A DNA stretch of 64,000 nucleotides. Source: Sphingomonadales bacterium. GTDB taxonomy: Bacteria; Pseudomonadota; Alphaproteobacteria; Sphingomonadales; Sphingomonadaceae. Numbering within the stretch: position 1 is the first letter of the stretch; every line of letters begins with the position of its first letter. The DNA lies in contig JAQGKX010000109.1 in the NCBI GenBank assembly GCA_028289885.1, positions 1 through 64,000 on the forward strand. The letters are read 5' to 3'. The position numbers and the translations under genes were made by a program. This document shows, in pieces, positions 1 to 64,000 of the stretch. Under the pieces are notes generated by a model, which had not been told where the DNA came from, did not search any database, and saw only the letters and a program-made list of their open reading frames with translations.

Positions 1-278
1 GCGTCGATGGCGGCCTCGATCCCGGCGGAATCGCTCTGGTCGACGAACATGGCGACGGGTCGGGCCATTGCGCGAGACAGAGCGAACAGTTCCTCAAGCT
101 CGTCGCGGTGCGGGTTCGACAGGTTGATGAGGACGACATCGGGAGAAAAAGCTTCGAGTTTCGCAGCGATGCCATGGCGGTCCGCGAACGTCGCGACATC
201 GGTGAGAGCGGCCTCTCTCAGGCCCTCCTCGATCACCGCCGCGCGGGCGGCACTTTCATCGACAATCGCAATGCGCAA
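1..278 (-). CDS. ANTAR/NasT-like response regulator, N-terminal receiver part, truncated at left edge
   Basis: Minus-strand translation from a TTG at 278 gives (M)RIAIVDESAARAAVIEEGLREAALTDVATFADRHGIAAKLEAFSPDVVLINLSNPHRDELEELFALSRAMARPVAMFVDQ, receiver-like; the plus-strand ORF 7..387 is a shadow. Start codon uncertain. Confidence 0.6.
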   Translation of the reverse strand, partial: MRIAIVDESAARAAVIEEGLREAALTDVATFADRHGIAAKLEAFSPDVVLINLSNPHRDELEELFALSRAMARPVAMFVDQSDSAGIEAAID

Positions 279-484
279 GGCCGAGCCCCATCCCCGTGAT
301 GATCGTTTGTGTGTCGCCGGGCGTCATCCGGATTTCCGAACCTATTGTCCCGTCGTCGTGGCGTGTTCGGTTCGGAAGGTCAAATAATATCGTAACGCCT
401 GCGTTACATTACAGACGCGTAACGAATACATAAGTATTCTCCGCCGTTAACCGAGTTTTACCATCTTCGCGATAATTTAACTGC

Positions 485-2752
485 ATGAAACAGGGGTTTA
501 TCGTGCAGCATCTTCGCCCGTCCATGACCATCGTATCTTTAATCGCACTTTCCGCATGTGGCGGGGGAGGCGGCAGTACCGCGAACTCGGCAGGCTCGGT
601 GGCGGCTCCGGCGGTCCCAGCGGCGAACGCGCCACCGACTCAGGTAACCGACCCGACAGTCACCGCCTATGCCGCCGCGGTGGCACCTCCGACGGGCTAT
701 GTGGTCACGCCGGAAAGCATGCAGCCGGTGCGCTCGGCAAACGACACGTCGGAATACCGCCAGAACTTCACCGGCAACGAAATGGTCAACGCGCTCTATG
801 CCGCCGATCATGGCTGGACCGGCAAGGGTGTAACCGTCGGTGTCATCGACGATGGCGTGAACACCGCATTGTCGGCATTTCAGAACCAGATCTCGTCGGT
901 ATCGAAGGATTTCGGCTATCTGACCACAAACGGTATCGCCACGAAACGCGATGTGCTGGGTGATACGCAGTCGAACCACGGTACCGAGATTGCCGGGATC
1001 ATCGCCGCGCGCGCCGACGGCATCGGGACCGAGGGCCTTGCACCCGATGCAAAGATCGCGATCCTGCGCACTTCCGATTATAACGCCGATACCAAAGTTG
1101 AAACGATGTTCCACGATGCGGAGGCTCTGGAATATGCCGCCACAGCGGGGATCAAGGTCATCAACCGTTCGCTGGTCAGCAACGGGGCAGGGCTGGCCGA
1201 TTCGGTAACGCGTTACGGTGCGACCGGTGGGCTGCTGGTCAACGCCGCTGGCAACAACGCGCAGGCCAATCCCGGCGATACGATCAACGTCAACGACGCG
1301 AACCGGGCAACATGGCTGTTCGTCGTCGCGCTCAATCCCGACCTGAAAAGCTATACGCTTGCCAGTTACTCCAACCAGGCCGGCAGCATGGCCGATCGCA
1401 CCGTCGCGGCCATCGGCACCAACACCACGGTCGGGGTGGACGGCAGCAGCGTGGCCATTTCGGGCACGAGTTCGGCAACGCCACAAGTCAGCGCACTGGC
1501 CGCGCTGATCCTCAGCAAATGGCCACAGTTGAGTGGCCAGCAGGCGGGCAACGTGATCCTTTCCACAGCGAGGGACATCGGCGCTCCCGGTGTGGATTCG
1601 ATCTATGGGCATGGGCTTATCGACGTGCAGGCGGCGTTATCGCCGAGCAATCCGACGATCTCGAATGGTTCGACCGCAACATCGCTCGCAGCTTCGGCGA
1701 TGGCGGTTCCTGCAGCGATCGGGACGGGCTCGATCCAGACGGCCTTGTCGAAAGTCACCGTGATCGACGCCTATGGCCGCGACTTCACGGGGTCGGTCGC
1801 CAGCCTGATCGCGCATCCCGAAACTGGCCAGTCACGCTGGCTGGGACAACGCGTCAACCAGATGGCGAGTGGCGGATCGAGCGACGTCGGGTTCGGCCAT
1901 TTCCGGACGAGCTTCGGCTATGCCAGCTTTCGCACCGGACCGGCCGACAGCGACGTGCGCAGCGTCATGACCGCAGGCGAGGTATCGTATCGTAATGCCA
2001 CCACCGGCGTCCGGGTCGGGTTCAACGCGCAGGATTCGATGCAGAACGATATCATGGGACTGGCGCCGTTTGCGGACGGCATCCTTTCCTATGCACCGCA
2101 GGCCGGCAATAGCGTCGCCGTCGATCATCTGATTGCCGGGGTCAGACTGGGCGTCACTATGACCGCAGGATCGATTGGCCGGTCGCGCGCGCAGGCGAGC
2201 AGCGTTTCGGTCGGTTATAAGGGCCTGTCGGTGCGCGCTTCATATATAGACGAAAGTGGATCGGTCTTCGGCACGATCTCCGAGGGTGGATTGGCCCTCG
2301 GGCGTGGCGCGACCACCACGATGCTTGAGGCGCACCAGACGTTGAACGTCGGGGGAGGCTGGAACCTTGAAGGCTATGGCTCGGTCGGCGTGACCCGGCT
2401 CAAGATCGACGCCAGCTCTGTCGTGACGGCGGCCAGTTCGCTGGTTGGAACGCGCATGGGGTTGCAGGCAAGCGGCCCGGCATTCGGCGGGTTGCTGAGC
2501 TTCGGGGTGGCGCAACCGCTTACGATCGAACGCGGGACGGCCCATCTGACCATCGGCACCGGCTATGACGCAGTGGCGCAATCATTGACCTATGGTGCGA
2601 GCAATGCCGATCTGGCGAGTGACAAGCGCCGGTTGGAGTTGACCACCGGCTTTGCCCGGCAGACTGGAAACTCGACATTCCGTATCGGTCTGATGAAGGA
2701 CGTCGCCGATGGAACGCAGCGCGTGCTGGCGGGATATCGGTTGAGGTTCTGA
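485..2752 (+). CDS. S8 family serine peptidase (subtilase) with C-terminal autotransporter-like barrel and lipoprotein signal
   Basis: Catalytic motifs VGVIDDGVN (Asp), SNHGTEIAGIIAA (His), SGTSSATPQVSALAALIL (Ser); lipobox LSAC followed by GGGGG; ends in ...LAGYRLRF typical of OM barrels. Confidence 0.9.
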   Translation: MKQGFIVQHLRPSMTIVSLIALSACGGGGGSTANSAGSVAAPAVPAANAPPTQVTDPTVTAYAAAVAPPTGYVVTPESMQPVRSANDTSEYRQNFTGNEMVNALYAADHGWTGKGVTVGVIDDGVNTALSAFQNQISSVSKDFGYLTTNGIATKRDVLGDTQSNHGTEIAGIIAARADGIGTEGLAPDAKIAILRTSDYNADTKVETMFHDAEALEYAATAGIKVINRSLVSNGAGLADSVTRYGATGGLLVNAAGNNAQANPGDTINVNDANRATWLFVVALNPDLKSYTLASYSNQAGSMADRTVAAIGTNTTVGVDGSSVAISGTSSATPQVSALAALILSKWPQLSGQQAGNVILSTARDIGAPGVDSIYGHGLIDVQAALSPSNPTISNGSTATSLAASAMAVPAAIGTGSIQTALSKVTVIDAYGRDFTGSVASLIAHPETGQSRWLGQRVNQMASGGSSDVGFGHFRTSFGYASFRTGPADSDVRSVMTAGEVSYRNATTGVRVGFNAQDSMQNDIMGLAPFADGILSYAPQAGNSVAVDHLIAGVRLGVTMTAGSIGRSRAQASSVSVGYKGLSVRASYIDESGSVFGTISEGGLALGRGATTTMLEAHQTLNVGGGWNLEGYGSVGVTRLKIDASSVVTAASSLVGTRMGLQASGPAFGGLLSFGVAQPLTIERGTAHLTIGTGYDAVAQSLTYGASNADLASDKRRLELTTGFARQTGNSTFRIGLMKDVADGTQRVLAGYRLRF

Positions 2753-2771
2753 AGTCGCAACCGATATCCCG
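2730..2771. promoter_or_regulatory. 14-bp perfect inverted repeat (hairpin) at the junction of two convergent autotransporter genes
   Basis: cgggatatcggttg (2730-2743) and caaccgatatcccg (2758-2771), 14-nt loop; no T-tract follows on either strand. Confidence 0.7.
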
Positions 2772-2780
2772 TACCCAAGC

Positions 2781-5700
2781 CTAGAAGCTGATCTTCAGGC
2801 CGACCGACCCGCTTGTCGAATGGCCGGTAACGCCTTGGCCATTGTCGAGCGAGAAACGATAATCGCCTTCGCCATAGAGCGCGAAGCCGGGCTTGAACGT
2901 CCAGGTCAGGCCGCCGCCAGCTTCACCCCAGAGTGACGAGTTGCGTGTGAGGATGTCGGTCGTAGCCGCCGCGGTCCGGAACAGCGTCTGGTCGGTCGTG
3001 GAGAATCCCTTCCATACGTTGCCGCGAACATAGGGCTGGATCGAACCGCTCGATGTCGGGAACCGTCCCTTCAGGCGCAGACCGAGACGTCCGGTCAGAT
3101 AACCCGGCGTATGCTGGGTTACTAAGGCATTCGGGATCGCGACATCGTTTATCGACACACCCTGGCCGATCAGTTGCGCTTGAGGTTCGAGGACCCAGTT
3201 GGTCGATAGTTTGAGCGGATAACCCGTCTCGACCGAAGCGAGGACACCGTGACCGTTGATCCCGATGCGACCGCCGTTCGCGACCTGCGCCTTGCCGCCG
3301 TACCAGCTATATTGAAGGACGACGTCGGTGTAGAACCCATTGTTCGCCTGATACGTCCAGTAGAGACCGGCATATTTCGACGTTGGATCGAGCCTGCCGA
3401 CATAGCTGCCGTCCACTCCACCGGCAAAGCCGCTCACATCGGTCTTTGCCTTGATATAGCCGCCATAGACGCCAAAATCATGGTGGCCTTTGTCATTGCC
3501 GTAGCGGAACAGGTCGATCCCGATCTGACCTCCGTACAAATGGCCATCGGTCGTGGCCCGCGCATCGCCCCGCTGGCGTGAACGGCCATCGTCGGCGATG
3601 AAGCGGCCCCAGATGCGACCGGGAACGGTGAACCCTTGCGCGACCGAACCTTCGCTGGAGTCGTCGCCCATCCGCTTGTGATAGGTGGCGAGCATCGTCA
3701 GGTCGGCATTGCGAAGGCGATCGGGCAGGGCCGCAAGCAATGGGACCTCGGTGCGATAAGTGATGACTTCGGCCGGAGTCGATGGCGTGGTCGGTGGTGT
3801 CGGTGTCGTCGGCGGGTTGGGCACTTCGGCCTGGCCCGATCCAGTCTGCGTCCTCAGATACCAGCTCTCGTTCGCACCGGTCGTATCCGATGCATAGAGA
3901 CGATACTGGAACGCACCCGCATCGACATGGGTCCCGGCAAGGGTGAACGCATCCTTGCTCGTCGTCGCAGTCGTCGTGCCGCCATTGATCGCGCCGACAA
4001 CCTCGATACCGTTGCCGGTCGTCGCGGCGCCGAGGCCACCGGCATTGGTGATCTGGATGGTCGTGGAGCCACTGGCCTTGCCGCCGTCGATGACGAGCCG
4101 ATCCGAAAGCGAGTTATCGCTGCCGAGGACGGTCTGCAGTTTCAGCGTTCCGTTCTGGCCGACATAATTGCCACGGATCGTCAGCGTATCACCGGCGCCG
4201 GACGTTCCGTTCGTCAGGTCGATGGTGCCTGCATTGTTGACGGTCATGGTCCCACCGGCGCTTGCGCTGATCAGCGGGTTGAAACCGTTGCCCGCATAGA
4301 GTGTCGAGGTGGAGTCGATGCCGACCGACCCGCCGGCAAGCGCCAGATCACCATCGGCGGTGAGGCCGGAGCTGTTAATAAGATTGACGTTGTTCCATCC
4401 GGTGATCCGCCGCGTGCCGGTTGATGTCGTGTTATCGAATGTCAGCGTGTCGGTTCCGGTCGCCGTACCCTGTCCCGCGATGCGGGTAACGCCCGACAGA
4501 TTGGCATCGGTCAGCCCACGGAAAGTTGCGGTGTTATTGCCTGCGCCTGCGTCAAAGGCTCCGGTCAGCGTTCCGCCCGTCATAAGGAATGTGTCGTTCC
4601 CCGAACCGAGCAGCACTCCGCCGGTCACTGCGCCCGATGTCAGGGTTACGTTCTGGCCGTTGTTGCCCCCGGCGATCGCGGTGTTGCCAGCCGAGGCGGC
4701 GGTGATCGTACCGCTGTTCGTGAAGGCGATCGTTCCGCCGGTCAGATCGACAACCGGAGCCACCGTGCTCGTGGACGTGAGCGTGCCCGAGTTCGTGATC
4801 GACGCCGCCGGACCGCCAACGACCGCCGAACCGCCCTGCGCGTTGGTGACGTTTATGACACCGTCGAGCATGGCATTGCCGGTCGTGGCGAGACGAAGGC
4901 CGGTTGCGCCGACACCCGTCGCGGTGATCGACAGTCCCGTTCCGAGCGTCAGGTCGTTCGCCGTCTGCGCGCCACCTGTGCCCGAAAAATCGAAGCCGGT
5001 GCTGTTCGTGCCTGCAGCCGTGAGAGTCGCGGAAGATGCCGGACTGATCGCCACGCCGGTGTGGACAGCGGCTCCCGAACCGTTGGCGACGATCGACGTG
5101 CCGTTGAGCAAGATCGCATTAGACCCGGCTGCATTTTCGATGCCGTTCCCGGTCCCCGAAACCGTGACGGTGCCGTTGCCGAGCGTCAGTGCTCCCGACC
5201 CTGCGCTAAGCAGGACGCCGTGAGCCGTGCCGCCTGCGGTGAAGCTGCCTGCGTTATTAACCGATCCGCCATTCACGAGATTAAGCGCCGCTATGCCGTT
5301 TCCGACCGAAACCGGACCGACTCCCTGCAACGTCGATCCCGCTCCATCGACAAGAATACCCGTTCCCGAACCGACCGTGATCGTTCCGGAATTGTTGAAC
5401 GTGCCGCCCGCGGATATGCTGGCACCGATGCCGTTATCCATAGTGATGGTGCCGCTGTTGGTACCCGATGCGCCAGCACCGCTGACAGCGTATCCGACCG
5501 CGCTTGCGCCACCCGGTACCGTGAGGCCGGTCTGCGTCAGCGCGCCCGTGTTGGTGCCGGTCACGAGGTCCGAAGCACCCGTTGAAAGGAGGGCGATGGC
5601 CGTTCCACCAGCCCCGACGCCAACCGTGCCGCTGTTGGTGATCGTCGCACCCGTCGTTGCCAGTATGGCCACGTCATTTGTGCCGGTGAACGCAATGATG

Positions 5701-8318
5701 CCACTGTGCGTCAGCTGGCCCTGATTCCGGGCGATATAGCCGGTCAGATTATCGAACGATGATGTGAGGTTCGCGCTGCTCGTCAGGGTGGTTGTCGCAA
5801 TCGGTGCGCCGATCGCGGTTCCGTCGAGGGCATGTTTCTGCCCATCGACGATTCCCGCCGTAGTGCCCGCCCCGGCAAGCGTGATCGTGCCAGCGCCGCT
5901 GAGCGTGCCCGTCGCCCCTCCTTCGATCAATATACCCGTCGCTCCGAGGCCAGACACATTGATCGTGCTGCCATCAGTGTTCACGGTTGTTCCCGAAGAC
6001 GGACCCGAACCGACAATGCCGAAGGCGTTTGCACCGGACACGATGAGGTTCAAATTAGCCCCACCCAACGTCGCGCCGTCTTCTACGCGGAAGCCCGTCG
6101 AAGAGGCGGTATCGACATTGGTCGTCGATGCGACGTTGATGCGCGAACCGGCACCAAGCGTATAATAGCCGATCTGATTCGTACCCTGAAAATCCACGGA
6201 CCCCGATACGCCGACGTCGATCAGGCCGCCGTTCCGCGCATGAACGCCGATAGCACCGTCACCGCGGAGAATGACTGCGCCATTCTGTTGCGCGGACGAA
6301 CTCGCATTGCCGACATAAACGCCATAATTGCGCAGCCGGTCGACCGAGATGCCGCCGTTGACGATGATCGTGCCGTCGTTGATCGCTCGCGCCGAACCTC
6401 CTGCGACGCCATTTTCGACCAGCAAACCAGTGCTGTTGACGCCGCTGACGGTGATGATTCCGCTTGCCGCGTTGGTCGCCTCCACCGCACCGGCGACGCT
6501 GCTGCCCCGGACCCAGATGCCGACGTTGCGCGCGCTGGGCGTCGTGACTGCCGATGGGTCGATGGTGATCGCACCGGTGTTAAGGGCCGTATTGCCGTCG
6601 CCGCCGACAAGCATGCCGGTTGCGTTCTGGGCAAGCGATCCGATGCGGATCAGGCCGTTGTTGACCAGCGTCCCTCCGCCCGACAGCGACGTCATGCCCG
6701 CCGCGTAATTGACCGACACGACGTCGGTCACGGTGGCGAGGTCGGCTGCATTGCCAGCAAAGGTGGTGCCAACCCGGATCGTGCCATCGGCATTGTTGGT
6801 GACGGTGCCGCCATTGAATGCGACCATCCCCGCTGCGCCGCCGAATAGGCCCAGCGTGTTCGCCACGGCGCTGCCCGCGCCACCGATCAGGATGGTACCC
6901 GAATTCGACGCGGTTGCGCCCGTGCTGACCGCGATACCGGTGTTCGCCTTGCCAAAGGTCGGGTCTTCGGGATGCCCGGCGATGTCGCGGTTGGCGACGT
7001 TGATGATACCCTGATTGCTGACCGTCGCATTGTCGGTAGCGCGGACGGCGATGTTGCCGGTGCTATAACCCTGATAGTCTGTCAGTCCGGTCGGAACCGG
7101 CACGCCGCTAGAACGATCGAGCGTTTCGTACCCAATTCCGATTACGCCCGTGCTGGTGTTGGTCAGGCTGCTGCCAGCGTCTTTCACGCGGATGCCGACG
7201 CCGCCCTCTGCCTGCGCGATCGTGCCGTTGTTCGTTACGGTCGACCCGTTCTGCGCCAAGATCAGCGTGGAAAGGCCATCGTTATTACCGTCTGCGCCAA
7301 CGACGCCGACCAGTTGCGAGGTCGCGGTCGTCGTCAGGTTCGAATGGTCGAGCTTGATGAAAAGGCGTTCGCTGATCGTCGGCGGGGCGGTATATTTCGG
7401 AATGGGCGGTGTCGCGACGGTCACCTGACGCAAGCTCGTCGTCGCGGCGGCCTGAATATTGCTCTCATATTGCGCAGGGGTGATTGTTCCCGCCGTCAAC
7501 TGGGCGATCTGGCTGGTGTTATAACGCTTCAGGCTCGCAAGGTCGGTCACCGTATCGCCGCCGTCGAAGGCAACGCCCGAATAGGTCGTAACCGGCACAT
7601 TCACGGTCGCGCTGGCGGCCTGCGACAGTCCGTCCTGATCGGCTCCATCCATCGTCGCAGTCTGGGAATCATAAACGACCCGGCTGCCGTTCGTGACGCT
7701 GTAGAGCGTCGAGCCGCTGTCTGCCGTCAGGATTGCAAAGTTGGCCGGGTCATAAATGCTCTTGGCCTTGTCGCCGGTCGCAATCGTGACCGTTGAATTA
7801 TCGATGTTCGCCAGTCGCAAGTCGCCATAGACCGGTGCGTGGGTATCGACATAAGTGACCGTGCGCGTATCTGTGCTGGGAACCCCGAGCAGGCGATCAT
7901 TGTCATAGACCAGCGTCGCCACGCGCGTTCCCTGGATCTGGTCGGGATAGGTTACAGAGTTCGTCTTCTGCTGCGTACCAAGCACGACATTCGACTGACC
8001 CGCAACCGCATCGTAACCCGAAATGACTTCGCCATTCTGGTTCCGCGTTGCGATCGTATCACTGTCGAACTGGAACCGGCGGGCGCTGGTACCGATAAGA
8101 TTATAGTCGCCGCTGATCGTGCTTGCGCCATTGGTAACATCGATGATGTCCGCGCGCTGTGCCTTCGACCCGCCGCCATTGTTGACAGCGGGAGAGTAGG
8201 AGGGCTGGAGCGACTGCGCGTGGGTCACCGCTGGAGCACCGATCATCAGAGCGACCAGGGACACCCCGCCTGCCAAAAACCGGCGAGCAGCAAACACATT
8301 GGATTGAGTAACAGGCAT
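2781..8318 (-). CDS. Large autotransporter outer membrane protein (beta-helical G/N/T-rich passenger plus C-terminal beta-barrel)
   Basis: Signal peptide MPVTQSNVFAARRFLAGGVSLVALMIGAPAVTHAQ; long repetitive NSGTI/NNGTI passenger; barrel-like C-terminus ending SGSVGLKISF. Start set at internal ATG (8318) rather than ORF start 8669. Confidence 0.88.
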   Translation of the reverse strand: MPVTQSNVFAARRFLAGGVSLVALMIGAPAVTHAQSLQPSYSPAVNNGGGSKAQRADIIDVTNGASTISGDYNLIGTSARRFQFDSDTIATRNQNGEVISGYDAVAGQSNVVLGTQQKTNSVTYPDQIQGTRVATLVYDNDRLLGVPSTDTRTVTYVDTHAPVYGDLRLANIDNSTVTIATGDKAKSIYDPANFAILTADSGSTLYSVTNGSRVVYDSQTATMDGADQDGLSQAASATVNVPVTTYSGVAFDGGDTVTDLASLKRYNTSQIAQLTAGTITPAQYESNIQAAATTSLRQVTVATPPIPKYTAPPTISERLFIKLDHSNLTTTATSQLVGVVGADGNNDGLSTLILAQNGSTVTNNGTIAQAEGGVGIRVKDAGSSLTNTSTGVIGIGYETLDRSSGVPVPTGLTDYQGYSTGNIAVRATDNATVSNQGIINVANRDIAGHPEDPTFGKANTGIAVSTGATASNSGTILIGGAGSAVANTLGLFGGAAGMVAFNGGTVTNNADGTIRVGTTFAGNAADLATVTDVVSVNYAAGMTSLSGGGTLVNNGLIRIGSLAQNATGMLVGGDGNTALNTGAITIDPSAVTTPSARNVGIWVRGSSVAGAVEATNAASGIITVSGVNSTGLLVENGVAGGSARAINDGTIIVNGGISVDRLRNYGVYVGNASSSAQQNGAVILRGDGAIGVHARNGGLIDVGVSGSVDFQGTNQIGYYTLGAGSRINVASTTNVDTASSTGFRVEDGATLGGANLNLIVSGANAFGIVGSGPSSGTTVNTDGSTINVSGLGATGILIEGGATGTLSGAGTITLAGAGTTAGIVDGQKHALDGTAIGAPIATTTLTSSANLTSSFDNLTGYIARNQGQLTHSGIIAFTGTNDVAILATTGATITNSGTVGVGAGGTAIALLSTGASDLVTGTNTGALTQTGLTVPGGASAVGYAVSGAGASGTNSGTITMDNGIGASISAGGTFNNSGTITVGSGTGILVDGAGSTLQGVGPVSVGNGIAALNLVNGGSVNNAGSFTAGGTAHGVLLSAGSGALTLGNGTVTVSGTGNGIENAAGSNAILLNGTSIVANGSGAAVHTGVAISPASSATLTAAGTNSTGFDFSGTGGAQTANDLTLGTGLSITATGVGATGLRLATTGNAMLDGVINVTNAQGGSAVVGGPAASITNSGTLTSTSTVAPVVDLTGGTIAFTNSGTITAASAGNTAIAGGNNGQNVTLTSGAVTGGVLLGSGNDTFLMTGGTLTGAFDAGAGNNTATFRGLTDANLSGVTRIAGQGTATGTDTLTFDNTTSTGTRRITGWNNVNLINSSGLTADGDLALAGGSVGIDSTSTLYAGNGFNPLISASAGGTMTVNNAGTIDLTNGTSGAGDTLTIRGNYVGQNGTLKLQTVLGSDNSLSDRLVIDGGKASGSTTIQITNAGGLGAATTGNGIEVVGAINGGTTTATTSKDAFTLAGTHVDAGAFQYRLYASDTTGANESWYLRTQTGSGQAEVPNPPTTPTPPTTPSTPAEVITYRTEVPLLAALPDRLRNADLTMLATYHKRMGDDSSEGSVAQGFTVPGRIWGRFIADDGRSRQRGDARATTDGHLYGGQIGIDLFRYGNDKGHHDFGVYGGYIKAKTDVSGFAGGVDGSYVGRLDPTSKYAGLYWTYQANNGFYTDVVLQYSWYGGKAQVANGGRIGINGHGVLASVETGYPLKLSTNWVLEPQAQLIGQGVSINDVAIPNALVTQHTPGYLTGRLGLRLKGRFPTSSGSIQPYVRGNVWKGFSTTDQTLFRTAAATTDILTRNSSLWGEAGGGLTWTFKPGFALYGEGDYRFSLDNGQGVTGHSTSGSVGLKISF

Positions 8319-8675
8319 GAGACCCCTTTCAGTTTTTCTCCGAACCGTTCTTTTATTCGGATAAAATAATGGTGCCTTAACCTTTATTAGAGATATTCGA
8401 TCCACCATTGCTGTTAACCAAGCCATAGAATCGTGTGTTTTCGCGAAAAAGTCTTGCGAATCGCGCAGTTTGACTTGCGCAATATCATTTGATGGATTTT
8501 TGTAGCCTGCCGGGCGCAGTTGTTGCGCCGATCTGGGATTGCAGTTCAAAAAATATTCGCGCTTCCCGAGCAGGAACCTAAACAGTTCCAATTTAACACT
8601 TATTGCATTTTGGCTGGGAAAAACGGCTAACGATCGAGCGGCCAGAATGCGACGTCTGGTAGCGCACATGAGTAA

Positions 8676-9428
8676 ATGGTCATTTCAAAGGGTCTGATTC
8701 TAGCCACGCCGGTTGCAAGGCTCACTGCGTTCGGCAATTTGGACGAGGACGACTATAAGGTCCTGGCCAAGATGGGCGGCACCGGTCGCAAGTTCGCTGC
8801 CAACGAGTTCCTCCAGCGCGAAGGTAGCGATTTTCGGAGAATCTGGCTGCTGATGACCGGCGTTACCGCCAGCAGCGTAAACCGTGCGAACGGTCGGCGG
8901 CGTCTGCTCCGTATCCATTTGAGCGGCGATCTCGTCGGCCTCCCCAGTCTTGCCATGATGACGGCTGCGAGTTCGATTATCGCATTGTCACCGGTCGTCG
9001 CGATTCCGATCAAAATCTCCGTCCTGACTGAAGTTTTTGAATCCTACCCACGCCTCGCCGCCTTGATCTTTCTCGTATCCCAGGAGGAGAGGGTCGCGTT
9101 GATGGATCGACTGATCTCGGTCGGGGGATTGAGTATTGTCGAGCGGGTCGCAAATCTGTTGCTTCATATCCACGCGCGCCTGCTCTGCAGTGATCCGGAC
9201 GCGGGTGAAGCCTTTCACCTGCCGCTGACGCAAGGCGACGTCGCCGACCTTGTAGGTTGCACGCCTGTCCACGCGAACAGGGCCATCCAGCACCTTCGGT
9301 CCGCGGGACTGGTGTCCTGGAATCGCCAGGATATCGAACTTCTGAATCGACCGGCTCTGGTTAAGCTCGCCGGTTATATCCCGCGCATAGTGGAACGTGA
9401 CCCGAGTTGGCTTCCGGTCAACCCCTGA
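8676..9428 (+). CDS. Crp/Fnr family transcriptional regulator
   Basis: N-terminal cyclic-nucleotide-binding-like domain, C-terminal HTH LTQGDVADLVGCTPVHANRAIQHLRSAGLV. Confidence 0.85.
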   Translation: MVISKGLILATPVARLTAFGNLDEDDYKVLAKMGGTGRKFAANEFLQREGSDFRRIWLLMTGVTASSVNRANGRRRLLRIHLSGDLVGLPSLAMMTAASSIIALSPVVAIPIKISVLTEVFESYPRLAALIFLVSQEERVALMDRLISVGGLSIVERVANLLLHIHARLLCSDPDAGEAFHLPLTQGDVADLVGCTPVHANRAIQHLRSAGLVSWNRQDIELLNRPALVKLAGYIPRIVERDPSWLPVNP

Positions 9429-9447
9429 TCCGGCGTCGCTTGCATAG

Positions 9448-12048
9448 CTAGGCCGGGGCTGCGGTGTCCCCACCCATTCGGGCACAACTGAGGTCCGGCC
9501 ATGCAGAGACGGGCGCAGGGCCCGCATATTTCGTGGCAGCAAGTCCACCGATTGCTCCGACCCTTGCGGCCCCGGCATATTTCACATCCGCCCTTGTGCG
9601 CTGCGCTGTGAGGAGGTGATCGCTTATGACCGCGGCCAGTCGGGCAACATGGGGCGGACGGATCATCGTTTCGTGATCGCCCGATGTGCGGACGACCTCG
9701 AGGGAGCCGCGCGTCTTTCCCCGCCAGCCGCCGTCGTTTGGTGACTGTGGCGCGTCCGTCGCCCGGATGAGCAGTGTATCGCCATCGAAAATGCGCGCGA
9801 CGTGGCGGCAAAGCGCATTCTCCACGCGCTGGCTGAAACTTTGCGGGCCTTTTGATTCTGTCGGGTGAAAGATATTACGGACCTGGGACAGTCCCGATCG
9901 CAGGATCTCGCGTGGGCTCGGGGCGGTCGGCACGGTGGCGTCGAGCAACACGAGTAACGCCACGTCCTGCCCATCGTCGCGCAACTGACAGGCAAGTTCG
10001 TGCGCAACGACCCCCCAGCGACACCAGCCGCCGATATAATAGGGGCCCTCGGGCTGAGCCTTCATCAGATGCCCGCGCAACGTTGTCGCCGTGGAGACGA
10101 TGTCGATCGCATCTCTGCTCAGCCGGGCTTCGTCGTCCTTGGTCAGATTGAGACCATAAATCGGCTGCTCCGGGGCGGCGCCGCGCGCCATGCCGCGTAT
10201 CAGTGGCCCGGCATCGAGCCAGTAGAGCGGGGGACGATCGCCCCCGGCGTTAAGCAACATCGTCGAACTGGATGGAGCGAGGTTTCCGTCGACCACCAGA
10301 GCCGCCATCGCGGAAAGCGTCGATGACCGCATGAGATCGGCAATCTCGAGAATGCGGCCAAAATCCTGCTCGATGCGACGGAGCAGACGCACGGTGATCA
10401 GCGAATAACCGCCCAGATCGAAAAAATCATCGTCCCGCGCAACATCCGCTACGCCAAGAAGTTCGCACCAGATGGTGGCCATCCCACGCTCGACATCATT
10501 GTCATAGGTCGAAGTCGACGCGATCGGGGCGGCATCGACGGGACTGGGCAGGGCGTTGCGGTCGACCTTGCCATTGGGAGTCATCGGCAATTCGACCATC
10601 GGTACGATCCGGGTCGGGATCATATAGGGTGGCAGGGTGTCCGCGAGAAAAGTTTTCACGTCGTTTGTCGGCAACGCCCCTCCGGGACGCGCCACGACGT
10701 AACCGACAAGCACATTTTCGCCGGTGGGGTCCTGCCAGACACGGGCTGCGCACCACGCGATATGTGGATGGGCCGCGAGCGCACTTTCGATATCGCCGAG
10801 TTCGATGCGGAACCCGCGCACCTTGACCTGATCGTCGCGGCGACCAAGGCAATAGATCGACCCATCGGGATCGAGGCGGCCGAGGTCGCCGGTCCGATAG
10901 ACCGGCATCCCATCGTCGAGCCGGGCAAATCGGTCAGCCGTAAGGACCGGGGCGTTGCGATAGCCACGCGCGACGCCGGGGCCACCGATGACGATCTCGC
11001 CGATTTCGCCGGCGGGCATTTCGGTAAGATCGTCGTCGGCAATCATGACCGTCGCGCCGTCGATCGGGCGACCGATCGCAACCGGCCCCGTGCCGACAGT
11101 AACCCGCTCTATCGTTGCCCATACCGTCGCTTCGGTGGGGCCATAGATGTTCCAGAGTTCGCCGCAGCAGGGCAACAGCCGATTGGCGAGATCGCGGGTC
11201 ATCGCCTCGCCACCGCAAAGCGCGCGCATCTGCGGACATCCGGTCCAGCCCCATTCAAGCAGTGCGCGCCACGTCGCCGGGGTCGCCTGCATCATATCGG
11301 GTGTGTGCAGGGCAATCGCTGCGGCCAGTCGGCGCGGATCGGCCGCATCGTTCAGATCGAGCAGGACAAGACGTGCGCCGACACCGAGCGCCAAAAAGAT
11401 ATCGGCGACCGAAATGTCGAAGCTCAGCCGCGTCAGTGCCAACAGCGTTTCGCCCCGACTCAATCCCGGCGAACGGGCCATCCCGTCGATAAGGGTGACG
11501 ATACCGCCATGGGTGATCTCGACGCCCTTTGGCTGCCCCGTCGATCCCGACGTATACATAACGTAGGCGAGATCGTGCGGCATCGTGTCAGCGGGCGATG
11601 CGACAGGGGGCGATGCGACAGGGTGATGATGGTCCGCTCCCTCTTCGTCCGCGTCGATCACAGCGAGTTCGTTCGCGGGAAGACGTCCGGCCAGCGTCCG
11701 GCTGGCGATCACGAAAGCGGGGTTCGCACCGTCGATCACCTGGGCAATGCGGGCGGCGGGCAGCATGGGATCGATCGGAAGATAGGCCGCGCCCAGCTTG
11801 AAAATGGCGAGCAGCCAGGCCGGCAAATCCACCGTGCGTTCGAGGCAGACGGCAACGAGCATTCCCCGTTCCGGCAGGAGGGGAGCGAGACGTGCGGCGA
11901 GTTCGTCGACGCGCGCCACCAGTTCGGCATAGGACAAGCTCGTGTCGCGCGCGCAGACGGCGATGCTTTCGGGGTAGCGTTCGGCCGCAAGTCTTACGCG
12001 CGCGAGGATCGACGTACTCTTTATTTTTTCGTTAGCGTCCTGCTGCAC
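9448..12048 (-). CDS. NRPS-like protein: adenylation - peptidyl carrier - thioesterase, no condensation domain
   Basis: YTSGSTGQPKGVEITH (A3), NIYGPTEATVWAT (A5), YRTGDLGRL (A7), GRRDDQVKVRGFRIELGDIE (A8), PNGKVDRNAL (A10), PCP FFDLGGYSLITVRLLRRI, TE YYIGGWCRWGVVAHELACQL and GDHETMI. Confidence 0.92.
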   Translation of the reverse strand: MQQDANEKIKSTSILARVRLAAERYPESIAVCARDTSLSYAELVARVDELAARLAPLLPERGMLVAVCLERTVDLPAWLLAIFKLGAAYLPIDPMLPAARIAQVIDGANPAFVIASRTLAGRLPANELAVIDADEEGADHHHPVASPPVASPADTMPHDLAYVMYTSGSTGQPKGVEITHGGIVTLIDGMARSPGLSRGETLLALTRLSFDISVADIFLALGVGARLVLLDLNDAADPRRLAAAIALHTPDMMQATPATWRALLEWGWTGCPQMRALCGGEAMTRDLANRLLPCCGELWNIYGPTEATVWATIERVTVGTGPVAIGRPIDGATVMIADDDLTEMPAGEIGEIVIGGPGVARGYRNAPVLTADRFARLDDGMPVYRTGDLGRLDPDGSIYCLGRRDDQVKVRGFRIELGDIESALAAHPHIAWCAARVWQDPTGENVLVGYVVARPGGALPTNDVKTFLADTLPPYMIPTRIVPMVELPMTPNGKVDRNALPSPVDAAPIASTSTYDNDVERGMATIWCELLGVADVARDDDFFDLGGYSLITVRLLRRIEQDFGRILEIADLMRSSTLSAMAALVVDGNLAPSSSTMLLNAGGDRPPLYWLDAGPLIRGMARGAAPEQPIYGLNLTKDDEARLSRDAIDIVSTATTLRGHLMKAQPEGPYYIGGWCRWGVVAHELACQLRDDGQDVALLVLLDATVPTAPSPREILRSGLSQVRNIFHPTESKGPQSFSQRVENALCRHVARIFDGDTLLIRATDAPQSPNDGGWRGKTRGSLEVVRTSGDHETMIRPPHVARLAAVISDHLLTAQRTRADVKYAGAARVGAIGGLAATKYAGPAPVSAWPDLSCARMGGDTAAPA

Positions 12049-12162
12049 GGCACTGTCCCCCGGAATGTCCGCTTGATGCCGACCGTCTCATATTCGGTAG
12101 AATTAGGTGTGCCGTTTCGTCTTTTGATAATTAAGGGTGGGAAAAGTGCGCTACCGTAACGG

Positions 12163-13314
12163 ATGCTCATGCAAGCGCTTGAAGACGGGACCGAGGGTCG
12201 ACCACAACCGACCTTACCGGTGACAGGGCGCCTGTTCATCAACGGCAAATTCTATAGCGGGGCAATGAACGGCGTCCACCGCGTGGCCGACAGGCTTCTG
12301 CGGGAGCTCGATGCTTTGGCCGTTGCACGAGAGCGTCCGGCCGGATGGGATATGCGCCTGCTGGTGCCAGCAACCGATCATTGGGCACCGTCGTTCAAGG
12401 CTATTCGCACCGTTCCACAGCGGTTCGGGCATTCGCAGCTTTGGGAACAGGCCATACTGCCCTTTGCGGCACGATCGGGCGCGCTGGCATCCTTCGCCAA
12501 TCTCGCGCCCAAGGGTCATTCGCGCAAGCTGACCATGGTTCACGACGCGCAGTTCCGTCTGTCGCCCGAATCCTATCCTGCCAAACTTCGCCTGGGTTAC
12601 CGCGTGCTCATCCCGCGCGGCGCAAGGAGCAGCCGCGTCGTCCTGACGGTGTCGGACTATGCCCGCGATAGTCTGATGACGTTCGGGATCGCCGACGCCG
12701 GCCGGACTGCCGTTCTTTATAACGGTGCCGATCATATCCTCGAACTGCCTGCCGATGGTGGATTCCCCACAAGTCGCGGACTGGTGACAGGCGGTTATTG
12801 CGTCGTGTTCGGGTCGGTTGCGCGTTATAAAAATCTCGCGGTGGTTTTTGATGCATTTCGCCGTCACGCGCTGGCCGATATGAAGCTGGCTGTCATCGGA
12901 TCTTCGCGGGAGACTCTCGAAGCGGCCGGCCTCGCCCCTCCACCGCAAGCCGTCTTCGTCGGCCCCATCGACGATGCCGCGCTCCGTGCGCTGTACGAAA
13001 ACGCCCATTGCCTCGTCTATCCTTCGCGAACCGAAGGGTTCGGACTGCCGCCCGTAGAGGCGATGTTGTGCGGGTGCCCGGTCGTCGCCGCCCCGGCGGG
13101 CGCGGTGCCGGAAATTTGCAGGGATGCGATCCTCTATGCCGGTATGGACGACGCCGATGACTGGGCTTCCCAGATCGTTGCGCTCGGGGCCGGGCAGGGG
13201 TTGAGAGCAGCAAAGATCGCCGGTGGCCGGGTCCGTGCTTCGGCGTTCACATGGGCGGCGGCGGGAGCAAGACTTGCGCAAATACTGACACCGCTGGTGG
13301 AGCAGCGTGGTTAG
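12163..13314 (+). CDS. Glycosyltransferase family 4-type (GT-B)
   Basis: VFGSVARYKNLAVVFDAF..., YPSRTEGFGLPPVEAMLCGCPVVAAPAGAVPEIC. Confidence 0.85.
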   Translation: MLMQALEDGTEGRPQPTLPVTGRLFINGKFYSGAMNGVHRVADRLLRELDALAVARERPAGWDMRLLVPATDHWAPSFKAIRTVPQRFGHSQLWEQAILPFAARSGALASFANLAPKGHSRKLTMVHDAQFRLSPESYPAKLRLGYRVLIPRGARSSRVVLTVSDYARDSLMTFGIADAGRTAVLYNGADHILELPADGGFPTSRGLVTGGYCVVFGSVARYKNLAVVFDAFRRHALADMKLAVIGSSRETLEAAGLAPPPQAVFVGPIDDAALRALYENAHCLVYPSRTEGFGLPPVEAMLCGCPVVAAPAGAVPEICRDAILYAGMDDADDWASQIVALGAGQGLRAAKIAGGRVRASAFTWAAAGARLAQILTPLVEQRG

Positions 13315-14534
13315 GCGCGCGCGTGCAGATCGAGGCTCCATGTCTCGGCGGCCAGTTCGACAATCCGGGTTGCGTGACGGTCGGCGGATAAAAAATCGGC
13401 AAAGGCCACCCAGTCCTGAACCATCGTTTCGCGTGAGCTAGCTTCGGTCGCCAGCATATGGGCGAGCTTGCGCTCAAGGTCGCCCGGGGTCGAGGGATCA
13501 AAGAACATGCCCCCGCCGAACCGCTCGATGAGTTCGGCGGACCCGGCCCGGCAGGACACAAGCACGGGCACCCCGGCCTGCATGGCTTCGGGTACGACAA
13601 GGCCCCAGGTTTCGGGCCAGAGCGAGGGCAGGACGATGACGCGGCACGATCGCATGGCCTCGGCAATCGTGTCGCGTGGCTGCCAGTGGCGCAATTCGAG
13701 TCGCGGGCGTGAGGCAATCGTTTCGACGAAAGCGCCCTCGCCGACGAACAAGCCTGAAAGGTTCAGGCGGTCGGCCGTGTCGATCAGATCGGCCAGGCCT
13801 TTTTCCGGTTCGAGACGACCGAAATAACCGAAGTCGAAGCGAGGTTCGGCGGGCGGCGGACGATCGGTGATGCGCAGTGGATTGTGCAGGATCGCGTGCC
13901 GGTCATCGGGCATCAATCGCGATGCCGTCCCATGCGAATGTTTGGATATGCTGAGGAACAGCCGATTGTCTGTCGGACTCCGGGTCACCGCGCGCAGGGC
14001 TGCGTGACGTACCAGCCTGCCAATCTTGTGCGCCCGCCCGTTGCGATCGCAATTCGCGGCGACGCATCGGACGCCCATCGGTTGCCGGTCGCAAGGAGTG
14101 CCTTGCCGGAAATCATAATAGGCACCGTTCGGGCATGGCCAGAAATAATCATGCATATAGACCATCACCCGGAACCGCCCGAGCAGGCCGATCGAGGAGG
14201 GGGTCAGGGCGCGCGTCCATTGATGCAGGATGATGATGGTGCGATCGGGGTCTTCGCCGGCTAGCAGGATGGCCAGAGCTTCGCGCGCGCGTGGGTTATA
14301 GATCGCAAGCGCGGCTCCTGTCGGACCGGCCTCGCGAAGATCGACGCTGCCTAGCGACGCGAACCGATCGGGGTCGACGTCGGGCATGCCACCGAAAGCG
14401 GCGATGATGCGGACATCGACACCCTTGGCGCGTAATGCCCTGAAGCTGTCGAGCGCCGCGTGGCCCGCCCCGCCGCTGGCCGCGGTATCACCGCCGACGT
14501 AATCCGAAAGGATAATCGCCTTTGCGCTACGCAT
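13311..14534 (-). CDS. Glycosyltransferase (GT4-type)
   Basis: FGYFGRLEPEKGLADLIDTADRL..., VLPSLWPETWGLVVPEAMQAGVPVLVSCRAGSAELI; start set at internal ATG (MRSAKAIILSDYVGGDTA). Confidence 0.85.
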   Translation of the reverse strand: MRSAKAIILSDYVGGDTAASGGAGHAALDSFRALRAKGVDVRIIAAFGGMPDVDPDRFASLGSVDLREAGPTGAALAIYNPRAREALAILLAGEDPDRTIIILHQWTRALTPSSIGLLGRFRVMVYMHDYFWPCPNGAYYDFRQGTPCDRQPMGVRCVAANCDRNGRAHKIGRLVRHAALRAVTRSPTDNRLFLSISKHSHGTASRLMPDDRHAILHNPLRITDRPPPAEPRFDFGYFGRLEPEKGLADLIDTADRLNLSGLFVGEGAFVETIASRPRLELRHWQPRDTIAEAMRSCRVIVLPSLWPETWGLVVPEAMQAGVPVLVSCRAGSAELIERFGGGMFFDPSTPGDLERKLAHMLATEASSRETMVQDWVAFADFLSADRHATRIVELAAETWSLDLHARA

Positions 14535-15645
14535 GCACTGCTTCGTGGACGTCGGGGGCTGCGATCGAAGCTGTCCGATCATATTCTGCATAGAGCTGGG
14601 CGAGTTGCCGGTTGAGGCGGGCGGCGGTGAACAGAGCGAGATAGCGTTCGCGCCCGGCGCGTCCCATCGCTTTCCATTGTTCCCTGGTGCCGCTCGACAG
14701 CGCATGGCCCAGCCGTTCGGGATAATCGGGTGGAACCAGCCGACCGGTTTCGCCGTCCACGACGATTTCGCGCAAGCCGCCGACGTCGGAGGCAACGACC
14801 GCGCATCCCCCACGCATCGCTTCGAGTGCGACCAGCCCAAACCCCTCCCAGCGAGAAGGAACCGCGACGACGTCGGCGGCTGCAATCTCACTCGCCACCT
14901 CGAATAGCGATCTCCAGCCGAGATATTCCACCTGGCTGCGCCCGCGCCGGGCACTCGCCGGACCGGCAATCGCCTTGCCGACCACCCGGACGGCAATCTC
15001 CTTGGCAAAAGGCTCGATGGCGTCGAGCAAGGTGTCGAACCCTTTCTGGTGATCGAGCCGCCCGACGAACAGGACTTTCAGCCGTGAGTCGTCCCATCGT
15101 GACGGTCGCGCCGGTACTATGTCCGTAATCCCGTTCAGGATCAGCACCAGCTTTCCCTCGGGGATGCCAATCGCCAGCCCGGCCTGCCGTTCATGCTCCG
15201 AAATGACGATGATCCGTGCGCACCATTCGGCCAGCGTGCGCTCGATCAAGGCGGCCACGCGGTTCTTCAGCGCGCTCGTCCGTCGGTCGAATCCCCATCC
15301 GTGTGGGCAATAGAGGATGACGAACGGCATCTTGCGCCATCCATACATCAGCCGGACGACGGCACCGGCAAAGCTCGAATGGACGTGGATGATGGACGGC
15401 CTGAAGCGACGGACTTCGGTTCGAACGGCAAACGCCAGACGAAGGAGTGCCCCAAGCGATCGGTCGCGCCGCCGCCAGCTATGAACCATATGCCGATCAA
15501 CCCCGCTCAGGTGCGAAGCATGGTTGTCGGGTACGATGATCCTGACACCATCCACGCCCAGCATATTCTGCTGGAAGGGCAGTATTTCAGAAAGATAAGT
15601 GCCGACGCCGCCCTTTGCGGATTCAGCGATGTGAAGAATTTTCAT
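14527..15645 (-). CDS. Glycosyltransferase (GT4-type)
   Basis: MKILHIAESAKGGVGTYLSEIL..., LFVGRLDHQKGFDTLLDAI, VPSRWEGFGLVALEAMRGGCAVVASDVGGLREIV. Confidence 0.87.
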   Translation of the reverse strand: MKILHIAESAKGGVGTYLSEILPFQQNMLGVDGVRIIVPDNHASHLSGVDRHMVHSWRRRDRSLGALLRLAFAVRTEVRRFRPSIIHVHSSFAGAVVRLMYGWRKMPFVILYCPHGWGFDRRTSALKNRVAALIERTLAEWCARIIVISEHERQAGLAIGIPEGKLVLILNGITDIVPARPSRWDDSRLKVLFVGRLDHQKGFDTLLDAIEPFAKEIAVRVVGKAIAGPASARRGRSQVEYLGWRSLFEVASEIAAADVVAVPSRWEGFGLVALEAMRGGCAVVASDVGGLREIVVDGETGRLVPPDYPERLGHALSSGTREQWKAMGRAGRERYLALFTAARLNRQLAQLYAEYDRTASIAAPDVHEAVHA

Positions 15646-15749
15646 TCGGATTCCTGGCCCCAAGGCTGGTCCGATTGTGGAAGATGAAGGCCAATTCGTG
15701 TGCATCAAATGATAGGATGCGAACCGTAGTGTCGTGCTTCACATCGCGA

Positions 15750-16925
15750 ATGGACAAGTCTGGACAATATTTGGCCGACGGCGCCACGGGGACCACCGCC
15801 CCGTCGCCCAGCCAGACGCTCTGGACGGTGCAATGGATGCGCGCGGCGGCGGCATTGATGATCATCGTCGGCCACAGTGGGGGCGCGGTCGCCAATATCG
15901 CGGAGCAGGGGCGTGCTGGTTTTACCCGCCCCAACATCCTGCCATGGGGCGCAGGGGTCGATCTCTTTTTCGTCATCTCCGGCTTCATCATGGTGCATGC
16001 TTCCCGTCGTCTGTTTGGCCAGCCGAATGCCACCGCCGAGTTCCTGAAACGGCGGCTGACGCGCATCATCCCACTATACTGGCTCACGACGTCGCTGTTC
16101 CTGGCGATCCTCGCGGCGGCTACCCTGAAAGGGGGTGACCTGTTTCCCAGCGGAACGGCCATATTGGCCTCTTATTTGTTCATCCCGTTCGATAGTTACG
16201 GCGATGGACGCGCCTTTCCGGTGTTCGATCTTGGCTGGACGCTGAATTACGAGATGTTCTTCTATGCATTGTTTGCGCTGACGGTCTGGCTGCCCCGTGC
16301 GCGCGCAATGACGATGCTTGCCGTGCTGCTGCTGGTGGCAATCGCCATCGGCAACTTTGTCCCTCACTCGTTGAACCCGGCTTATTTCTGGACGCGCCCG
16401 ATCCTTATCGACTTCGGGCTTGGCATCGGAGTCGGCATGATCGTCGCGCGTGGCGTAACGCTGAGCAAGCCATTGCGCCTGATCATGGCTTTTGGCGGAA
16501 TCGTGTTCGTCGCCCTCGATCCCATGCATCTGTTCAACGGGCCGATCGGAACGACCGTCGCGAACGAGTGGCCGCGCGTGCTATATTCGGGGGTGCCCGT
16601 GAGCATAGCGCTTGCCGGAGCCGTACTGGGCCCTGAACCGCGCGCACATCGCGCGCTCTGGCCATTAACCCTGCTTGGCGATGCGTCCTATTCGCTGTAC
16701 CTCTTTCATCCCTTCTCGCTGATCCTCATGGAGAAACTGGTTCAGAAGTCGCCCCGGATCGCGTCGCTCGACGGCCATTTGCTGCTCGGGGCCACGGTCA
16801 CGACGGCGATCGTTTCCGCGCTGTTCGCCTATCATTTCATCGAGCGCCCCATGACGCGCAGGCTCAATGCTTGGCTAGCCGAGGGGCGTGCAAAAAGACA
16901 TGTGCGCGTCGCTGCGGACTCATAG
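15750..16925 (+). CDS. Acyltransferase family 3 (membrane O-acyltransferase)
   Basis: WTVQWMRAAAALMIIVGHSGG, FFVISGFIMVHASRRLF, FLKRRLTRIIPLYWL; multi-TM. ORF is open from 15615; start at 15717 or 15750 more likely. Confidence 0.85.
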   Translation: MDKSGQYLADGATGTTAPSPSQTLWTVQWMRAAAALMIIVGHSGGAVANIAEQGRAGFTRPNILPWGAGVDLFFVISGFIMVHASRRLFGQPNATAEFLKRRLTRIIPLYWLTTSLFLAILAAATLKGGDLFPSGTAILASYLFIPFDSYGDGRAFPVFDLGWTLNYEMFFYALFALTVWLPRARAMTMLAVLLLVAIAIGNFVPHSLNPAYFWTRPILIDFGLGIGVGMIVARGVTLSKPLRLIMAFGGIVFVALDPMHLFNGPIGTTVANEWPRVLYSGVPVSIALAGAVLGPEPRAHRALWPLTLLGDASYSLYLFHPFSLILMEKLVQKSPRIASLDGHLLLGATVTTAIVSALFAYHFIERPMTRRLNAWLAEGRAKRHVRVAADS

Positions 16926-16966
16926 CGGCAATCCCATCGCCCGCGACGTTCCTTTGCTCCTATCGT

Positions 16967-18412
16967 TCAGGTGTTCGCTGCCGGTTCGGGACGTTGCATC
17001 AACACGGCAATGACGTTGCGAATATGCGGTCGCTGTATCGCATAGCTTGCCAAGACGACGAAACCGTAGATCGCGGTGGCCGCGGTCCAGTGGAGCCAGT
17101 TGGAGAATGTGAAACCCGTGGTCAACGCAACAGCGGTGAGCGCCACGACAGTGCCAAGCACCGCCGGAGCAAGCGCGCGCAACAGGCGCGGCCAGCTAAG
17201 GCCGGTAAGCGCGACGATCATCCACAGAAAAGCAATGCTCAGGACGGTGATGACCACGGCATAGGCCTTTACGAGCGCCAGCAGGCCGAAAGGGAGGGCA
17301 ATGACGAACGTCGCGACGATGACAATGGTGTTGACGATGGTCAGCGCGAATTGCGCCCGCGCCTTGCCCGCGACCATCAGCAAGACGCCATTGTACGACG
17401 CGATCGATTGCAGTGCGCCGGCGGGGGCAAGCCACGCAACGATTTCGGGTACATGGCTCCAGCGATCCGAGAGCAGCGCACCGACCGGAAACGACAGGCC
17501 GAAGGTGAGAAAAAACATTGCCGGAACGGTGAGCATCGCGGTCGCCGACAGTACGCTTTCGACCATTCGGCGCGCCTTTTCGCCATGGGGGTCTTCGTTG
17601 CGCAATGTCGCCAGCAATATGGCACTGGTCGGCCATGTAATCGCCATCAACGGTGCCAGCATGAACTGGTAGGACAGGCCGTAAACTCCCACCGCCGCCG
17701 CGCCCAGCCACGCCCCGATGAGGATGTTGTCGCTGTTGCGCGCGACGAAATTGAGCAGGTTGGTGGCAAGTACCCATCCGCCGAACGACAATAGTTCGCC
17801 GAGTTGCCGAAGCCGGGTGTTGGGTGCCAGTTCGTGGCGGGCCAGCCAGCCAAAGGATGCCGCACGCAGGCCGTGATTGATCAAATTATAGAGCACGAGC
17901 GACCAGACGCCCGCACCATGCCACGCGGCGAACAGTCCTATCACTGCGGCGATTGCGATAGCGGCGGCCTCGATCGCGGCGATGCGACCATAACGCAACT
18001 GCCGTTCCAGCAAAGCGCGCGGCGTCGATGCGGTGACACTGAAGATGACGACAACCGCCATGCCCAGCATCACAGGCGCAAGTCCCGCCATGCCGATCAC
18101 TCGCTGCAGCGGGTAGGCAAGGACCGCCAGCAGCGCCGCACAACCGACCCCGCCCATCACCATCGCCACAAATGCCGCCCCGGCCTCGTCCCGGGTGACG
18201 ACCGGCGCGCGGGTGATTGCACTCGTCATGCCGAGGTCGGTTAGCATCGCGATCAGGACCACGAACGGCGTCGTGAAAACGACCAGCCCGTAATCGCCCG
18301 GCGTGATGAACGCGGCGATCGCGATGTTCATCCCAAACTGTACCGCATTGCGATACAGGCTGAGCCCCGACATCGATAACATGGACTTGCCGAGCACGAG
18401 GGCCTCCTTCAA
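16967..18412 (-). CDS. Oligosaccharide flippase family protein (Wzx-like)
   Basis: ~12 TM hydrophobic protein with ALVLGKSMLSMSGLSLYRNAVQFGMNIAIAAFITPGDYGLVVF and RNSDNILIGAWLGAAAVGVYGLSYQF. Confidence 0.85.
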   Translation of the reverse strand: MKEALVLGKSMLSMSGLSLYRNAVQFGMNIAIAAFITPGDYGLVVFTTPFVVLIAMLTDLGMTSAITRAPVVTRDEAGAAFVAMVMGGVGCAALLAVLAYPLQRVIGMAGLAPVMLGMAVVVIFSVTASTPRALLERQLRYGRIAAIEAAAIAIAAVIGLFAAWHGAGVWSLVLYNLINHGLRAASFGWLARHELAPNTRLRQLGELLSFGGWVLATNLLNFVARNSDNILIGAWLGAAAVGVYGLSYQFMLAPLMAITWPTSAILLATLRNEDPHGEKARRMVESVLSATAMLTVPAMFFLTFGLSFPVGALLSDRWSHVPEIVAWLAPAGALQSIASYNGVLLMVAGKARAQFALTIVNTIVIVATFVIALPFGLLALVKAYAVVITVLSIAFLWMIVALTGLSWPRLLRALAPAVLGTVVALTAVALTTGFTFSNWLHWTAATAIYGFVVLASYAIQRPHIRNVIAVLMQRPEPAANT

Positions 18413-18512
18413 CGCCCTGCCTCACCATGAATGCGACTGCGCACGTGCAACATTTGACGCATCGGTAGGTGAACCGCCCCGTTAAGACGATGACATCCAT
18501 GGAAAGGACGGC

Positions 18513-20015
18513 GTGATGACGACATCGACATTCGACTTGTCCGATCCATATTCGGATACCCCGGTGACGCGCGGGTCATTGCGGATTGGTGAAGCCTTTG
18601 CTTTTGCCGCCTTGCTTGCGGTCAACTGGTCGTTCGCCAATGCGGTGCCAAGCTCGCTATTTTCCTTTACGTCTATGCTTCTGTTCGCATGGCTGCTGCT
18701 TATCGTTGGGCGGATGACGGCGGCGGGGCTCATCCTGCTTCTCCCCCTTATCATCACACGCGGCGCGACGCTGCTGTCGTTGCTGGTGATCGAGGCGGGG
18801 GCCTATATGCCAGAGGTCAATCGGCTGGGCGAGCCGGGCGATGCCAGCGCTTCGTTCGTGGCATTTACCAGCCTGTTTTTCCTCATCTTCGCACTGGTGT
18901 TTCGCCAGTTCGAGCGGCCATTCATTGCCTATGCGCGTTCGCCGCTGCTCGACCGGGTGGTCGGCTTGCTTGGATGGCCGGTCGTCCTGGTATGCATGGC
19001 CTGTGGCGCGGTTGCGTTCCTGCATGGCTTGCAGAGCGGGTTCCCTTTGCTCGCAGGGATCGACCGGTTCCTGTATCGGCGTGAATATAGCAGCGGGGTC
19101 GTGCTGATCCTGCTCGACAACAAATTCCTCTTTTCGGCGGTGCTCGGTGCGGTCGCCTTCGCTCCGCGCTTTGCGCCACTGCTCAAACCGGCAGCCATGA
19201 TGACATTCGTCGGCCTGACCGGACTGTATTTCCTGTTCGGCGACAAATTCTTCACGATCCTTTCGGAAGTGGCGTTCTTCATGATGCCGCTGCTGCTCCA
19301 AAGGCAGGGGCGGCTGGCCGGGACGCTGATCCGCATCGCGCCGCTGGCGATCGCGCTGCTGTGCGGATCGTTGGGCGCGACGCTGTATATCTATTCGGGC
19401 TATGGTCGGTTGCCGCTCGACCGAACCACGGCGTTGGTGGGCGAACGTATCGCAGGGCAGGGTGAATTGTGGTTCGTGGCGTCGCGTGATGCCCGCCGCG
19501 TGACCAACTGGGATCAGCAATTGGTCGATCGCAACATTGCCGTGCTCGACGACAAAACGCCTCCCGCATCGGCCTTCGCGAACGGGGTGGAGACCTATTA
19601 TTTCGTCCAGCATTACGCGCCCGCCAAACTCGCGGCCAGCTTTCGCAAAAATCAGGGATGGGTCCAGTTGACGATGGGGACCGAGGCCATGGCGCTCGTC
19701 ATGTTCGGTTATGTGGGGGTGGCCGTCATCATGGCCTTCCTCGGCGTGCTCGTCGCATTCTCGGCACTGTATTTGCGTCGCGCGTTTGCATCGGGGTTCC
19801 CGCTCAGCCTTTTCTTCGCCGTCTGGACCAGCCTGCAGGTATACTTCGCCACCCAGCAGGCTTCGCTGTGGACCATCGGTGCGCCGGGGCAATTCAACCG
19901 GCTGCTGTTGTTCGTGACGTTTGAAATCATATTGCTGGCCATCAATCGCGCCCAGATCATGGCGGCTTTCTCCCGCAATCGCGCCGCCGACTTTTCGGGG
20001 GGGCGGGCGATATGA
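18513..20015 (+). CDS. Putative Wzy-like polysaccharide polymerase (multi-TM)
   Basis: ~11 hydrophobic segments with a large soluble loop; located between flippase and glycosyltransferases. Confidence 0.6.
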   Translation: MMTTSTFDLSDPYSDTPVTRGSLRIGEAFAFAALLAVNWSFANAVPSSLFSFTSMLLFAWLLLIVGRMTAAGLILLLPLIITRGATLLSLLVIEAGAYMPEVNRLGEPGDASASFVAFTSLFFLIFALVFRQFERPFIAYARSPLLDRVVGLLGWPVVLVCMACGAVAFLHGLQSGFPLLAGIDRFLYRREYSSGVVLILLDNKFLFSAVLGAVAFAPRFAPLLKPAAMMTFVGLTGLYFLFGDKFFTILSEVAFFMMPLLLQRQGRLAGTLIRIAPLAIALLCGSLGATLYIYSGYGRLPLDRTTALVGERIAGQGELWFVASRDARRVTNWDQQLVDRNIAVLDDKTPPASAFANGVETYYFVQHYAPAKLAASFRKNQGWVQLTMGTEAMALVMFGYVGVAVIMAFLGVLVAFSALYLRRAFASGFPLSLFFAVWTSLQVYFATQQASLWTIGAPGQFNRLLLFVTFEIILLAINRAQIMAAFSRNRAADFSGGRAI

Positions 20016-21043
20016 TTACCCGGCGGACGGTGGTGGCCGGGGGGCTGACGCTTGCGATGTCCGGCGCGGTGCCCGGTGCGCTGATCGCCGCGCCGCGCCG
20101 TCGTCAGCGTGAGGTGCTTGCCTTTTATTATCCGTGGTATGCGACGCCTGCGGTTAGCGGTCGCTGGTTCCACTGGCAGGGACCCAACAACGAGGCTCCC
20201 CGTCAAAGTCCGACCCTCGACCATCCGACGCTCGGCTTTTACGACAGCCACGACCGCGCCGTCATCGAAACTCACGCGCGTCAGGCCAAGGCGGCCGGCA
20301 TCACGGCGATGATCGTCAGCTGGTGGGGGCAGGGTTCGTTCGAGAATAAGGCGATGCCCGCGATCCTCGACGCCCTCCACGCGCAGGGCATCAAGGCGAC
20401 AATCTATTTCGAGCAGCAGAAAGACGGGCAGGCGGGTGCCGACCGCGATGTCGCCTACGTCACGAGGACCTATGCCAGCCATCCAGCGTGGTTGAAGGTC
20501 GGGCAACGTCCGGTGATGTTCCTGTACCTGCAGGCGTTGCGCGAACTGTCGGCAAGCGGGTGGCGAAGCGCCGCAGACCATGCGGGAGCGGGCAAGGCAA
20601 AACCCTTTCTGGTCGGGGACATCAGCCCGCGCGAAACCGAAAAGTTCGCCGCATGGGCACCTTCTGTGGACGGTATTCATGTCTATGTTCTCGCGCCCTA
20701 TGTCCGTGGCATGACGCCGCAGCAGATGACGGCATGGGCCGACCGGACCTATCCGGCATGGAAGCGGATGATCGGCAACAAGCTGTTCTGCGCGACCGTG
20801 ATTCCGGGTTTCGACGATACGCGCGTACCCGGACGGCCTCAGCCTCGGCCGACGGTGGCGCGGCATGACGGCCAGACCTATCAGGCGCTGTGGGATGCGG
20901 CGATCAGGCATGATGCCGACTGGGTGCTAATCACGTCGTTCAACGAATGGCATGAAGGTTCGGAGATCGAGCCTTCGCGTGAATATGGTACGCGATACCT
21001 CCAGATGACGGCTGTGAATGCCCGCCGTTTCCTGCGCGGCTGA
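20012..21043 (+). CDS. GH99-like glycoside hydrolase with putative Tat-type signal
   Basis: MITRRTVVAGGLTLAMSGAVPGALIAAPRRR; VLAFYYPWYATP, ITAMIVSWWGQGSFENKAM, ITSFNEWHEGSEIEPSREYGTRYL. Confidence 0.8.
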   Translation: MITRRTVVAGGLTLAMSGAVPGALIAAPRRRQREVLAFYYPWYATPAVSGRWFHWQGPNNEAPRQSPTLDHPTLGFYDSHDRAVIETHARQAKAAGITAMIVSWWGQGSFENKAMPAILDALHAQGIKATIYFEQQKDGQAGADRDVAYVTRTYASHPAWLKVGQRPVMFLYLQALRELSASGWRSAADHAGAGKAKPFLVGDISPRETEKFAAWAPSVDGIHVYVLAPYVRGMTPQQMTAWADRTYPAWKRMIGNKLFCATVIPGFDDTRVPGRPQPRPTVARHDGQTYQALWDAAIRHDADWVLITSFNEWHEGSEIEPSREYGTRYLQMTAVNARRFLRG

Positions 21044-21047
21044 CCTT

Positions 21048-22253
21048 ATGCGTATCTTGCACGTGAGTTCGGTTTATCCACCGCATGTCGTCGGCGGCGC
21101 GGAGAAGGTCGTCGAAATGCTGGCCGAGGCGCAGGTGGCGCGCGGGCATCAGGTCGCCGCCGCCTATCTAACGCGCGACGAACAGCCGACCGGCGTCCGC
21201 CACGGCGTCACGGTGTTTCCACAGGAGAGCCGCAATCTCGTGTGGATGGAGGACGTGTTCCGCCAGCCACGCATAAAGCGGACCGCCAACAAGCTGGGCC
21301 AGATGATCAATTACAGCGGGGCGCATGATTTTCGCGGGGCGATGCGCAAGTTCAAGCCCGACATCGTCCATACGCATTCGATGGTCGAACTGCCGCCGAT
21401 GATCTGGTCGCACGTCGCGGCGAGCGGCGCGAAGGCGGTGCATACGCTCCACGATTACGATCTTCTCTGTTCACGTGCTTCGATGTTCCGCAATGGCCGT
21501 TCGTGCGAGGGGCAGCATGCTTCGTGTCGCGTCACTTCGTTGTGGAAGGGGCATTTCGCCAGGACCATCGATGCGGTGGCCGCCGTTTCCGCGCCGGTCC
21601 TTGCCGAGCATAGACGCTTTGGAATGTTCGAAGACATGCCCTCGGCTCGGGCGCGGGTGATCTGGAATGCGGTGGCCGAGCGCACGGGCGGTGTGCCGGA
21701 ACGTCGCGCGAGGTCGGGCGATTTCATATTCGGGTTCCTTGGACGGCTGGTTCCCGAAAAGGGCATCACGACCCTGATCGAAGCGTGCCACTTTCTGCCA
21801 CCGGACGGCTGGCGTCTGGCAGTTGCGGGACGCGCGCAGGAAGGCGACCATGTTTACCGCGGGCAGGCGGGCGATCTCCCGATCGATTTCCTCGGCTTCA
21901 CCAACCCGCGCGCGTTTCTCGACTCGATCGATATGCTGGTCGTGCCATCGATCTGGCGCGAGCCTTTCGGGCTAACGGTGGTCGAGGCGTTTGCGCAGGG
22001 TGTGCCGGTGATTGGTTCCGATCTCGGCGCGATAGCTGACCTTGTCGGATCGGTCGGCAAGGAGTGGCTCGTGCCACCTGCCGATAAGGATGCGCTGGCG
22101 AGCCGTATGATCGACGTGCTGAAAAGGGGGCGGGATAGCCTGCCTTCGCCCGAGTCTTTTGCGCCAGTGCTCGATGCGGTGAAGCTCGATCGGATGGTCG
22201 ATGCCTATGACTCGCTCTACGCCGATACGCTCGCGCTGGACCGTGCCGCATGA
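21048..22253 (+). CDS. Glycosyltransferase family 4
   Basis: MRILHVSSVYPPHVVGGAEKVVEMLAEAQ; FGFLGRLVPEKGITTLIEA; PSIWREPFGLTVVEAFAQGVPVIGSDLGAI. Confidence 0.9.
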   Translation: MRILHVSSVYPPHVVGGAEKVVEMLAEAQVARGHQVAAAYLTRDEQPTGVRHGVTVFPQESRNLVWMEDVFRQPRIKRTANKLGQMINYSGAHDFRGAMRKFKPDIVHTHSMVELPPMIWSHVAASGAKAVHTLHDYDLLCSRASMFRNGRSCEGQHASCRVTSLWKGHFARTIDAVAAVSAPVLAEHRRFGMFEDMPSARARVIWNAVAERTGGVPERRARSGDFIFGFLGRLVPEKGITTLIEACHFLPPDGWRLAVAGRAQEGDHVYRGQAGDLPIDFLGFTNPRAFLDSIDMLVVPSIWREPFGLTVVEAFAQGVPVIGSDLGAIADLVGSVGKEWLVPPADKDALASRMIDVLKRGRDSLPSPESFAPVLDAVKLDRMVDAYDSLYADTLALDRAA

Positions 22254-23482
22254 CCCGGCCCTTGCGCGTGCTCCACCTCAGCAGCTTATACCCTCCGCAT
22301 ATCGTCGGTGGGGCGGAGCGATCGGTCAGCATGTTGGCGGAAGCGCAGGTGGCTGCGGGGTGGGACGTTGCCGCCGCCTGCCTGACGCCGGGCGAGGAAA
22401 AGGAAGAAGAGCGGAACGGCGTGTCGGTGTTTCGCATGCCACACGGGAACGACTTCTGGCTCGAGGACTGGACTCTGCATTCCCAGCGCGCGCGCGAATG
22501 GGCCAAGTTTAAGCAACAGGCCAATTTCGGGATCGAGCGCCGGTTCGGTGCGGTGATCGACCGGTTCAAGCCTGACATCATCAACACTCATTCGATGGTC
22601 GACATCTCGACGCGCGTTTGGCACGCCGCCAAAAAGCGTGGCGTTCCGATCGTCCATACGCTGCGGGACTTTGATCTGCTTTGCGCCGCCAGTTCAATGT
22701 ATCGTGAGAGCGGTCCCTGTTCGCACCGGCACCTGAAATGCCGCGTGCTGACGTTCACCAAGCAGTTCGACCAGAAACTCGTGTCGGCAGTGACCGCCGT
22801 TGGCAACGAAGTGCTCCAGCGCCATCTGGACTATGGTTTTTTCGACCATGTCCCGCAGGATTTGCGTCGCGTAATCTGGAATACCGCAAATGTTGCGGGG
22901 ATCGACAGCGACTATGTCCGACCGCCGCGAAAGGGGCCGGTGACGTTCGGCTATCTTGGGCGAATCAGCCCCGAAAAGGGTGTCGATGTCCTGCTAAAAG
23001 CCTTGCGCCTGTTGCCGCCGGACGGATGGCGACTGCTGATCGCGGGTAGCGCTCCCGGCGATATCGCGCCGTTCGAGGAGATGGCAAAGGGATTGCCGGT
23101 GACCTTCCTAGGGTTTGCGACTCCAAAGGCGCTTTTCGAACAAATCGACATGCTGGTCGCGCCTTCGCTATGGGCGGAGCCGCTCGGGCGAACCGTCCTC
23201 GAGGCGTATCAGGCGCATGTGCCGGTCATCGGATCGCGCAGTGGCGGCATTGCGGAGATCATTGCGGACGATGAATGGCTGGTAACCCCGGGCGACGTGA
23301 ACGCACTAGCAGACCGCATGGCTCAGGTTCTTCGCGAAGGACTTGGCAGGGATGGGCGTAACGGCTCACCGGCTGGCCGCGACCGCGTCGTCCGTCGGAC
23401 TACGCCCGAAGCCGTGGCGGACGGCTTTGCACGGATCTACGCCGACGTTCTCGAGCGTAAGCCCTTGGAATCTCAAATCTAA
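22250..23482 (+). CDS. Glycosyltransferase family 4 (paralogue of preceding gene)
   Basis: LRVLHLSSLYPPHIVGGAERSVSMLAEAQVA; FGYLGRISPEKGVDVLLKAL; APSLWAEPLGRTVLEAYQAHVPVIGSRSGGIAEI. Confidence 0.9.
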   Translation: MTRPLRVLHLSSLYPPHIVGGAERSVSMLAEAQVAAGWDVAAACLTPGEEKEEERNGVSVFRMPHGNDFWLEDWTLHSQRAREWAKFKQQANFGIERRFGAVIDRFKPDIINTHSMVDISTRVWHAAKKRGVPIVHTLRDFDLLCAASSMYRESGPCSHRHLKCRVLTFTKQFDQKLVSAVTAVGNEVLQRHLDYGFFDHVPQDLRRVIWNTANVAGIDSDYVRPPRKGPVTFGYLGRISPEKGVDVLLKALRLLPPDGWRLLIAGSAPGDIAPFEEMAKGLPVTFLGFATPKALFEQIDMLVAPSLWAEPLGRTVLEAYQAHVPVIGSRSGGIAEIIADDEWLVTPGDVNALADRMAQVLREGLGRDGRNGSPAGRDRVVRRTTPEAVADGFARIYADVLERKPLESQI

Positions 23483-24126
23483 TAGGCTCCACGCGCAGTT
23501 ATCACGCTGCGTGCGGTCCCGGCAAGGATTTGCAGGTATAATTTGGGGGTAAGCTGCCGGGCCAGCACGCTATCCATCGCGACTCGTCGGCGATATCCGA
23601 CTTCGTTGCGTCCGCTGATTTGCCAAATGCCGGTTACCCCGGGTCGGACCGAGCAATAGGTCTGGAAATGCTTTCCGTAGCGGCTGACCTCTGCCGCAAC
23701 GATCGGTCGTGGACCGACAAGGCTCATTTCCCCCCGCAGCACGTTGAAAAGCTGTGGCAGTTCATCGAGACTCGTTTTGCGTATGAAGCGACCGACGCGC
23801 GTCACGCGGGGATCGTCGCGCAATTTGTGATCGCGGTTCCATTCGGCCCTCGCCTCCGGATCGCTGGCAAGGACGCGGGCGAGGCGGACATCCGCATCGG
23901 CCGCCATCGACCGGAACTTGTAGCACAGGAACGTGCGGCCACCCCGTCCATAGCGCCGGTGGGCAAAAATCGACGAGCGACCGTCCTGCAACCGAATTGC
24001 CAGCATCGTGAACAACATCAATGGAGCGAGGCACGCGATCATGCCGACGGCGACCCCGAAATCGAGGGTTCGTATCATCGCCTCGGTGGATGCGCGTGGC
24101 CGCGCGAAGACTTTACCAAACTTCAT
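23479..24126 (-). CDS. Undecaprenyl-phosphate sugar phosphotransferase (initiating sugar transferase)
   Basis: [70 protein letters not shown]. Confidence 0.93.
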
Positions 24127-24456
24127 CGATCAACTCGCTCTCACAGATTTACTGCAATACGAACGACACCGATTTTATGGTTTATCCAATGTTAACGTTT
24201 TCATTTAGGCACACACGAAGTGTCCCAAAAAATATCAAAAGATAAATTTTTCGTAAATTCCAGAGTTTTTATAACCTAGGATAAGGAACCAGAATCCAGA
24301 CCGCGGATAAAGCAACTTCTCAACCTGATTGCGTCGGGTTGCCCTAAATGTTCGACCAAAGACTGTCATTGAAAGGTGATCTGCCGGTTTGGTGCTTCAT
24401 GCGCCATCCGAGGACTGTGTTTTTCCTTTTTCAGTCATATGACAATGGAGGTTGTA
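24127..24456. promoter_or_regulatory. Divergent intergenic region between sugar transferase and export gene, visibly AT-rich
   Basis: Runs such as aaaaaatatcaaaagataaatttttcgtaaattc in a GC-rich background between divergent genes; no specific box assigned. Confidence 0.5.
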
Positions 24457-25035
24457 ATGAGATTCGCCAGTATCGCAGCAACAATCGCGATGATTACTTT
24501 AAGCGGATGCGCGTCCAGCGGGAGTCGTCTTGACAGCGGCGTGGCTGCGACGAACGTTGGCCCAGCTCCGACTTACAATTATGCCCTGGCCGGCGGCGAC
24601 AAGTTGCGCGTCATAGTATTCGGAGAGCCGACGCTCGGCGGCGATTTCGTGGTTGGGGGCTCCGGTTACATCGGATTGCCGCTGATCGGAGAGGTTCAGG
24701 CTTCGGGTCTGACATCAACCGATCTTCAGGCCCGCATCGCTAGCAAACTTACCGAGGGCGATTACATCAAAGAGCCGCGGGTCGTTGTCGAAGTCCTGTC
24801 CGCGCGACCGTATTACATCCTGGGCGAAGTGAACAAACCCGGTGAATATCCCTATTCCAACGGGATGACCGTTGAATCGGCGGTGGCCCAGGCGGGTGGT
24901 TATACGTATCGCGCAACCACCAAGGCGGTGTTGATCAAGCACGCCGGTGAAAGCGTGCCGCGTGAATATTCGCTGTCGTCTGCCACTGCGGTCGCTCCCG
25001 GTGACATTATTCGCGTTCGGGAGCGCTGGTTTTGA
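24457..25035 (+). CDS. Polysaccharide biosynthesis/export lipoprotein (Wza/GumB-like)
   Basis: Lipobox ITLSGCASS; YALAGGDKLRVIVFGEPTLGGDFVVGGSGYIGLPLIGEVQASGLTSTDLQARIASKL; YYILGEVNKPGEYPYSNGMTVESAVAQAGG. Confidence 0.93.
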   Translation: MRFASIAATIAMITLSGCASSGSRLDSGVAATNVGPAPTYNYALAGGDKLRVIVFGEPTLGGDFVVGGSGYIGLPLIGEVQASGLTSTDLQARIASKLTEGDYIKEPRVVVEVLSARPYYILGEVNKPGEYPYSNGMTVESAVAQAGGYTYRATTKAVLIKHAGESVPREYSLSSATAVAPGDIIRVRERWF

Positions 25036-26369
25036 GCCCGAGAGTCTTGCGCAAATGCGCACTCGGCACATTTCTGACGCCCATTGCCTGCCTGTTCGGG
25101 CAGCCGGTCGATGCGCAACTTCTTCAGGATGCCCAGACCGTGGTCATCCCAAACGAGCCGCCGCTCACGACACAGCGATCGGTCTTCGCGCGCGACAGTA
25201 CGGTTCCGGTGGGTGAACGGATGCTGCCAGCCCTGTCCGCGCAGGGTTTGAAGCTGGGCAATTTCGACCTGTTCCCCGGTCTTTCGATCGGTGGCCTGTA
25301 CACGTCCAACGTGTTCGCGAACAACGACCGCAAACACAGCGATTTCGCCGTCGTGGTGCGGCCCGAAGCGACGCTGCGGACTGTTGGGGGTCCTTATGAT
25401 CTGGAACTCTATGCGCGCGGCGATTTCCGTCGGTATGCACAATATGTCAGTGAAGACACCGAGGAAGGCATGGGCGGCTTCAAGGGGTCGGTCGCGATAG
25501 GGCCGCTCAGCAGCCTGACGGCGGGTGCCGACTACGGGTCATATATCGATCCCCGGTTCGCGTCCGATTCGCCGGTCGACGCTGCCAAACCGCTTGAGTA
25601 CCGGGCACTGAATGGCTTCGTCGGTGCCACGATCGAGGGATCGACGACGCGCGTCATCGCACGCGCCGATATCACCCAGCTCCGGTTCAGCGATACGCCG
25701 AGGATCGGTGGCGGGACCATCAATGCACAGGACCGCGACCGGACACGTTACGCGGGGTTGGTCAGGGTCGAACGGTCATTCGGGCCGGGGCTTTCCTTCT
25801 ACGTCGCCGGAACCGCCAACAAAATCGACTATCGTTTCCTGTCGGGCGGCGTGTTGCAACGCGATTCGTCGGGTTTCGGGGCCTATCTCGGGGCCAGCTT
25901 CGACGTGACGCGCCTGATCCGGGGTGATGTACGGGTGGGTTATATCCGGCAGAAGTTCAATCTGCCGGGCGTTCGTGCCATCTCCGGGATCGGCGCGCTC
26001 GGCAACGTGTCCTATTTTCCGAACGGATTGTGGACCTTTACCGCGCGGGGCGAGAGTAGCGTCCAGGATAGCGGCGTACCCGGAACAGCGGGATATCTTC
26101 ACCGTGGCGGGTCGATAAGCGCCGACCACGAACTCCGTCGATACCTGATCGCCAGTCTCGAAGGCGGGTATTACCAGGACACTTATCGTGGCCTCGACCG
26201 GCGCGACAAACTGCCTTTCGCCGAGGTCAGCGCAACCTATCTCTCGCACAACCATTGGAATGCCCGTCTCGGCTATCGCTACATCGCGCGTCATTGCGGC
26301 GGCTGCTCGGGCGGGATTTCGAGTTACGACGATCATCGCATTTCCGCGACACTCACCTTTCAATATTGA
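25032..26369 (+). CDS. Outer membrane beta-barrel protein of the EPS locus
   Basis: Signal-like N-terminus, alternating beta pattern, ends DDHRISATLTFQY. Confidence 0.75.
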   Translation: MSPRVLRKCALGTFLTPIACLFGQPVDAQLLQDAQTVVIPNEPPLTTQRSVFARDSTVPVGERMLPALSAQGLKLGNFDLFPGLSIGGLYTSNVFANNDRKHSDFAVVVRPEATLRTVGGPYDLELYARGDFRRYAQYVSEDTEEGMGGFKGSVAIGPLSSLTAGADYGSYIDPRFASDSPVDAAKPLEYRALNGFVGATIEGSTTRVIARADITQLRFSDTPRIGGGTINAQDRDRTRYAGLVRVERSFGPGLSFYVAGTANKIDYRFLSGGVLQRDSSGFGAYLGASFDVTRLIRGDVRVGYIRQKFNLPGVRAISGIGALGNVSYFPNGLWTFTARGESSVQDSGVPGTAGYLHRGGSISADHELRRYLIASLEGGYYQDTYRGLDRRDKLPFAEVSATYLSHNHWNARLGYRYIARHCGGCSGGISSYDDHRISATLTFQY

Positions 26370-26384
26370 TCAAGGAATAGCGCC

Positions 26385-28580
26385 ATGGCCACCGCACTCC
26401 TGCCGTATGATCCCGCTGGTCGCGCATCGGCAAGATATCCCAGCAATGGGGGTATCATCGACCTGATCAAGGTTTACCGGCGTCACCTGCCGATCTTCTT
26501 CCTTGTATTTGGCACCATCATGTTGGTGACGGTGGCGCTGACGTTTCTTCAGTCGCCTCGGTATACGGCAACATCGACCCTCGTCATCGCGCCGCGCCCC
26601 CCGGAAATCGGGTCAGACCGCACGACGCCCTTGAGCGATCCTGCAACCGATTCCAGCGTCGATACCCAGGTAGAAAACCTGAAAAGCCGGACGCTGGCGG
26701 GCACTGTCGTCGATCGTCTCGGGCTTGCCGATCCACGTCGCTTCGAATTGCTGACGCATGAGACGCGGCTTGTCGATCGCATTCCCGGACTTGCCAGCAC
26801 CCCACAGACGACAACCCCGGCTGCGCGTCGTGAAATGGCGATCGACCGGCTTACGCAGGGGCTGGACATACACCGGACCGCGCAGACCTTCGCGATCACA
26901 ATGTCCTTCACCCATCAGGACCGCAAACTCGCCGCCGATGTGGTCAACACTTTTGCCAAAGAGTTCGTCACTCAATCGATGGCGCTGAAGCGAGATGGTG
27001 CCAGTTCTGCCGACACGATGCTCCGTGGACAACTGGCGAGTGCTCGTAGCGAGGTCGAAAAGGCCGATAATGCGCTGGGCCGGTACAAGGTCGCCCACAA
27101 TCTGATGAGTGTGCAGGGATCGACCATTGCCGAGCAGCAGCTATCCTCGCTCGACGAGCAGGTGGCGACCGCGCGGGCAGGGGAAGCCGAAGCGGCCGCG
27201 AGGCTGGAAACCGCCCGCCAGCAGCTTGCCCATGGTTCGTCGGGTGACGACCTTGGCGAAGCGCTCGGTTCGCCTGTCATCCAGCAACTCCGTAGCCAGC
27301 GCGCCGTGCTGAGCGGGCAGGTTGCCGATCTGTCGGGTCGTTACGGGAAGAACTATCCGCAACTTGCCGCAGGGCAGCGCCAGTTGCACGATATCGACCA
27401 GCAAATTCAGGGCGAGATCAACCGCACGATCGCCAATCTGGAGGCTCAGCGCGAAGTTGCGTCGCGTCGGACAGCTTCGCTTGCCGGTAGTGCCGGTGCC
27501 GCGCGATCCGCCGTGGCCGGCAATAACATTGCGTCCGTCCAGCTTGGTGGCTTGCAGTTGCGGGCCGACACGGCGCGGACGAACTATGCGCAGTTGCTCG
27601 CCCGGGTAAACGAGATCAGCGCACAGGTGGCGACGACACAGGCCGACGCCCGCGTTTCCAGTCTTGCTCCGATACCCGTCAAGCCATCGTCGCCGAACGT
27701 CCCGATCAACCTGCTTGTCGGGGCTTTGCTCGCGACGGCCGGGGGCATTGGAGCCGTGTTCCTGCGCCAGGGTACCGATCAGGGAATCAGCACCTTGGAG
27801 GACGTCGAGGGACGCCTGCATCTCCCCTATCTTGCCGGTCTGCCGACTCTTAGTTCCGCAGTACGACACTCCAGCGGGAGTGACCCCGTTGCCGCGCTGC
27901 TCGATCACCGCGAGTCCGCCTATGCCGAGGGGTATCGTAACCTCGCGGCGTCGGTGATGGATGCTGCCGATGCGGGGATCGTAAAGACCATCGCGCTGAC
28001 CTCTGCCTTGCCGAACGAGGGCAAGACGACTGCCGCAATCGGGCTTGCCCGTATCCTTGCCATGAACGGCAAGAACGTCGTGCTGGTCGACGCCGACATG
28101 CGCCGCCCGAGCGTTGCCGATGCCTTGGGCATACGGCCACTGGTCGGTCTGCAACATGTACTTGAGGGAGAGGCTACGCTGGCCGAGGCATTGGTGATCG
28201 ACGAAGCCAGTGGCTGCGCCATCCTCCCGATGCTGCGAACCGGAAAGGTTTCGACAGCGTGTTTCGGTAACGGCACGTTCGACCAGTTGCTTGCCGAACT
28301 GAAGGAGACGTTCGAAGTCGTCATCCTCGACGCCAGCCCGGTCCTGCCGGTGGTCGATGGGCGGCTTGTCGCGAAAAAGGCGGATGCGACCGTGCTGCTG
28401 GTTCGCTGGCGCAAGACGCCCGACGCCGCTGTCGAAATGGCGGTGCATATGCTGAGGTCATTGGGCGTCACCATGACCGGCGTGGCGCTGACCCGCATCG
28501 ACCTGAATGCGCTCTCCCGATCGGGTTATGGTGATCCCGCCCAGTTCCTGGGTTCCTACAGCACCTATTACGCGAACTGA
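26385..28580 (+). CDS. Polysaccharide co-polymerase / BY-kinase (Wzc/GumC-like)
   Basis: Wzz-type N-terminus, coiled coil, Walker A ALPNEGKTTAAIGLARIL, VVLVDADMRRPSV, C-terminal Tyr cluster YGDPAQFLGSYSTYYAN. Confidence 0.92.
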   Translation: MATALLPYDPAGRASARYPSNGGIIDLIKVYRRHLPIFFLVFGTIMLVTVALTFLQSPRYTATSTLVIAPRPPEIGSDRTTPLSDPATDSSVDTQVENLKSRTLAGTVVDRLGLADPRRFELLTHETRLVDRIPGLASTPQTTTPAARREMAIDRLTQGLDIHRTAQTFAITMSFTHQDRKLAADVVNTFAKEFVTQSMALKRDGASSADTMLRGQLASARSEVEKADNALGRYKVAHNLMSVQGSTIAEQQLSSLDEQVATARAGEAEAAARLETARQQLAHGSSGDDLGEALGSPVIQQLRSQRAVLSGQVADLSGRYGKNYPQLAAGQRQLHDIDQQIQGEINRTIANLEAQREVASRRTASLAGSAGAARSAVAGNNIASVQLGGLQLRADTARTNYAQLLARVNEISAQVATTQADARVSSLAPIPVKPSSPNVPINLLVGALLATAGGIGAVFLRQGTDQGISTLEDVEGRLHLPYLAGLPTLSSAVRHSSGSDPVAALLDHRESAYAEGYRNLAASVMDAADAGIVKTIALTSALPNEGKTTAAIGLARILAMNGKNVVLVDADMRRPSVADALGIRPLVGLQHVLEGEATLAEALVIDEASGCAILPMLRTGKVSTACFGNGTFDQLLAELKETFEVVILDASPVLPVVDGRLVAKKADATVLLVRWRKTPDAAVEMAVHMLRSLGVTMTGVALTRIDLNALSRSGYGDPAQFLGSYSTYYAN

Positions 28581-28588
28581 GAATCCCG

Positions 28589-29401
28589 ATGGATATGAGT
28601 GCATCACCCCGCCTGCCGAACAGCGAAGCGCGGAGCATCGGCGCGGCGATCGGCAGCGAACTCCTGCTGCGACGGCTCCGTGCGCTGGCGGATCTCAGCC
28701 CCGTCGAGATCGACCTGATCCTGTCGCTTAACGAAGGTGCAAAGACCCATGCGCCGGGTTCGCTGATCTGCCCGAAAAGCGACGGCAGCCCGTATCCGCG
28801 GCTGATCGCATCGGGCTGGGCGTGCCGTCCGCGTATCCTGCCCGACGGCCGTCGCCAGATGCTCGGCGTGTTGCTGCCCGGTGATCTGATCGGCGACCGT
28901 GGCGAAAGGCGACCGCTGGCGATGTGCCCGGCGGTTGCGCTGACGACGGTCCGCACGGTCAGCGCAACCAAGCTGTACGATGCTCTCAACCACCAGCCCG
29001 AATCATATCCCAACCTTGCGGCGGCACTGGTGCGGGTCAGTAGGATCGAGGAGAACCAGCTGCTCGATCACATCGTGCGTCTCGGTTGCCAGACCGCCTT
29101 GCAGCGTATCGCGCACTGCCTGATGGAACTTCATTCGCGGCTGGCGGCGATCGGTTTCATCTCTGGCAACACTTTTCCTATGCCGCTCACGCAGGAGACA
29201 CTGGGCGATTTGCTGGGGCTGAGTCTCGTTCATGTGAATCGGATCATGTCGCAGTTGAAGCGGGAAGGGCTCGTGCGCGTCCGTTCGGGTGTGGCGGTCG
29301 TTCAGGACTTTGGCGCGCTGGCGCTGTTGGCGGATCGTATCGACCCGAACGCGCCGCCCGAGCAGGCACGATCCAATGTCCATGCTCTCCGGGATTATTG
29401 A
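28589..29401 (+). CDS. Crp/Fnr family transcriptional regulator
   Basis: C-terminal HTH LTQETLGDLLGLSLVHVNRIMSQLKREGLVRV. Confidence 0.85.
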   Translation: MDMSASPRLPNSEARSIGAAIGSELLLRRLRALADLSPVEIDLILSLNEGAKTHAPGSLICPKSDGSPYPRLIASGWACRPRILPDGRRQMLGVLLPGDLIGDRGERRPLAMCPAVALTTVRTVSATKLYDALNHQPESYPNLAAALVRVSRIEENQLLDHIVRLGCQTALQRIAHCLMELHSRLAAIGFISGNTFPMPLTQETLGDLLGLSLVHVNRIMSQLKREGLVRVRSGVAVVQDFGALALLADRIDPNAPPEQARSNVHALRDY

Positions 29402-30035
29402 AGACCTTCGGATTCTGCGATGTAACCGGCTAGCCGATCATCCTGATATCATCGAATTTGCTCCGGTGGCGCAGGGCGTCGTCGTTTACATGACATCCCG
29501 AAGTGCCAGCGGTGACGCCAAACCGTCCCGCACGTTGCTCGGCCATGCCTTGAGGATTCGCTATGGCAGTGCCGCCGAACCGTGTTTTGTAACATCCGGT
29601 CATGGCCAGCCGCTCATCGAACGTGGCAAAGTGCCCTGCACTTACAGCACGAGCGCGACCGGTGATGATCTGGCGGTCGCCATTACCGAACGCGGAAGGA
29701 TCGGCATCGATATGGAAACAGCCGATCGCATTGCCATGAACGCGACCAAAAATGACCGCTGGTTGTCCGATGACGAGCGTGCGGCGATCGCTACGCTAAA
29801 TGGCGACAGCCTTGTCACCGAACTGGCCTGCCGATGGGTTCTGAAGGAAGCCTATGGCAAAGCCCGCGGGGTCGGCCTTAACTATGCGCTTGCCGACGTG
29901 ACGTTTCAAGAATGCGGTGGCCGGGTGCACGCGCTTGCGTCACGTTCGCCCGAAGCCGAAAGAGTTGCAGCATTCGACTTCGCACTTTTTCGCTATGGTT
30001 CGTTGGTGATCGGCCTGGCGCAAACGCACCTTTAA
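29376..30035 (+). CDS. 4'-phosphopantetheinyl transferase (Sfp-type)
   Basis: RIGIDMETADRIAMN and CRWVLKEAYGKARGVGL match PPTase motifs; start overlaps upstream Crp/Fnr gene. Confidence 0.85.
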   Translation: MSMLSGIIEDLRILRCNRLADHPDIIEFAPVAQGVVVYMTSRSASGDAKPSRTLLGHALRIRYGSAAEPCFVTSGHGQPLIERGKVPCTYSTSATGDDLAVAITERGRIGIDMETADRIAMNATKNDRWLSDDERAAIATLNGDSLVTELACRWVLKEAYGKARGVGLNYALADVTFQECGGRVHALASRSPEAERVAAFDFALFRYGSLVIGLAQTHL

Positions 30036-30051
30036 TCGTGACGCACTCGCC

Positions 30052-30267
30052 TTATCGTTGAGCGAGATACAGGCCAACGAATGGGAGCCACGCCATCACA
30101 CCCAGCGCCGCAATAGTGGCGACGCGACCGAGCGGCAGCGGTCTGGCGACCGGCCATATTTCCTCGGCGCGAACTTGCTGAATGAGTGCGAGGTGCAAAC
30201 GCACCGACTCTGGCTCAGCTTGGGCGAGACCGGTCTGGAAAGTGGATGGTGCATAGTGGAACGACAT
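30052..30267 (-). CDS. Small hypothetical protein with C-terminal TM segment
   Basis: MSFHYAPSTFQTGLAQAEPESVRLHLALIQQVRAEEIWPVARPLPLGRVATIAALGVMAWLPFVGLYLAQR; start within longer ORF 30052..30357. Confidence 0.45.
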   Translation of the reverse strand: MSFHYAPSTFQTGLAQAEPESVRLHLALIQQVRAEEIWPVARPLPLGRVATIAALGVMAWLPFVGLYLAQR

Positions 30268-30447
30268 ATATGTCCTTTCAAGCCCCGACATTGCGCATAA
30301 AATCATTGCCAAAACTTTAATTTCGAGCAGTGATTTGGCGATGGATCGCAGGTTCATCGCCGTGCGCCAGTCATGAAGACTTTGTCCGCCATCGGCCTTG
30401 AACCGATGCGCGGAACATTGATCGCCATTGGAACGGCAAGACCGGGA

Positions 30448-31575
30448 TTACGCAGGAGTCATCGCGATATAACGCGCCTTCGTGTCGGTGCCGGTGTTCG
30501 ATGTCTTTACCGTGCCGATCTTTGCGCCTGACGCCGAGCGAACGATCAGGTCGATGTTATAATTGCCGCACTGCTCAAGCTGGACGAGGTCATCCAGAGT
30601 ATTGCCCGGTATGGTCTCCCAGGCCTCTCCGGTGACAGTCAGCCCGATGCAGCGGATCGCGCGAAGGAACTGCCCGTTCCTGCGACCACGCAGCTTTACG
30701 TTCTTGAGCACAATGTTCGTGCAGTCGGTCAGATAGGCGGTCGGCCCATCCTGCGTCGCCACGCCGAAATCGAGATCGGCATTGGTGATCGTCACCGAAT
30801 CGATCACGCATCCCTGCGCGACGCCGTTGTTCTGCATCATCAGCGGGCAACCCGTCGGCCCCTGCGTGATCTTTCCGACAATGTTGGTCAGGCTGATGTC
30901 ACGGATGGTGGCCTTGCCCGTTGTCGTGCTGGTATAGAATTTGATGCACGAGAATGCCGCGCTGTTTAGCGTCAATCCCGTCAGCGTGATCTTTTCCATG
31001 AGCGCGTTGGTCGATTCGCTGTTTTCCGATGTGAAGGACAGCGCGTCGTCACCGCTCGATATGCTGATCGTCGAGCCGGTGATCTTCGTACACGCTCCAA
31101 AGAAATGCAGCCCGTCGGCGCCAGCGATGTTCGCACCGGCATTTAATATCAGGCCGCTGAGATATCCGCCGGTGGAATTCTTGATCTCCATACCAAAGCC
31201 CGTCAGCGGACCGCTCGTCCGGACGCCGATAACGGTGAAACCATCTGTCTTGACGATACCAAGACCTTTCCGGGTGACGCCTGTCGCTGATGAGGTCGAT
31301 CCAACGAACGCACCTCCACTACCACGAATGGTTACGTTAACGAGACGACCTGAAGTCCGGTTGGTCAAACAGTATTGCGTACCGACCGCAGGACCATGAT
31401 CGTTGTAAAGGTCGCCCACCATCACGATCGTTGCATTACTGTTGTAGCCGAGGCCAGTGCTGGACAGCCGATAACCGCCCGCTCCGAGTGTGAATGTCTG
31501 CCGGGAACTGACCGCCACATCGAGCGCGGCCTGCAGCGTGGCAGTACTGTCGGCGGCATCCATCGTAGAACTCAT
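30448..31575 (-). CDS. Right-handed beta-helix protein, GH28/pectate-lyase-like
   Basis: Repeated beta-helix rungs; ADGLHFFGACTKITGSTISISSGDDALSFTSE resembles the GH28 active-site region; no recognisable signal peptide. Confidence 0.65.
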   Translation of the reverse strand: MSSTMDAADSTATLQAALDVAVSSRQTFTLGAGGYRLSSTGLGYNSNATIVMVGDLYNDHGPAVGTQYCLTNRTSGRLVNVTIRGSGGAFVGSTSSATGVTRKGLGIVKTDGFTVIGVRTSGPLTGFGMEIKNSTGGYLSGLILNAGANIAGADGLHFFGACTKITGSTISISSGDDALSFTSENSESTNALMEKITLTGLTLNSAAFSCIKFYTSTTTGKATIRDISLTNIVGKITQGPTGCPLMMQNNGVAQGCVIDSVTITNADLDFGVATQDGPTAYLTDCTNIVLKNVKLRGRRNGQFLRAIRCIGLTVTGEAWETIPGNTLDDLVQLEQCGNYNIDLIVRSASGAKIGTVKTSNTGTDTKARYIAMTPA

Positions 31576-31692
31576 GTGATCACCCAACCCATAGTCTTCA
31601 CAATATTAACGCAGGTCGGGGTTCCCGACAGGCCAAATATACGTCATTTGATAATCTTATGGACGAATGTTGATTTGTAGGCAATTTGTTAA

Positions 31693-32694
31693 GTGGACTC
31701 TCTCAATATGATTAAAATGTATATCGCATCCGAAATAATACTCGAGTCTACCTCATCCCGCGTCCACAGCCGTCGAGGGTTTCTTCGCGTGGCTGCCGGG
31801 TTGGCTGGGGCGACCCTGCTCGCCGGGTGTGGCGGTGGCGGAGGCGCAGCCGAAACAGTAACACCGTTGCCAGTTACCCCCGTGAATGCCCCACCCATCG
31901 TGGGAAACAGCCTGTCAGCCGAAGCCGTAAAGCTCAATCTTGCACTCAATCTCGAATATCTTGGCGCGCAATTCTACGCTTATGCGTCGAAGGGTGCCGG
32001 CCTCTCGGCGAACCTCCTTACCGGGATCGGGCCACAGGGTGCCGTTATCGGTGGGCGGCAGGTGGCCTTTGTCGATCCTAGGGTCAGCGAACATGCCTCG
32101 GAACTGGCCGCAGACAAACTCGCTAATGTCATCTCTCTTCGGACGCAGCTTGGAACGTCGGTAGCCGCGCAACCCGCTTTCGACTTTTCTGCTTCTGTGA
32201 CAAGCGCATTCTCGACAGCAGCACAGGCGGCGGGCGTTGTTGCAAAGGGCGCGACGTTCGATGCATTTTCGAGCGATGAAAACTTCCTCATCGGTGCCTT
32301 CCTCCTCCAAAACAGCGTGGCAGCCACTTATCGGATGATGTCATCGGACGTGGTGACGCCAGCCTCGCTCCAGACGGTTACCGCAAACCTCGCGGATGCG
32401 ATCTATCATGGGGGTAGTATCCGCACGATGCTGGCGACCATGGCAGTAGACAAGGCAGCGATTGCACTTTCGATGACCTCGATCTGCGCCTATCTGGCAA
32501 AGCTGGACGGTAGCAATAGCGGTGATCAAAGTCTGGAACATGCGGCAGGCGGAAGCACAAACATCATCGACACCGATGGAACCCCGATCCCCTTCATGCG
32601 CGATCAAAATCAGGTTTTGCAGGCTCTCTTTCTGACCCCGATACCTGCGCTTGGCGGAGGATTCCTGCCCAATGGCACGAATGGCCTGAGCTGA
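31693..32694 (+). CDS. Ferritin-like domain protein with Tat-type lipoprotein signal
   Basis: SRRGFLRVAAGLAGATLLAGCGGGGG; LNLALNLEYLGAQFYAYASKG... resembles ferritin-like/desiccation-related proteins. ATG alternative at 31708. Confidence 0.7.
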   Translation: MDSLNMIKMYIASEIILESTSSRVHSRRGFLRVAAGLAGATLLAGCGGGGGAAETVTPLPVTPVNAPPIVGNSLSAEAVKLNLALNLEYLGAQFYAYASKGAGLSANLLTGIGPQGAVIGGRQVAFVDPRVSEHASELAADKLANVISLRTQLGTSVAAQPAFDFSASVTSAFSTAAQAAGVVAKGATFDAFSSDENFLIGAFLLQNSVAATYRMMSSDVVTPASLQTVTANLADAIYHGGSIRTMLATMAVDKAAIALSMTSICAYLAKLDGSNSGDQSLEHAAGGSTNIIDTDGTPIPFMRDQNQVLQALFLTPIPALGGGFLPNGTNGLS

Positions 32695-32884
32695 GCGAGG
32701 CGAATGACGGGGGTAGCTCCACCGGTCTGGTTGGATTTCGGCACGTTTCGCCGTCATGTGCAATCTTTGTTGTCTTTGTGTCCCTTAATCAGTGTTATGG
32801 AACACAAGAGTCGCTGGCTTAATAAAATCGTTGTTTGTTGCGCCGACATTGTGCGCGTTGTTATGATCGGGTTCTCGTTCAGTC

Positions 32885-33166
32885 ATGTCTCGGTACTTTT
32901 TCGATACTGTGGGAACGGTGCACGATCCCGATCTGGAAGGCTGCGAATTCCCTGATTTGGCACAAGCCAAGTTGGCGGCGGTCATATTCGCGGGAGCCTA
33001 TTTGCGGGACAACCCATCGCTGATCTTCAATTCGGCCTGGCACGTCAGAATAAGGGATGACAACGAGGTCGTGCTCTACACCGTCACCATCGAAGGTCAC
33101 GAAGAGAAGACCGCCGATGTTCTTGTGGCAGCGATCACCGATCAGGAGATCCGCCCGCAACCGTAA
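32885..33166 (+). CDS. DUF6894-like small hypothetical protein
   Basis: MSRYFFDTVGTVHDPDLEGCEFPDLAQAKLAAVIFAGAYLRD pattern common in alphaproteobacteria. Confidence 0.7.
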   Translation: MSRYFFDTVGTVHDPDLEGCEFPDLAQAKLAAVIFAGAYLRDNPSLIFNSAWHVRIRDDNEVVLYTVTIEGHEEKTADVLVAAITDQEIRPQP

Positions 33167-33370
33167 CGGCAATGATCGCGCGGGGCAGGGCTGTGCGTGG
33201 CCCTCAGGTCGTGTTTCAAAATGAAACGGGCACCTGATTCGTCGATGAATCTCCATGGATCACCCTCAACTCACTCCAAAAACTATCTTTTATTATCGAC
33301 GGGTGCTCCGGACATGGAACATATTGCCCGGCTTGCACTTTAAACGCGAGGGTTTGCGTCGGTCATCGGA

Positions 33371-34126
33371 GTGTCAATGAAAGCTACAGCCGCGGACCTT
33401 TGGGGGCCTGCAACTCAGAAACTCGGACGACTTGGCACGCTGACTGCCGACGACATCCAGGCGATCACTGCGCTGCCCATGAAGGTTCGCGAAGTTAAGG
33501 CCGGAACTTACCTGTTCCGCGAGGGAGATGAACCTTCGCATTGCTGCGTGCTGATCGCGGGCTATGCCAATCGTCACAAGCTCACGACGGACGGCTCGCG
33601 GCAGATCGTTTCGATCCATATGAGGGGCGACATCATCGATTTGCAGCAGTTATTGCTCACGACCGCCGACCATAGCGTTCAAACCCTGACTGCTGCCACG
33701 CTGGGGATGATCTCGATCCGTCAGATGAAGGATCTCGCGCGGGAACGGCCAAGTGTCGGGGAGGCGTTCTGGCGCGACTGTCTCGTCGATGCGTCGACCT
33801 TTCGCGAATGGGTGTTGAATGTTGGTCGGAGGGATGCGCCTGCAAGAATTGCGCATCTTCTCTGTGAATTCGGCACGCGGTCGGAATCGGCGGGCCTTAG
33901 CCGAAACGGAAAGTTCGAACTGCCGATGACGCAGGAGCAGCTTGCGGACGCGACCGGCCTGACTCCCGTCCACGTCAACAGGACGCTCCAGCGCCTGCGG
34001 GCGCAGGGATTGATCGAGCGTACCATGCGATCGATCGATGTGGTCGATTGGGACGGGCTGAAGCTCGTTGCGGGTTTTCGGGGATCATACCTTCACGAAA
34101 GCATGGGGGGTCTTCGTAACTCATGA
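33371..34126 (+). CDS. Crp/Fnr family transcriptional regulator
   Basis: cNMP-binding-like fold and HTH MTQEQLADATGLTPVHVNRTLQRLRAQGLIER. Confidence 0.88.
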   Translation: MSMKATAADLWGPATQKLGRLGTLTADDIQAITALPMKVREVKAGTYLFREGDEPSHCCVLIAGYANRHKLTTDGSRQIVSIHMRGDIIDLQQLLLTTADHSVQTLTAATLGMISIRQMKDLARERPSVGEAFWRDCLVDASTFREWVLNVGRRDAPARIAHLLCEFGTRSESAGLSRNGKFELPMTQEQLADATGLTPVHVNRTLQRLRAQGLIERTMRSIDVVDWDGLKLVAGFRGSYLHESMGGLRNS

Positions 34127-34220
34127 TGGGGTGCAATGATTGTCGATGAGGTCCGCCGGAGGAAAACGGCACAGTGACCTTTTCGCTGTGTTGGCAGGGG
34201 ATGCAGCGCAGGGTGATTAG

Positions 34221-35357
34221 ATGACGCCACGGGTAACGCAACTGGACAGTTTACGCGGGATTGCCGCCGTACTTGTCGTCCTCCATCATGCACGCCAGGC
34301 TTTCATCAACAATGTGGATGATGCGTCTGTCGGCCTGTCGGCCTATCTGGACGTCGGTCGGCTCGGCGTCGTTATCTTCTTTCTCATCAGCGGGTTCGTG
34401 ATCGTCAAGGCGATCCCCGGCAAGGACCTCGGTTCGACCGCTCAATTCTGGAAGCACCGTTTCTATCGACTTTTCCCGGCGTTCTGGGTTTCGGTTTTCT
34501 TTGCCACGTCCGTCGCCTACCTTGTCTTCAGTACCGGATGCTGCGCGTTCGTGATGCCGGTGACGAAGGAAATGTTCCTCGCGAACATGACGATGATCCC
34601 GCTCCGCTTTCATCAGCCGATGCTGATCGGGGTTTATTGGTCGCTGGAACTGGAGCTGTTGTTCTACGCGCTGATCTCGGTGATTGCGCTGGTCGGCTTC
34701 AATAGCGCCAAAGTCATCACCGGAGCCGCCCTGCTGACATTCATGGCGGCGGTGGTGGCCGCGGCCATCACCGCAACGCACTCGGGCGCGGGGGAGATCG
34801 GAAAGGATCAACTTTTCCTCGCGCTGCTCCATTTATCCATGATGTTTGCCGGAGGGGCACTCCGTTATCACTGGGACGAGCAGATTGGCGGCAAAAGCCA
34901 TCTCGCCACCATGCCGCTCCTGCTGAAGACATATTTCTTTCTTCAACTTGGCTTTTTCTCCATCGCCGTCGCTGTAAAGGCACGGCACGGTATCGAACCG
35001 CACACCTTCCGCGTCGCGGCCACCTATCTGCTGGGCATAGCCGCATTCCTGACCTGCCTGTATTTTTGCAGCGGTTCGCGGTTCGGCATGTTCATGGGCA
35101 ACCGGAGCTATGGAATCTACCTGATCCATGTGCCCGTACTCAGCCTTGTGTCTTTTGGCGTTGCCAGATCCGCTGCCCACGCGATCGGCTATTTCAGCTA
35201 CATCATCGTCGCTTGCGCGATAACGCTCGCGCTTGCGGACGCGCTGAGGCGATTTATCGAACGGCCCGCCATCCGTCTTGGTCATATGTATTACCGGGGA
35301 TCGGCGAGAAACCCAGCGGTTGGCATCGCCCCTGCAACTGTCATTCCAGTGCCCTAA
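34221..35357 (+). CDS. Acyltransferase family 3
   Basis: RVTQLDSLRGIAAVLVVLHHARQAF, VIFFLISGFVIVKAIPGKD, FWKHRFYRLFPAFWVSV. Confidence 0.9.
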   Translation: MTPRVTQLDSLRGIAAVLVVLHHARQAFINNVDDASVGLSAYLDVGRLGVVIFFLISGFVIVKAIPGKDLGSTAQFWKHRFYRLFPAFWVSVFFATSVAYLVFSTGCCAFVMPVTKEMFLANMTMIPLRFHQPMLIGVYWSLELELLFYALISVIALVGFNSAKVITGAALLTFMAAVVAAAITATHSGAGEIGKDQLFLALLHLSMMFAGGALRYHWDEQIGGKSHLATMPLLLKTYFFLQLGFFSIAVAVKARHGIEPHTFRVAATYLLGIAAFLTCLYFCSGSRFGMFMGNRSYGIYLIHVPVLSLVSFGVARSAAHAIGYFSYIIVACAITLALADALRRFIERPAIRLGHMYYRGSARNPAVGIAPATVIPVP

Positions 35358-35423
35358 GTTCTCAGCGGGGTGCCCCTGTCACGGACCGACCAGATCGGCG
35401 CATGTCGCCATAGGTGCGGCCCT

Positions 35424-35939
35424 TTATTTCGCTACCGTTCCGACGAGTTCCCGCCGCACCAGTTCGGTGACACCACCGAAGACCAGGTGCGACGCGTAGG
35501 AATATAGGTTGGTTGCGATGTCGGCTTTCCATGGTGCGTCGCCCAGACCAAGTGCCGGAACCGCCCCCTCGTCTAGCAAGGTTGCCGTGCCAATGCCGAA
35601 AGCGGAACCATGTCCCGCAGTTACCGAAGGCCGGAACTCCGCCGCGACACTATACGCGATGCCCAGTCCTACGCCGACAGCATAGTGCATCGATTGCCCA
35701 GCGAGAGGCTTGTCGGCCTCGGGAACCTTGCTCCCCGCAACGCGCAGGGCGATCGCATCCGCGGCCTTTTGCGTGGCCGGCTCGCCCTTTTCCTCATCTC
35801 CGCTGGAGGGAAGAAGCGGCGACGTCAAAGCCTGAAACTTGTCCATGGCATAGGAAGCGATGATGCCCGCGATCGAACCCGCGAACACGCCCCGCGCCAC
35901 CTTCATTACAACTTCGTGATCGAGCGCGCTCAAGCCCAT
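35424..35939 (-). CDS. YagU/DUF1440-like membrane protein
   Basis: VARGVFAGSIAGIIASYAMDKFQAL...HYAVGVGLGIAYSVAAEF...; start set at internal ATG. Confidence 0.6.
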   Translation of the reverse strand: MGLSALDHEVVMKVARGVFAGSIAGIIASYAMDKFQALTSPLLPSSGDEEKGEPATQKAADAIALRVAGSKVPEADKPLAGQSMHYAVGVGLGIAYSVAAEFRPSVTAGHGSAFGIGTATLLDEGAVPALGLGDAPWKADIATNLYSYASHLVFGGVTELVRRELVGTVAK

Positions 35940-36123
35940 TCTCCTCGGCAGACCAATTTCACAGGCAATGCGCTTCCGCCAAGCTTGTGCACGCGCGGTT
36001 AGAACGGCCCGGACTGCATACGGTTTCACACCCACATGAACCAATTGTAATCGCGAGGTTTTCGGCGTGCTTGTCGGCCTTGCCGTCACAGCCGTGGCGC
36101 TCGACCGGTCAAGTAAGGGCGCC

Positions 36124-39100
36124 TCAGAAATCCTTCGAATAGCGGATTGTTGCGTTCGTCCCGCCTGAACCCCCGGCTTGTGACAGGATGCTCAGCGCCT
36201 TCGACAATGAGATCTGGAGTTGCGTGGCGGTGAAGCCCTTCGCGTCGGTCACGATCTCGATATAGATGTTGTTCGAGATATACTTGCCTGCAGCAACTGC
36301 AGTGCCGCGGCCCGTCGCCTGGTCGGCCCCAAGAATGCGAAGCCGGTCGATACCTGTGGCCGAGCGCAGCTTGCCGAGCGGATTGAGCCCGCCACCCGAA
36401 CCTCGCAACGAATTCAGCGCAGCGGCAAGTTGCAACGCCTGAGTTGCCGACAGGGATGTGACCGACGTCCCGAACAACAGCCGCGAGAGTATTTCGTCCT
36501 GCGGCAGTGTCGGCGTCGATCCGAACACGATCGCCGGTCGTTGCGCGGTGCCGGTGATGTTGATCGTGGCGGTAACGCCGTTGATCGTCGTCGATGCTGC
36601 GATGGCGAGTTCGGGGTTGATCGTGGTGCCGCCACGGAAAATGATCTTGCTCGACGTATCGAGGTCGAACCTGCGCCCGGCAAAACTATAGGTGCCGCGA
36701 ACCAGATCGACATCGCCCGTCACGATGGGGGCAGCCGATGTTCCGCCAACGCGAAGGTCGGTCGACCATTCGGCCTCCAGCCCCATGCCGCTGACGAAAA
36801 CCCTGCGGTCGGCGCGGATGCGCAGGTCGAGCTTGAATAGCCCGGGCGCGCCCGAAGTTGCGCTGGCAGGCTGGGGTGGCAGTGCGCCACGACGACGCAC
36901 TCCGGAGAGTTCGGAAATTTCGGCGGCTCCCTGTCGGATGACCTCGTAGCGCACCTCTGGCAGGCGAAGGTCGCCCTTGATCAGGGCACCGTTCCTGCGG
37001 TCGTTGGTTACCGCCAGCGTTCCCGACACCGTTGCGCCGAGTGCATCGCTGCGCGCCAGTCGCGCATTGTCCAATATGGAGAATAAGTGGATTGGAAAGC
37101 CACTATTTGCAGCAAAACCGACGCTTCCCTTGGCTTCAATGGTGCCATCGCCAGCCTGTCCGGCGAATTGCCCGATTTCGAAACGGTCGTTGGTGAAACG
37201 CCCGCTCAGCCGGATCGCCCGGATGCGCGTGCCATAGGTTTCATTGTCGTAGGTCAGATTGTTCGCGCGAACGATTCCGGTAATTTGCGGCTGTGAGACT
37301 CGCCCTCCGAAATCGGCGGCGATACCGATCGGCCCGGACAATTGCTGGTCGGCGATGCCAGACAGCGACCATAAGGTTTCGGCAGGCCCGTTATAGCGGA
37401 TGCCGCCACCCAGGTTGGCGTTCATCAGCCGCGCGCTGAGACTGGACCCGGCGGCGAGCGGCTGCAGCCGCGCCTGCATACGACCGATAACCGCCCCGTT
37501 GCGGCGGATCAGCGCATTGAGCGCCGCGCTGTCGGGACGAAGTTGCCCGATGGCGGCGATATCGACCGGCGTCGATACGATGGCCGCACCCGACCGCGTG
37601 AACCCGGCGACATCGAGGCGGAGGTCGGCGCTCGGCTGTGCGGTCGCTGAGCTTTGCGTGTAGTGCAACGTGCCGGTCGCCTTGCCGCCGACACCGGCTC
37701 CCGCGGCGAAGCTGTTCAACAGGCTGAGGTCGAGGTTCTGGAAACGAGCCTGCGCGTCCATGCCATTGCCATAGCGGCCCGCGACGAGGATTCGCCCTTG
37801 TTTCAGGGCGATCATGGTCGGTGCGAGTGTGTAAACGCCCCGGTTGGCGCGGATGACGGCGGGTTGCGCGAGGCGGAAGGCGAGGGCGTTGACGCGTCCC
37901 TGCGCTGCCACGGTGTACAAATTGGGGCTAAGCCGCGCATTGACCGCGATCTGGAACGGCGCTCCGTTCGATCCGCTCGCGACCGCCTGAGCCGACCCGC
38001 GTCCGGCACGATAATCGATCTTCGCTCGGGCTGTCTGGACGACGAAATTGCCCTGTCGCAGTCCCGCAACTTGAACATCGCCGACGATCGATGGTGCGTT
38101 CGGATACAGGATCGCCACGGCCCTGACGATCGCACGGTCGATCGTGATCGGGTTTGCGCCCGGAATTCGCGCGTTGCTGGCGGAGGCGTTGATGTCGGCA
38201 CGCTGGATCTTGCCCTGCGCGGCGAGCGTGACGAGACCCGCAACGCCAGCGCCGTTCGCGGTCAGTCGCCCGGCGAAGGGGCCAGCGGACGTCTGGACGA
38301 TGCGCCCGGCAAAGTCGATGTTGGCGAAGCGTGCGCGGTTGATGTCGACGGCGAGCGGCCCCTTGCCGGCGCGAACCAGCACATCGGCATTGAAAGGCCC
38401 ATAGGGCGATCCGCCGGTTGCCTTGATCGCATAGCCGCCACCCGTTCCGCGCACGACGGCATCGACGTTGGTCAGCTGGACGCCGACGTTGGGACGGGCG
38501 GCTTTCAGGTGGATGAGCGGCTGGGTCGCGGTGCCGGTGACGGTCAGCAGGAGCGGCCCATATTGCTTCGAGGAAGCAGCACTGGTGAAAGCCACCCGGC
38601 CGTCCGAACGATAGGACCCTTCACCCGAAAGGATGCGGAAGGAGGGCGCGTTGAGGCGCAGGTTGCGGACGGCAATCGTGCCCTGCGGGTCGAATCCGAT
38701 GTCGGCATTGACGATCGCCGGGCCGCCGAGAAAGTCGCTTGCGGACTTGTTGAAGATCCTGACGGTCTGGGCAATGACATGGCCGGTCAGGCCGAACCCG
38801 CCCGACGGCACGGTGACGAGTTTAACATCGGTATTCAGGTTGATGCGACCGACGCCGTTGATCAGATAGTCGTTGACGCGGCCCTTCAGCGCGCCGCGAT
38901 AAATGCCCTTCACCAGATCGGCGACGACGATGGCGGTGGCATCGACCTTGTCCGACCTGATCTTCAGATTGTCCGACAGGATCGACCTGCCGGTGACGGC
39001 GAACTGGCCGTTGATCGCGAGGTTGGTCAGCAATCCGCCAGCCGTGGCGTTCAGGCCGCTGACGCGTCTGGCGCGGGCCGCGACCGGTATCATTATGTGA

Positions 39101-40272
39101 TCGGCATCGACCCGCGCGCGACCTTCTGCATGAAGGCCCTCGACGACCGTTGCCCCGAACCCGATCGCGGCGGCGTCGAGTTTATAATCGACGAGTGGCC
39201 GCGCGAACGCACCATCGAGCAGCAATCCGATCCGCACGTCACGCCCGTTCAAATTCGGTGCAATCGCGCCCGGCGTCAGCAGGCGGGCATCGACTTTCAG
39301 TGCCGCGAATTGCGACCTGGCGAGGTCGATGACGCCGTTCGATGTCACAACCAACGCATCGGATTTGAGCAGGATACGCATATCGGCGCGCCGGTTGTCC
39401 AAGGTCGCAGCGGCATCGATATAGAGGTTCGGCGCGGTCAGGCGCTCGACCGGACCCGACAGGATCAGCCCCGGGCGCGTCGGGCCCTTCACTGTGAACG
39501 CTCCAGATCGTGCGGTGACGGCGAGATCGGCAAGCGGCTGCCCCCCGAGCGAAGCCTTTGTCGCACCCGCCCAGTTCGCCCAGCTTCCGCGACCCGCGAC
39601 GCTGGCGACCAGTGGCGCTTTCAGGCCCGCAAGCTGCGTCACGACCCCGCCCGCCGGAGCGTTGAGCCGCGCATCGATGATCAGGCGATTGTCGTCGGGA
39701 ACCGCGTCGAGGTTGAAAGCCAGCCGGTCGCCCGCCGTCGAGCCCGCCGTCCCGACGATTTGCGCGCGGCGGTCGGCAATTCTGGCCCGCGTATCGATGG
39801 CGACAACGCGCTGCGCTCCCGTCACCGGGGCTTCGAGGACGAGGCGGTCGATCTTCAGCCGTCCGATGTCGATGTCGAGATCGGGCAGCGTCGGGGCGTT
39901 GGGGTCCGATGGCACCGGTTTTAGTTGCGGCAGGCGGCTGACCTCGATCAGCGGGACCATTGCCGAACGAACATCGACATGGCTGGAAACGAACGCGAAA
40001 GGCCGCCAGTCGAGCCTTATTTCCGGCGCCGTGGCGAAGACGCCCTTGTCATCAAAGACACGCAGGTTCCGGACGATCAGGTCGCCGTACAGCGAGCCAT
40101 CGAGTTGCCCCACCTCAAACCGCAATCCCGATGCCAGCGAATATGCCGCGATCCGGTTAGCGACGAACTTGCGGCCGGGTCCGGTGTTGAGCCCAAACAG
40201 CACCGCTCCGAACAGGACCAGCAAGCCGACGAGCGTAAAGCCCACCCATTTGGCAATCCGGCGACCGGTCAA
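36124..40272 (-). CDS. tamB: Translocation and assembly module TamB
   Basis: Very long beta-rich protein, N-terminal TM, C-terminal DUF490-type LRVGGTSAAPIVTGDVDLVRGTYSFAGRRFDL; overlaps tamA. Confidence 0.9.
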   Translation of the reverse strand: MTGRRIAKWVGFTLVGLLVLFGAVLFGLNTGPGRKFVANRIAAYSLASGLRFEVGQLDGSLYGDLIVRNLRVFDDKGVFATAPEIRLDWRPFAFVSSHVDVRSAMVPLIEVSRLPQLKPVPSDPNAPTLPDLDIDIGRLKIDRLVLEAPVTGAQRVVAIDTRARIADRRAQIVGTAGSTAGDRLAFNLDAVPDDNRLIIDARLNAPAGGVVTQLAGLKAPLVASVAGRGSWANWAGATKASLGGQPLADLAVTARSGAFTVKGPTRPGLILSGPVERLTAPNLYIDAAATLDNRRADMRILLKSDALVVTSNGVIDLARSQFAALKVDARLLTPGAIAPNLNGRDVRIGLLLDGAFARPLVDYKLDAAAIGFGATVVEGLHAEGRARVDADHIMIPVAARARRVSGLNATAGGLLTNLAINGQFAVTGRSILSDNLKIRSDKVDATAIVVADLVKGIYRGALKGRVNDYLINGVGRINLNTDVKLVTVPSGGFGLTGHVIAQTVRIFNKSASDFLGGPAIVNADIGFDPQGTIAVRNLRLNAPSFRILSGEGSYRSDGRVAFTSAASSKQYGPLLLTVTGTATQPLIHLKAARPNVGVQLTNVDAVVRGTGGGYAIKATGGSPYGPFNADVLVRAGKGPLAVDINRARFANIDFAGRIVQTSAGPFAGRLTANGAGVAGLVTLAAQGKIQRADINASASNARIPGANPITIDRAIVRAVAILYPNAPSIVGDVQVAGLRQGNFVVQTARAKIDYRAGRGSAQAVASGSNGAPFQIAVNARLSPNLYTVAAQGRVNALAFRLAQPAVIRANRGVYTLAPTMIALKQGRILVAGRYGNGMDAQARFQNLDLSLLNSFAAGAGVGGKATGTLHYTQSSATAQPSADLRLDVAGFTRSGAAIVSTPVDIAAIGQLRPDSAALNALIRRNGAVIGRMQARLQPLAAGSSLSARLMNANLGGGIRYNGPAETLWSLSGIADQQLSGPIGIAADFGGRVSQPQITGIVRANNLTYDNETYGTRIRAIRLSGRFTNDRFEIGQFAGQAGDGTIEAKGSVGFAANSGFPIHLFSILDNARLARSDALGATVSGTLAVTNDRRNGALIKGDLRLPEVRYEVIRQGAAEISELSGVRRRGALPPQPASATSGAPGLFKLDLRIRADRRVFVSGMGLEAEWSTDLRVGGTSAAPIVTGDVDLVRGTYSFAGRRFDLDTSSKIIFRGGTTINPELAIAASTTINGVTATINITGTAQRPAIVFGSTPTLPQDEILSRLLFGTSVTSLSATQALQLAAALNSLRGSGGGLNPLGKLRSATGIDRLRILGADQATGRGTAVAAGKYISNNIYIEIVTDAKGFTATQLQISLSKALSILSQAGGSGGTNATIRYSKDF

Positions 40273-42383
40273 AACGCCTGCCCAATCGAGATATAAAGCG
40301 TGATCTTCGATTCACCTGCCCGGCGTGCGATCGGCGTGGCGACATCGACGCGCAGCGGGCCGAAATTTGTGTACAGTCGCCCGCCGATACCTGCGCCATA
40401 ACGAAGCCCGGAAAAGCTCGGCATCGTGCTGCTCGTGACCTGTCCGGCATCGAAGAAAGGCACGATGCCATAGTCGCCGAAGCGGTAGCGCGCCTCGACT
40501 GCGAATTCGGTCAGGCCGCGTCCCCCGATTGGGTTGTTGTCGGCATCGCGCGGCCCCAGTTCCTGATAGCCATAGCCGCGCACCGACCCGCCACCGCCCG
40601 CGTATAACCGCCGCGATGGCGCGATGGCGTCGCGGCTGGCTCCGGTGATCGTCCCGAACCGTGCCCGGCCCGCAAGCACAAGGCTGTTGGCGACCGGATA
40701 ATATACGCTGCCGTCGATCTGGGCGCGGACATAGGTGTTGGTGCCGCCGCCGGCATTGGCGCGCTGGGAAAACTCGGGGCTGACCCGGGCGAGCAAACGA
40801 AATCCCTTGGTCGGGTTGAGGATATTGTCCGAACGGTCATAACCGATCTGGCCCGGCAAGGCGGCGATGAAATAGGTGCCATCATCCTGCAGGCGGGTCG
40901 GATCGGCGCGCTTCTCGTTCGTGGCGATCAGTTCGAAGCCGTAAGCATAGGTCCAGCGTTTCTGCCAGATCGGCGTGGAATCGCGCGAGATGCGACCGCT
41001 AAGCGTCGCCGTCGTCGCTTCATAGGCGTCGAAATTGTCATGCTCGCCACGCAGGGTCAGCTGGACTGTGCGGTCGCGCTTGCCCGCATTGGACCGGCGG
41101 AAAGTCACACCAGCGCCCTGTTGTTGCGTACCGGCGATGACGTCGGCCACCAGCGCACCCTCGGGCGGCAACAGGTTGCGGTGGGTGAAACTGCCCTGCA
41201 GCTTGAAGCCTTCGCCAGTGCCGTAGCCCGCGCTGCCCGCCAGTGTCTTTGCCGGACCTGCCTGCTGGCGCACGAGAAGGTCGACAATCCCGGTGCCGTC
41301 GGCGTTAGTGCGGCCTGTCTTGACCGGTTCCACCGCGACCGAGGCCAGCAGGCCGGTCGCCACCATCGCCTCGCGCAGATCCTCGACCCGGCGACTGTCG
41401 TACAGCTGGCCGGGCTTGAACCGTGACAGCACCTCGACATGGTGCGCGTCGAAGGCAGTCTTGCCGGTCGTGGCGATGGTCCCGAACGAGGATCGCGGCC
41501 CGGCATCGACCGGCAATGTATAGTCGCCAACTGGCAGGCGATCGTCGAGAAGTATGTCGCGTTGCCCCACCACGACGAACGGATAGCCTTGTTGCGGAAG
41601 GCGCAGGCTGACCCCCGCCTCGGCACCCTCGATCGCGGCGGCGACGATATCATCGCCCGCCTTGAGTTGCAGCGCCTCGCGCGCGAGGCCGGGGGGCTGG
41701 GTCGCTGCCCCGGTGATCGTAATGTCGCGCAATTTGTACCGCGATCCGGGCACCGCCGTGACGACAGCCGTGACGCGGTCGGGGTTCTTGGGATCAGGCG
41801 CGACGTTCGATGTTGCGCTGCCGTCGTAATAGCCTTCTGATTTCATCAGGCGAACAGCAAGCGCCTCGTCTTCGCGCGCACGGGCCGCGATAACCGCGCC
41901 GTTCGCCGCCTTGCCGTCGCCCTTTGCAAGCGCGGAGAGGCTTCGGAAACGGCCTTCCAGATCGATCAATTTCAGGCCATCGACAGCCACCGAATAGCGC
42001 ACGAGCGCGGGTTTGTCGGCCGCCGCAGCTGCGGTCGAGGGCGGCGGCGTCGTCACGTCGAACGAAGCGATGGGCGGGAGCGGCTGGGACAAGCCAGGGT
42101 CGGTCGCCGGCTGTCGATCGACGGGCATCGGGGTCTGGTCGATCGGTGTAAGTGGCGCGTTGATAGCAGGGTCGATCGGAGGGAGCGCCGCATTGAACTG
42201 CGCATCGGGAACGATCTCGGCAGGTTTTTGGGCGCTGGACCCATCACGCGTTTGTGCGTTGGCCTGGCAGCAGACCGACAGCGCCGCCACGCCGAATGAA
42301 ATCAGTAATTTACAGACCGCCACTCCGGCAGTTCCCCTTATTCCGAGTTCAGAACCCGGTCTTTGCGTGAAGGTTCCCGCCAC
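40269..42383 (-). CDS. tamA: Autotransporter assembly complex protein TamA (BamA/Omp85-like)
   Basis: POTRA-like region, barrel with RRLYAGGGGSVRGYGYQELGPRD, ends TLYISIGQAF. Confidence 0.9.
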   Translation of the reverse strand: MAGTFTQRPGSELGIRGTAGVAVCKLLISFGVAALSVCCQANAQTRDGSSAQKPAEIVPDAQFNAALPPIDPAINAPLTPIDQTPMPVDRQPATDPGLSQPLPPIASFDVTTPPPSTAAAAADKPALVRYSVAVDGLKLIDLEGRFRSLSALAKGDGKAANGAVIAARAREDEALAVRLMKSEGYYDGSATSNVAPDPKNPDRVTAVVTAVPGSRYKLRDITITGAATQPPGLAREALQLKAGDDIVAAAIEGAEAGVSLRLPQQGYPFVVVGQRDILLDDRLPVGDYTLPVDAGPRSSFGTIATTGKTAFDAHHVEVLSRFKPGQLYDSRRVEDLREAMVATGLLASVAVEPVKTGRTNADGTGIVDLLVRQQAGPAKTLAGSAGYGTGEGFKLQGSFTHRNLLPPEGALVADVIAGTQQQGAGVTFRRSNAGKRDRTVQLTLRGEHDNFDAYEATTATLSGRISRDSTPIWQKRWTYAYGFELIATNEKRADPTRLQDDGTYFIAALPGQIGYDRSDNILNPTKGFRLLARVSPEFSQRANAGGGTNTYVRAQIDGSVYYPVANSLVLAGRARFGTITGASRDAIAPSRRLYAGGGGSVRGYGYQELGPRDADNNPIGGRGLTEFAVEARYRFGDYGIVPFFDAGQVTSSTMPSFSGLRYGAGIGGRLYTNFGPLRVDVATPIARRAGESKITLYISIGQAF

Positions 42384-42443
42384 CTGAGATAAGCTGGTTT
42401 GAGGAAGCGCGGTCGTCCATAAACAAATAGTTCGCGCTGCACA

Positions 42444-43085
42444 CTATGGTGTCGCGCGACTATTCTCCGCTGGGATGACGAGGGCGACGAGTGCTTCGGC
42501 AGCCACGCCGATCAGGGCACCGACCAGCACGTCGCTGGCGAAATGAGCGGCGCGGGGCAATTGCACGGCTGCAGCCGCTGCGGCGGCGGTGTAGCCAATT
42601 CGGGCGCTTTTCGGAAAGTCGCGCGCAACCGCCCGGGCGACGGCCACGGCTCCCGCTGTATGACCCGATGGAAAGCTGTTCTCGCCCTTTGCGTGGCTGG
42701 TGCCTATTCTGGCGTGATAATCGTCGCCACCGAGCATCACGGATGGCCGGGTCCTGTCGATCCTGTGTTTTACAAAGGACTTCATCCGGGTGGCGAGCAG
42801 ATGGCTGGCCAGCATGCGGACCCCCGTGCGCGCCATATGACCGCGCCCGAGCATGACGCCTGCGGCCATCGTCAGCGCCGATATGGCAATCAGTGGTGGC
42901 TGGTCGGCAAGGTCGCTGACCGTGCCGATAGCTTTTACTATCGGTGTATCGCGTTTCGCCCCGGCGGCGCGTGCGACCTTGCGGTCCACGCTCTCGATCT
43001 TTGCAACCTTGTTTCTGGCTGCTGGCTTTTTAACGTTCACTCTCACGCCTCCCTGCATGCAGCATAAAGCGCACGGGGTGGTCAA
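42444..43085 (-). CDS. PAP2 family phosphatase
   Basis: KHRIDRTRP, SFPSGHTAGAVAVA, RAAHFASDVLVGALIG. Confidence 0.85.
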   Translation of the reverse strand: MTTPCALCCMQGGVRVNVKKPAARNKVAKIESVDRKVARAAGAKRDTPIVKAIGTVSDLADQPPLIAISALTMAAGVMLGRGHMARTGVRMLASHLLATRMKSFVKHRIDRTRPSVMLGGDDYHARIGTSHAKGENSFPSGHTAGAVAVARAVARDFPKSARIGYTAAAAAAAVQLPRAAHFASDVLVGALIGVAAEALVALVIPAENSRATP

Positions 43086-43158
43086 AGGGTGCGTGTCTCT
43101 TGTTGAAACATCCGCGCGGGCGGAGCTTCACGCGCCAGACTGCCCGCCTTGCAGTCGA

Positions 43159-43329
43159 TTATTGCCGTGTCGCGACACCAGGTGACGTGACCTCGGCGAT
43201 GAGTGCGTTGAAGCAGGTCGCCATCGCCCGATGTGCTTCGGCTATACATGGGTCGCGTTCCCGCGCGGCCGCCTCAAATTCCGATTTTGCACGCACGATG
43301 CAATATTTGAGTAGAGTCGATTTCGCCAT
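43159..43329 (-). CDS. Small hypothetical protein, 56 aa (below the ORF-track cutoff)
   Basis: Minus-strand ATG at 43329 to TAA at 43159: MAKSTLLKYCIVRAKSEFEAAARERDPCIAEAHRAMATCFNALIAEVTSPGVATRQ. Confidence 0.5.
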   Translation of the reverse strand: MAKSTLLKYCIVRAKSEFEAAARERDPCIAEAHRAMATCFNALIAEVTSPGVATRQ

Positions 43330-43505
43330 AACGGTCCCCCGACCATAGCTGGAGCACTTAAAGTCTCTCTGTCATTGGCGACTCGCGTTAACTGCCGCCA
43401 CTATCGCAAGGTACGCAATCGGACGGGACCATTCTGTTCGTTATCGCACAATCAGAATCAAGATTACGCAACTTACGCAAAACCGCTGGCTTGTGTTAGT
43501 CAGCC

Positions 43506-44225
43506 TCAATCAACCTTGGCCGCAGGTGCCAGAGCGTTGGCGACGAGCGGCGCGACTTTGGCCACGATGATATCGATTCCCCGGGCATTGGGGTGCACGT
43601 GATCGGGCAGCACCAGCTGCGGGTTGCCGACGACCCCATCGAGAAAGAACGGGTATAATTTTGCTTCGAAGTTTTTCGCAAGATCGGCGTAGATCGGGTT
43701 GAAACTATTGGCATATTCGCGACCCATGTTGGGGGCGGCAATCATGCCCGTCAGCATGATCGGGATGCCGCGCCGTCTCAATTCGGTACAGATCGCCGTG
43801 AGATTGATGCGCGTTTCCTTTGGGTCGATTCCGCGCAGCATGTCGTTGCCGCCGAGGTTGACCATGAACAGGTCGGGCTTCCGCGTCAGGCCATCAAGGG
43901 TGAAGGCAAGGCGCCTCAAGCCGGCGGAACTGGTGTCGCCTGACACGCCCGCATTCTGGACGGTCACCGATATCCCGCGCGCGACCAGTGTCCTTTGCAG
44001 CTCGGACGGGAAGCTCTCCTTCGGCAACACGCCATAGCCCGCGTAGAGACTGTCGCCGAACGCCACGACCAGTTTCGTGTTGGCCGTCGTCGCGGGGGTG
44101 GTCACGGCTTCGGGGGTAGCGGTCATGACGTTTGCCGATCTATTTTCGTCCGAACAGCCCCCCAACGCTTGGAGCATGGCGAGTGCCACCACATATGGGA
44201 AAAACTTCAACGCCAAGTCACTCAC
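43506..44225 (-). CDS. Arylesterase / SGNH hydrolase (TesA-like)
   Basis: LVVAFGDSLYAGYGVLPKESFPSELQRTL, VNLGGNDMLRGIDP, LPDHVHPNARGIDIIV. Confidence 0.9.
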   Translation of the reverse strand: MSDLALKFFPYVVALAMLQALGGCSDENRSANVMTATPEAVTTPATTANTKLVVAFGDSLYAGYGVLPKESFPSELQRTLVARGISVTVQNAGVSGDTSSAGLRRLAFTLDGLTRKPDLFMVNLGGNDMLRGIDPKETRINLTAICTELRRRGIPIMLTGMIAAPNMGREYANSFNPIYADLAKNFEAKLYPFFLDGVVGNPQLVLPDHVHPNARGIDIIVAKVAPLVANALAPAAKVD

Positions 44226-44231
44226 TCCAGG

Positions 44232-44930
44232 ATGCAGGTCATCTCAGCCAACGATATCGCAATCCGTGCACGTAATGTCACCCTGACGCTGGGAACCGCC
44301 GACGCTCCGACAGAGATATTAAAGGGTATCGACCTCGATATCGAGTGCGGGGCCAGTGTCGCGATCCTCGGGCCATCGGGGTCGGGCAAGTCCTCGCTGA
44401 TGGCGATCCTGTCGGGACTGGAACAGGCGAGCGGCGGCGAGGTCGTCGTGACCGGCATTTCATATCGTGGCCTGAGCGAGGATGCGCTGGCCCGGGCGCG
44501 GCGCGGGCGGATCGGGATCGTCCTGCAGAGTTTCCATCTGCTGCCGACCATGACCGCGCTGGAAAACGTCGCGGTGCCGCTGGAACTGGCAGGGGTCGCC
44601 GCCGCCTTTGCGCGCGCGGAGAGCGAGTTGGAGGCGGTCGGGCTTGGCCATCGGATCGCGCATTACCCGGCACAGCTTTCGGGTGGCGAACAACAGCGCG
44701 TGGCCATTGCGCGCGCGGTTGCGGGGCGGCCAGAGATCGTCTTTGCCGACGAACCGACCGGTAACCTCGACGGGGCCACCAGCGGCGCGATCATCGACCT
44801 GTTGTTCGCGCGGCAGGCGGCGGCGGGCGCGACGCTGCTGATCATCACGCACGATCCGGCGCTGGCAGGGCGGTGCGACCGCATCCTCGAAATGCAGGAC
44901 GGACGAATCGTGGCGGACCGCGCCGCGTGA
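44232..44930 (+). CDS. ABC transporter ATP-binding protein (YbbA-like)
   Basis: ILGPSGSGKSSLMAILSGLEQ, YPAQLSGGEQQRVAIARAVAGRPEIVFADEPTGNLD; divergent from TesA-like gene. Confidence 0.93.
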   Translation: MQVISANDIAIRARNVTLTLGTADAPTEILKGIDLDIECGASVAILGPSGSGKSSLMAILSGLEQASGGEVVVTGISYRGLSEDALARARRGRIGIVLQSFHLLPTMTALENVAVPLELAGVAAAFARAESELEAVGLGHRIAHYPAQLSGGEQQRVAIARAVAGRPEIVFADEPTGNLDGATSGAIIDLLFARQAAAGATLLIITHDPALAGRCDRILEMQDGRIVADRAA

Positions 44931-47452
44931 CCGACACACAGACGCTGGGATGGGCGGCAAGCTGGAAAATTGCCCGACGCGATCTTCATGCCGGATTTCG
45001 CGGGCTGCGACTGTTGTTCGTGTGCCTGTTGCTCGGCGTCACGACGCTGGCCGCGATCGGCAGCCTGACCGCGTCGATCACGGGCGAATTGTCGGCAAGG
45101 GGCCGCACATTGCTGGGCGGCGATATCGAAGTCGCCATGACGCAGCGTCAGGCATCGACGACCGAACATGCCGCGCTTGCCGCGCTCGGGCAGGTCAGCG
45201 ACACGATCCGCACGCGCGCGATGGCACGGGGTCCGGTTCCTAGCGGCGCACCCGGCGCGGTGCTGACCGAAATAAAGGGCGTCGATGCGGCGTACCCGCT
45301 CTATGGCAGACTGACGCTCGCGCACGGCCCATATCGCCAACTGGCCAGCGATCAGGTCCTGATCGACCGCTCGCTTGCCGATCGTCTCCTGCTTCGGACA
45401 GGCGGGACGCTCCATTACGGCGAGGCTGATTTCCGCATTGTGGACGTTATAGCTGCCGAACCTGATCGCGTCGGAGAAGGCTTCACGCTCGGTCCGGTCG
45501 CCATCGTATCGATGGACGGACTGCAGCGGACGAAACTGCTGCAACCGGGTGCGCTGTATGAGACGAAATATCGGATCAGACTGAAGCCCGGCATCGAACC
45601 AACCGGAGCGATGGAGGCCCTGAAAGCGCGTTACCCATCTGCTGGCTGGGAGTATAAGCATCGCGACCGCGCCGCGCCGGGTGCGGCGCGCTTTTTCGAG
45701 CGCATGGGGCAATTCCTGTCGCTGATCGGACTGGCGGCGCTGGTAATTGCGGGCATCGGCGTCAGCAACGGGGTCGCATCCTATCTCGCCTTGAAGCGCG
45801 ACGGCATCGCGACGCTGAAAATCCTCGGCGCGACCTCTGGCGACATTGCCCGCATCTACCTTATGCAGATCGGCGTCGTTGCGTTTCTGGCGGTCGTTGT
45901 CGGCCTGTTGCTGGGAGCCATACTACCTGTGGCGCTGATTACGCTCGCGCGCGACATATTGCCGGTCCAGCCCGGTGTCGGGTTTTACCCGATCCCGCTG
46001 ACCGTCAGTGCCGCCTACGGCCTGCTGATCGCGCTCGCCTTCGCCCTGCCGCCACTGGCGCGAGCCCGGATGCAGCCTGCAGCGGCGCAGTTTCGCGGCA
46101 ATGTGGACGACACGCCGCGTCTCGACCGTCGCACGATGGTGATGGTTGCCGTTGCCGCCCTGCTGGTCGTCGCGCTCGCCCTCGGCACTGCGCGCGATCC
46201 GCTTTTTGCCGGGGTCGTGCTTGGGTCGGTCGCGGGCGTGCTGTTGCTTTTGCTCGGCATCGGCTCGGCGATCCGCTGGCTGGCGATCCGCATGCCGCGC
46301 CCGCGTGGGCCATTGCTGCGGCTGGCGCTGGCGAACCTCCATCGACCGGGGGCGCAGACCGTTGCGCTGGTCATCGCACTCGGCCTCGCGCTGACGTTGT
46401 TCGTGACGCTGGCCGCCATTCAGACCAGCCTGAATGCAGAGATCACGCGGACAGTGCCGCAAAAGGCCCCTAATCAGTTCGTGCTCGACATCCCGTCGGA
46501 ATCACGTGGCCAGTTCGTGCAAATCGTTCACCGTGCTGCGCCCGAGGCCCAGTTGAATATCGTGCCGTCATTGCGCGGGACGATCGTCGCTTACGGTGGC
46601 CAGCGCGTTGCCGACCTGAAAGAGATACCAAGGGAGGCGTGGTTCCTGCGCGGCGAACGCGGCGTGACCTATAGCGACGTGTTGCCGCAGGGCAGCGACC
46701 TGACTGCAGGCAAATGGTGGCCGCGCGACTATGCAGGACCGCCGCTCGTCTCGCTCGATCAGGCCGCCGCCGACATATTGAAGCTGAAGATCGGTGATAC
46801 GATAACGGTGAGCGTCTTGGGGCGCGAGATCGAGGCGCGGATCGAGTCGTTGCGCAAGGTCAACTGGGATACGATGGGCTTCAACTATGTGCTGGTGTTT
46901 TCGCCGAACGCTTTGGAGGCGGCACCGCATAGCCTGACCTCCACGATCACCATTGCGGCGGCGCATGAAGGTGCGGTGGCCCGCGCATTGCTCGCGGCGT
47001 TCCCATCGGCGTCGATCATCGCAGTCAGCGAAGTCATCGGACAGGTGCGGACCTTGCTCGACCAGATGGCGACGGCCATCGTGCTATCCGCGTCGGTGGC
47101 GATCCTCGCCGGGATCGCGGTGCTGATCGGCGCGATTGCCGCGTCCCGCCAGACGCGCAGTTATGACAGCGTCATCCTGAAGACTTTGGGGGCGACGCGG
47201 TGGCAGATTCTTGGCGCGCAGGGTCTGGAATATGCCCTGCTCGCGGCGCTGCTGGCGACCGTCGCATTCGTGCTGGGGACCGGTGCCGCATGGTATGTGA
47301 TCGTCGAGATTTTCAAGTTCACCTGGGCGCCCGACTGGTGGGTCGTGCTGGGGACTCTTGCGGGCGGGGCGGTGCTGACGCTCGGTATCGGGCTGCTCGG
47401 ATCGTTGCCGCTGCTGTCGATACGCCCGGCGCAGGCTTTGCGCCGAATGTAG
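44927..47452 (+). CDS. ABC transporter permease, FtsX-like (YbbP-like)
   Basis: GTG start overlaps upstream stop; ARRDLHAGFRGLRLLFVCLLLGVTTLAAIGSL, multi-TM FtsX topology, ends LLSIRPAQALRRM. Confidence 0.9.
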   Translation: MTDTQTLGWAASWKIARRDLHAGFRGLRLLFVCLLLGVTTLAAIGSLTASITGELSARGRTLLGGDIEVAMTQRQASTTEHAALAALGQVSDTIRTRAMARGPVPSGAPGAVLTEIKGVDAAYPLYGRLTLAHGPYRQLASDQVLIDRSLADRLLLRTGGTLHYGEADFRIVDVIAAEPDRVGEGFTLGPVAIVSMDGLQRTKLLQPGALYETKYRIRLKPGIEPTGAMEALKARYPSAGWEYKHRDRAAPGAARFFERMGQFLSLIGLAALVIAGIGVSNGVASYLALKRDGIATLKILGATSGDIARIYLMQIGVVAFLAVVVGLLLGAILPVALITLARDILPVQPGVGFYPIPLTVSAAYGLLIALAFALPPLARARMQPAAAQFRGNVDDTPRLDRRTMVMVAVAALLVVALALGTARDPLFAGVVLGSVAGVLLLLLGIGSAIRWLAIRMPRPRGPLLRLALANLHRPGAQTVALVIALGLALTLFVTLAAIQTSLNAEITRTVPQKAPNQFVLDIPSESRGQFVQIVHRAAPEAQLNIVPSLRGTIVAYGGQRVADLKEIPREAWFLRGERGVTYSDVLPQGSDLTAGKWWPRDYAGPPLVSLDQAAADILKLKIGDTITVSVLGREIEARIESLRKVNWDTMGFNYVLVFSPNALEAAPHSLTSTITIAAAHEGAVARALLAAFPSASIIAVSEVIGQVRTLLDQMATAIVLSASVAILAGIAVLIGAIAASRQTRSYDSVILKTLGATRWQILGAQGLEYALLAALLATVAFVLGTGAAWYVIVEIFKFTWAPDWWVVLGTLAGGAVLTLGIGLLGSLPLLSIRPAQALRRM

Positions 47453-47461
47453 CCAGTCGGG

Positions 47462-48391
47462 TCAGGGAACTCCGGGCAGGGGAGGCGGCGTCGGCACAGG
47501 TGCTACCTTGCTGCGTTTGCGATGGAGTTCGTCGATGGCCGCCTGACGACTCCGCAGATAATCCTCGCGCGTCTTTGCATAAGGATCGCTGCCCTCATGC
47601 AATGCCTGCAATTTTTCATCAAATTCGGCGCGCTGGTCGAGCGAACTGAAGACGCCGATCGAAATCGCGTAAACCGGTTTGTTGAAGGGTGATCCCGCAA
47701 CCGCAGGCAGTACGAGCCGGTCGAGATTGTCGCCGAGCAGGTCGCGCAAATCGGTCGGTCCGAAAATCGGCAGGTAGAAAAACGGTCCGGGCTTTACGCC
47801 GTAAAAGCCCAGCGTGTTGCCAAGGCCGTTGCGGCGACGGGGAAGGTGGAACGGTTTTTTGCGGGCAACATCGAACAGTCCCGCAGCACCGAGCGTGGAG
47901 TTGACGCCGAAACGGCCAACGGTTTCAAATGCCTTGCCGATCTTGTGCTGCAACAGGAAGTTCAGGAAAACCACCGGCTCGCGCAGATTGTTAAGGACGT
48001 TGCGGATGCCGCTGCGGAGCGGGTCCGGGAGAATACGCTGGTAGGTCAGCGCGATCGGGCGAACGATGGCCCGGTCGACCGACTGGGTGATCTCGAACGA
48101 TTTGGCGTTCAAAGCCTGAAGCGGATCGCCGGGAGGGGCGGGGGCCCGCGCCTGTACGACGATCTCGGTTTCACCGGTCGCGTTGTGGGCGGCAACGGGC
48201 GGTTTGGGAACCGTAGGAACGACCACGACGGCGGGCGGCGTTGGAACGGGGCTGATGGTCTCGGCCGATGGCGCAACGGGGGTTGCCGCCTGTTCAACCG
48301 CCTGAGCGACCGGTGCTTCCGGACGCACCTCTGCCGCCTCAACCGGCGATCCGGCCAGCAGCAGCGCATAGGTTAGTGATGGACCGATCAT
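47462..48391 (-). CDS. MlaA (VacJ) family lipoprotein-like protein
   Basis: DPLQALNAKSFEITQSVDRAIVRPIALTYQRILPDPLRSGIRNVLNNLREPVVFLNFLLQ, LGFYGVKPGPFFYLPIFGPTDLRD. Confidence 0.9.
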   Translation of the reverse strand: MIGPSLTYALLLAGSPVEAAEVRPEAPVAQAVEQAATPVAPSAETISPVPTPPAVVVVPTVPKPPVAAHNATGETEIVVQARAPAPPGDPLQALNAKSFEITQSVDRAIVRPIALTYQRILPDPLRSGIRNVLNNLREPVVFLNFLLQHKIGKAFETVGRFGVNSTLGAAGLFDVARKKPFHLPRRRNGLGNTLGFYGVKPGPFFYLPIFGPTDLRDLLGDNLDRLVLPAVAGSPFNKPVYAISIGVFSSLDQRAEFDEKLQALHEGSDPYAKTREDYLRSRQAAIDELHRKRSKVAPVPTPPPLPGVP

Positions 48392-48628
48392 CCGCCTGTC
48401 CCGGGCAGAATAATTATGACGACACCAATACTGATACTCTCATGTGCTTTCCCAGGTCATCATGAAAAGCCTGAAGGCGATTCCCGAGTCTCGTTTCGTC
48501 GAACAGCGTTGGATTTCCAGCTTCGCCGTGTGGCCGGAGCCTCGCGGTGTCGCCTGCTCCCACGGCATGGCCGACGCTGACATATTATTGTAACCTTGGC
48601 CAAGGGAAACCGCAACCTCGGTCAGCGA

Positions 48629-49225
48629 TCAGATGCTGCGCGTGGCTCGCGCTATTTTCTCCGTTACCGATGCGCGCGCCGCAGCCAGCAGTTGCCCGGC
48701 TTTCGCATCATCGGGCTGGACGCGGGCCATGCCCAGCGCACCGACCATCTCCGCAATCATGCTCGCCGCCAACACCTCGACATCATGCGCGCCCAGTTGA
48801 TCGAGCAGATCGGCGACGCCGGTGGTCAGGCGTTCGACCGCCAGCATGAACCGTGTCCGGGCTGCCTCAGGAAGGTGAGGAACCTGCCCCGCCAGCATCG
48901 GGATCGGGCAGCCGCGGTCGGTCGCGTCACGGTGCGCCATCGACAGGTAGCGCTCGACGAAATTGGCCAGCGCCGTTGCCGGTTCGATTCCTTCGCTATG
49001 GGCAAGAAACTTGGCGTAACGGTCGACGAACATATATTCGACCGCCTGCGCGACCAGTTCGTCCTTCGATGCGAAATGCGCATAGAAACCGCCATGGGTC
49101 AGGCCCGCGCGCGACATGATCTGCGCCACGCCCACATTGGCAACCCCGTCCGACCGGATCGCGTTCGCCGCTTCCTTCAGGATGAGATCACGGGTTTTTG
49201 CCTTATGTTCGCTGTCGTATCGCAT
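48629..49225 (-). CDS. TetR/AcrR family transcriptional regulator
   Basis: HKAKTRDLILKEAANAIRSDGVANVGVAQIMSRAGLTHGGFYAHFASKDELV; start at internal ATG. Confidence 0.9.
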   Translation of the reverse strand: MRYDSEHKAKTRDLILKEAANAIRSDGVANVGVAQIMSRAGLTHGGFYAHFASKDELVAQAVEYMFVDRYAKFLAHSEGIEPATALANFVERYLSMAHRDATDRGCPIPMLAGQVPHLPEAARTRFMLAVERLTTGVADLLDQLGAHDVEVLAASMIAEMVGALGMARVQPDDAKAGQLLAAARASVTEKIARATRSI

Positions 49226-49230
49226 GGCCC

Positions 49231-50670
49231 CTACATGTGACCTCGCGCCAGCGAAGCCAAGGCCGGGGTCGCATCCGAACGCCATCCACCGCCGAGCGCA
49301 CGATAGGCCGCGACCGCCGCGCGCGCCTCGTCGCCCTTCACCGTTGCCAGCCTGTCGGAGGCAGAAAGCAGCTCGCGGTCGGCGTCGGTTACGTCGATCA
49401 GGCCGACCACGCCGCCGCGATAGGCATCCTGTGCCTGCGCGCGCGTGAGGACCAGGGCCGTCACCTGTCGTTCGAGCGCGGCCCGTTCGACGCGTGCTTC
49501 GGAAAGGCGGGAGAGGGTGGTTTCGACATCTTCGGCGGCGCGCAACACCGATCCCCGCCATGCCGCCAGCGCCTCAGCCTCGCGGCCGCGCGCCTGCGCC
49601 ACTTCGGCATCGATGCGGCCGAAATCGAACAGTCGCCAGCGGAGCCCGACGCCTCCCGAAGCCTGCACGGCGCTGCCGGTCAACAATGTGCTGGTGCCGA
49701 GACTGGCGACGCCGAGGATGCCGGACAGCGAGACATGCGGGTAGTAATCGGCGACCGACTGGCCGATGCGCGCGGTACTGGCTGCAAGTCTGCGTTCGGC
49801 GGCGACGACATCGGGACGGCGACGGAGCAGGTCTTCGGGGGCGGTGCTGCCCGATGGTTGCGGCGCGACAGGGATTGCCGCCGTGATGCTCAGGGTCTGG
49901 CGATTGCTCCCCGGCTGCTCTCCGACCAGAACGTCGATACGGTTGAGCTGGGCGGCGATTCCCGCGCGCAAGGGGGCCGCACTGGCGCGAACTCCCTCCA
50001 GACCGGCAATCGTCCGGTTCAATTCGCGTTCGGCGGCGACCCCCTGATCGAAGCGCATGCGGACAAGGCCGACCAACGTCGCCTGATTGCGGGCCTGTCC
50101 TTCCGCCACATCGAGCCGGGCCTGAAGCGAGCGCAGCGTGAGATAGGCGTCGGCGGTTTCGGCGGCGATGGCAATGCGCACGGCTTCGGCGCTCGCTTCT
50201 GTTGCGCCAAGGTCGGCGCGCGCCGCCTCCCTGCCGCGCGCCGCTCCGCCGAACAGGTCGAGTTCCCATGATGCCCGCGCTCCGACGCCATATTCGGTAT
50301 AACCACGCGGCAGGCCGAGGACGTTGGAGACATGGCCGATGGGTGTTTCGAGGGACTGGCTGGTGCTGGTCAGGTCGCCCGTTGCATCGAGAGTAGGAAG
50401 CAAAGCGGCGCCTGCCGCCTTCGCAAGCGCGCGCGACTGGTCGATCCGGGCGCGCGCTTGTGCCAGATCAGTGTTGCCCGCCACCGTCTTAGCGACCAGC
50501 GCGGACAGCAGCGGATCGTGGAAACTGCGCCACCAGTCGGTATCTGTGGAGGTCGCGATTTCCGTCGTCGCCATGAATCGCGGGGTCAGGGCAATTTGTG
50601 GACGTGCGTAATTCGGGCCGACCGTGCATCCAGCGAGTGCGGTAGCGACGAGGAGAAGCGGCAGGCGCAT
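49231..50670 (-). CDS. Efflux transporter outer membrane subunit (NodT/OprM family)
   Basis: ALAGCTVGPNYARPQIALTPRF, SWELDLFGGAARGREAARADL, repeated outer-membrane efflux domain. Confidence 0.93.
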   Translation of the reverse strand: MRLPLLLVATALAGCTVGPNYARPQIALTPRFMATTEIATSTDTDWWRSFHDPLLSALVAKTVAGNTDLAQARARIDQSRALAKAAGAALLPTLDATGDLTSTSQSLETPIGHVSNVLGLPRGYTEYGVGARASWELDLFGGAARGREAARADLGATEASAEAVRIAIAAETADAYLTLRSLQARLDVAEGQARNQATLVGLVRMRFDQGVAAERELNRTIAGLEGVRASAAPLRAGIAAQLNRIDVLVGEQPGSNRQTLSITAAIPVAPQPSGSTAPEDLLRRRPDVVAAERRLAASTARIGQSVADYYPHVSLSGILGVASLGTSTLLTGSAVQASGGVGLRWRLFDFGRIDAEVAQARGREAEALAAWRGSVLRAAEDVETTLSRLSEARVERAALERQVTALVLTRAQAQDAYRGGVVGLIDVTDADRELLSASDRLATVKGDEARAAVAAYRALGGGWRSDATPALASLARGHM

Positions 50671-50680
50671 GATCGGTCCT

Positions 50681-52276
50681 TCAGTGGGCGAGGGCAGGGG
50701 AAACGGGCGCGGCGTCGGCGGGGATTTTGCAGAATGGGACCATCACGAGCGCCGCGAGGAATATCCACGCCATGACCCGAAACACGTCATCGAAGGCGAT
50801 CGTAAGCGCCTCGCGTCCGACGACGCGGGCAAAGCTCGCCTGCGCCAGAAGCAATGCATGATTGGGATCGGGTGTCGCAGCGGCAAATCGATGAGCCATC
50901 GCGGCGACTGCCTCCTGCGCGCCGCGACCGTTGGCGGCGAGTGACTCGCCGAAACGCAGCGCTTGTGTCCGTGTATTGTCGCCGAGCCAAGTGTTGACAG
51001 TGGCGATGCCGATCGCGCCGCCGAGGTTGCGCATCAGGTTGAATAGCCCGGAGGCCGATCGCAACTCAGGACCCTGAAACGCCGACAGCGCCATGTTCAC
51101 CGCTGGCACGATGCACAGCATGACGAACAGACCGCGCACGATCTGCGGGATCAGCAGTTCGTCGAACCCCCAGTTCGACCCGAGGTGCGAGGTCAGGAAC
51201 AGGCTGAACGAAAATCCCGACAGTCCGATGGCGATCACGATACGCCGGTCGATACGGATGCTGGCCCATGCGGCAAAGATCGTGCTGACCAACTGGCCTG
51301 CGCCGACGATGAAGACAGTCGTTCCGATCTCCAGGCTGTTGAAACCCCGGACCCGCGCAAGGAACACCGGCACCAGATAGGTCGAGGCATAGATGCCGAA
51401 ACCGATGACGAGATTGAACACGCAGGCAAAGGCGAAGGTGCGGTTGCGGAACGGGGACAGTCGCACGATCGGGTTGGCCGAATAGATCGACCGTTCGATG
51501 AACAGGCAGAAACCTATCAGCGAAAACCATGCGGCCATCACGATCCGGGGATCGCCGAACCAGTCCTTTCGCGGCCCTTCCTCCAGCACATATTGCAGCC
51601 CCGCCAGCGCGACGGCCATTGCGACAAGGTGCGACCAGTCGATGCGTCCGAACATTTTGGTGTCTGGCCGGTCGAGGTCGACCACGACCAGCGTCAGCAC
51701 CGTCACCACGATGCCGGGCACGACGTTGATGAAGAATATCCAGCGCCAGCCGATCGTGTCGGTGATGATGCCGCCGACCGTCGGCCCCAGTGTCGGCGCG
51801 AGGACCGACACGATGCCGAGGATCGCGGGGATCATCGCGCGCTGCTTGCCCTCGAAGATCGTGAAGCCGACCGCAAAAACGCTTGGCACCATCGCGCCGC
51901 CGACGAACCCCTGGATCGCACGAAAAATGATCATGGATTCAATGTTCCATGCAAAGCCACAGGCGACGCTCGCCAGCGTGAACAGTCCGGCAGAGGTCGC
52001 GAACAGCCACTTGGTCGACATCGCCTGCGCCAGAAAGGCCGAGAAGGGAATCATCACCAGTTCGGCCATCAGATACGCAGTCTGGACCCAACTGACCTCG
52101 TCCGGACCCGCCGACAGCCCCTCCTGCACATCGTTCAGCGACGCCGCGACGATCTGGATATCGATCAGCGCCATGAACTGCCCAAACGCGAGTATGCCGA
52201 AAATCAGATATTTGCGCGAAAGGGGCAACCCGGAGGGGTTGGGGGCCGCAACAGGCTGGGCCGGTAATGTGGTCAT
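50681..52276 (-). CDS. DHA2 family MFS drug transporter (EmrB-like)
   Basis: FMALIDIQIVAASLNDVQEGLSAGPDEVSWVQTAYLMAELVMIPFSAFLA; 14-TM topology. Confidence 0.93.
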   Translation of the reverse strand: MTTLPAQPVAAPNPSGLPLSRKYLIFGILAFGQFMALIDIQIVAASLNDVQEGLSAGPDEVSWVQTAYLMAELVMIPFSAFLAQAMSTKWLFATSAGLFTLASVACGFAWNIESMIIFRAIQGFVGGAMVPSVFAVGFTIFEGKQRAMIPAILGIVSVLAPTLGPTVGGIITDTIGWRWIFFINVVPGIVVTVLTLVVVDLDRPDTKMFGRIDWSHLVAMAVALAGLQYVLEEGPRKDWFGDPRIVMAAWFSLIGFCLFIERSIYSANPIVRLSPFRNRTFAFACVFNLVIGFGIYASTYLVPVFLARVRGFNSLEIGTTVFIVGAGQLVSTIFAAWASIRIDRRIVIAIGLSGFSFSLFLTSHLGSNWGFDELLIPQIVRGLFVMLCIVPAVNMALSAFQGPELRSASGLFNLMRNLGGAIGIATVNTWLGDNTRTQALRFGESLAANGRGAQEAVAAMAHRFAAATPDPNHALLLAQASFARVVGREALTIAFDDVFRVMAWIFLAALVMVPFCKIPADAAPVSPALAH

Positions 52277-52344
52277 GACTGTTCCGGCCTTGTAGAATGA
52301 TGACCATCATATTATAGCCATCATATGGACCGTGCAAGGGGCGA

Positions 52345-53469
52345 ATGATGGACGCGATGACGAGTGACTCCGAACTGAGGGTCCCAACGGGGAAGCGGCG
52401 CTTCGCCTTGCCTTCGCGTCGCACGTTGGGCGCCTCGGGCGTCGCACTGGCGGTGGCTGTCGGCGGTGCGCTCTGGATAACCGCCGCCCCGGCCAGCCAA
52501 TCGACCGACGATGCCTATGTCACTGCCGATGCTACCTCTGTCGCCCCAAAGGTGCGCGGCCTCGTGGCAGAGGTGTTGGTCCGCGACAACCAGCTTGTGC
52601 GCGCTGGCCAGCCCCTTGCGCGGATCGACCCGGAGGAATTCGACGCCAACGTCGCGCGCGCCCAGTCAACGGTCGCCGATGCCGTGGCGGGCGTGGCGTC
52701 CGCCCATGCCGCACTGGTCAGCCTCGATGCCGAGGAACGGCTGGCGACCGCACAGACAGCCGCCGCCCGCACCGCGATCCGTTCAGCCGATGCACAGTCG
52801 GTTCGTGCCGGAGCCGACCGCCGCCGCTTCGATTCGCTCGTCGCCAGTGGCGCCGTCGCCCGCCGCGATGCCGACAGCTATGCCGCCGGAGCCATCACCG
52901 CCGAACAGGATGCCGCGCGCGCGCGTGCCATGCTGGCGGTCTCAGGCGAAACCGCAGGCGTCACGCGGGCAAAGCGTGCAGGTCTGCTTGCGGCACTACA
53001 GGCCGCCGACGCCGGAGTTGCACAGGCGCGCGCCGTCCTCAATCTCGCGCAGCAGGACCGCCGCCATACGGTGATTTTCGCGCCGGTCGATGGCACGGTC
53101 GGCAATCGACAGGTGCGCGTCGGCGATTACGTCCAGCCCGGCACGCGGCTGCTGACACTGGTGCCGCTCCACGCCCTTTATGTCACGGCGAACTTCAAGG
53201 AAACGCAGACCGCGCGGATGGTTCCCGGCCAGTCGGTCACGATCGACGCCGACGCGCTCCCGGGAACGGACCTGCACGGCACGGTCGAAAGTCTGGCGCC
53301 CGGGTCGGGATCCAGCTTTGCGCTGTTGCCCTTTGAACCTGGAACCGGCAATTTCACCAAGATCGTTCAACGTGTCGCTGTCCGCATCCGCTTCGATCGG
53401 GGTCAGGTGGGGGTTGATCGGCTCAGGCCCGGCCTGTCGGTGACGGCGACGGTACGACTGAAAAACTAA
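52345..53469 (+). CDS. HlyD/EmrA family membrane fusion protein
   Basis: QSTDDAYVTADATSVAPKVRGLVAEVLVRDNQLVRAGQPLARIDPEEF; VIFAPVDGTVGNRQVRVGDYVQPGTRLLTLVPL. Confidence 0.92.
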   Translation: MMDAMTSDSELRVPTGKRRFALPSRRTLGASGVALAVAVGGALWITAAPASQSTDDAYVTADATSVAPKVRGLVAEVLVRDNQLVRAGQPLARIDPEEFDANVARAQSTVADAVAGVASAHAALVSLDAEERLATAQTAAARTAIRSADAQSVRAGADRRRFDSLVASGAVARRDADSYAAGAITAEQDAARARAMLAVSGETAGVTRAKRAGLLAALQAADAGVAQARAVLNLAQQDRRHTVIFAPVDGTVGNRQVRVGDYVQPGTRLLTLVPLHALYVTANFKETQTARMVPGQSVTIDADALPGTDLHGTVESLAPGSGSSFALLPFEPGTGNFTKIVQRVAVRIRFDRGQVGVDRLRPGLSVTATVRLKN

Positions 53470-53485
53470 CGGATCGGAATGCGAA

Positions 53486-53938
53486 GTGGATGTCATCAAG
53501 AACAATGTGAACGGCTTGAGCGGGCTCGAACAACTTCGCGCGCTGATCGACGCTGGCACTCCCGCCCCGATCGCGGTGACGCTCGGCTTTTCGCTCGTCG
53601 AGATCGAGGAGGGTCGGGCAGTCTTCGAAGGGCATCCCGACCGCAGCGTCTATAACCCGATCGGATCGGTGCATGGTGGTTATGCCGCGACATTGCTCGA
53701 CAGCGCCTGTGGGTGCGCCATCCATTCACGCCTGTCCGCCGAACAGGGGTATACGACGCTCGAACTGAAAATTTCCTATCATCGCCCGCTCACCGACATT
53801 AGTGGCCCGGTCCGTGCCGAAGGGCGCGTCGTGTCCATCGGTCGCCGTGCCGGATTTGCCGAAGCAACCCTGACCGACGGCAACGGTCGGCTGTGTGCTT
53901 CGGCGACATCGACGTTGCTCATTTTCGCGAACCCTTGA
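53486..53938 (+). CDS. PaaI family thioesterase (hotdog fold)
   Basis: YNPIGSVHGGYAATLLDSACGCAIHSRL, LELKISYHRPLTDISGPVRAEGRVVSIGRRAGFAEATL. Confidence 0.88.
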   Translation: MDVIKNNVNGLSGLEQLRALIDAGTPAPIAVTLGFSLVEIEEGRAVFEGHPDRSVYNPIGSVHGGYAATLLDSACGCAIHSRLSAEQGYTTLELKISYHRPLTDISGPVRAEGRVVSIGRRAGFAEATLTDGNGRLCASATSTLLIFANP

Positions 53939-54040
53939 CTTGCCTTGTCGGTCGCATCGGCATTTGGCGGTGGAGACGCGCGGCATGGCGTTGCGAGGCT
54001 GAACCGGGCTAAGCACGTCATCGTCGCAAACGGGACCGGG

Positions 54041-55102
54041 ATGAAATCTTTGCCGAAAATCGAGGACCGGGTTTTCGGTGCGCTTGTCATCGTCGTGTCG
54101 CTGGGCTTCGCCGTCATTCTCTGGCCGTTCTTCGGTGCCGTCCTGTGGGCGTTAGTGGCGACGATCCTGTTCGAACCCCTCAACCGCCGTCTGCTCGCGC
54201 GGATGCCGACGCGCCGGAACCTTGCTGCGGCGATCACGCTGGTGGCGGTTGTCGGGCTCGTCGTCGTCCCTGCGATGATCCTTGGCGCACTGCTGCTTCA
54301 GGAAGCCAGCGGGTTCTACGTGCAATTGCAATCAGGGAAGATCGACTTTGCCGCTTACTTCGCGTCGGCGCAGTCGGCACTGCCCCATTGGGTGAACAAG
54401 TTGCTGGAGTGCGTGGGCCTGACCGATTTCCAGGCGGCGCAGCAAAAGATCGGCGCAGGGATCGCCAACAGCATCGAGACACTGACCGCGCGCGCGCTGA
54501 ACATCGGCCAGAGCGCGTTCGGTTTCCTGATCGCGCTGAGCGTGATGCTGTACCTGACTTTTTTCTTCATGCGCGACGCCACCGAACTCTCCGCGCTCGT
54601 CGATCGTGCCGTCCCGTTGCGAGCCGAAGAGCGACAGGCTCTCGCCGCCCGCTTCATCGCCGTTGTCCGTGCGACCATACAGGGGAGCCTGATCGTCGCT
54701 ATTTTACAGGGCGCGATTGGCGGCGTTCTTTTCTGGCTGCTCGGTGTTCAGGGCGCGGTGCTGTGGGGCGTGGCGATGGCGTTTTTCTCACTGTTGCCGG
54801 CGATCGGAACCGGCCTCGTCTGGGTACCCGTCGCTGCCTATCTGCTGCTGACCGGATCGATCTGGCAAGGCGCGGTGCTGGTTTTCTGCGGGCTGTTCGT
54901 CATCGGCATGGTCGACAATGTTCTTCGTCCAATCCTCGTCGGCCGGACCACGCGCATTCCCGATTATATCGTCCTGATCTCGACACTGGGCGGTATCGAA
55001 GCGTTCGGCTTCAATGGGTTCGTCATCGGCCCGGTCATTGCCGCACTGTTCATTTCGGTGTGGGAAATCTTCACCGCGTCGAGGGTGGCGGGCCGGGTAT
55101 AA
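54041..55102 (+). CDS. AI-2E family transporter
   Basis: ILFEPLNRRLLARMPTRRNLAAAITL, GMVDNVLRPILVGRTTRIPDYIVLISTLGGIEAFGFNGFVIGPVIAALF. Confidence 0.9.
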   Translation: MKSLPKIEDRVFGALVIVVSLGFAVILWPFFGAVLWALVATILFEPLNRRLLARMPTRRNLAAAITLVAVVGLVVVPAMILGALLLQEASGFYVQLQSGKIDFAAYFASAQSALPHWVNKLLECVGLTDFQAAQQKIGAGIANSIETLTARALNIGQSAFGFLIALSVMLYLTFFFMRDATELSALVDRAVPLRAEERQALAARFIAVVRATIQGSLIVAILQGAIGGVLFWLLGVQGAVLWGVAMAFFSLLPAIGTGLVWVPVAAYLLLTGSIWQGAVLVFCGLFVIGMVDNVLRPILVGRTTRIPDYIVLISTLGGIEAFGFNGFVIGPVIAALFISVWEIFTASRVAGRV

Positions 55103-55106
55103 AGAG

Positions 55107-55715
55107 ATGCCGATCGCTCCACCCGATGTCGCAGCTATATTGCTCGCTGCAGGCCGATCTTCGCGCTTCGGAGACGGTGACAAATTGCTGGCCGAACTGG
55201 CCGGAGAACCCCTTGTCCTCCACGCCGCCCGTCGCATCGTCGAACTCGATCCGGGTCGCAAGGTGGCGGTTTGCACGGAGGGGGGAGCGGTTGCCGGGCT
55301 GCTCGCGCCGCTGGGCTTCGAAATCATTTATAATCCTGCGCCCGAGGGTGGTCTTTCAACATCGCTCGCCTGTGGTATCGCGTCACTGAAACAGGGGGCA
55401 TTCTCGGCGGCGCTCGTTAGCCTCGGCGATATGCCGTTTGTCACGCTTGCTCACTTGCATCGGCTGGCGGCCCGGTTCGACCCTGTCGATGCGCCGATCG
55501 TGGCGTCCGTGACGGATGGGGTTGCGCTGCCACCGGCGATGTTTGCGTGCGCATATTTCGATCGGTTGCGGATGCTTGAAGGCGATAGCGGGGCGCGCGT
55601 CTTGCTGGCCTCAGCCGCCCATGTTGCTGCTCGATCCGATGAACTCACCGACATTGACACCCTGAAGGATATGGACGCCGTCTCCCGCAGGGGTGGTGCT
55701 CCCATCAAATCTTGA
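55107..55715 (+). CDS. MobA/MocA-like molybdenum cofactor nucleotidyltransferase
   Basis: AAILLAAGRSSRFGDGDKLLAELAGEPLVLHAARRI; SLGDMPFVTLAHLHRL. Confidence 0.88.
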   Translation: MPIAPPDVAAILLAAGRSSRFGDGDKLLAELAGEPLVLHAARRIVELDPGRKVAVCTEGGAVAGLLAPLGFEIIYNPAPEGGLSTSLACGIASLKQGAFSAALVSLGDMPFVTLAHLHRLAARFDPVDAPIVASVTDGVALPPAMFACAYFDRLRMLEGDSGARVLLASAAHVAARSDELTDIDTLKDMDAVSRRGGAPIKS

Positions 55716-56714
55716 AACCGGTTCATAGCCAGATGCGGCGCGCCCGCAGGCGGCCTCGTAGCGCATGGCGATCTGACCGAGTGCCGAAAGCGCGAGAGTC
55801 TCCGGATCGCGCGTCGCAGGAATCAAGCCGATAGGGCCTGTGAGACGGTCGATGCTTTCGATCGAAACGCCTGCGCGTTCGAGCGCCGCGATGCGGACCG
55901 CATGGGTCGCGCGGCTTCCCATTGCCCCGACGAAGAACCCATCCTGTTCGAGCGCCTGCTTCAACAGGGCGGATTCCCAATCATGGTCGTGGAACAGAAA
56001 TACCGTTGCGGTGAATCGATCAGTTTCCAGCCACGGCGATGGCGCCGGCGTTTTCAAATGATGAACCGTCGTTCCCGCGCTCCTGAGAAGATCGACGAGC
56101 GCAGAATTCGGGGTCAGCACGACCACTTGCGCACCATAGGCCGATGCGATTGAGGCCAGGGCCCGCGTTTCCTCTCCGTGACCGACAATCACTATCCGCA
56201 GGTCGGGGTCGTGCCGGACATGGAAGACCTCGTCACGCCAGCGGGTGCTGTCGCCGTCGCGGGCTGCCACTGCAGAGATTGCGCCATCCTTGCCGAGACT
56301 TAGCAACGCGGGGCGGCGGTCGGCCAGGAGGGCATGGGCTTCGACGAGCAAATGGAGCGGCGGCTGGGGGGTGATCAGCAGGTCGATCCCGCCACCGCAG
56401 GGGAGCTTGATGTCGATGAAGGGCGATCCGTCACCGAAGCGCACCGTCTCGGCGACACCGCTCTCTATGACGCGCCTCGCCTCGGCAACCACCGCAGCTT
56501 CGATACACCCGCCCGAAAATGAACCCAGGTAAGCGCCGCTTTCGCTGACGCCCATCTGCGTGCCGGGGGCGCGCGACGACCGGCCGATGACGTGGGTTAG
56601 CGTGACAAGCGCAACCCGCTCACCCTTGCCACAAGCCTTAATAAGAAAATGCAGGACGGACGCCGCACCCTTCACGCGCAAAGCCAGCGGTTCAGGCCGC
56701 CCCGGTTTGCGCAC
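55611..56714 (-). CDS. XdhC family protein
   Basis: ALVTLTHVIGRSSRAPGTQMGVSESGAYLGSFSGGCIEAAVVAEA; DLRIVIVGHGEETRALASIASAYGAQVVVLTPN; true start uncertain. Confidence 0.85.
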   Translation of the reverse strand: MRKPGRPEPLALRVKGAASVLHFLIKACGKGERVALVTLTHVIGRSSRAPGTQMGVSESGAYLGSFSGGCIEAAVVAEARRVIESGVAETVRFGDGSPFIDIKLPCGGGIDLLITPQPPLHLLVEAHALLADRRPALLSLGKDGAISAVAARDGDSTRWRDEVFHVRHDPDLRIVIVGHGEETRALASIASAYGAQVVVLTPNSALVDLLRSAGTTVHHLKTPAPSPWLETDRFTATVFLFHDHDWESALLKQALEQDGFFVGAMGSRATHAVRIAALERAGVSIESIDRLTGPIGLIPATRDPETLALSALGQIAMRYEAACGRAASGYEPVSRFDGSTTPAGDGVHILQGVNVGEFIGSSSNMGG

Positions 56715-56916
56715 GCTTCAATGGACATCTTCATGGCTAAACCGTTCATGTCCGCAAGATATGGTCTGTTGGTCGATTTTCCAACAACTGGGTCGGTAAT
56801 ACCCCGACGAACACCGTCCGCGCAAACTGTATCAACGCTGACAAACCGGTTCAGCAAAGATCAGCCTGACGCCTCGTAAACAGGTCCGGCTCGATGTCGG
56901 GCTGAAAGGATCTACC

Positions 56917-57186
56917 ATGAAAGCACACAAGATATTCGCTACCGCAGCACTCATGCTGGCATCGCTCGGCGTGAGCAGTGCAGCCAGTGCGCAGGGTTAC
57001 GGCTATGGCCATGATCGTGGCTATCACGGCCATCACGACGGTGGCTTCGACAATCGTCGCCACGACGACGACCGGCGCTATTACGACCACCGCAACGATC
57101 GCCGCTGGCACCGTCAGGGTTGGCGGAACGAGCGTCGGTGCTGGAGCGAATGGCGTCATCACCGCCAGATTCGGGTTTGCCGCTGA
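56917..57186 (+). CDS. Small secreted His/Arg/Asp-rich hypothetical protein
   Basis: Signal peptide MKAHKIFATAALMLASLGVSSAASAQ then GYGYGHDRGYHGHHDGGFDNRRHDDDRRYYDHRNDRRWHRQG. Confidence 0.7.
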   Translation: MKAHKIFATAALMLASLGVSSAASAQGYGYGHDRGYHGHHDGGFDNRRHDDDRRYYDHRNDRRWHRQGWRNERRCWSEWRHHRQIRVCR

Positions 57187-57200
57187 TCGATAAACCCGAA

Positions 57201-57235
57201 GCGGGCAAGGGCTGTCACCTGCCGTCCTTGCCCGC
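57201..57235. terminator. Hairpin terminator between convergent genes
   Basis: gcgggcaagg (57201-57210) and ccttgcccgc (57226-57235), perfect 10-bp stem, followed by T-rich ctctattatttcctttgg on + strand. Confidence 0.75.
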
Positions 57236-57240
57236 CTCTA

Positions 57241-58023
57241 TTATTTCCTTTGGACTGATGGCAGGCGATCCGGTTCGTTCGACCTCCAACTGGCCCATGA
57301 TGGCTGCAATGGCGACAAGGGGTAGACATTTTCGGGAACCGCCGCGGATGTGAAACTCTTTCCCAGGAAGGAAAACGGGTCGAGCGGTCTACCGTCCAGG
57401 CGCACTTCGAAATGAAGGTGACTGCCTGTCGAACGCCCCGTCGATCCCATCAACCCGATCACGCTTCCGCGCAGCAGCGGCTCCCCCTGCGAAACAAGGA
57501 TACGCGACAAATGGGCATAGCGTGTCTGCAACCCGCCGCCGTGCATCACTTCGACCATGTTTCCGTAACCGTGAGCCACGCCTGCAAACATGACGACGCC
57601 GTCCGCCGACACGCGGACCGGTGTACCGATCGCGCCCGGTACATCGACCCCGGCATGCAGTCGGACCGTACCGAGATAAGGGTCCGCGCGGAGGCCGAAA
57701 GTCGACGACGTTCGCATGAAGTTAAGGGGGGATGCAAAGATCAAAGGGGATAGCGGCGTTTGCGGGGAGCGTTGGCGCGATATGCCCTGCCAGTTCAGTA
57801 CGCGAACGCGAAAAGCGTCCGCATCACTCAGAGTGAGGGTCGTGGCACCGGAGGCTTCAAAAACTGGCTTTTCGGAAGCCACCGGTTCTGCCATCCGGAA
57901 TGCTCCATCATAGGCAGCGGGGAGGCCCAGGGACGGCATACCATCATCCGCGAGCGCGGACACGGGCGAACAAAGGATCAATCCGAGTGCGAGCACCGTG
58001 CGGGAGAATCGAAGGAGAGGCAT
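57241..58023 (-). CDS. M23 family metallopeptidase
   Basis: RLHAGVDVPGAIGTPVRVSADGVVMFAGVAHGYGNMVEVMHGGGLQTRYAHLSRIL, GSTGRSTGSHLHFEVRLDGRPLDPFSFL. Confidence 0.93.
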   Translation of the reverse strand: MPLLRFSRTVLALGLILCSPVSALADDGMPSLGLPAAYDGAFRMAEPVASEKPVFEASGATTLTLSDADAFRVRVLNWQGISRQRSPQTPLSPLIFASPLNFMRTSSTFGLRADPYLGTVRLHAGVDVPGAIGTPVRVSADGVVMFAGVAHGYGNMVEVMHGGGLQTRYAHLSRILVSQGEPLLRGSVIGLMGSTGRSTGSHLHFEVRLDGRPLDPFSFLGKSFTSAAVPENVYPLSPLQPSWASWRSNEPDRLPSVQRK

Positions 58024-58315
58024 TGGTGCCGGTTATCAGAGCAGTGGGGCGGGAGGAAGACGGGCAGTCGTGGTGGTAACTCCCAATCCCGCACTCAATT
58101 GGAGTCCTCTGTTTTGGATGATCATCGATACCCAGCGTACCAATTGGCCTTAACATCGAAGGGAGAGATAAGCATGTATTGTGCTAGTATTCATAAGGTC
58201 AGAACACTAAAAAGTAAGTGAATTGGTTCGGATCGAACACGGAACGAATTACTTGACGACGTGCTTTTACGAGGTCAAGAACGCTGGCCTGATTAATAAT
58301 TGACGAGGACACTCT

Positions 58316-59119
58316 GTGACGCCCTTTGAAAGTAAGATGCTGGACGCGCTCAAGAAGGGGCGGGATCAGTTTGGCGTGGTTGCCGTAAAGGCTGAGTTTG
58401 AAGCAGAAGGGACACGTCCCGACGAGTTCCTCAGGTTGCTTGAGCTAACCCAGCGTGCCGACCTGAAGGTTGCACTGAAGATCGGTGGATGCGAGGCTAT
58501 CTCGGACCTGCTGGCCAGCAAGCTTTACGGCGTTGATTACATCATCGCGCCAATGGTGGAAACGCCTTACGCGTTGTCGAAGTTCATCCAGGCAAAAGAC
58601 AAGACCCACGGGCCGGATGAAGCGCGTACCGAGTTTCTGTTCAACCTTGAGACTCAGACCACACTCGATAATCTCGAAGAGATGATGCCGCTGGCAAGCA
58701 AGTACCTTGATGGGATTGTTTTTGGTCGGGTCGATTTCACCTTGTCTCGCAACATGCCTCGCACTGCCATCAACGATCCATCGATTACCGAGGCTGTGCT
58801 CGAAGTGGCAAAGGCTTGCGCGCGGGATGACATCGAGCTGGTTGTCGGCGGATCGATCGCCATGGAAGCTGTGGAAGCGCTACGCGAGTTTCGCAAGGTT
58901 CGGTTGGACCGGTTTGAAACACGGAAGATCGTATTCGACGGTGCAGCGGCGGAGGCCCATTGGATCGGTGCCGCCATCGCCAATGCTGTCGAATTCGAAC
59001 TTCTTTGGTTGAAGAACAAACGAAACTATTACGACGCCATCGCTCGGGAAGATGCCGCGCGGATTGAAATGATGGAAAAGCGCGTTGCTCCTAAGAGCCC
59101 GGTGAGCGTAGCAGCGTAA
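58316..59119 (+). CDS. HpcH/HpaI-like aldolase/citrate lyase family protein
   Basis: VALKIGGCEAISDLLASKLYGVDYIIAPMVETPYAL, GIVFGRVDFTLS, ELVVGGSIAMEAVEAL; GTG start. Confidence 0.8.
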   Translation: MTPFESKMLDALKKGRDQFGVVAVKAEFEAEGTRPDEFLRLLELTQRADLKVALKIGGCEAISDLLASKLYGVDYIIAPMVETPYALSKFIQAKDKTHGPDEARTEFLFNLETQTTLDNLEEMMPLASKYLDGIVFGRVDFTLSRNMPRTAINDPSITEAVLEVAKACARDDIELVVGGSIAMEAVEALREFRKVRLDRFETRKIVFDGAAAEAHWIGAAIANAVEFELLWLKNKRNYYDAIAREDAARIEMMEKRVAPKSPVSVAA

Positions 59120-59128
59120 GAGGTCGCT

Positions 59129-59842
59129 ATGTCGGGGGAATGGCGCCTGCTCGTATTCGGCGCCTCCGGTGCGATCGGGCGGACAGTCGTTGAGCGGGCA
59201 ATGTCTCGCGGTTGGTCGGTAACGGCTGTCACGCGCGGCGCTGCGCCTGTGACATATGATGCGGTTGCGTGGCGGTCATGGGATCCTCTCACGGCCCCTG
59301 ATGCCTCGGCTTTGTCGGACGACGCGCCGTTCGACGGTGTCTGCTGGGCGCAGGGGGCCAATCTTGCGGATTCCCTTGCGGACTTCGATATCGAGCGTCA
59401 CCGGGCATTGTACGACGCCAATGTGAGTTCGGTTCTCATTTCGGCAGCGGCGCTGGTCAGTTCGGGTCTCCTGCGTAGTGAGGGTGCTCGACTGGCGGTC
59501 GTCAGTTCCATCTGGCAGGAACGCGCGCGTACCGACAAATTATCGTACACCGTCAGCAAGGCAGCGCTCGGCGGTCTGGTGCGGGCGGCAAGTGTCGACC
59601 TCGGGCGATTGGGTCATTTGATCAATGCAGTGCTTCCCGGCGTGCTCGATACGCCGATGACCCGGGCCAACCTGTCGGCTGAACAGGTCGATGCAGTGGC
59701 CGGCATGGCCACGCTCGGGCGGCTGCCCGATTTGCACACGCTCGCAGAAACAATTCTTTTTCTATGTTCGGCGGACAATAGTTCGATTAGTGGCCAATCG
59801 CTCGCAGTCGATCTCGGGATGAGTAATGCACGCCTCTTTTGA
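59129..59842 (+). CDS. SDR family oxidoreductase
   Basis: LLVFGASGAIGRTVVERAMSRG, YTVSKAALGGLVRAASVDLGRLGHLINAVLPGVLDTPM, ISGQSLAVDLGMS. Confidence 0.88.
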   Translation: MSGEWRLLVFGASGAIGRTVVERAMSRGWSVTAVTRGAAPVTYDAVAWRSWDPLTAPDASALSDDAPFDGVCWAQGANLADSLADFDIERHRALYDANVSSVLISAAALVSSGLLRSEGARLAVVSSIWQERARTDKLSYTVSKAALGGLVRAASVDLGRLGHLINAVLPGVLDTPMTRANLSAEQVDAVAGMATLGRLPDLHTLAETILFLCSADNSSISGQSLAVDLGMSNARLF

Positions 59843-60962
59843 TATTACAGCTTCCAGCGGAAGTTATGGCGTGTCGGTACAACCCGGCCTTTTGGAAGCA
59901 TTGCTTGCCGAAGCCGGGGAGCGCATCTTCATCGTCGATGAGTTTCTCGCAGCCCCACTGGTTGCCGCCGGGCTGGACCCCATCGTCATTATCGCCGACG
60001 AGCCCGCCAAATCCCTGGATCGCATGACCGATGTGATCGTTGCAATGCGCGATCGGCGTGCGACCCGCGACACGGTGCTGGTCGCGATCGGCGGCGGCGT
60101 GGTCCAGGATATCGCCGCCTTTGCCGCTTCCACCTACATGCGCGGCATCGCCTGGATTTATGTGCCAACCACGCTCCTGAGCATGGCAGACAGTTGTATC
60201 GGCGGAAAATCCTCGATCAACGTCGGCAAGTACAAGAACATCGTCGGCACCATACACCCGCCGGTTCGGGTCATCATCGACCCGATATTGAGCCTTAGCC
60301 TGAACGCCGAGCAAAAGGCCGCTGGCCTGTGCGAAGCGGTGAAGATTTGCCTCTGCCACAACCCGGACACCTTCGATGCCTATCTGGCGCTCCAGCCGTG
60401 CGTGAACGCGGACGCGAAGCAATTGTCGGAGGTGATAGCCCTTACTCTACGCGCCAAAAAATGGTTCATCGAGATTGACGAATTCGATCGGGCGGAGCGC
60501 CTGTTGCTTAATTTTGGGCATACGTTCGGCCATGCGCTGGAGGCGGCGAGCGGCTTTGCGGTGAGCCACGGTATTGCCGTTGGCCTCGGCATGCTCGCTG
60601 CACTCCATCTGGGCAAGGCGCTTGATCCGGATAAGGATCAACCCCGGTACATCGAACAGTTCCGCGATCATGTCATCGAACTGATATCATCGGTCGACGG
60701 ACTGGACGCGGTACTGGCAAATGTAGAAGTGCCCGCGCTGATGGACGCGTTCGAGTCCGACAAGAAACACCGTCGGGATCAGTACGCGGTCATCGTCATT
60801 TCCGGCGATGGCAAGGTCGAGCGCCGGATGCTCGCGCGCGATGCCTTTTCTTCCGACCAGATCGCGCGGGCTTTCGCAGCGATGCTTGATTATGCGCAAG
60901 AGGACAGCCAAACGCGCAAGCCTGCTGGCGTGCAGGAAATCCTGCAGATAAAGAGTTTTTAA
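59826..60962 (+). CDS. 3-dehydroquinate synthase-like protein (sugar phosphate cyclase superfamily)
   Basis: AIGGGVVQDIAAFAASTYMRGIAWIYVPTTLLSMADSCIGGKSSINVGKYKN; LLLNFGHTFGHALEAASGFAVSHGIAVGLGM. Confidence 0.88.
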   Translation: MHASFDITASSGSYGVSVQPGLLEALLAEAGERIFIVDEFLAAPLVAAGLDPIVIIADEPAKSLDRMTDVIVAMRDRRATRDTVLVAIGGGVVQDIAAFAASTYMRGIAWIYVPTTLLSMADSCIGGKSSINVGKYKNIVGTIHPPVRVIIDPILSLSLNAEQKAAGLCEAVKICLCHNPDTFDAYLALQPCVNADAKQLSEVIALTLRAKKWFIEIDEFDRAERLLLNFGHTFGHALEAASGFAVSHGIAVGLGMLAALHLGKALDPDKDQPRYIEQFRDHVIELISSVDGLDAVLANVEVPALMDAFESDKKHRRDQYAVIVISGDGKVERRMLARDAFSSDQIARAFAAMLDYAQEDSQTRKPAGVQEILQIKSF

Positions 60963-61008
60963 ACAACGAGTGGCTGTTCTGGCCGTATACTCGCGAGAGG
61001 CAATTAGA

Positions 61009-62994
61009 ATGATGAGTCCTGCGCTTCACCTACGCAAGTTGGGTCGACGGCTGATGCCGGTCTTGCTGGCAACGGCGGCAATGACGGTGGCGGATGTGCC
61101 GGTTGTTGCGCAAACCTTCAGTACGTCACAGGAAAACGGCAGTAGTTCGTCGAACCAGAATTCAGACAACAGGCGCAATTCGAATAATGGGGAAAGTTCG
61201 GGAAACGATGCTGCCCAATCGCAGATCCAGGCCGCCCCAAGTCAGCGTTACGTACCGGATCAGATCCGGTCGTCCGACAGTTCGTCGGATTCATCATCGG
61301 ACAATCGCCGGGATCGATCCGACTCTGCCAACAACCGCTCCAATGATAACCGCAACGACAGTGACTCAAGGAATAGCACGCAGCGGACGCGCCGCGTGGC
61401 GCCGCCCAGCGAGTTTGAGACTTATGCATCCGGAATTGTCGACAAACCCCTCCGGCGGTTCGGTGCAAACCTTCTCGTGCCAGACGCGCGTGATTTCACA
61501 GCCGCTCCAACGACCACGGTTCCAACCGACTATCGTATCAATCCGGGCGACGAGCTGATCGTTAATCTGACCGGGTCGGTTCTAGCAGACGATCTTCGGC
61601 TGAAAGTGGATTCCGAGGGTCAGATTTTCGTGCCGCGTGTCGGCACCATTCGGGTTGGTGGCATCCGCTATGGCGATGTTCAGTCGGCGATTTCGGCTCA
61701 GGTTTCTCGCCAGTACCGCGGGTTTCGTCTGACTGTCTCTGCCGGGCGACTGCACGGCATCACGGTCTACGTCACCGGTTTCGCCCAAACGCCGGGTTCC
61801 TATACGATCAGCAGTCTATCGACACTGATCAATGCGGTTCTGGTTGCGGGTGGCCCATCCAGTGGCGGAAGCTTCCGGTCGATCCAGCTACGGCGCGATG
61901 GTCGCTTGATTTCGGACTTCGATCTGTATGACCTGCTGCTGAAGGGCGACAAGCGCGGAGACGCAGTCCTCCAGAATGGGGACGTCATCTATGTCGGTCC
62001 TATCGGGTCGCAGGTTGCCGTTATCGGCAGCGTTAACAACGAAGCAATTTTCGAGGCCCGTCCCACCGATACCTTGACCGATGTCCTGCTCTACGCAGGT
62101 GGCGTCAGTACGGTGGCGGACGACACGCGATTGCTCGTTCTCGACTCGCTTGGCATCAATGGGGGCTGGCAGCAGCTTACGCCGCAACAGGCCAGCACGA
62201 CAGCCGTGAAACGCGGCCAGGTAGTGCGTGTTCTATCGGGTATAGGCATCGCGCGACCGCTGGGCGGACAGCCCGTGCTCGTTACGGTCAGCGGCGAAGT
62301 CGCCAAGCCGGGACGTTACTATGTTCAGCCAGGAACGCCGATATCCGACGCTGTGGCACAGGCAGGGGGTCTGACCCGTGAGGCCTATGCTTTTGGTGCC
62401 GTATTTACGCGCGAGTCCCTGCGCAACCAGCAGCGTGATGCTTATGATCGCGCGTTGCGTGACACGCGGTTCATGCTGACAGCACAGCCATTGACCACCT
62501 CATCGGCCGATCCGAATCAGGCTGCCCGCGTCCAGGCGCTGGCGTCGGTTGTTGAGCAGATGGAGCAGCGCAAGCCTGATGGCCGCTTGGTATTCACCGT
62601 CGCCCCGGACGCATTAACGGTGCCGGGCGATATCGTGCTGGAAAACAACGACACGCTCTACATCCCGCCCCGGCCTGTTACAGTCGGTGTCTTCGGATCA
62701 GTACCGAGCGCGGCGAGTTTCCGCTACACGAGCGATACGACTGTTGGCGATTATCTGAAGCAGGCCGGCGGCGTCCAGAAGATCGGGGACAAGCGCCAGA
62801 TTTTCGTGGTCCGCGCTAATGGGTCGGTCGTGTCGCGACATGGAGTGCTCAAACAACGCGCGCTTCCAGGCGACCTGATTTACGTGCCGATCAACCCGTC
62901 GCGCGGCGAATTCTGGTCGCGTCTGCGTGATCTTACCCAGCTTGTATTCAGCGGCGCGCTGACAGCAGCCACGATCGCGGCGGTTTCCAAGTGA
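61009..62994 (+). CDS. Polysaccharide export protein with SLBB domains (Wza/KpsD-like), low-complexity linker
   Basis: YRINPGDELIVNLTGSVLADDLRLKVDSEGQIFVPRVGTIRVGGIRYGDVQSAI; VTVSGEVAKPGRYYVQPGTPISDAVAQAGGLTREAYAFGAVFTRESLR. Confidence 0.9.
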   Translation: MMSPALHLRKLGRRLMPVLLATAAMTVADVPVVAQTFSTSQENGSSSSNQNSDNRRNSNNGESSGNDAAQSQIQAAPSQRYVPDQIRSSDSSSDSSSDNRRDRSDSANNRSNDNRNDSDSRNSTQRTRRVAPPSEFETYASGIVDKPLRRFGANLLVPDARDFTAAPTTTVPTDYRINPGDELIVNLTGSVLADDLRLKVDSEGQIFVPRVGTIRVGGIRYGDVQSAISAQVSRQYRGFRLTVSAGRLHGITVYVTGFAQTPGSYTISSLSTLINAVLVAGGPSSGGSFRSIQLRRDGRLISDFDLYDLLLKGDKRGDAVLQNGDVIYVGPIGSQVAVIGSVNNEAIFEARPTDTLTDVLLYAGGVSTVADDTRLLVLDSLGINGGWQQLTPQQASTTAVKRGQVVRVLSGIGIARPLGGQPVLVTVSGEVAKPGRYYVQPGTPISDAVAQAGGLTREAYAFGAVFTRESLRNQQRDAYDRALRDTRFMLTAQPLTTSSADPNQAARVQALASVVEQMEQRKPDGRLVFTVAPDALTVPGDIVLENNDTLYIPPRPVTVGVFGSVPSAASFRYTSDTTVGDYLKQAGGVQKIGDKRQIFVVRANGSVVSRHGVLKQRALPGDLIYVPINPSRGEFWSRLRDLTQLVFSGALTAATIAAVSK

Positions 62995-64000
62995 GTTATT
63001 TTGACAGGGGGATTTTTCTCGTTCGCGATACCCGGTCTCGTCGGATCGGATATGCAGTGATTGCATTGATCTTTGCCTTTCTGTGCCTCTTTCCAGAGCC
63101 ATTCGTGGCACGGGCAAAAATCGTTCCGCAGGATACCAGCGCGACTGCTGCGAGTACGACCAATCTGCTCGGTGCCCTCGGTGCCGGTAGCCAGAGCATC
63201 GGCAGCCTCCTCACCGGCGGACGTCCATCCAACGATCTGTATCTGATCATTGGACGAAGCGAGAGCGTGATGGAGCAGGTGATCAAGATGCTCAACCTGG
63301 TTGGGCCGAACCAGCGCTATTCGACGATCCCGAAAGCAAAGCTCGCGCTTGCCAAGAAAGTGGATGTTCATTTGCTGTTGGGCGGCGTGCTCGAAATCGA
63401 GACTAAAACGCATAGCCCTAAGGAATCGACGGACCTCACCATTGCCTATCAGGACGCCATCAGTCGGCAGCTTGCGCAATTCGGTCGACAGATCATCATC
63501 AACAAGGAACGCATCGTCCATCGACGCTTCCAGGATGCCATCGACCGCGTGGCGCGTTCAGAGGCTACGCTGCAGGCCTATCGTCGTGCCAACAATCTGG
63601 CCGATCCCGAAGTGCAGCTTGGGGCGGCCCTTACACAACGGGCGACTGCTGACTCCGAACTGCAAGCCAAAGAAGTAGAACTGCAGACACTGCGCGGGGT
63701 CCGCGGTCCCGAGGCGACCGAAGTGTTATCATTGCAGACCGAAATCCAGGCGCTGCGCGCCCAGATTGCCCGGACGGTGAGGCCAGCACTTGGCATGACG
63801 GGCCCTAACGTAGCCGGGTTGACCAGCATATCGACACAATATCTGCGGCTATACCGCGATTATCGCTATCAGCAGTCGATCTACGACATCTACCAGCGCT
63901 CGGCCGAGCAGATTCAGGTCGAGGAACTTGCCGCTGAAAGTGCGTCATATATCCAGATTATCGATCCGTCACACATCGATGCGGAGCGCCATTATAACAT
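62991..64000 (+). CDS. Capsule/EPS chain-length or export inner-membrane protein (KpsE/Wzz-like), truncated at right edge
   Basis: Open frame from GTG 62991 to window end: VSYFDRGIFLVRDTRSRRIGYAVIALIFAFLCLFPEPFVARAKIVPQDTSATAASTTNLLGALG...RSESVMEQVIKMLNLV...; coiled-coil region; 4-nt overlap with upstream stop. Confidence 0.75.
   Translation, partial: MSYFDRGIFLVRDTRSRRIGYAVIALIFAFLCLFPEPFVARAKIVPQDTSATAASTTNLLGALGAGSQSIGSLLTGGRPSNDLYLIIGRSESVMEQVIKMLNLVGPNQRYSTIPKAKLALAKKVDVHLLLGGVLEIETKTHSPKESTDLTIAYQDAISRQLAQFGRQIIINKERIVHRRFQDAIDRVARSEATLQAYRRANNLADPEVQLGAALTQRATADSELQAKEVELQTLRGVRGPEATEVLSLQTEIQALRAQIARTVRPALGMTGPNVAGLTSISTQYLRLYRDYRYQQSIYDIYQRSAEQIQVEELAAESASYIQIIDPSHIDAERHYN

Follow-up and report, generated by a model that had tools for sequence, protein, structure and literature searches.

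The window, meaning the whole stretch of 64,000 nucleotides analysed here, belongs to a 3.08-Mb MAG (G000; 84% complete, 6.2% contamination). It carries an EPS locus in which one NRPS-like protein, composed of an adenylation (A), a carrier (T) and a thioesterase (TE) domain and termed A-T-TE below, is encoded next to glycosyltransferase (GT), flippase, polymerase-like and export genes and shares the locus with a phosphopantetheinyl transferase (PPTase). The features, with the evidence for each, are as follows.

9448..12048, minus strand: A-T-TE protein, 866 aa, with a GTG start at 12048 (ORF, Pfam/NCBIfam, orthologue alignment)
10567..11988, minus strand: adenylation domain, aa 21-494, pocket code DIAQLGIV(W)K, predicted glycine (Pfam, code comparison)
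10294..10479, minus strand: carrier (T/PCP) domain, aa 524-585, with an intact FFDLGGYSL Ser motif (Pfam, orthologue alignment)
9604..10248, minus strand: thioesterase domain, approximately aa 601-815, Cys676-Asp703-His792, short lid (Pfam, alignment, AlphaFold model)
12049..12162, no strand: divergent intergenic region of 114 nt common to A-T-TE and the GT at 12163 (divergent arrangement in 4/4 loci)
12163..13314, plus strand: GT4-type glycosyltransferase (Pfam; 69-75% identical in S. zeae and CROZ)
13311..15008, minus strand: GT4-type glycosyltransferase, true start probably downstream of the ORF start (Pfam, synteny)
14527..15708, minus strand: GT4-type glycosyltransferase (Pfam, synteny)
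15615..16925, plus strand: AT3 (Acyl_transf_3) membrane acyltransferase (Pfam, synteny)
16967..18412, minus strand: Wzx-type flippase (Polysacc_synt_3) (Pfam, synteny)
18513..20015, plus strand: DUF6418 Wzy-like polymerase (Pfam; G000 is the only one of 401 family genomes in which it was found)
20012..21043, plus strand: GH99/WbsX-like protein (Pfam, synteny)
21018..22253, plus strand: glycosyltransferase (Pfam, synteny)
22250..23482, plus strand: glycosyltransferase (Pfam, synteny)
23479..24126, minus strand: initiating sugar-phosphate transferase (Bac_transf) (Pfam, synteny)
24376..25035, plus strand: Wza-like export protein (Pfam, synteny)
25032..26369, plus strand: BBP2_2 outer-membrane porin (Pfam, synteny)
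26385..28580, plus strand: Wzz/Wzc-type co-polymerase with a BY-kinase-like domain (Pfam, synteny)
28589..29401, plus strand: Crp-family regulator, overlapping the PPTase start (Pfam, synteny)
29376..30035, plus strand: phosphopantetheinyl transferase of Sfp-like size with a degenerate N-terminal half, closing the wza-porin-wzc-crp operon (Pfam, motifs, synteny)

An earlier note on this DNA had described a complete A-carrier-TE protein without a condensation domain at 9448-12048, neighbouring glycosyltransferase, flippase and polymerase genes, and a PPTase at 29376-30035 in the same locus; all three descriptions were borne out. A-T-TE is an intact ORF with Pfam matches that all exceed the cut-off (AMP-binding 21-363, AMP-binding_C 420-494, PP-binding 524-585 and Thioesterase 649-716), and it scored 385.9 bits against the NCBIfam amino-acid adenylation model TIGR01733 (cut-off 317.4). 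No Condensation domain was found in the protein by Pfam. Among the neighbours, Pfam identified the glycosyltransferases (five of GT4 type across the locus), the Polysacc_synt_3 flippase and the DUF6418 protein, which its gene context suggests would act as Wzy. Together with the initiating transferase, Wza and Wzc, these genes place the locus in the Wzx/Wzy type. The PPTase matched PF01648 at 44.2 bits (cut-off 25) and contains the catalytic motifs GxDxE and WxxKEAxxK; its length of ~220 aa, the position of PF01648 in the C-terminal half and the GxDxE and KEA motifs assign it to the Sfp type, although a direct comparison with Sfp gives only a weak match (E 0.56).

To the left of A-T-TE, a subtilase-family gene (485-2752) adjoins a gene for a 1,962-aa autotransporter-like protein (2781-8669), and both are ~95% conserved in a second contig of the MAG, C13 (L003). 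This contig repeats the locus (compared with window 719-18944) at 83-89% DNA identity, and the MAG therefore probably mixes two related species, with the C13 copy most likely representing a second co-binned population. Further relatives were sought with a TE-alignment scan that used one genome per species, and this revealed two close matches, Sphingomonas sp. CROZ-RG-20F-R02-07 (CROZ) and Sphingomonas zeae DSM 100049. A-T-TE lies beside the same EPS genes in four genomes (the window, the C13 population, S. zeae and CROZ), two of these four loci coming from one mixed MAG. The gene order in CROZ and S. zeae runs from A-T-TE, divergent to a GT, through further GTs, AT3, flippase, polymerase, initiating transferase and Wza to porin (missed by the gene caller in CROZ), Wzc, Crp, PPTase, a gene without an assigned family and a ferritin-like gene. 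The last two correspond to window 30448-31587 (no Pfam family, 68-76% conserved) and 31693-32694. A conserved gene with weak methyltransferase resemblance (L003 16300-17004) is present between AT3 and flippase in C13, CROZ and S. zeae, and is missing at this position in the window (16925-16967). The locus had also been credited with several acyltransferases; one of these, AT3 (15615-16925), belongs to the conserved block, whereas for a second (34221-35357) no counterpart was detected in the stretches annotated in CROZ and S. zeae.

Most syntenic proteins of CROZ and S. zeae were 55-81% identical to those of the window. The lowest identities between A-T-TE orthologues were ~59% for the A domain and ~46% for the TE, and the PPTases were the least conserved of the syntenic proteins (41-44% identity), with the KEA motif reading REA in S. 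zeae. The PPTase follows the Wza-porin-Wzc-Crp operon in 3/3 loci where the contig reaches; the C13 contig stops short of the PPTase position, so this linkage could be assessed in three loci only. Among 401 family genomes A-T-TE, like the locus Wzy, was found only in G000, and both occur in the two named isolates. Other matches of the A-T-TE search lay in frames of 1325-2034 aa, and those examined encode C-A-T-TE or two-module NRPS proteins. A plasmid search gave only matches below 60% identity, and the matches listed carried generic NRPS/adenylation annotations. As a control we analysed 10 other sphingomonad EPS loci, picked by Wzc similarity alone; the 10-20 kb covered per locus contained no adenylation ORF and no PPTase motif. 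The gene-for-gene synteny and the control loci without both genes, small sets in each case, indicate that A-T-TE and the PPTase belong to this EPS type. On this comparison of gene order, the tie of both genes to EPS proposed in the earlier note is well supported.

Two other candidate markers were rejected. When the Crp gene at 28589 was used as a marker of related EPS loci, its nine best family matches were generic Crp paralogues without EPS neighbours. A putative shared motif of the divergent region, TTAATTATCAAA, was present in the window and C13, but only partly in CROZ, and its frequency in the window was no higher than chance; we therefore make no regulon claim for it.

The syntenic C13 copy has an ATG at the aligned position, which supports the GTG start of A-T-TE. 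Comparison of the two copies gave dN/dS values of ~0.11 (A), ~0.11 (T) and ~0.09 (TE), against 0.39 for the C-terminal tail. Judged from these ratios, A, T and TE are three working domains under purifying selection, followed by a loose tail, and values of ~0.1 combined with synteny in four genomes argue against a chance arrangement. Across the ten usual positions, the pocket code reads D-I-A-Q-L-G-I-V-W-(K) in the window and C13 copies, D-L-I-Q-L-G-V-V-W in CROZ and D-L-P-Q-L-G-I-V-W in S. zeae. By this comparison the code resembles the published glycine codes DILQLGMIWK (PMC12283262) and DILQLGVI (PMC5466765). Positions 236 (I/L) and 239 (A, I, P) differ among the four orthologues, so glycine is a prediction only; it is probably the substrate, and alanine may be an alternative. 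Among solved proteins the nearest in sequence is LgrA, the second module of which activates glycine. A fungal-type A-T-TE joining aryl acids was ruled out by the glycine-like code.

The TE nucleophile is a cysteine (GGWCRWG), and Cys676, Asp703 and His792 were invariant in an alignment of the four orthologues. Cys-TEs are the less common kind of thioesterase. Neither this cysteine nor the glycine-like pocket code featured in the earlier note. An AlphaFold model of the TE (pLDDT 83, alignment of 12 sequences) placed the cysteine at the nucleophile elbow joining strand 83-88 to helix 90-104, the aspartate after strand 109-115 and the histidine in the loop after strand 196-201, with a short and poorly predicted lid; its best matches in the PDB were NRPS, PKS and FAS thioesterases. 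As judged by alignment and model, the triad is intact.

Based on these findings we infer that A-T-TE may aminoacylate EPS. We put at about even the chances that it is a dedicated aminoacylation module of the Wzx/Wzy-type EPS locus, with its Cys-TE passing a glycyl group to an EPS precursor. The locus PPTase would activate the carrier, the A domain would activate glycine with ATP and load it, and Cys676 would accept the glycyl group. An EPS building block (a nucleotide sugar or an undecaprenyl-linked unit) would then receive this group from the TE on an amine or a hydroxyl, while still in the cytoplasm and before flipping and polymerisation. The TE is the simplest transferase, since neither a condensation domain nor an MBOAT was found in the MAG, absence calls on which are weak given its 84% completeness, and no second or separate carrier was seen in the locus. 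Neighbours typed by Pfam included no AlmG- or DltB-like partner, and we recognised neither an amino-sugar pathway nor an enzyme for the acceptor side in the EPS locus. The fuller version of this proposal, in which a fused A-T-CysTE glycyl donor-transferase aminoacylates the EPS precursor on the cytoplasmic side, is served by a PPTase of its own encoded in the export operon and needs no separate acyltransferase for the acceptor, is put forward more tentatively, as a reading somewhat short of even chances.

Individual steps of the proposal have parallels elsewhere. The FrsA TE passes an acyl group on to the hydroxyl of another molecule, and FrsA and Sln9 both exemplify an NRPS-attached transesterifying TE acting on a separate acceptor (PMC7794379); these enzymes, however, serve small-molecule pathways, and in the case of FrsA the module includes a C domain and the acceptor is a depsipeptide. 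LgnA and CmaE shuttle aminoacyl groups (PMC8748450), moving them off the loading carrier, but they do so as stand-alone proteins and pass them to a second carrier, and no such carrier was seen in the EPS locus. Amino acids are known substituents of bacterial surface glycans, including glycine in, for example, S. dysenteriae D7 and E. coli O91 (PMC10609480).

We also examined the relationship of A-T-TE to other NRPS proteins. In an A-domain tree the four A-T-TE proteins formed one clade (100/100), joined to sphingomonad C-A-T-TE proteins (100/99). These closest homologues found (for example those of L050, L041 and L053) share with A-T-TE a Cys nucleophile (GGWCTSG) and a glycine-type code (DILQLGMIW), but have a condensation domain and a replaced triad Asp, and lie in P450/MFS clusters outside the EPS locus. 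In L050, checked by Pfam, the C-A-T-TE gene stands alongside genes for an A-T protein, a P450, a PPTase and an MFS transporter, and from their gene content such clusters look like small-molecule pathways. The tree and this cluster context suggest that the EPS-tied A-T-TE shares ancestry with a small-molecule-type module; A-T-TE itself has no condensation domain, and the tree gives no direction to the change. The grouping of A-T protein, P450 (checked in L050) and C-A(Gly)-T-TE with a Cys nucleophile and replaced Asp recurs in L040-L045, L050, L052-L054 and L095, followed by a PPTase in L050, L054 and L095; we found no description of this cluster in openly licensed papers. An EntF-like siderophore module was rejected as a model, the G010 and G015 relatives having a Ser-TE motif and a long N-terminal extension. 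A two-module NRPS (A-T-C-A-T-TE; L179 13637-19732, minus strand, and L180, G256:C1:1928637-1953000) with a Ser-TE motif and a glycine-like second A code (DILQLGLIW) is surrounded by glycosyltransferase, flippase, initiating transferase, Wza, porin and Wzc genes of a different EPS locus, and is a possible second NRPS-EPS case.

This ancestry bears on the alternative that survives best, namely that the module serves, wholly or in part, the synthesis of a small diffusible molecule (a signal, or a siderophore-like or protease-inhibitor-like compound) and merely lies beside, or is perhaps co-regulated with, the EPS genes. It is consistent with the nearest relatives residing in A-T/P450/PPTase/MFS clusters, and with the Cys-TEs of ObiF and SulM, which make small strained rings (PMC11298585). 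The ObiF1 and SulM domains resemble that of A-T-TE in being type I TEs with a Cys nucleophile, but they form a beta-lactone or beta-lactam, against which the neighbourhood of A-T-TE and its absent C domain argue. The lack of a condensation domain in the MAG and of tailoring or transport genes beside A-T-TE, the absence of a partner with which glycine alone could cyclise, the location of the orthologues in the EPS locus in 4/4 cases and the position of the PPTase inside the export operon make this alternative unlikely. Homologues away from polysaccharide genes and tied to a small molecule, raised in the earlier note as a point against an EPS role, thus exist in the sister C-A-T-TE clade but not among the four A-T-TE orthologues.

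A further alternative, which we rate as rather improbable, is a relay resembling AlmEFG or Dlt, in which A-T-TE does no more than charge the carrier, and movement of the aminoacyl group across the membrane, to the periplasmic polymer face, falls to the TE or to a membrane acyltransferase such as AT3 (15615-16925). AlmE-AlmF-AlmG adds glycine to lipid A (PMC12930378), and the AT3 gene is present in 4/4 loci. AT3 enzymes tested in vitro, however, use acyl-CoA (PMC9558356), the MAG has no MBOAT/DltB and the locus no separate carrier or AlmG-like gene, and a relay leaves the retention of the Cys-TE triad unexplained. The suggestion that AT3 is the acceptor-side enzyme found no support in view of this acyl-CoA use and of the possible transferase that A-T-TE has in its own Cys-TE; the AT3 protein could be an ordinary acetyltransferase. 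A-T-TE may work like AlmEFG of Vibrio cholerae in that carrier-bound glycine would be meant for a surface glycoconjugate, but AlmE, AlmF and AlmG are separate proteins, whereas A, T and TE are fused here. Like DltABCD of Gram-positive bacteria, it would adenylate a small amino acid and load it onto a carrier for use on an envelope polymer, but DltB/MBOAT and DltD are missing and the DltA model scored 266.2 bits against a cut-off of 559.85. A-T-TE is thus an analogue of Alm and Dlt in logic and a member of neither family.

It is very unlikely that A-T-TE acts on EPS while the locus PPTase chiefly serves another carrier. A carboxylic acid reductase-like protein of the same MAG (AMP-binding, PP-binding, NAD_binding_4, that is A-T-R; L005 4411-7971, G000:C11) may be another client, but the PPTase is syntenic with A-T-TE in 3/3 loci and absent from the 10 control EPS loci. 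Least probable of all is that the TE is a hydrolase and A-T-TE an editing, idling or decaying C-A-T-TE remnant without a current product, for although the sister position of C-A-T-TE in the A-domain tree is compatible with C-domain loss, all motifs are intact in four diverged copies, dN/dS is ~0.1 in every domain and the PPTase is retained in the locus.

In openly licensed papers we found no sphingomonad EPS locus described as containing an NRPS-like module. The proposed transfer of glycine by A-T-TE to an EPS precursor suggests that bacterial surface sugars may acquire an amino acid by a route not described before. If true, it would provide a genetically marked NRPS-like route to amino-acid-decorated polysaccharides, with a named isolate, S. 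zeae DSM 100049, carrying the locus, and a possible tool for adding amines to industrial polysaccharides.
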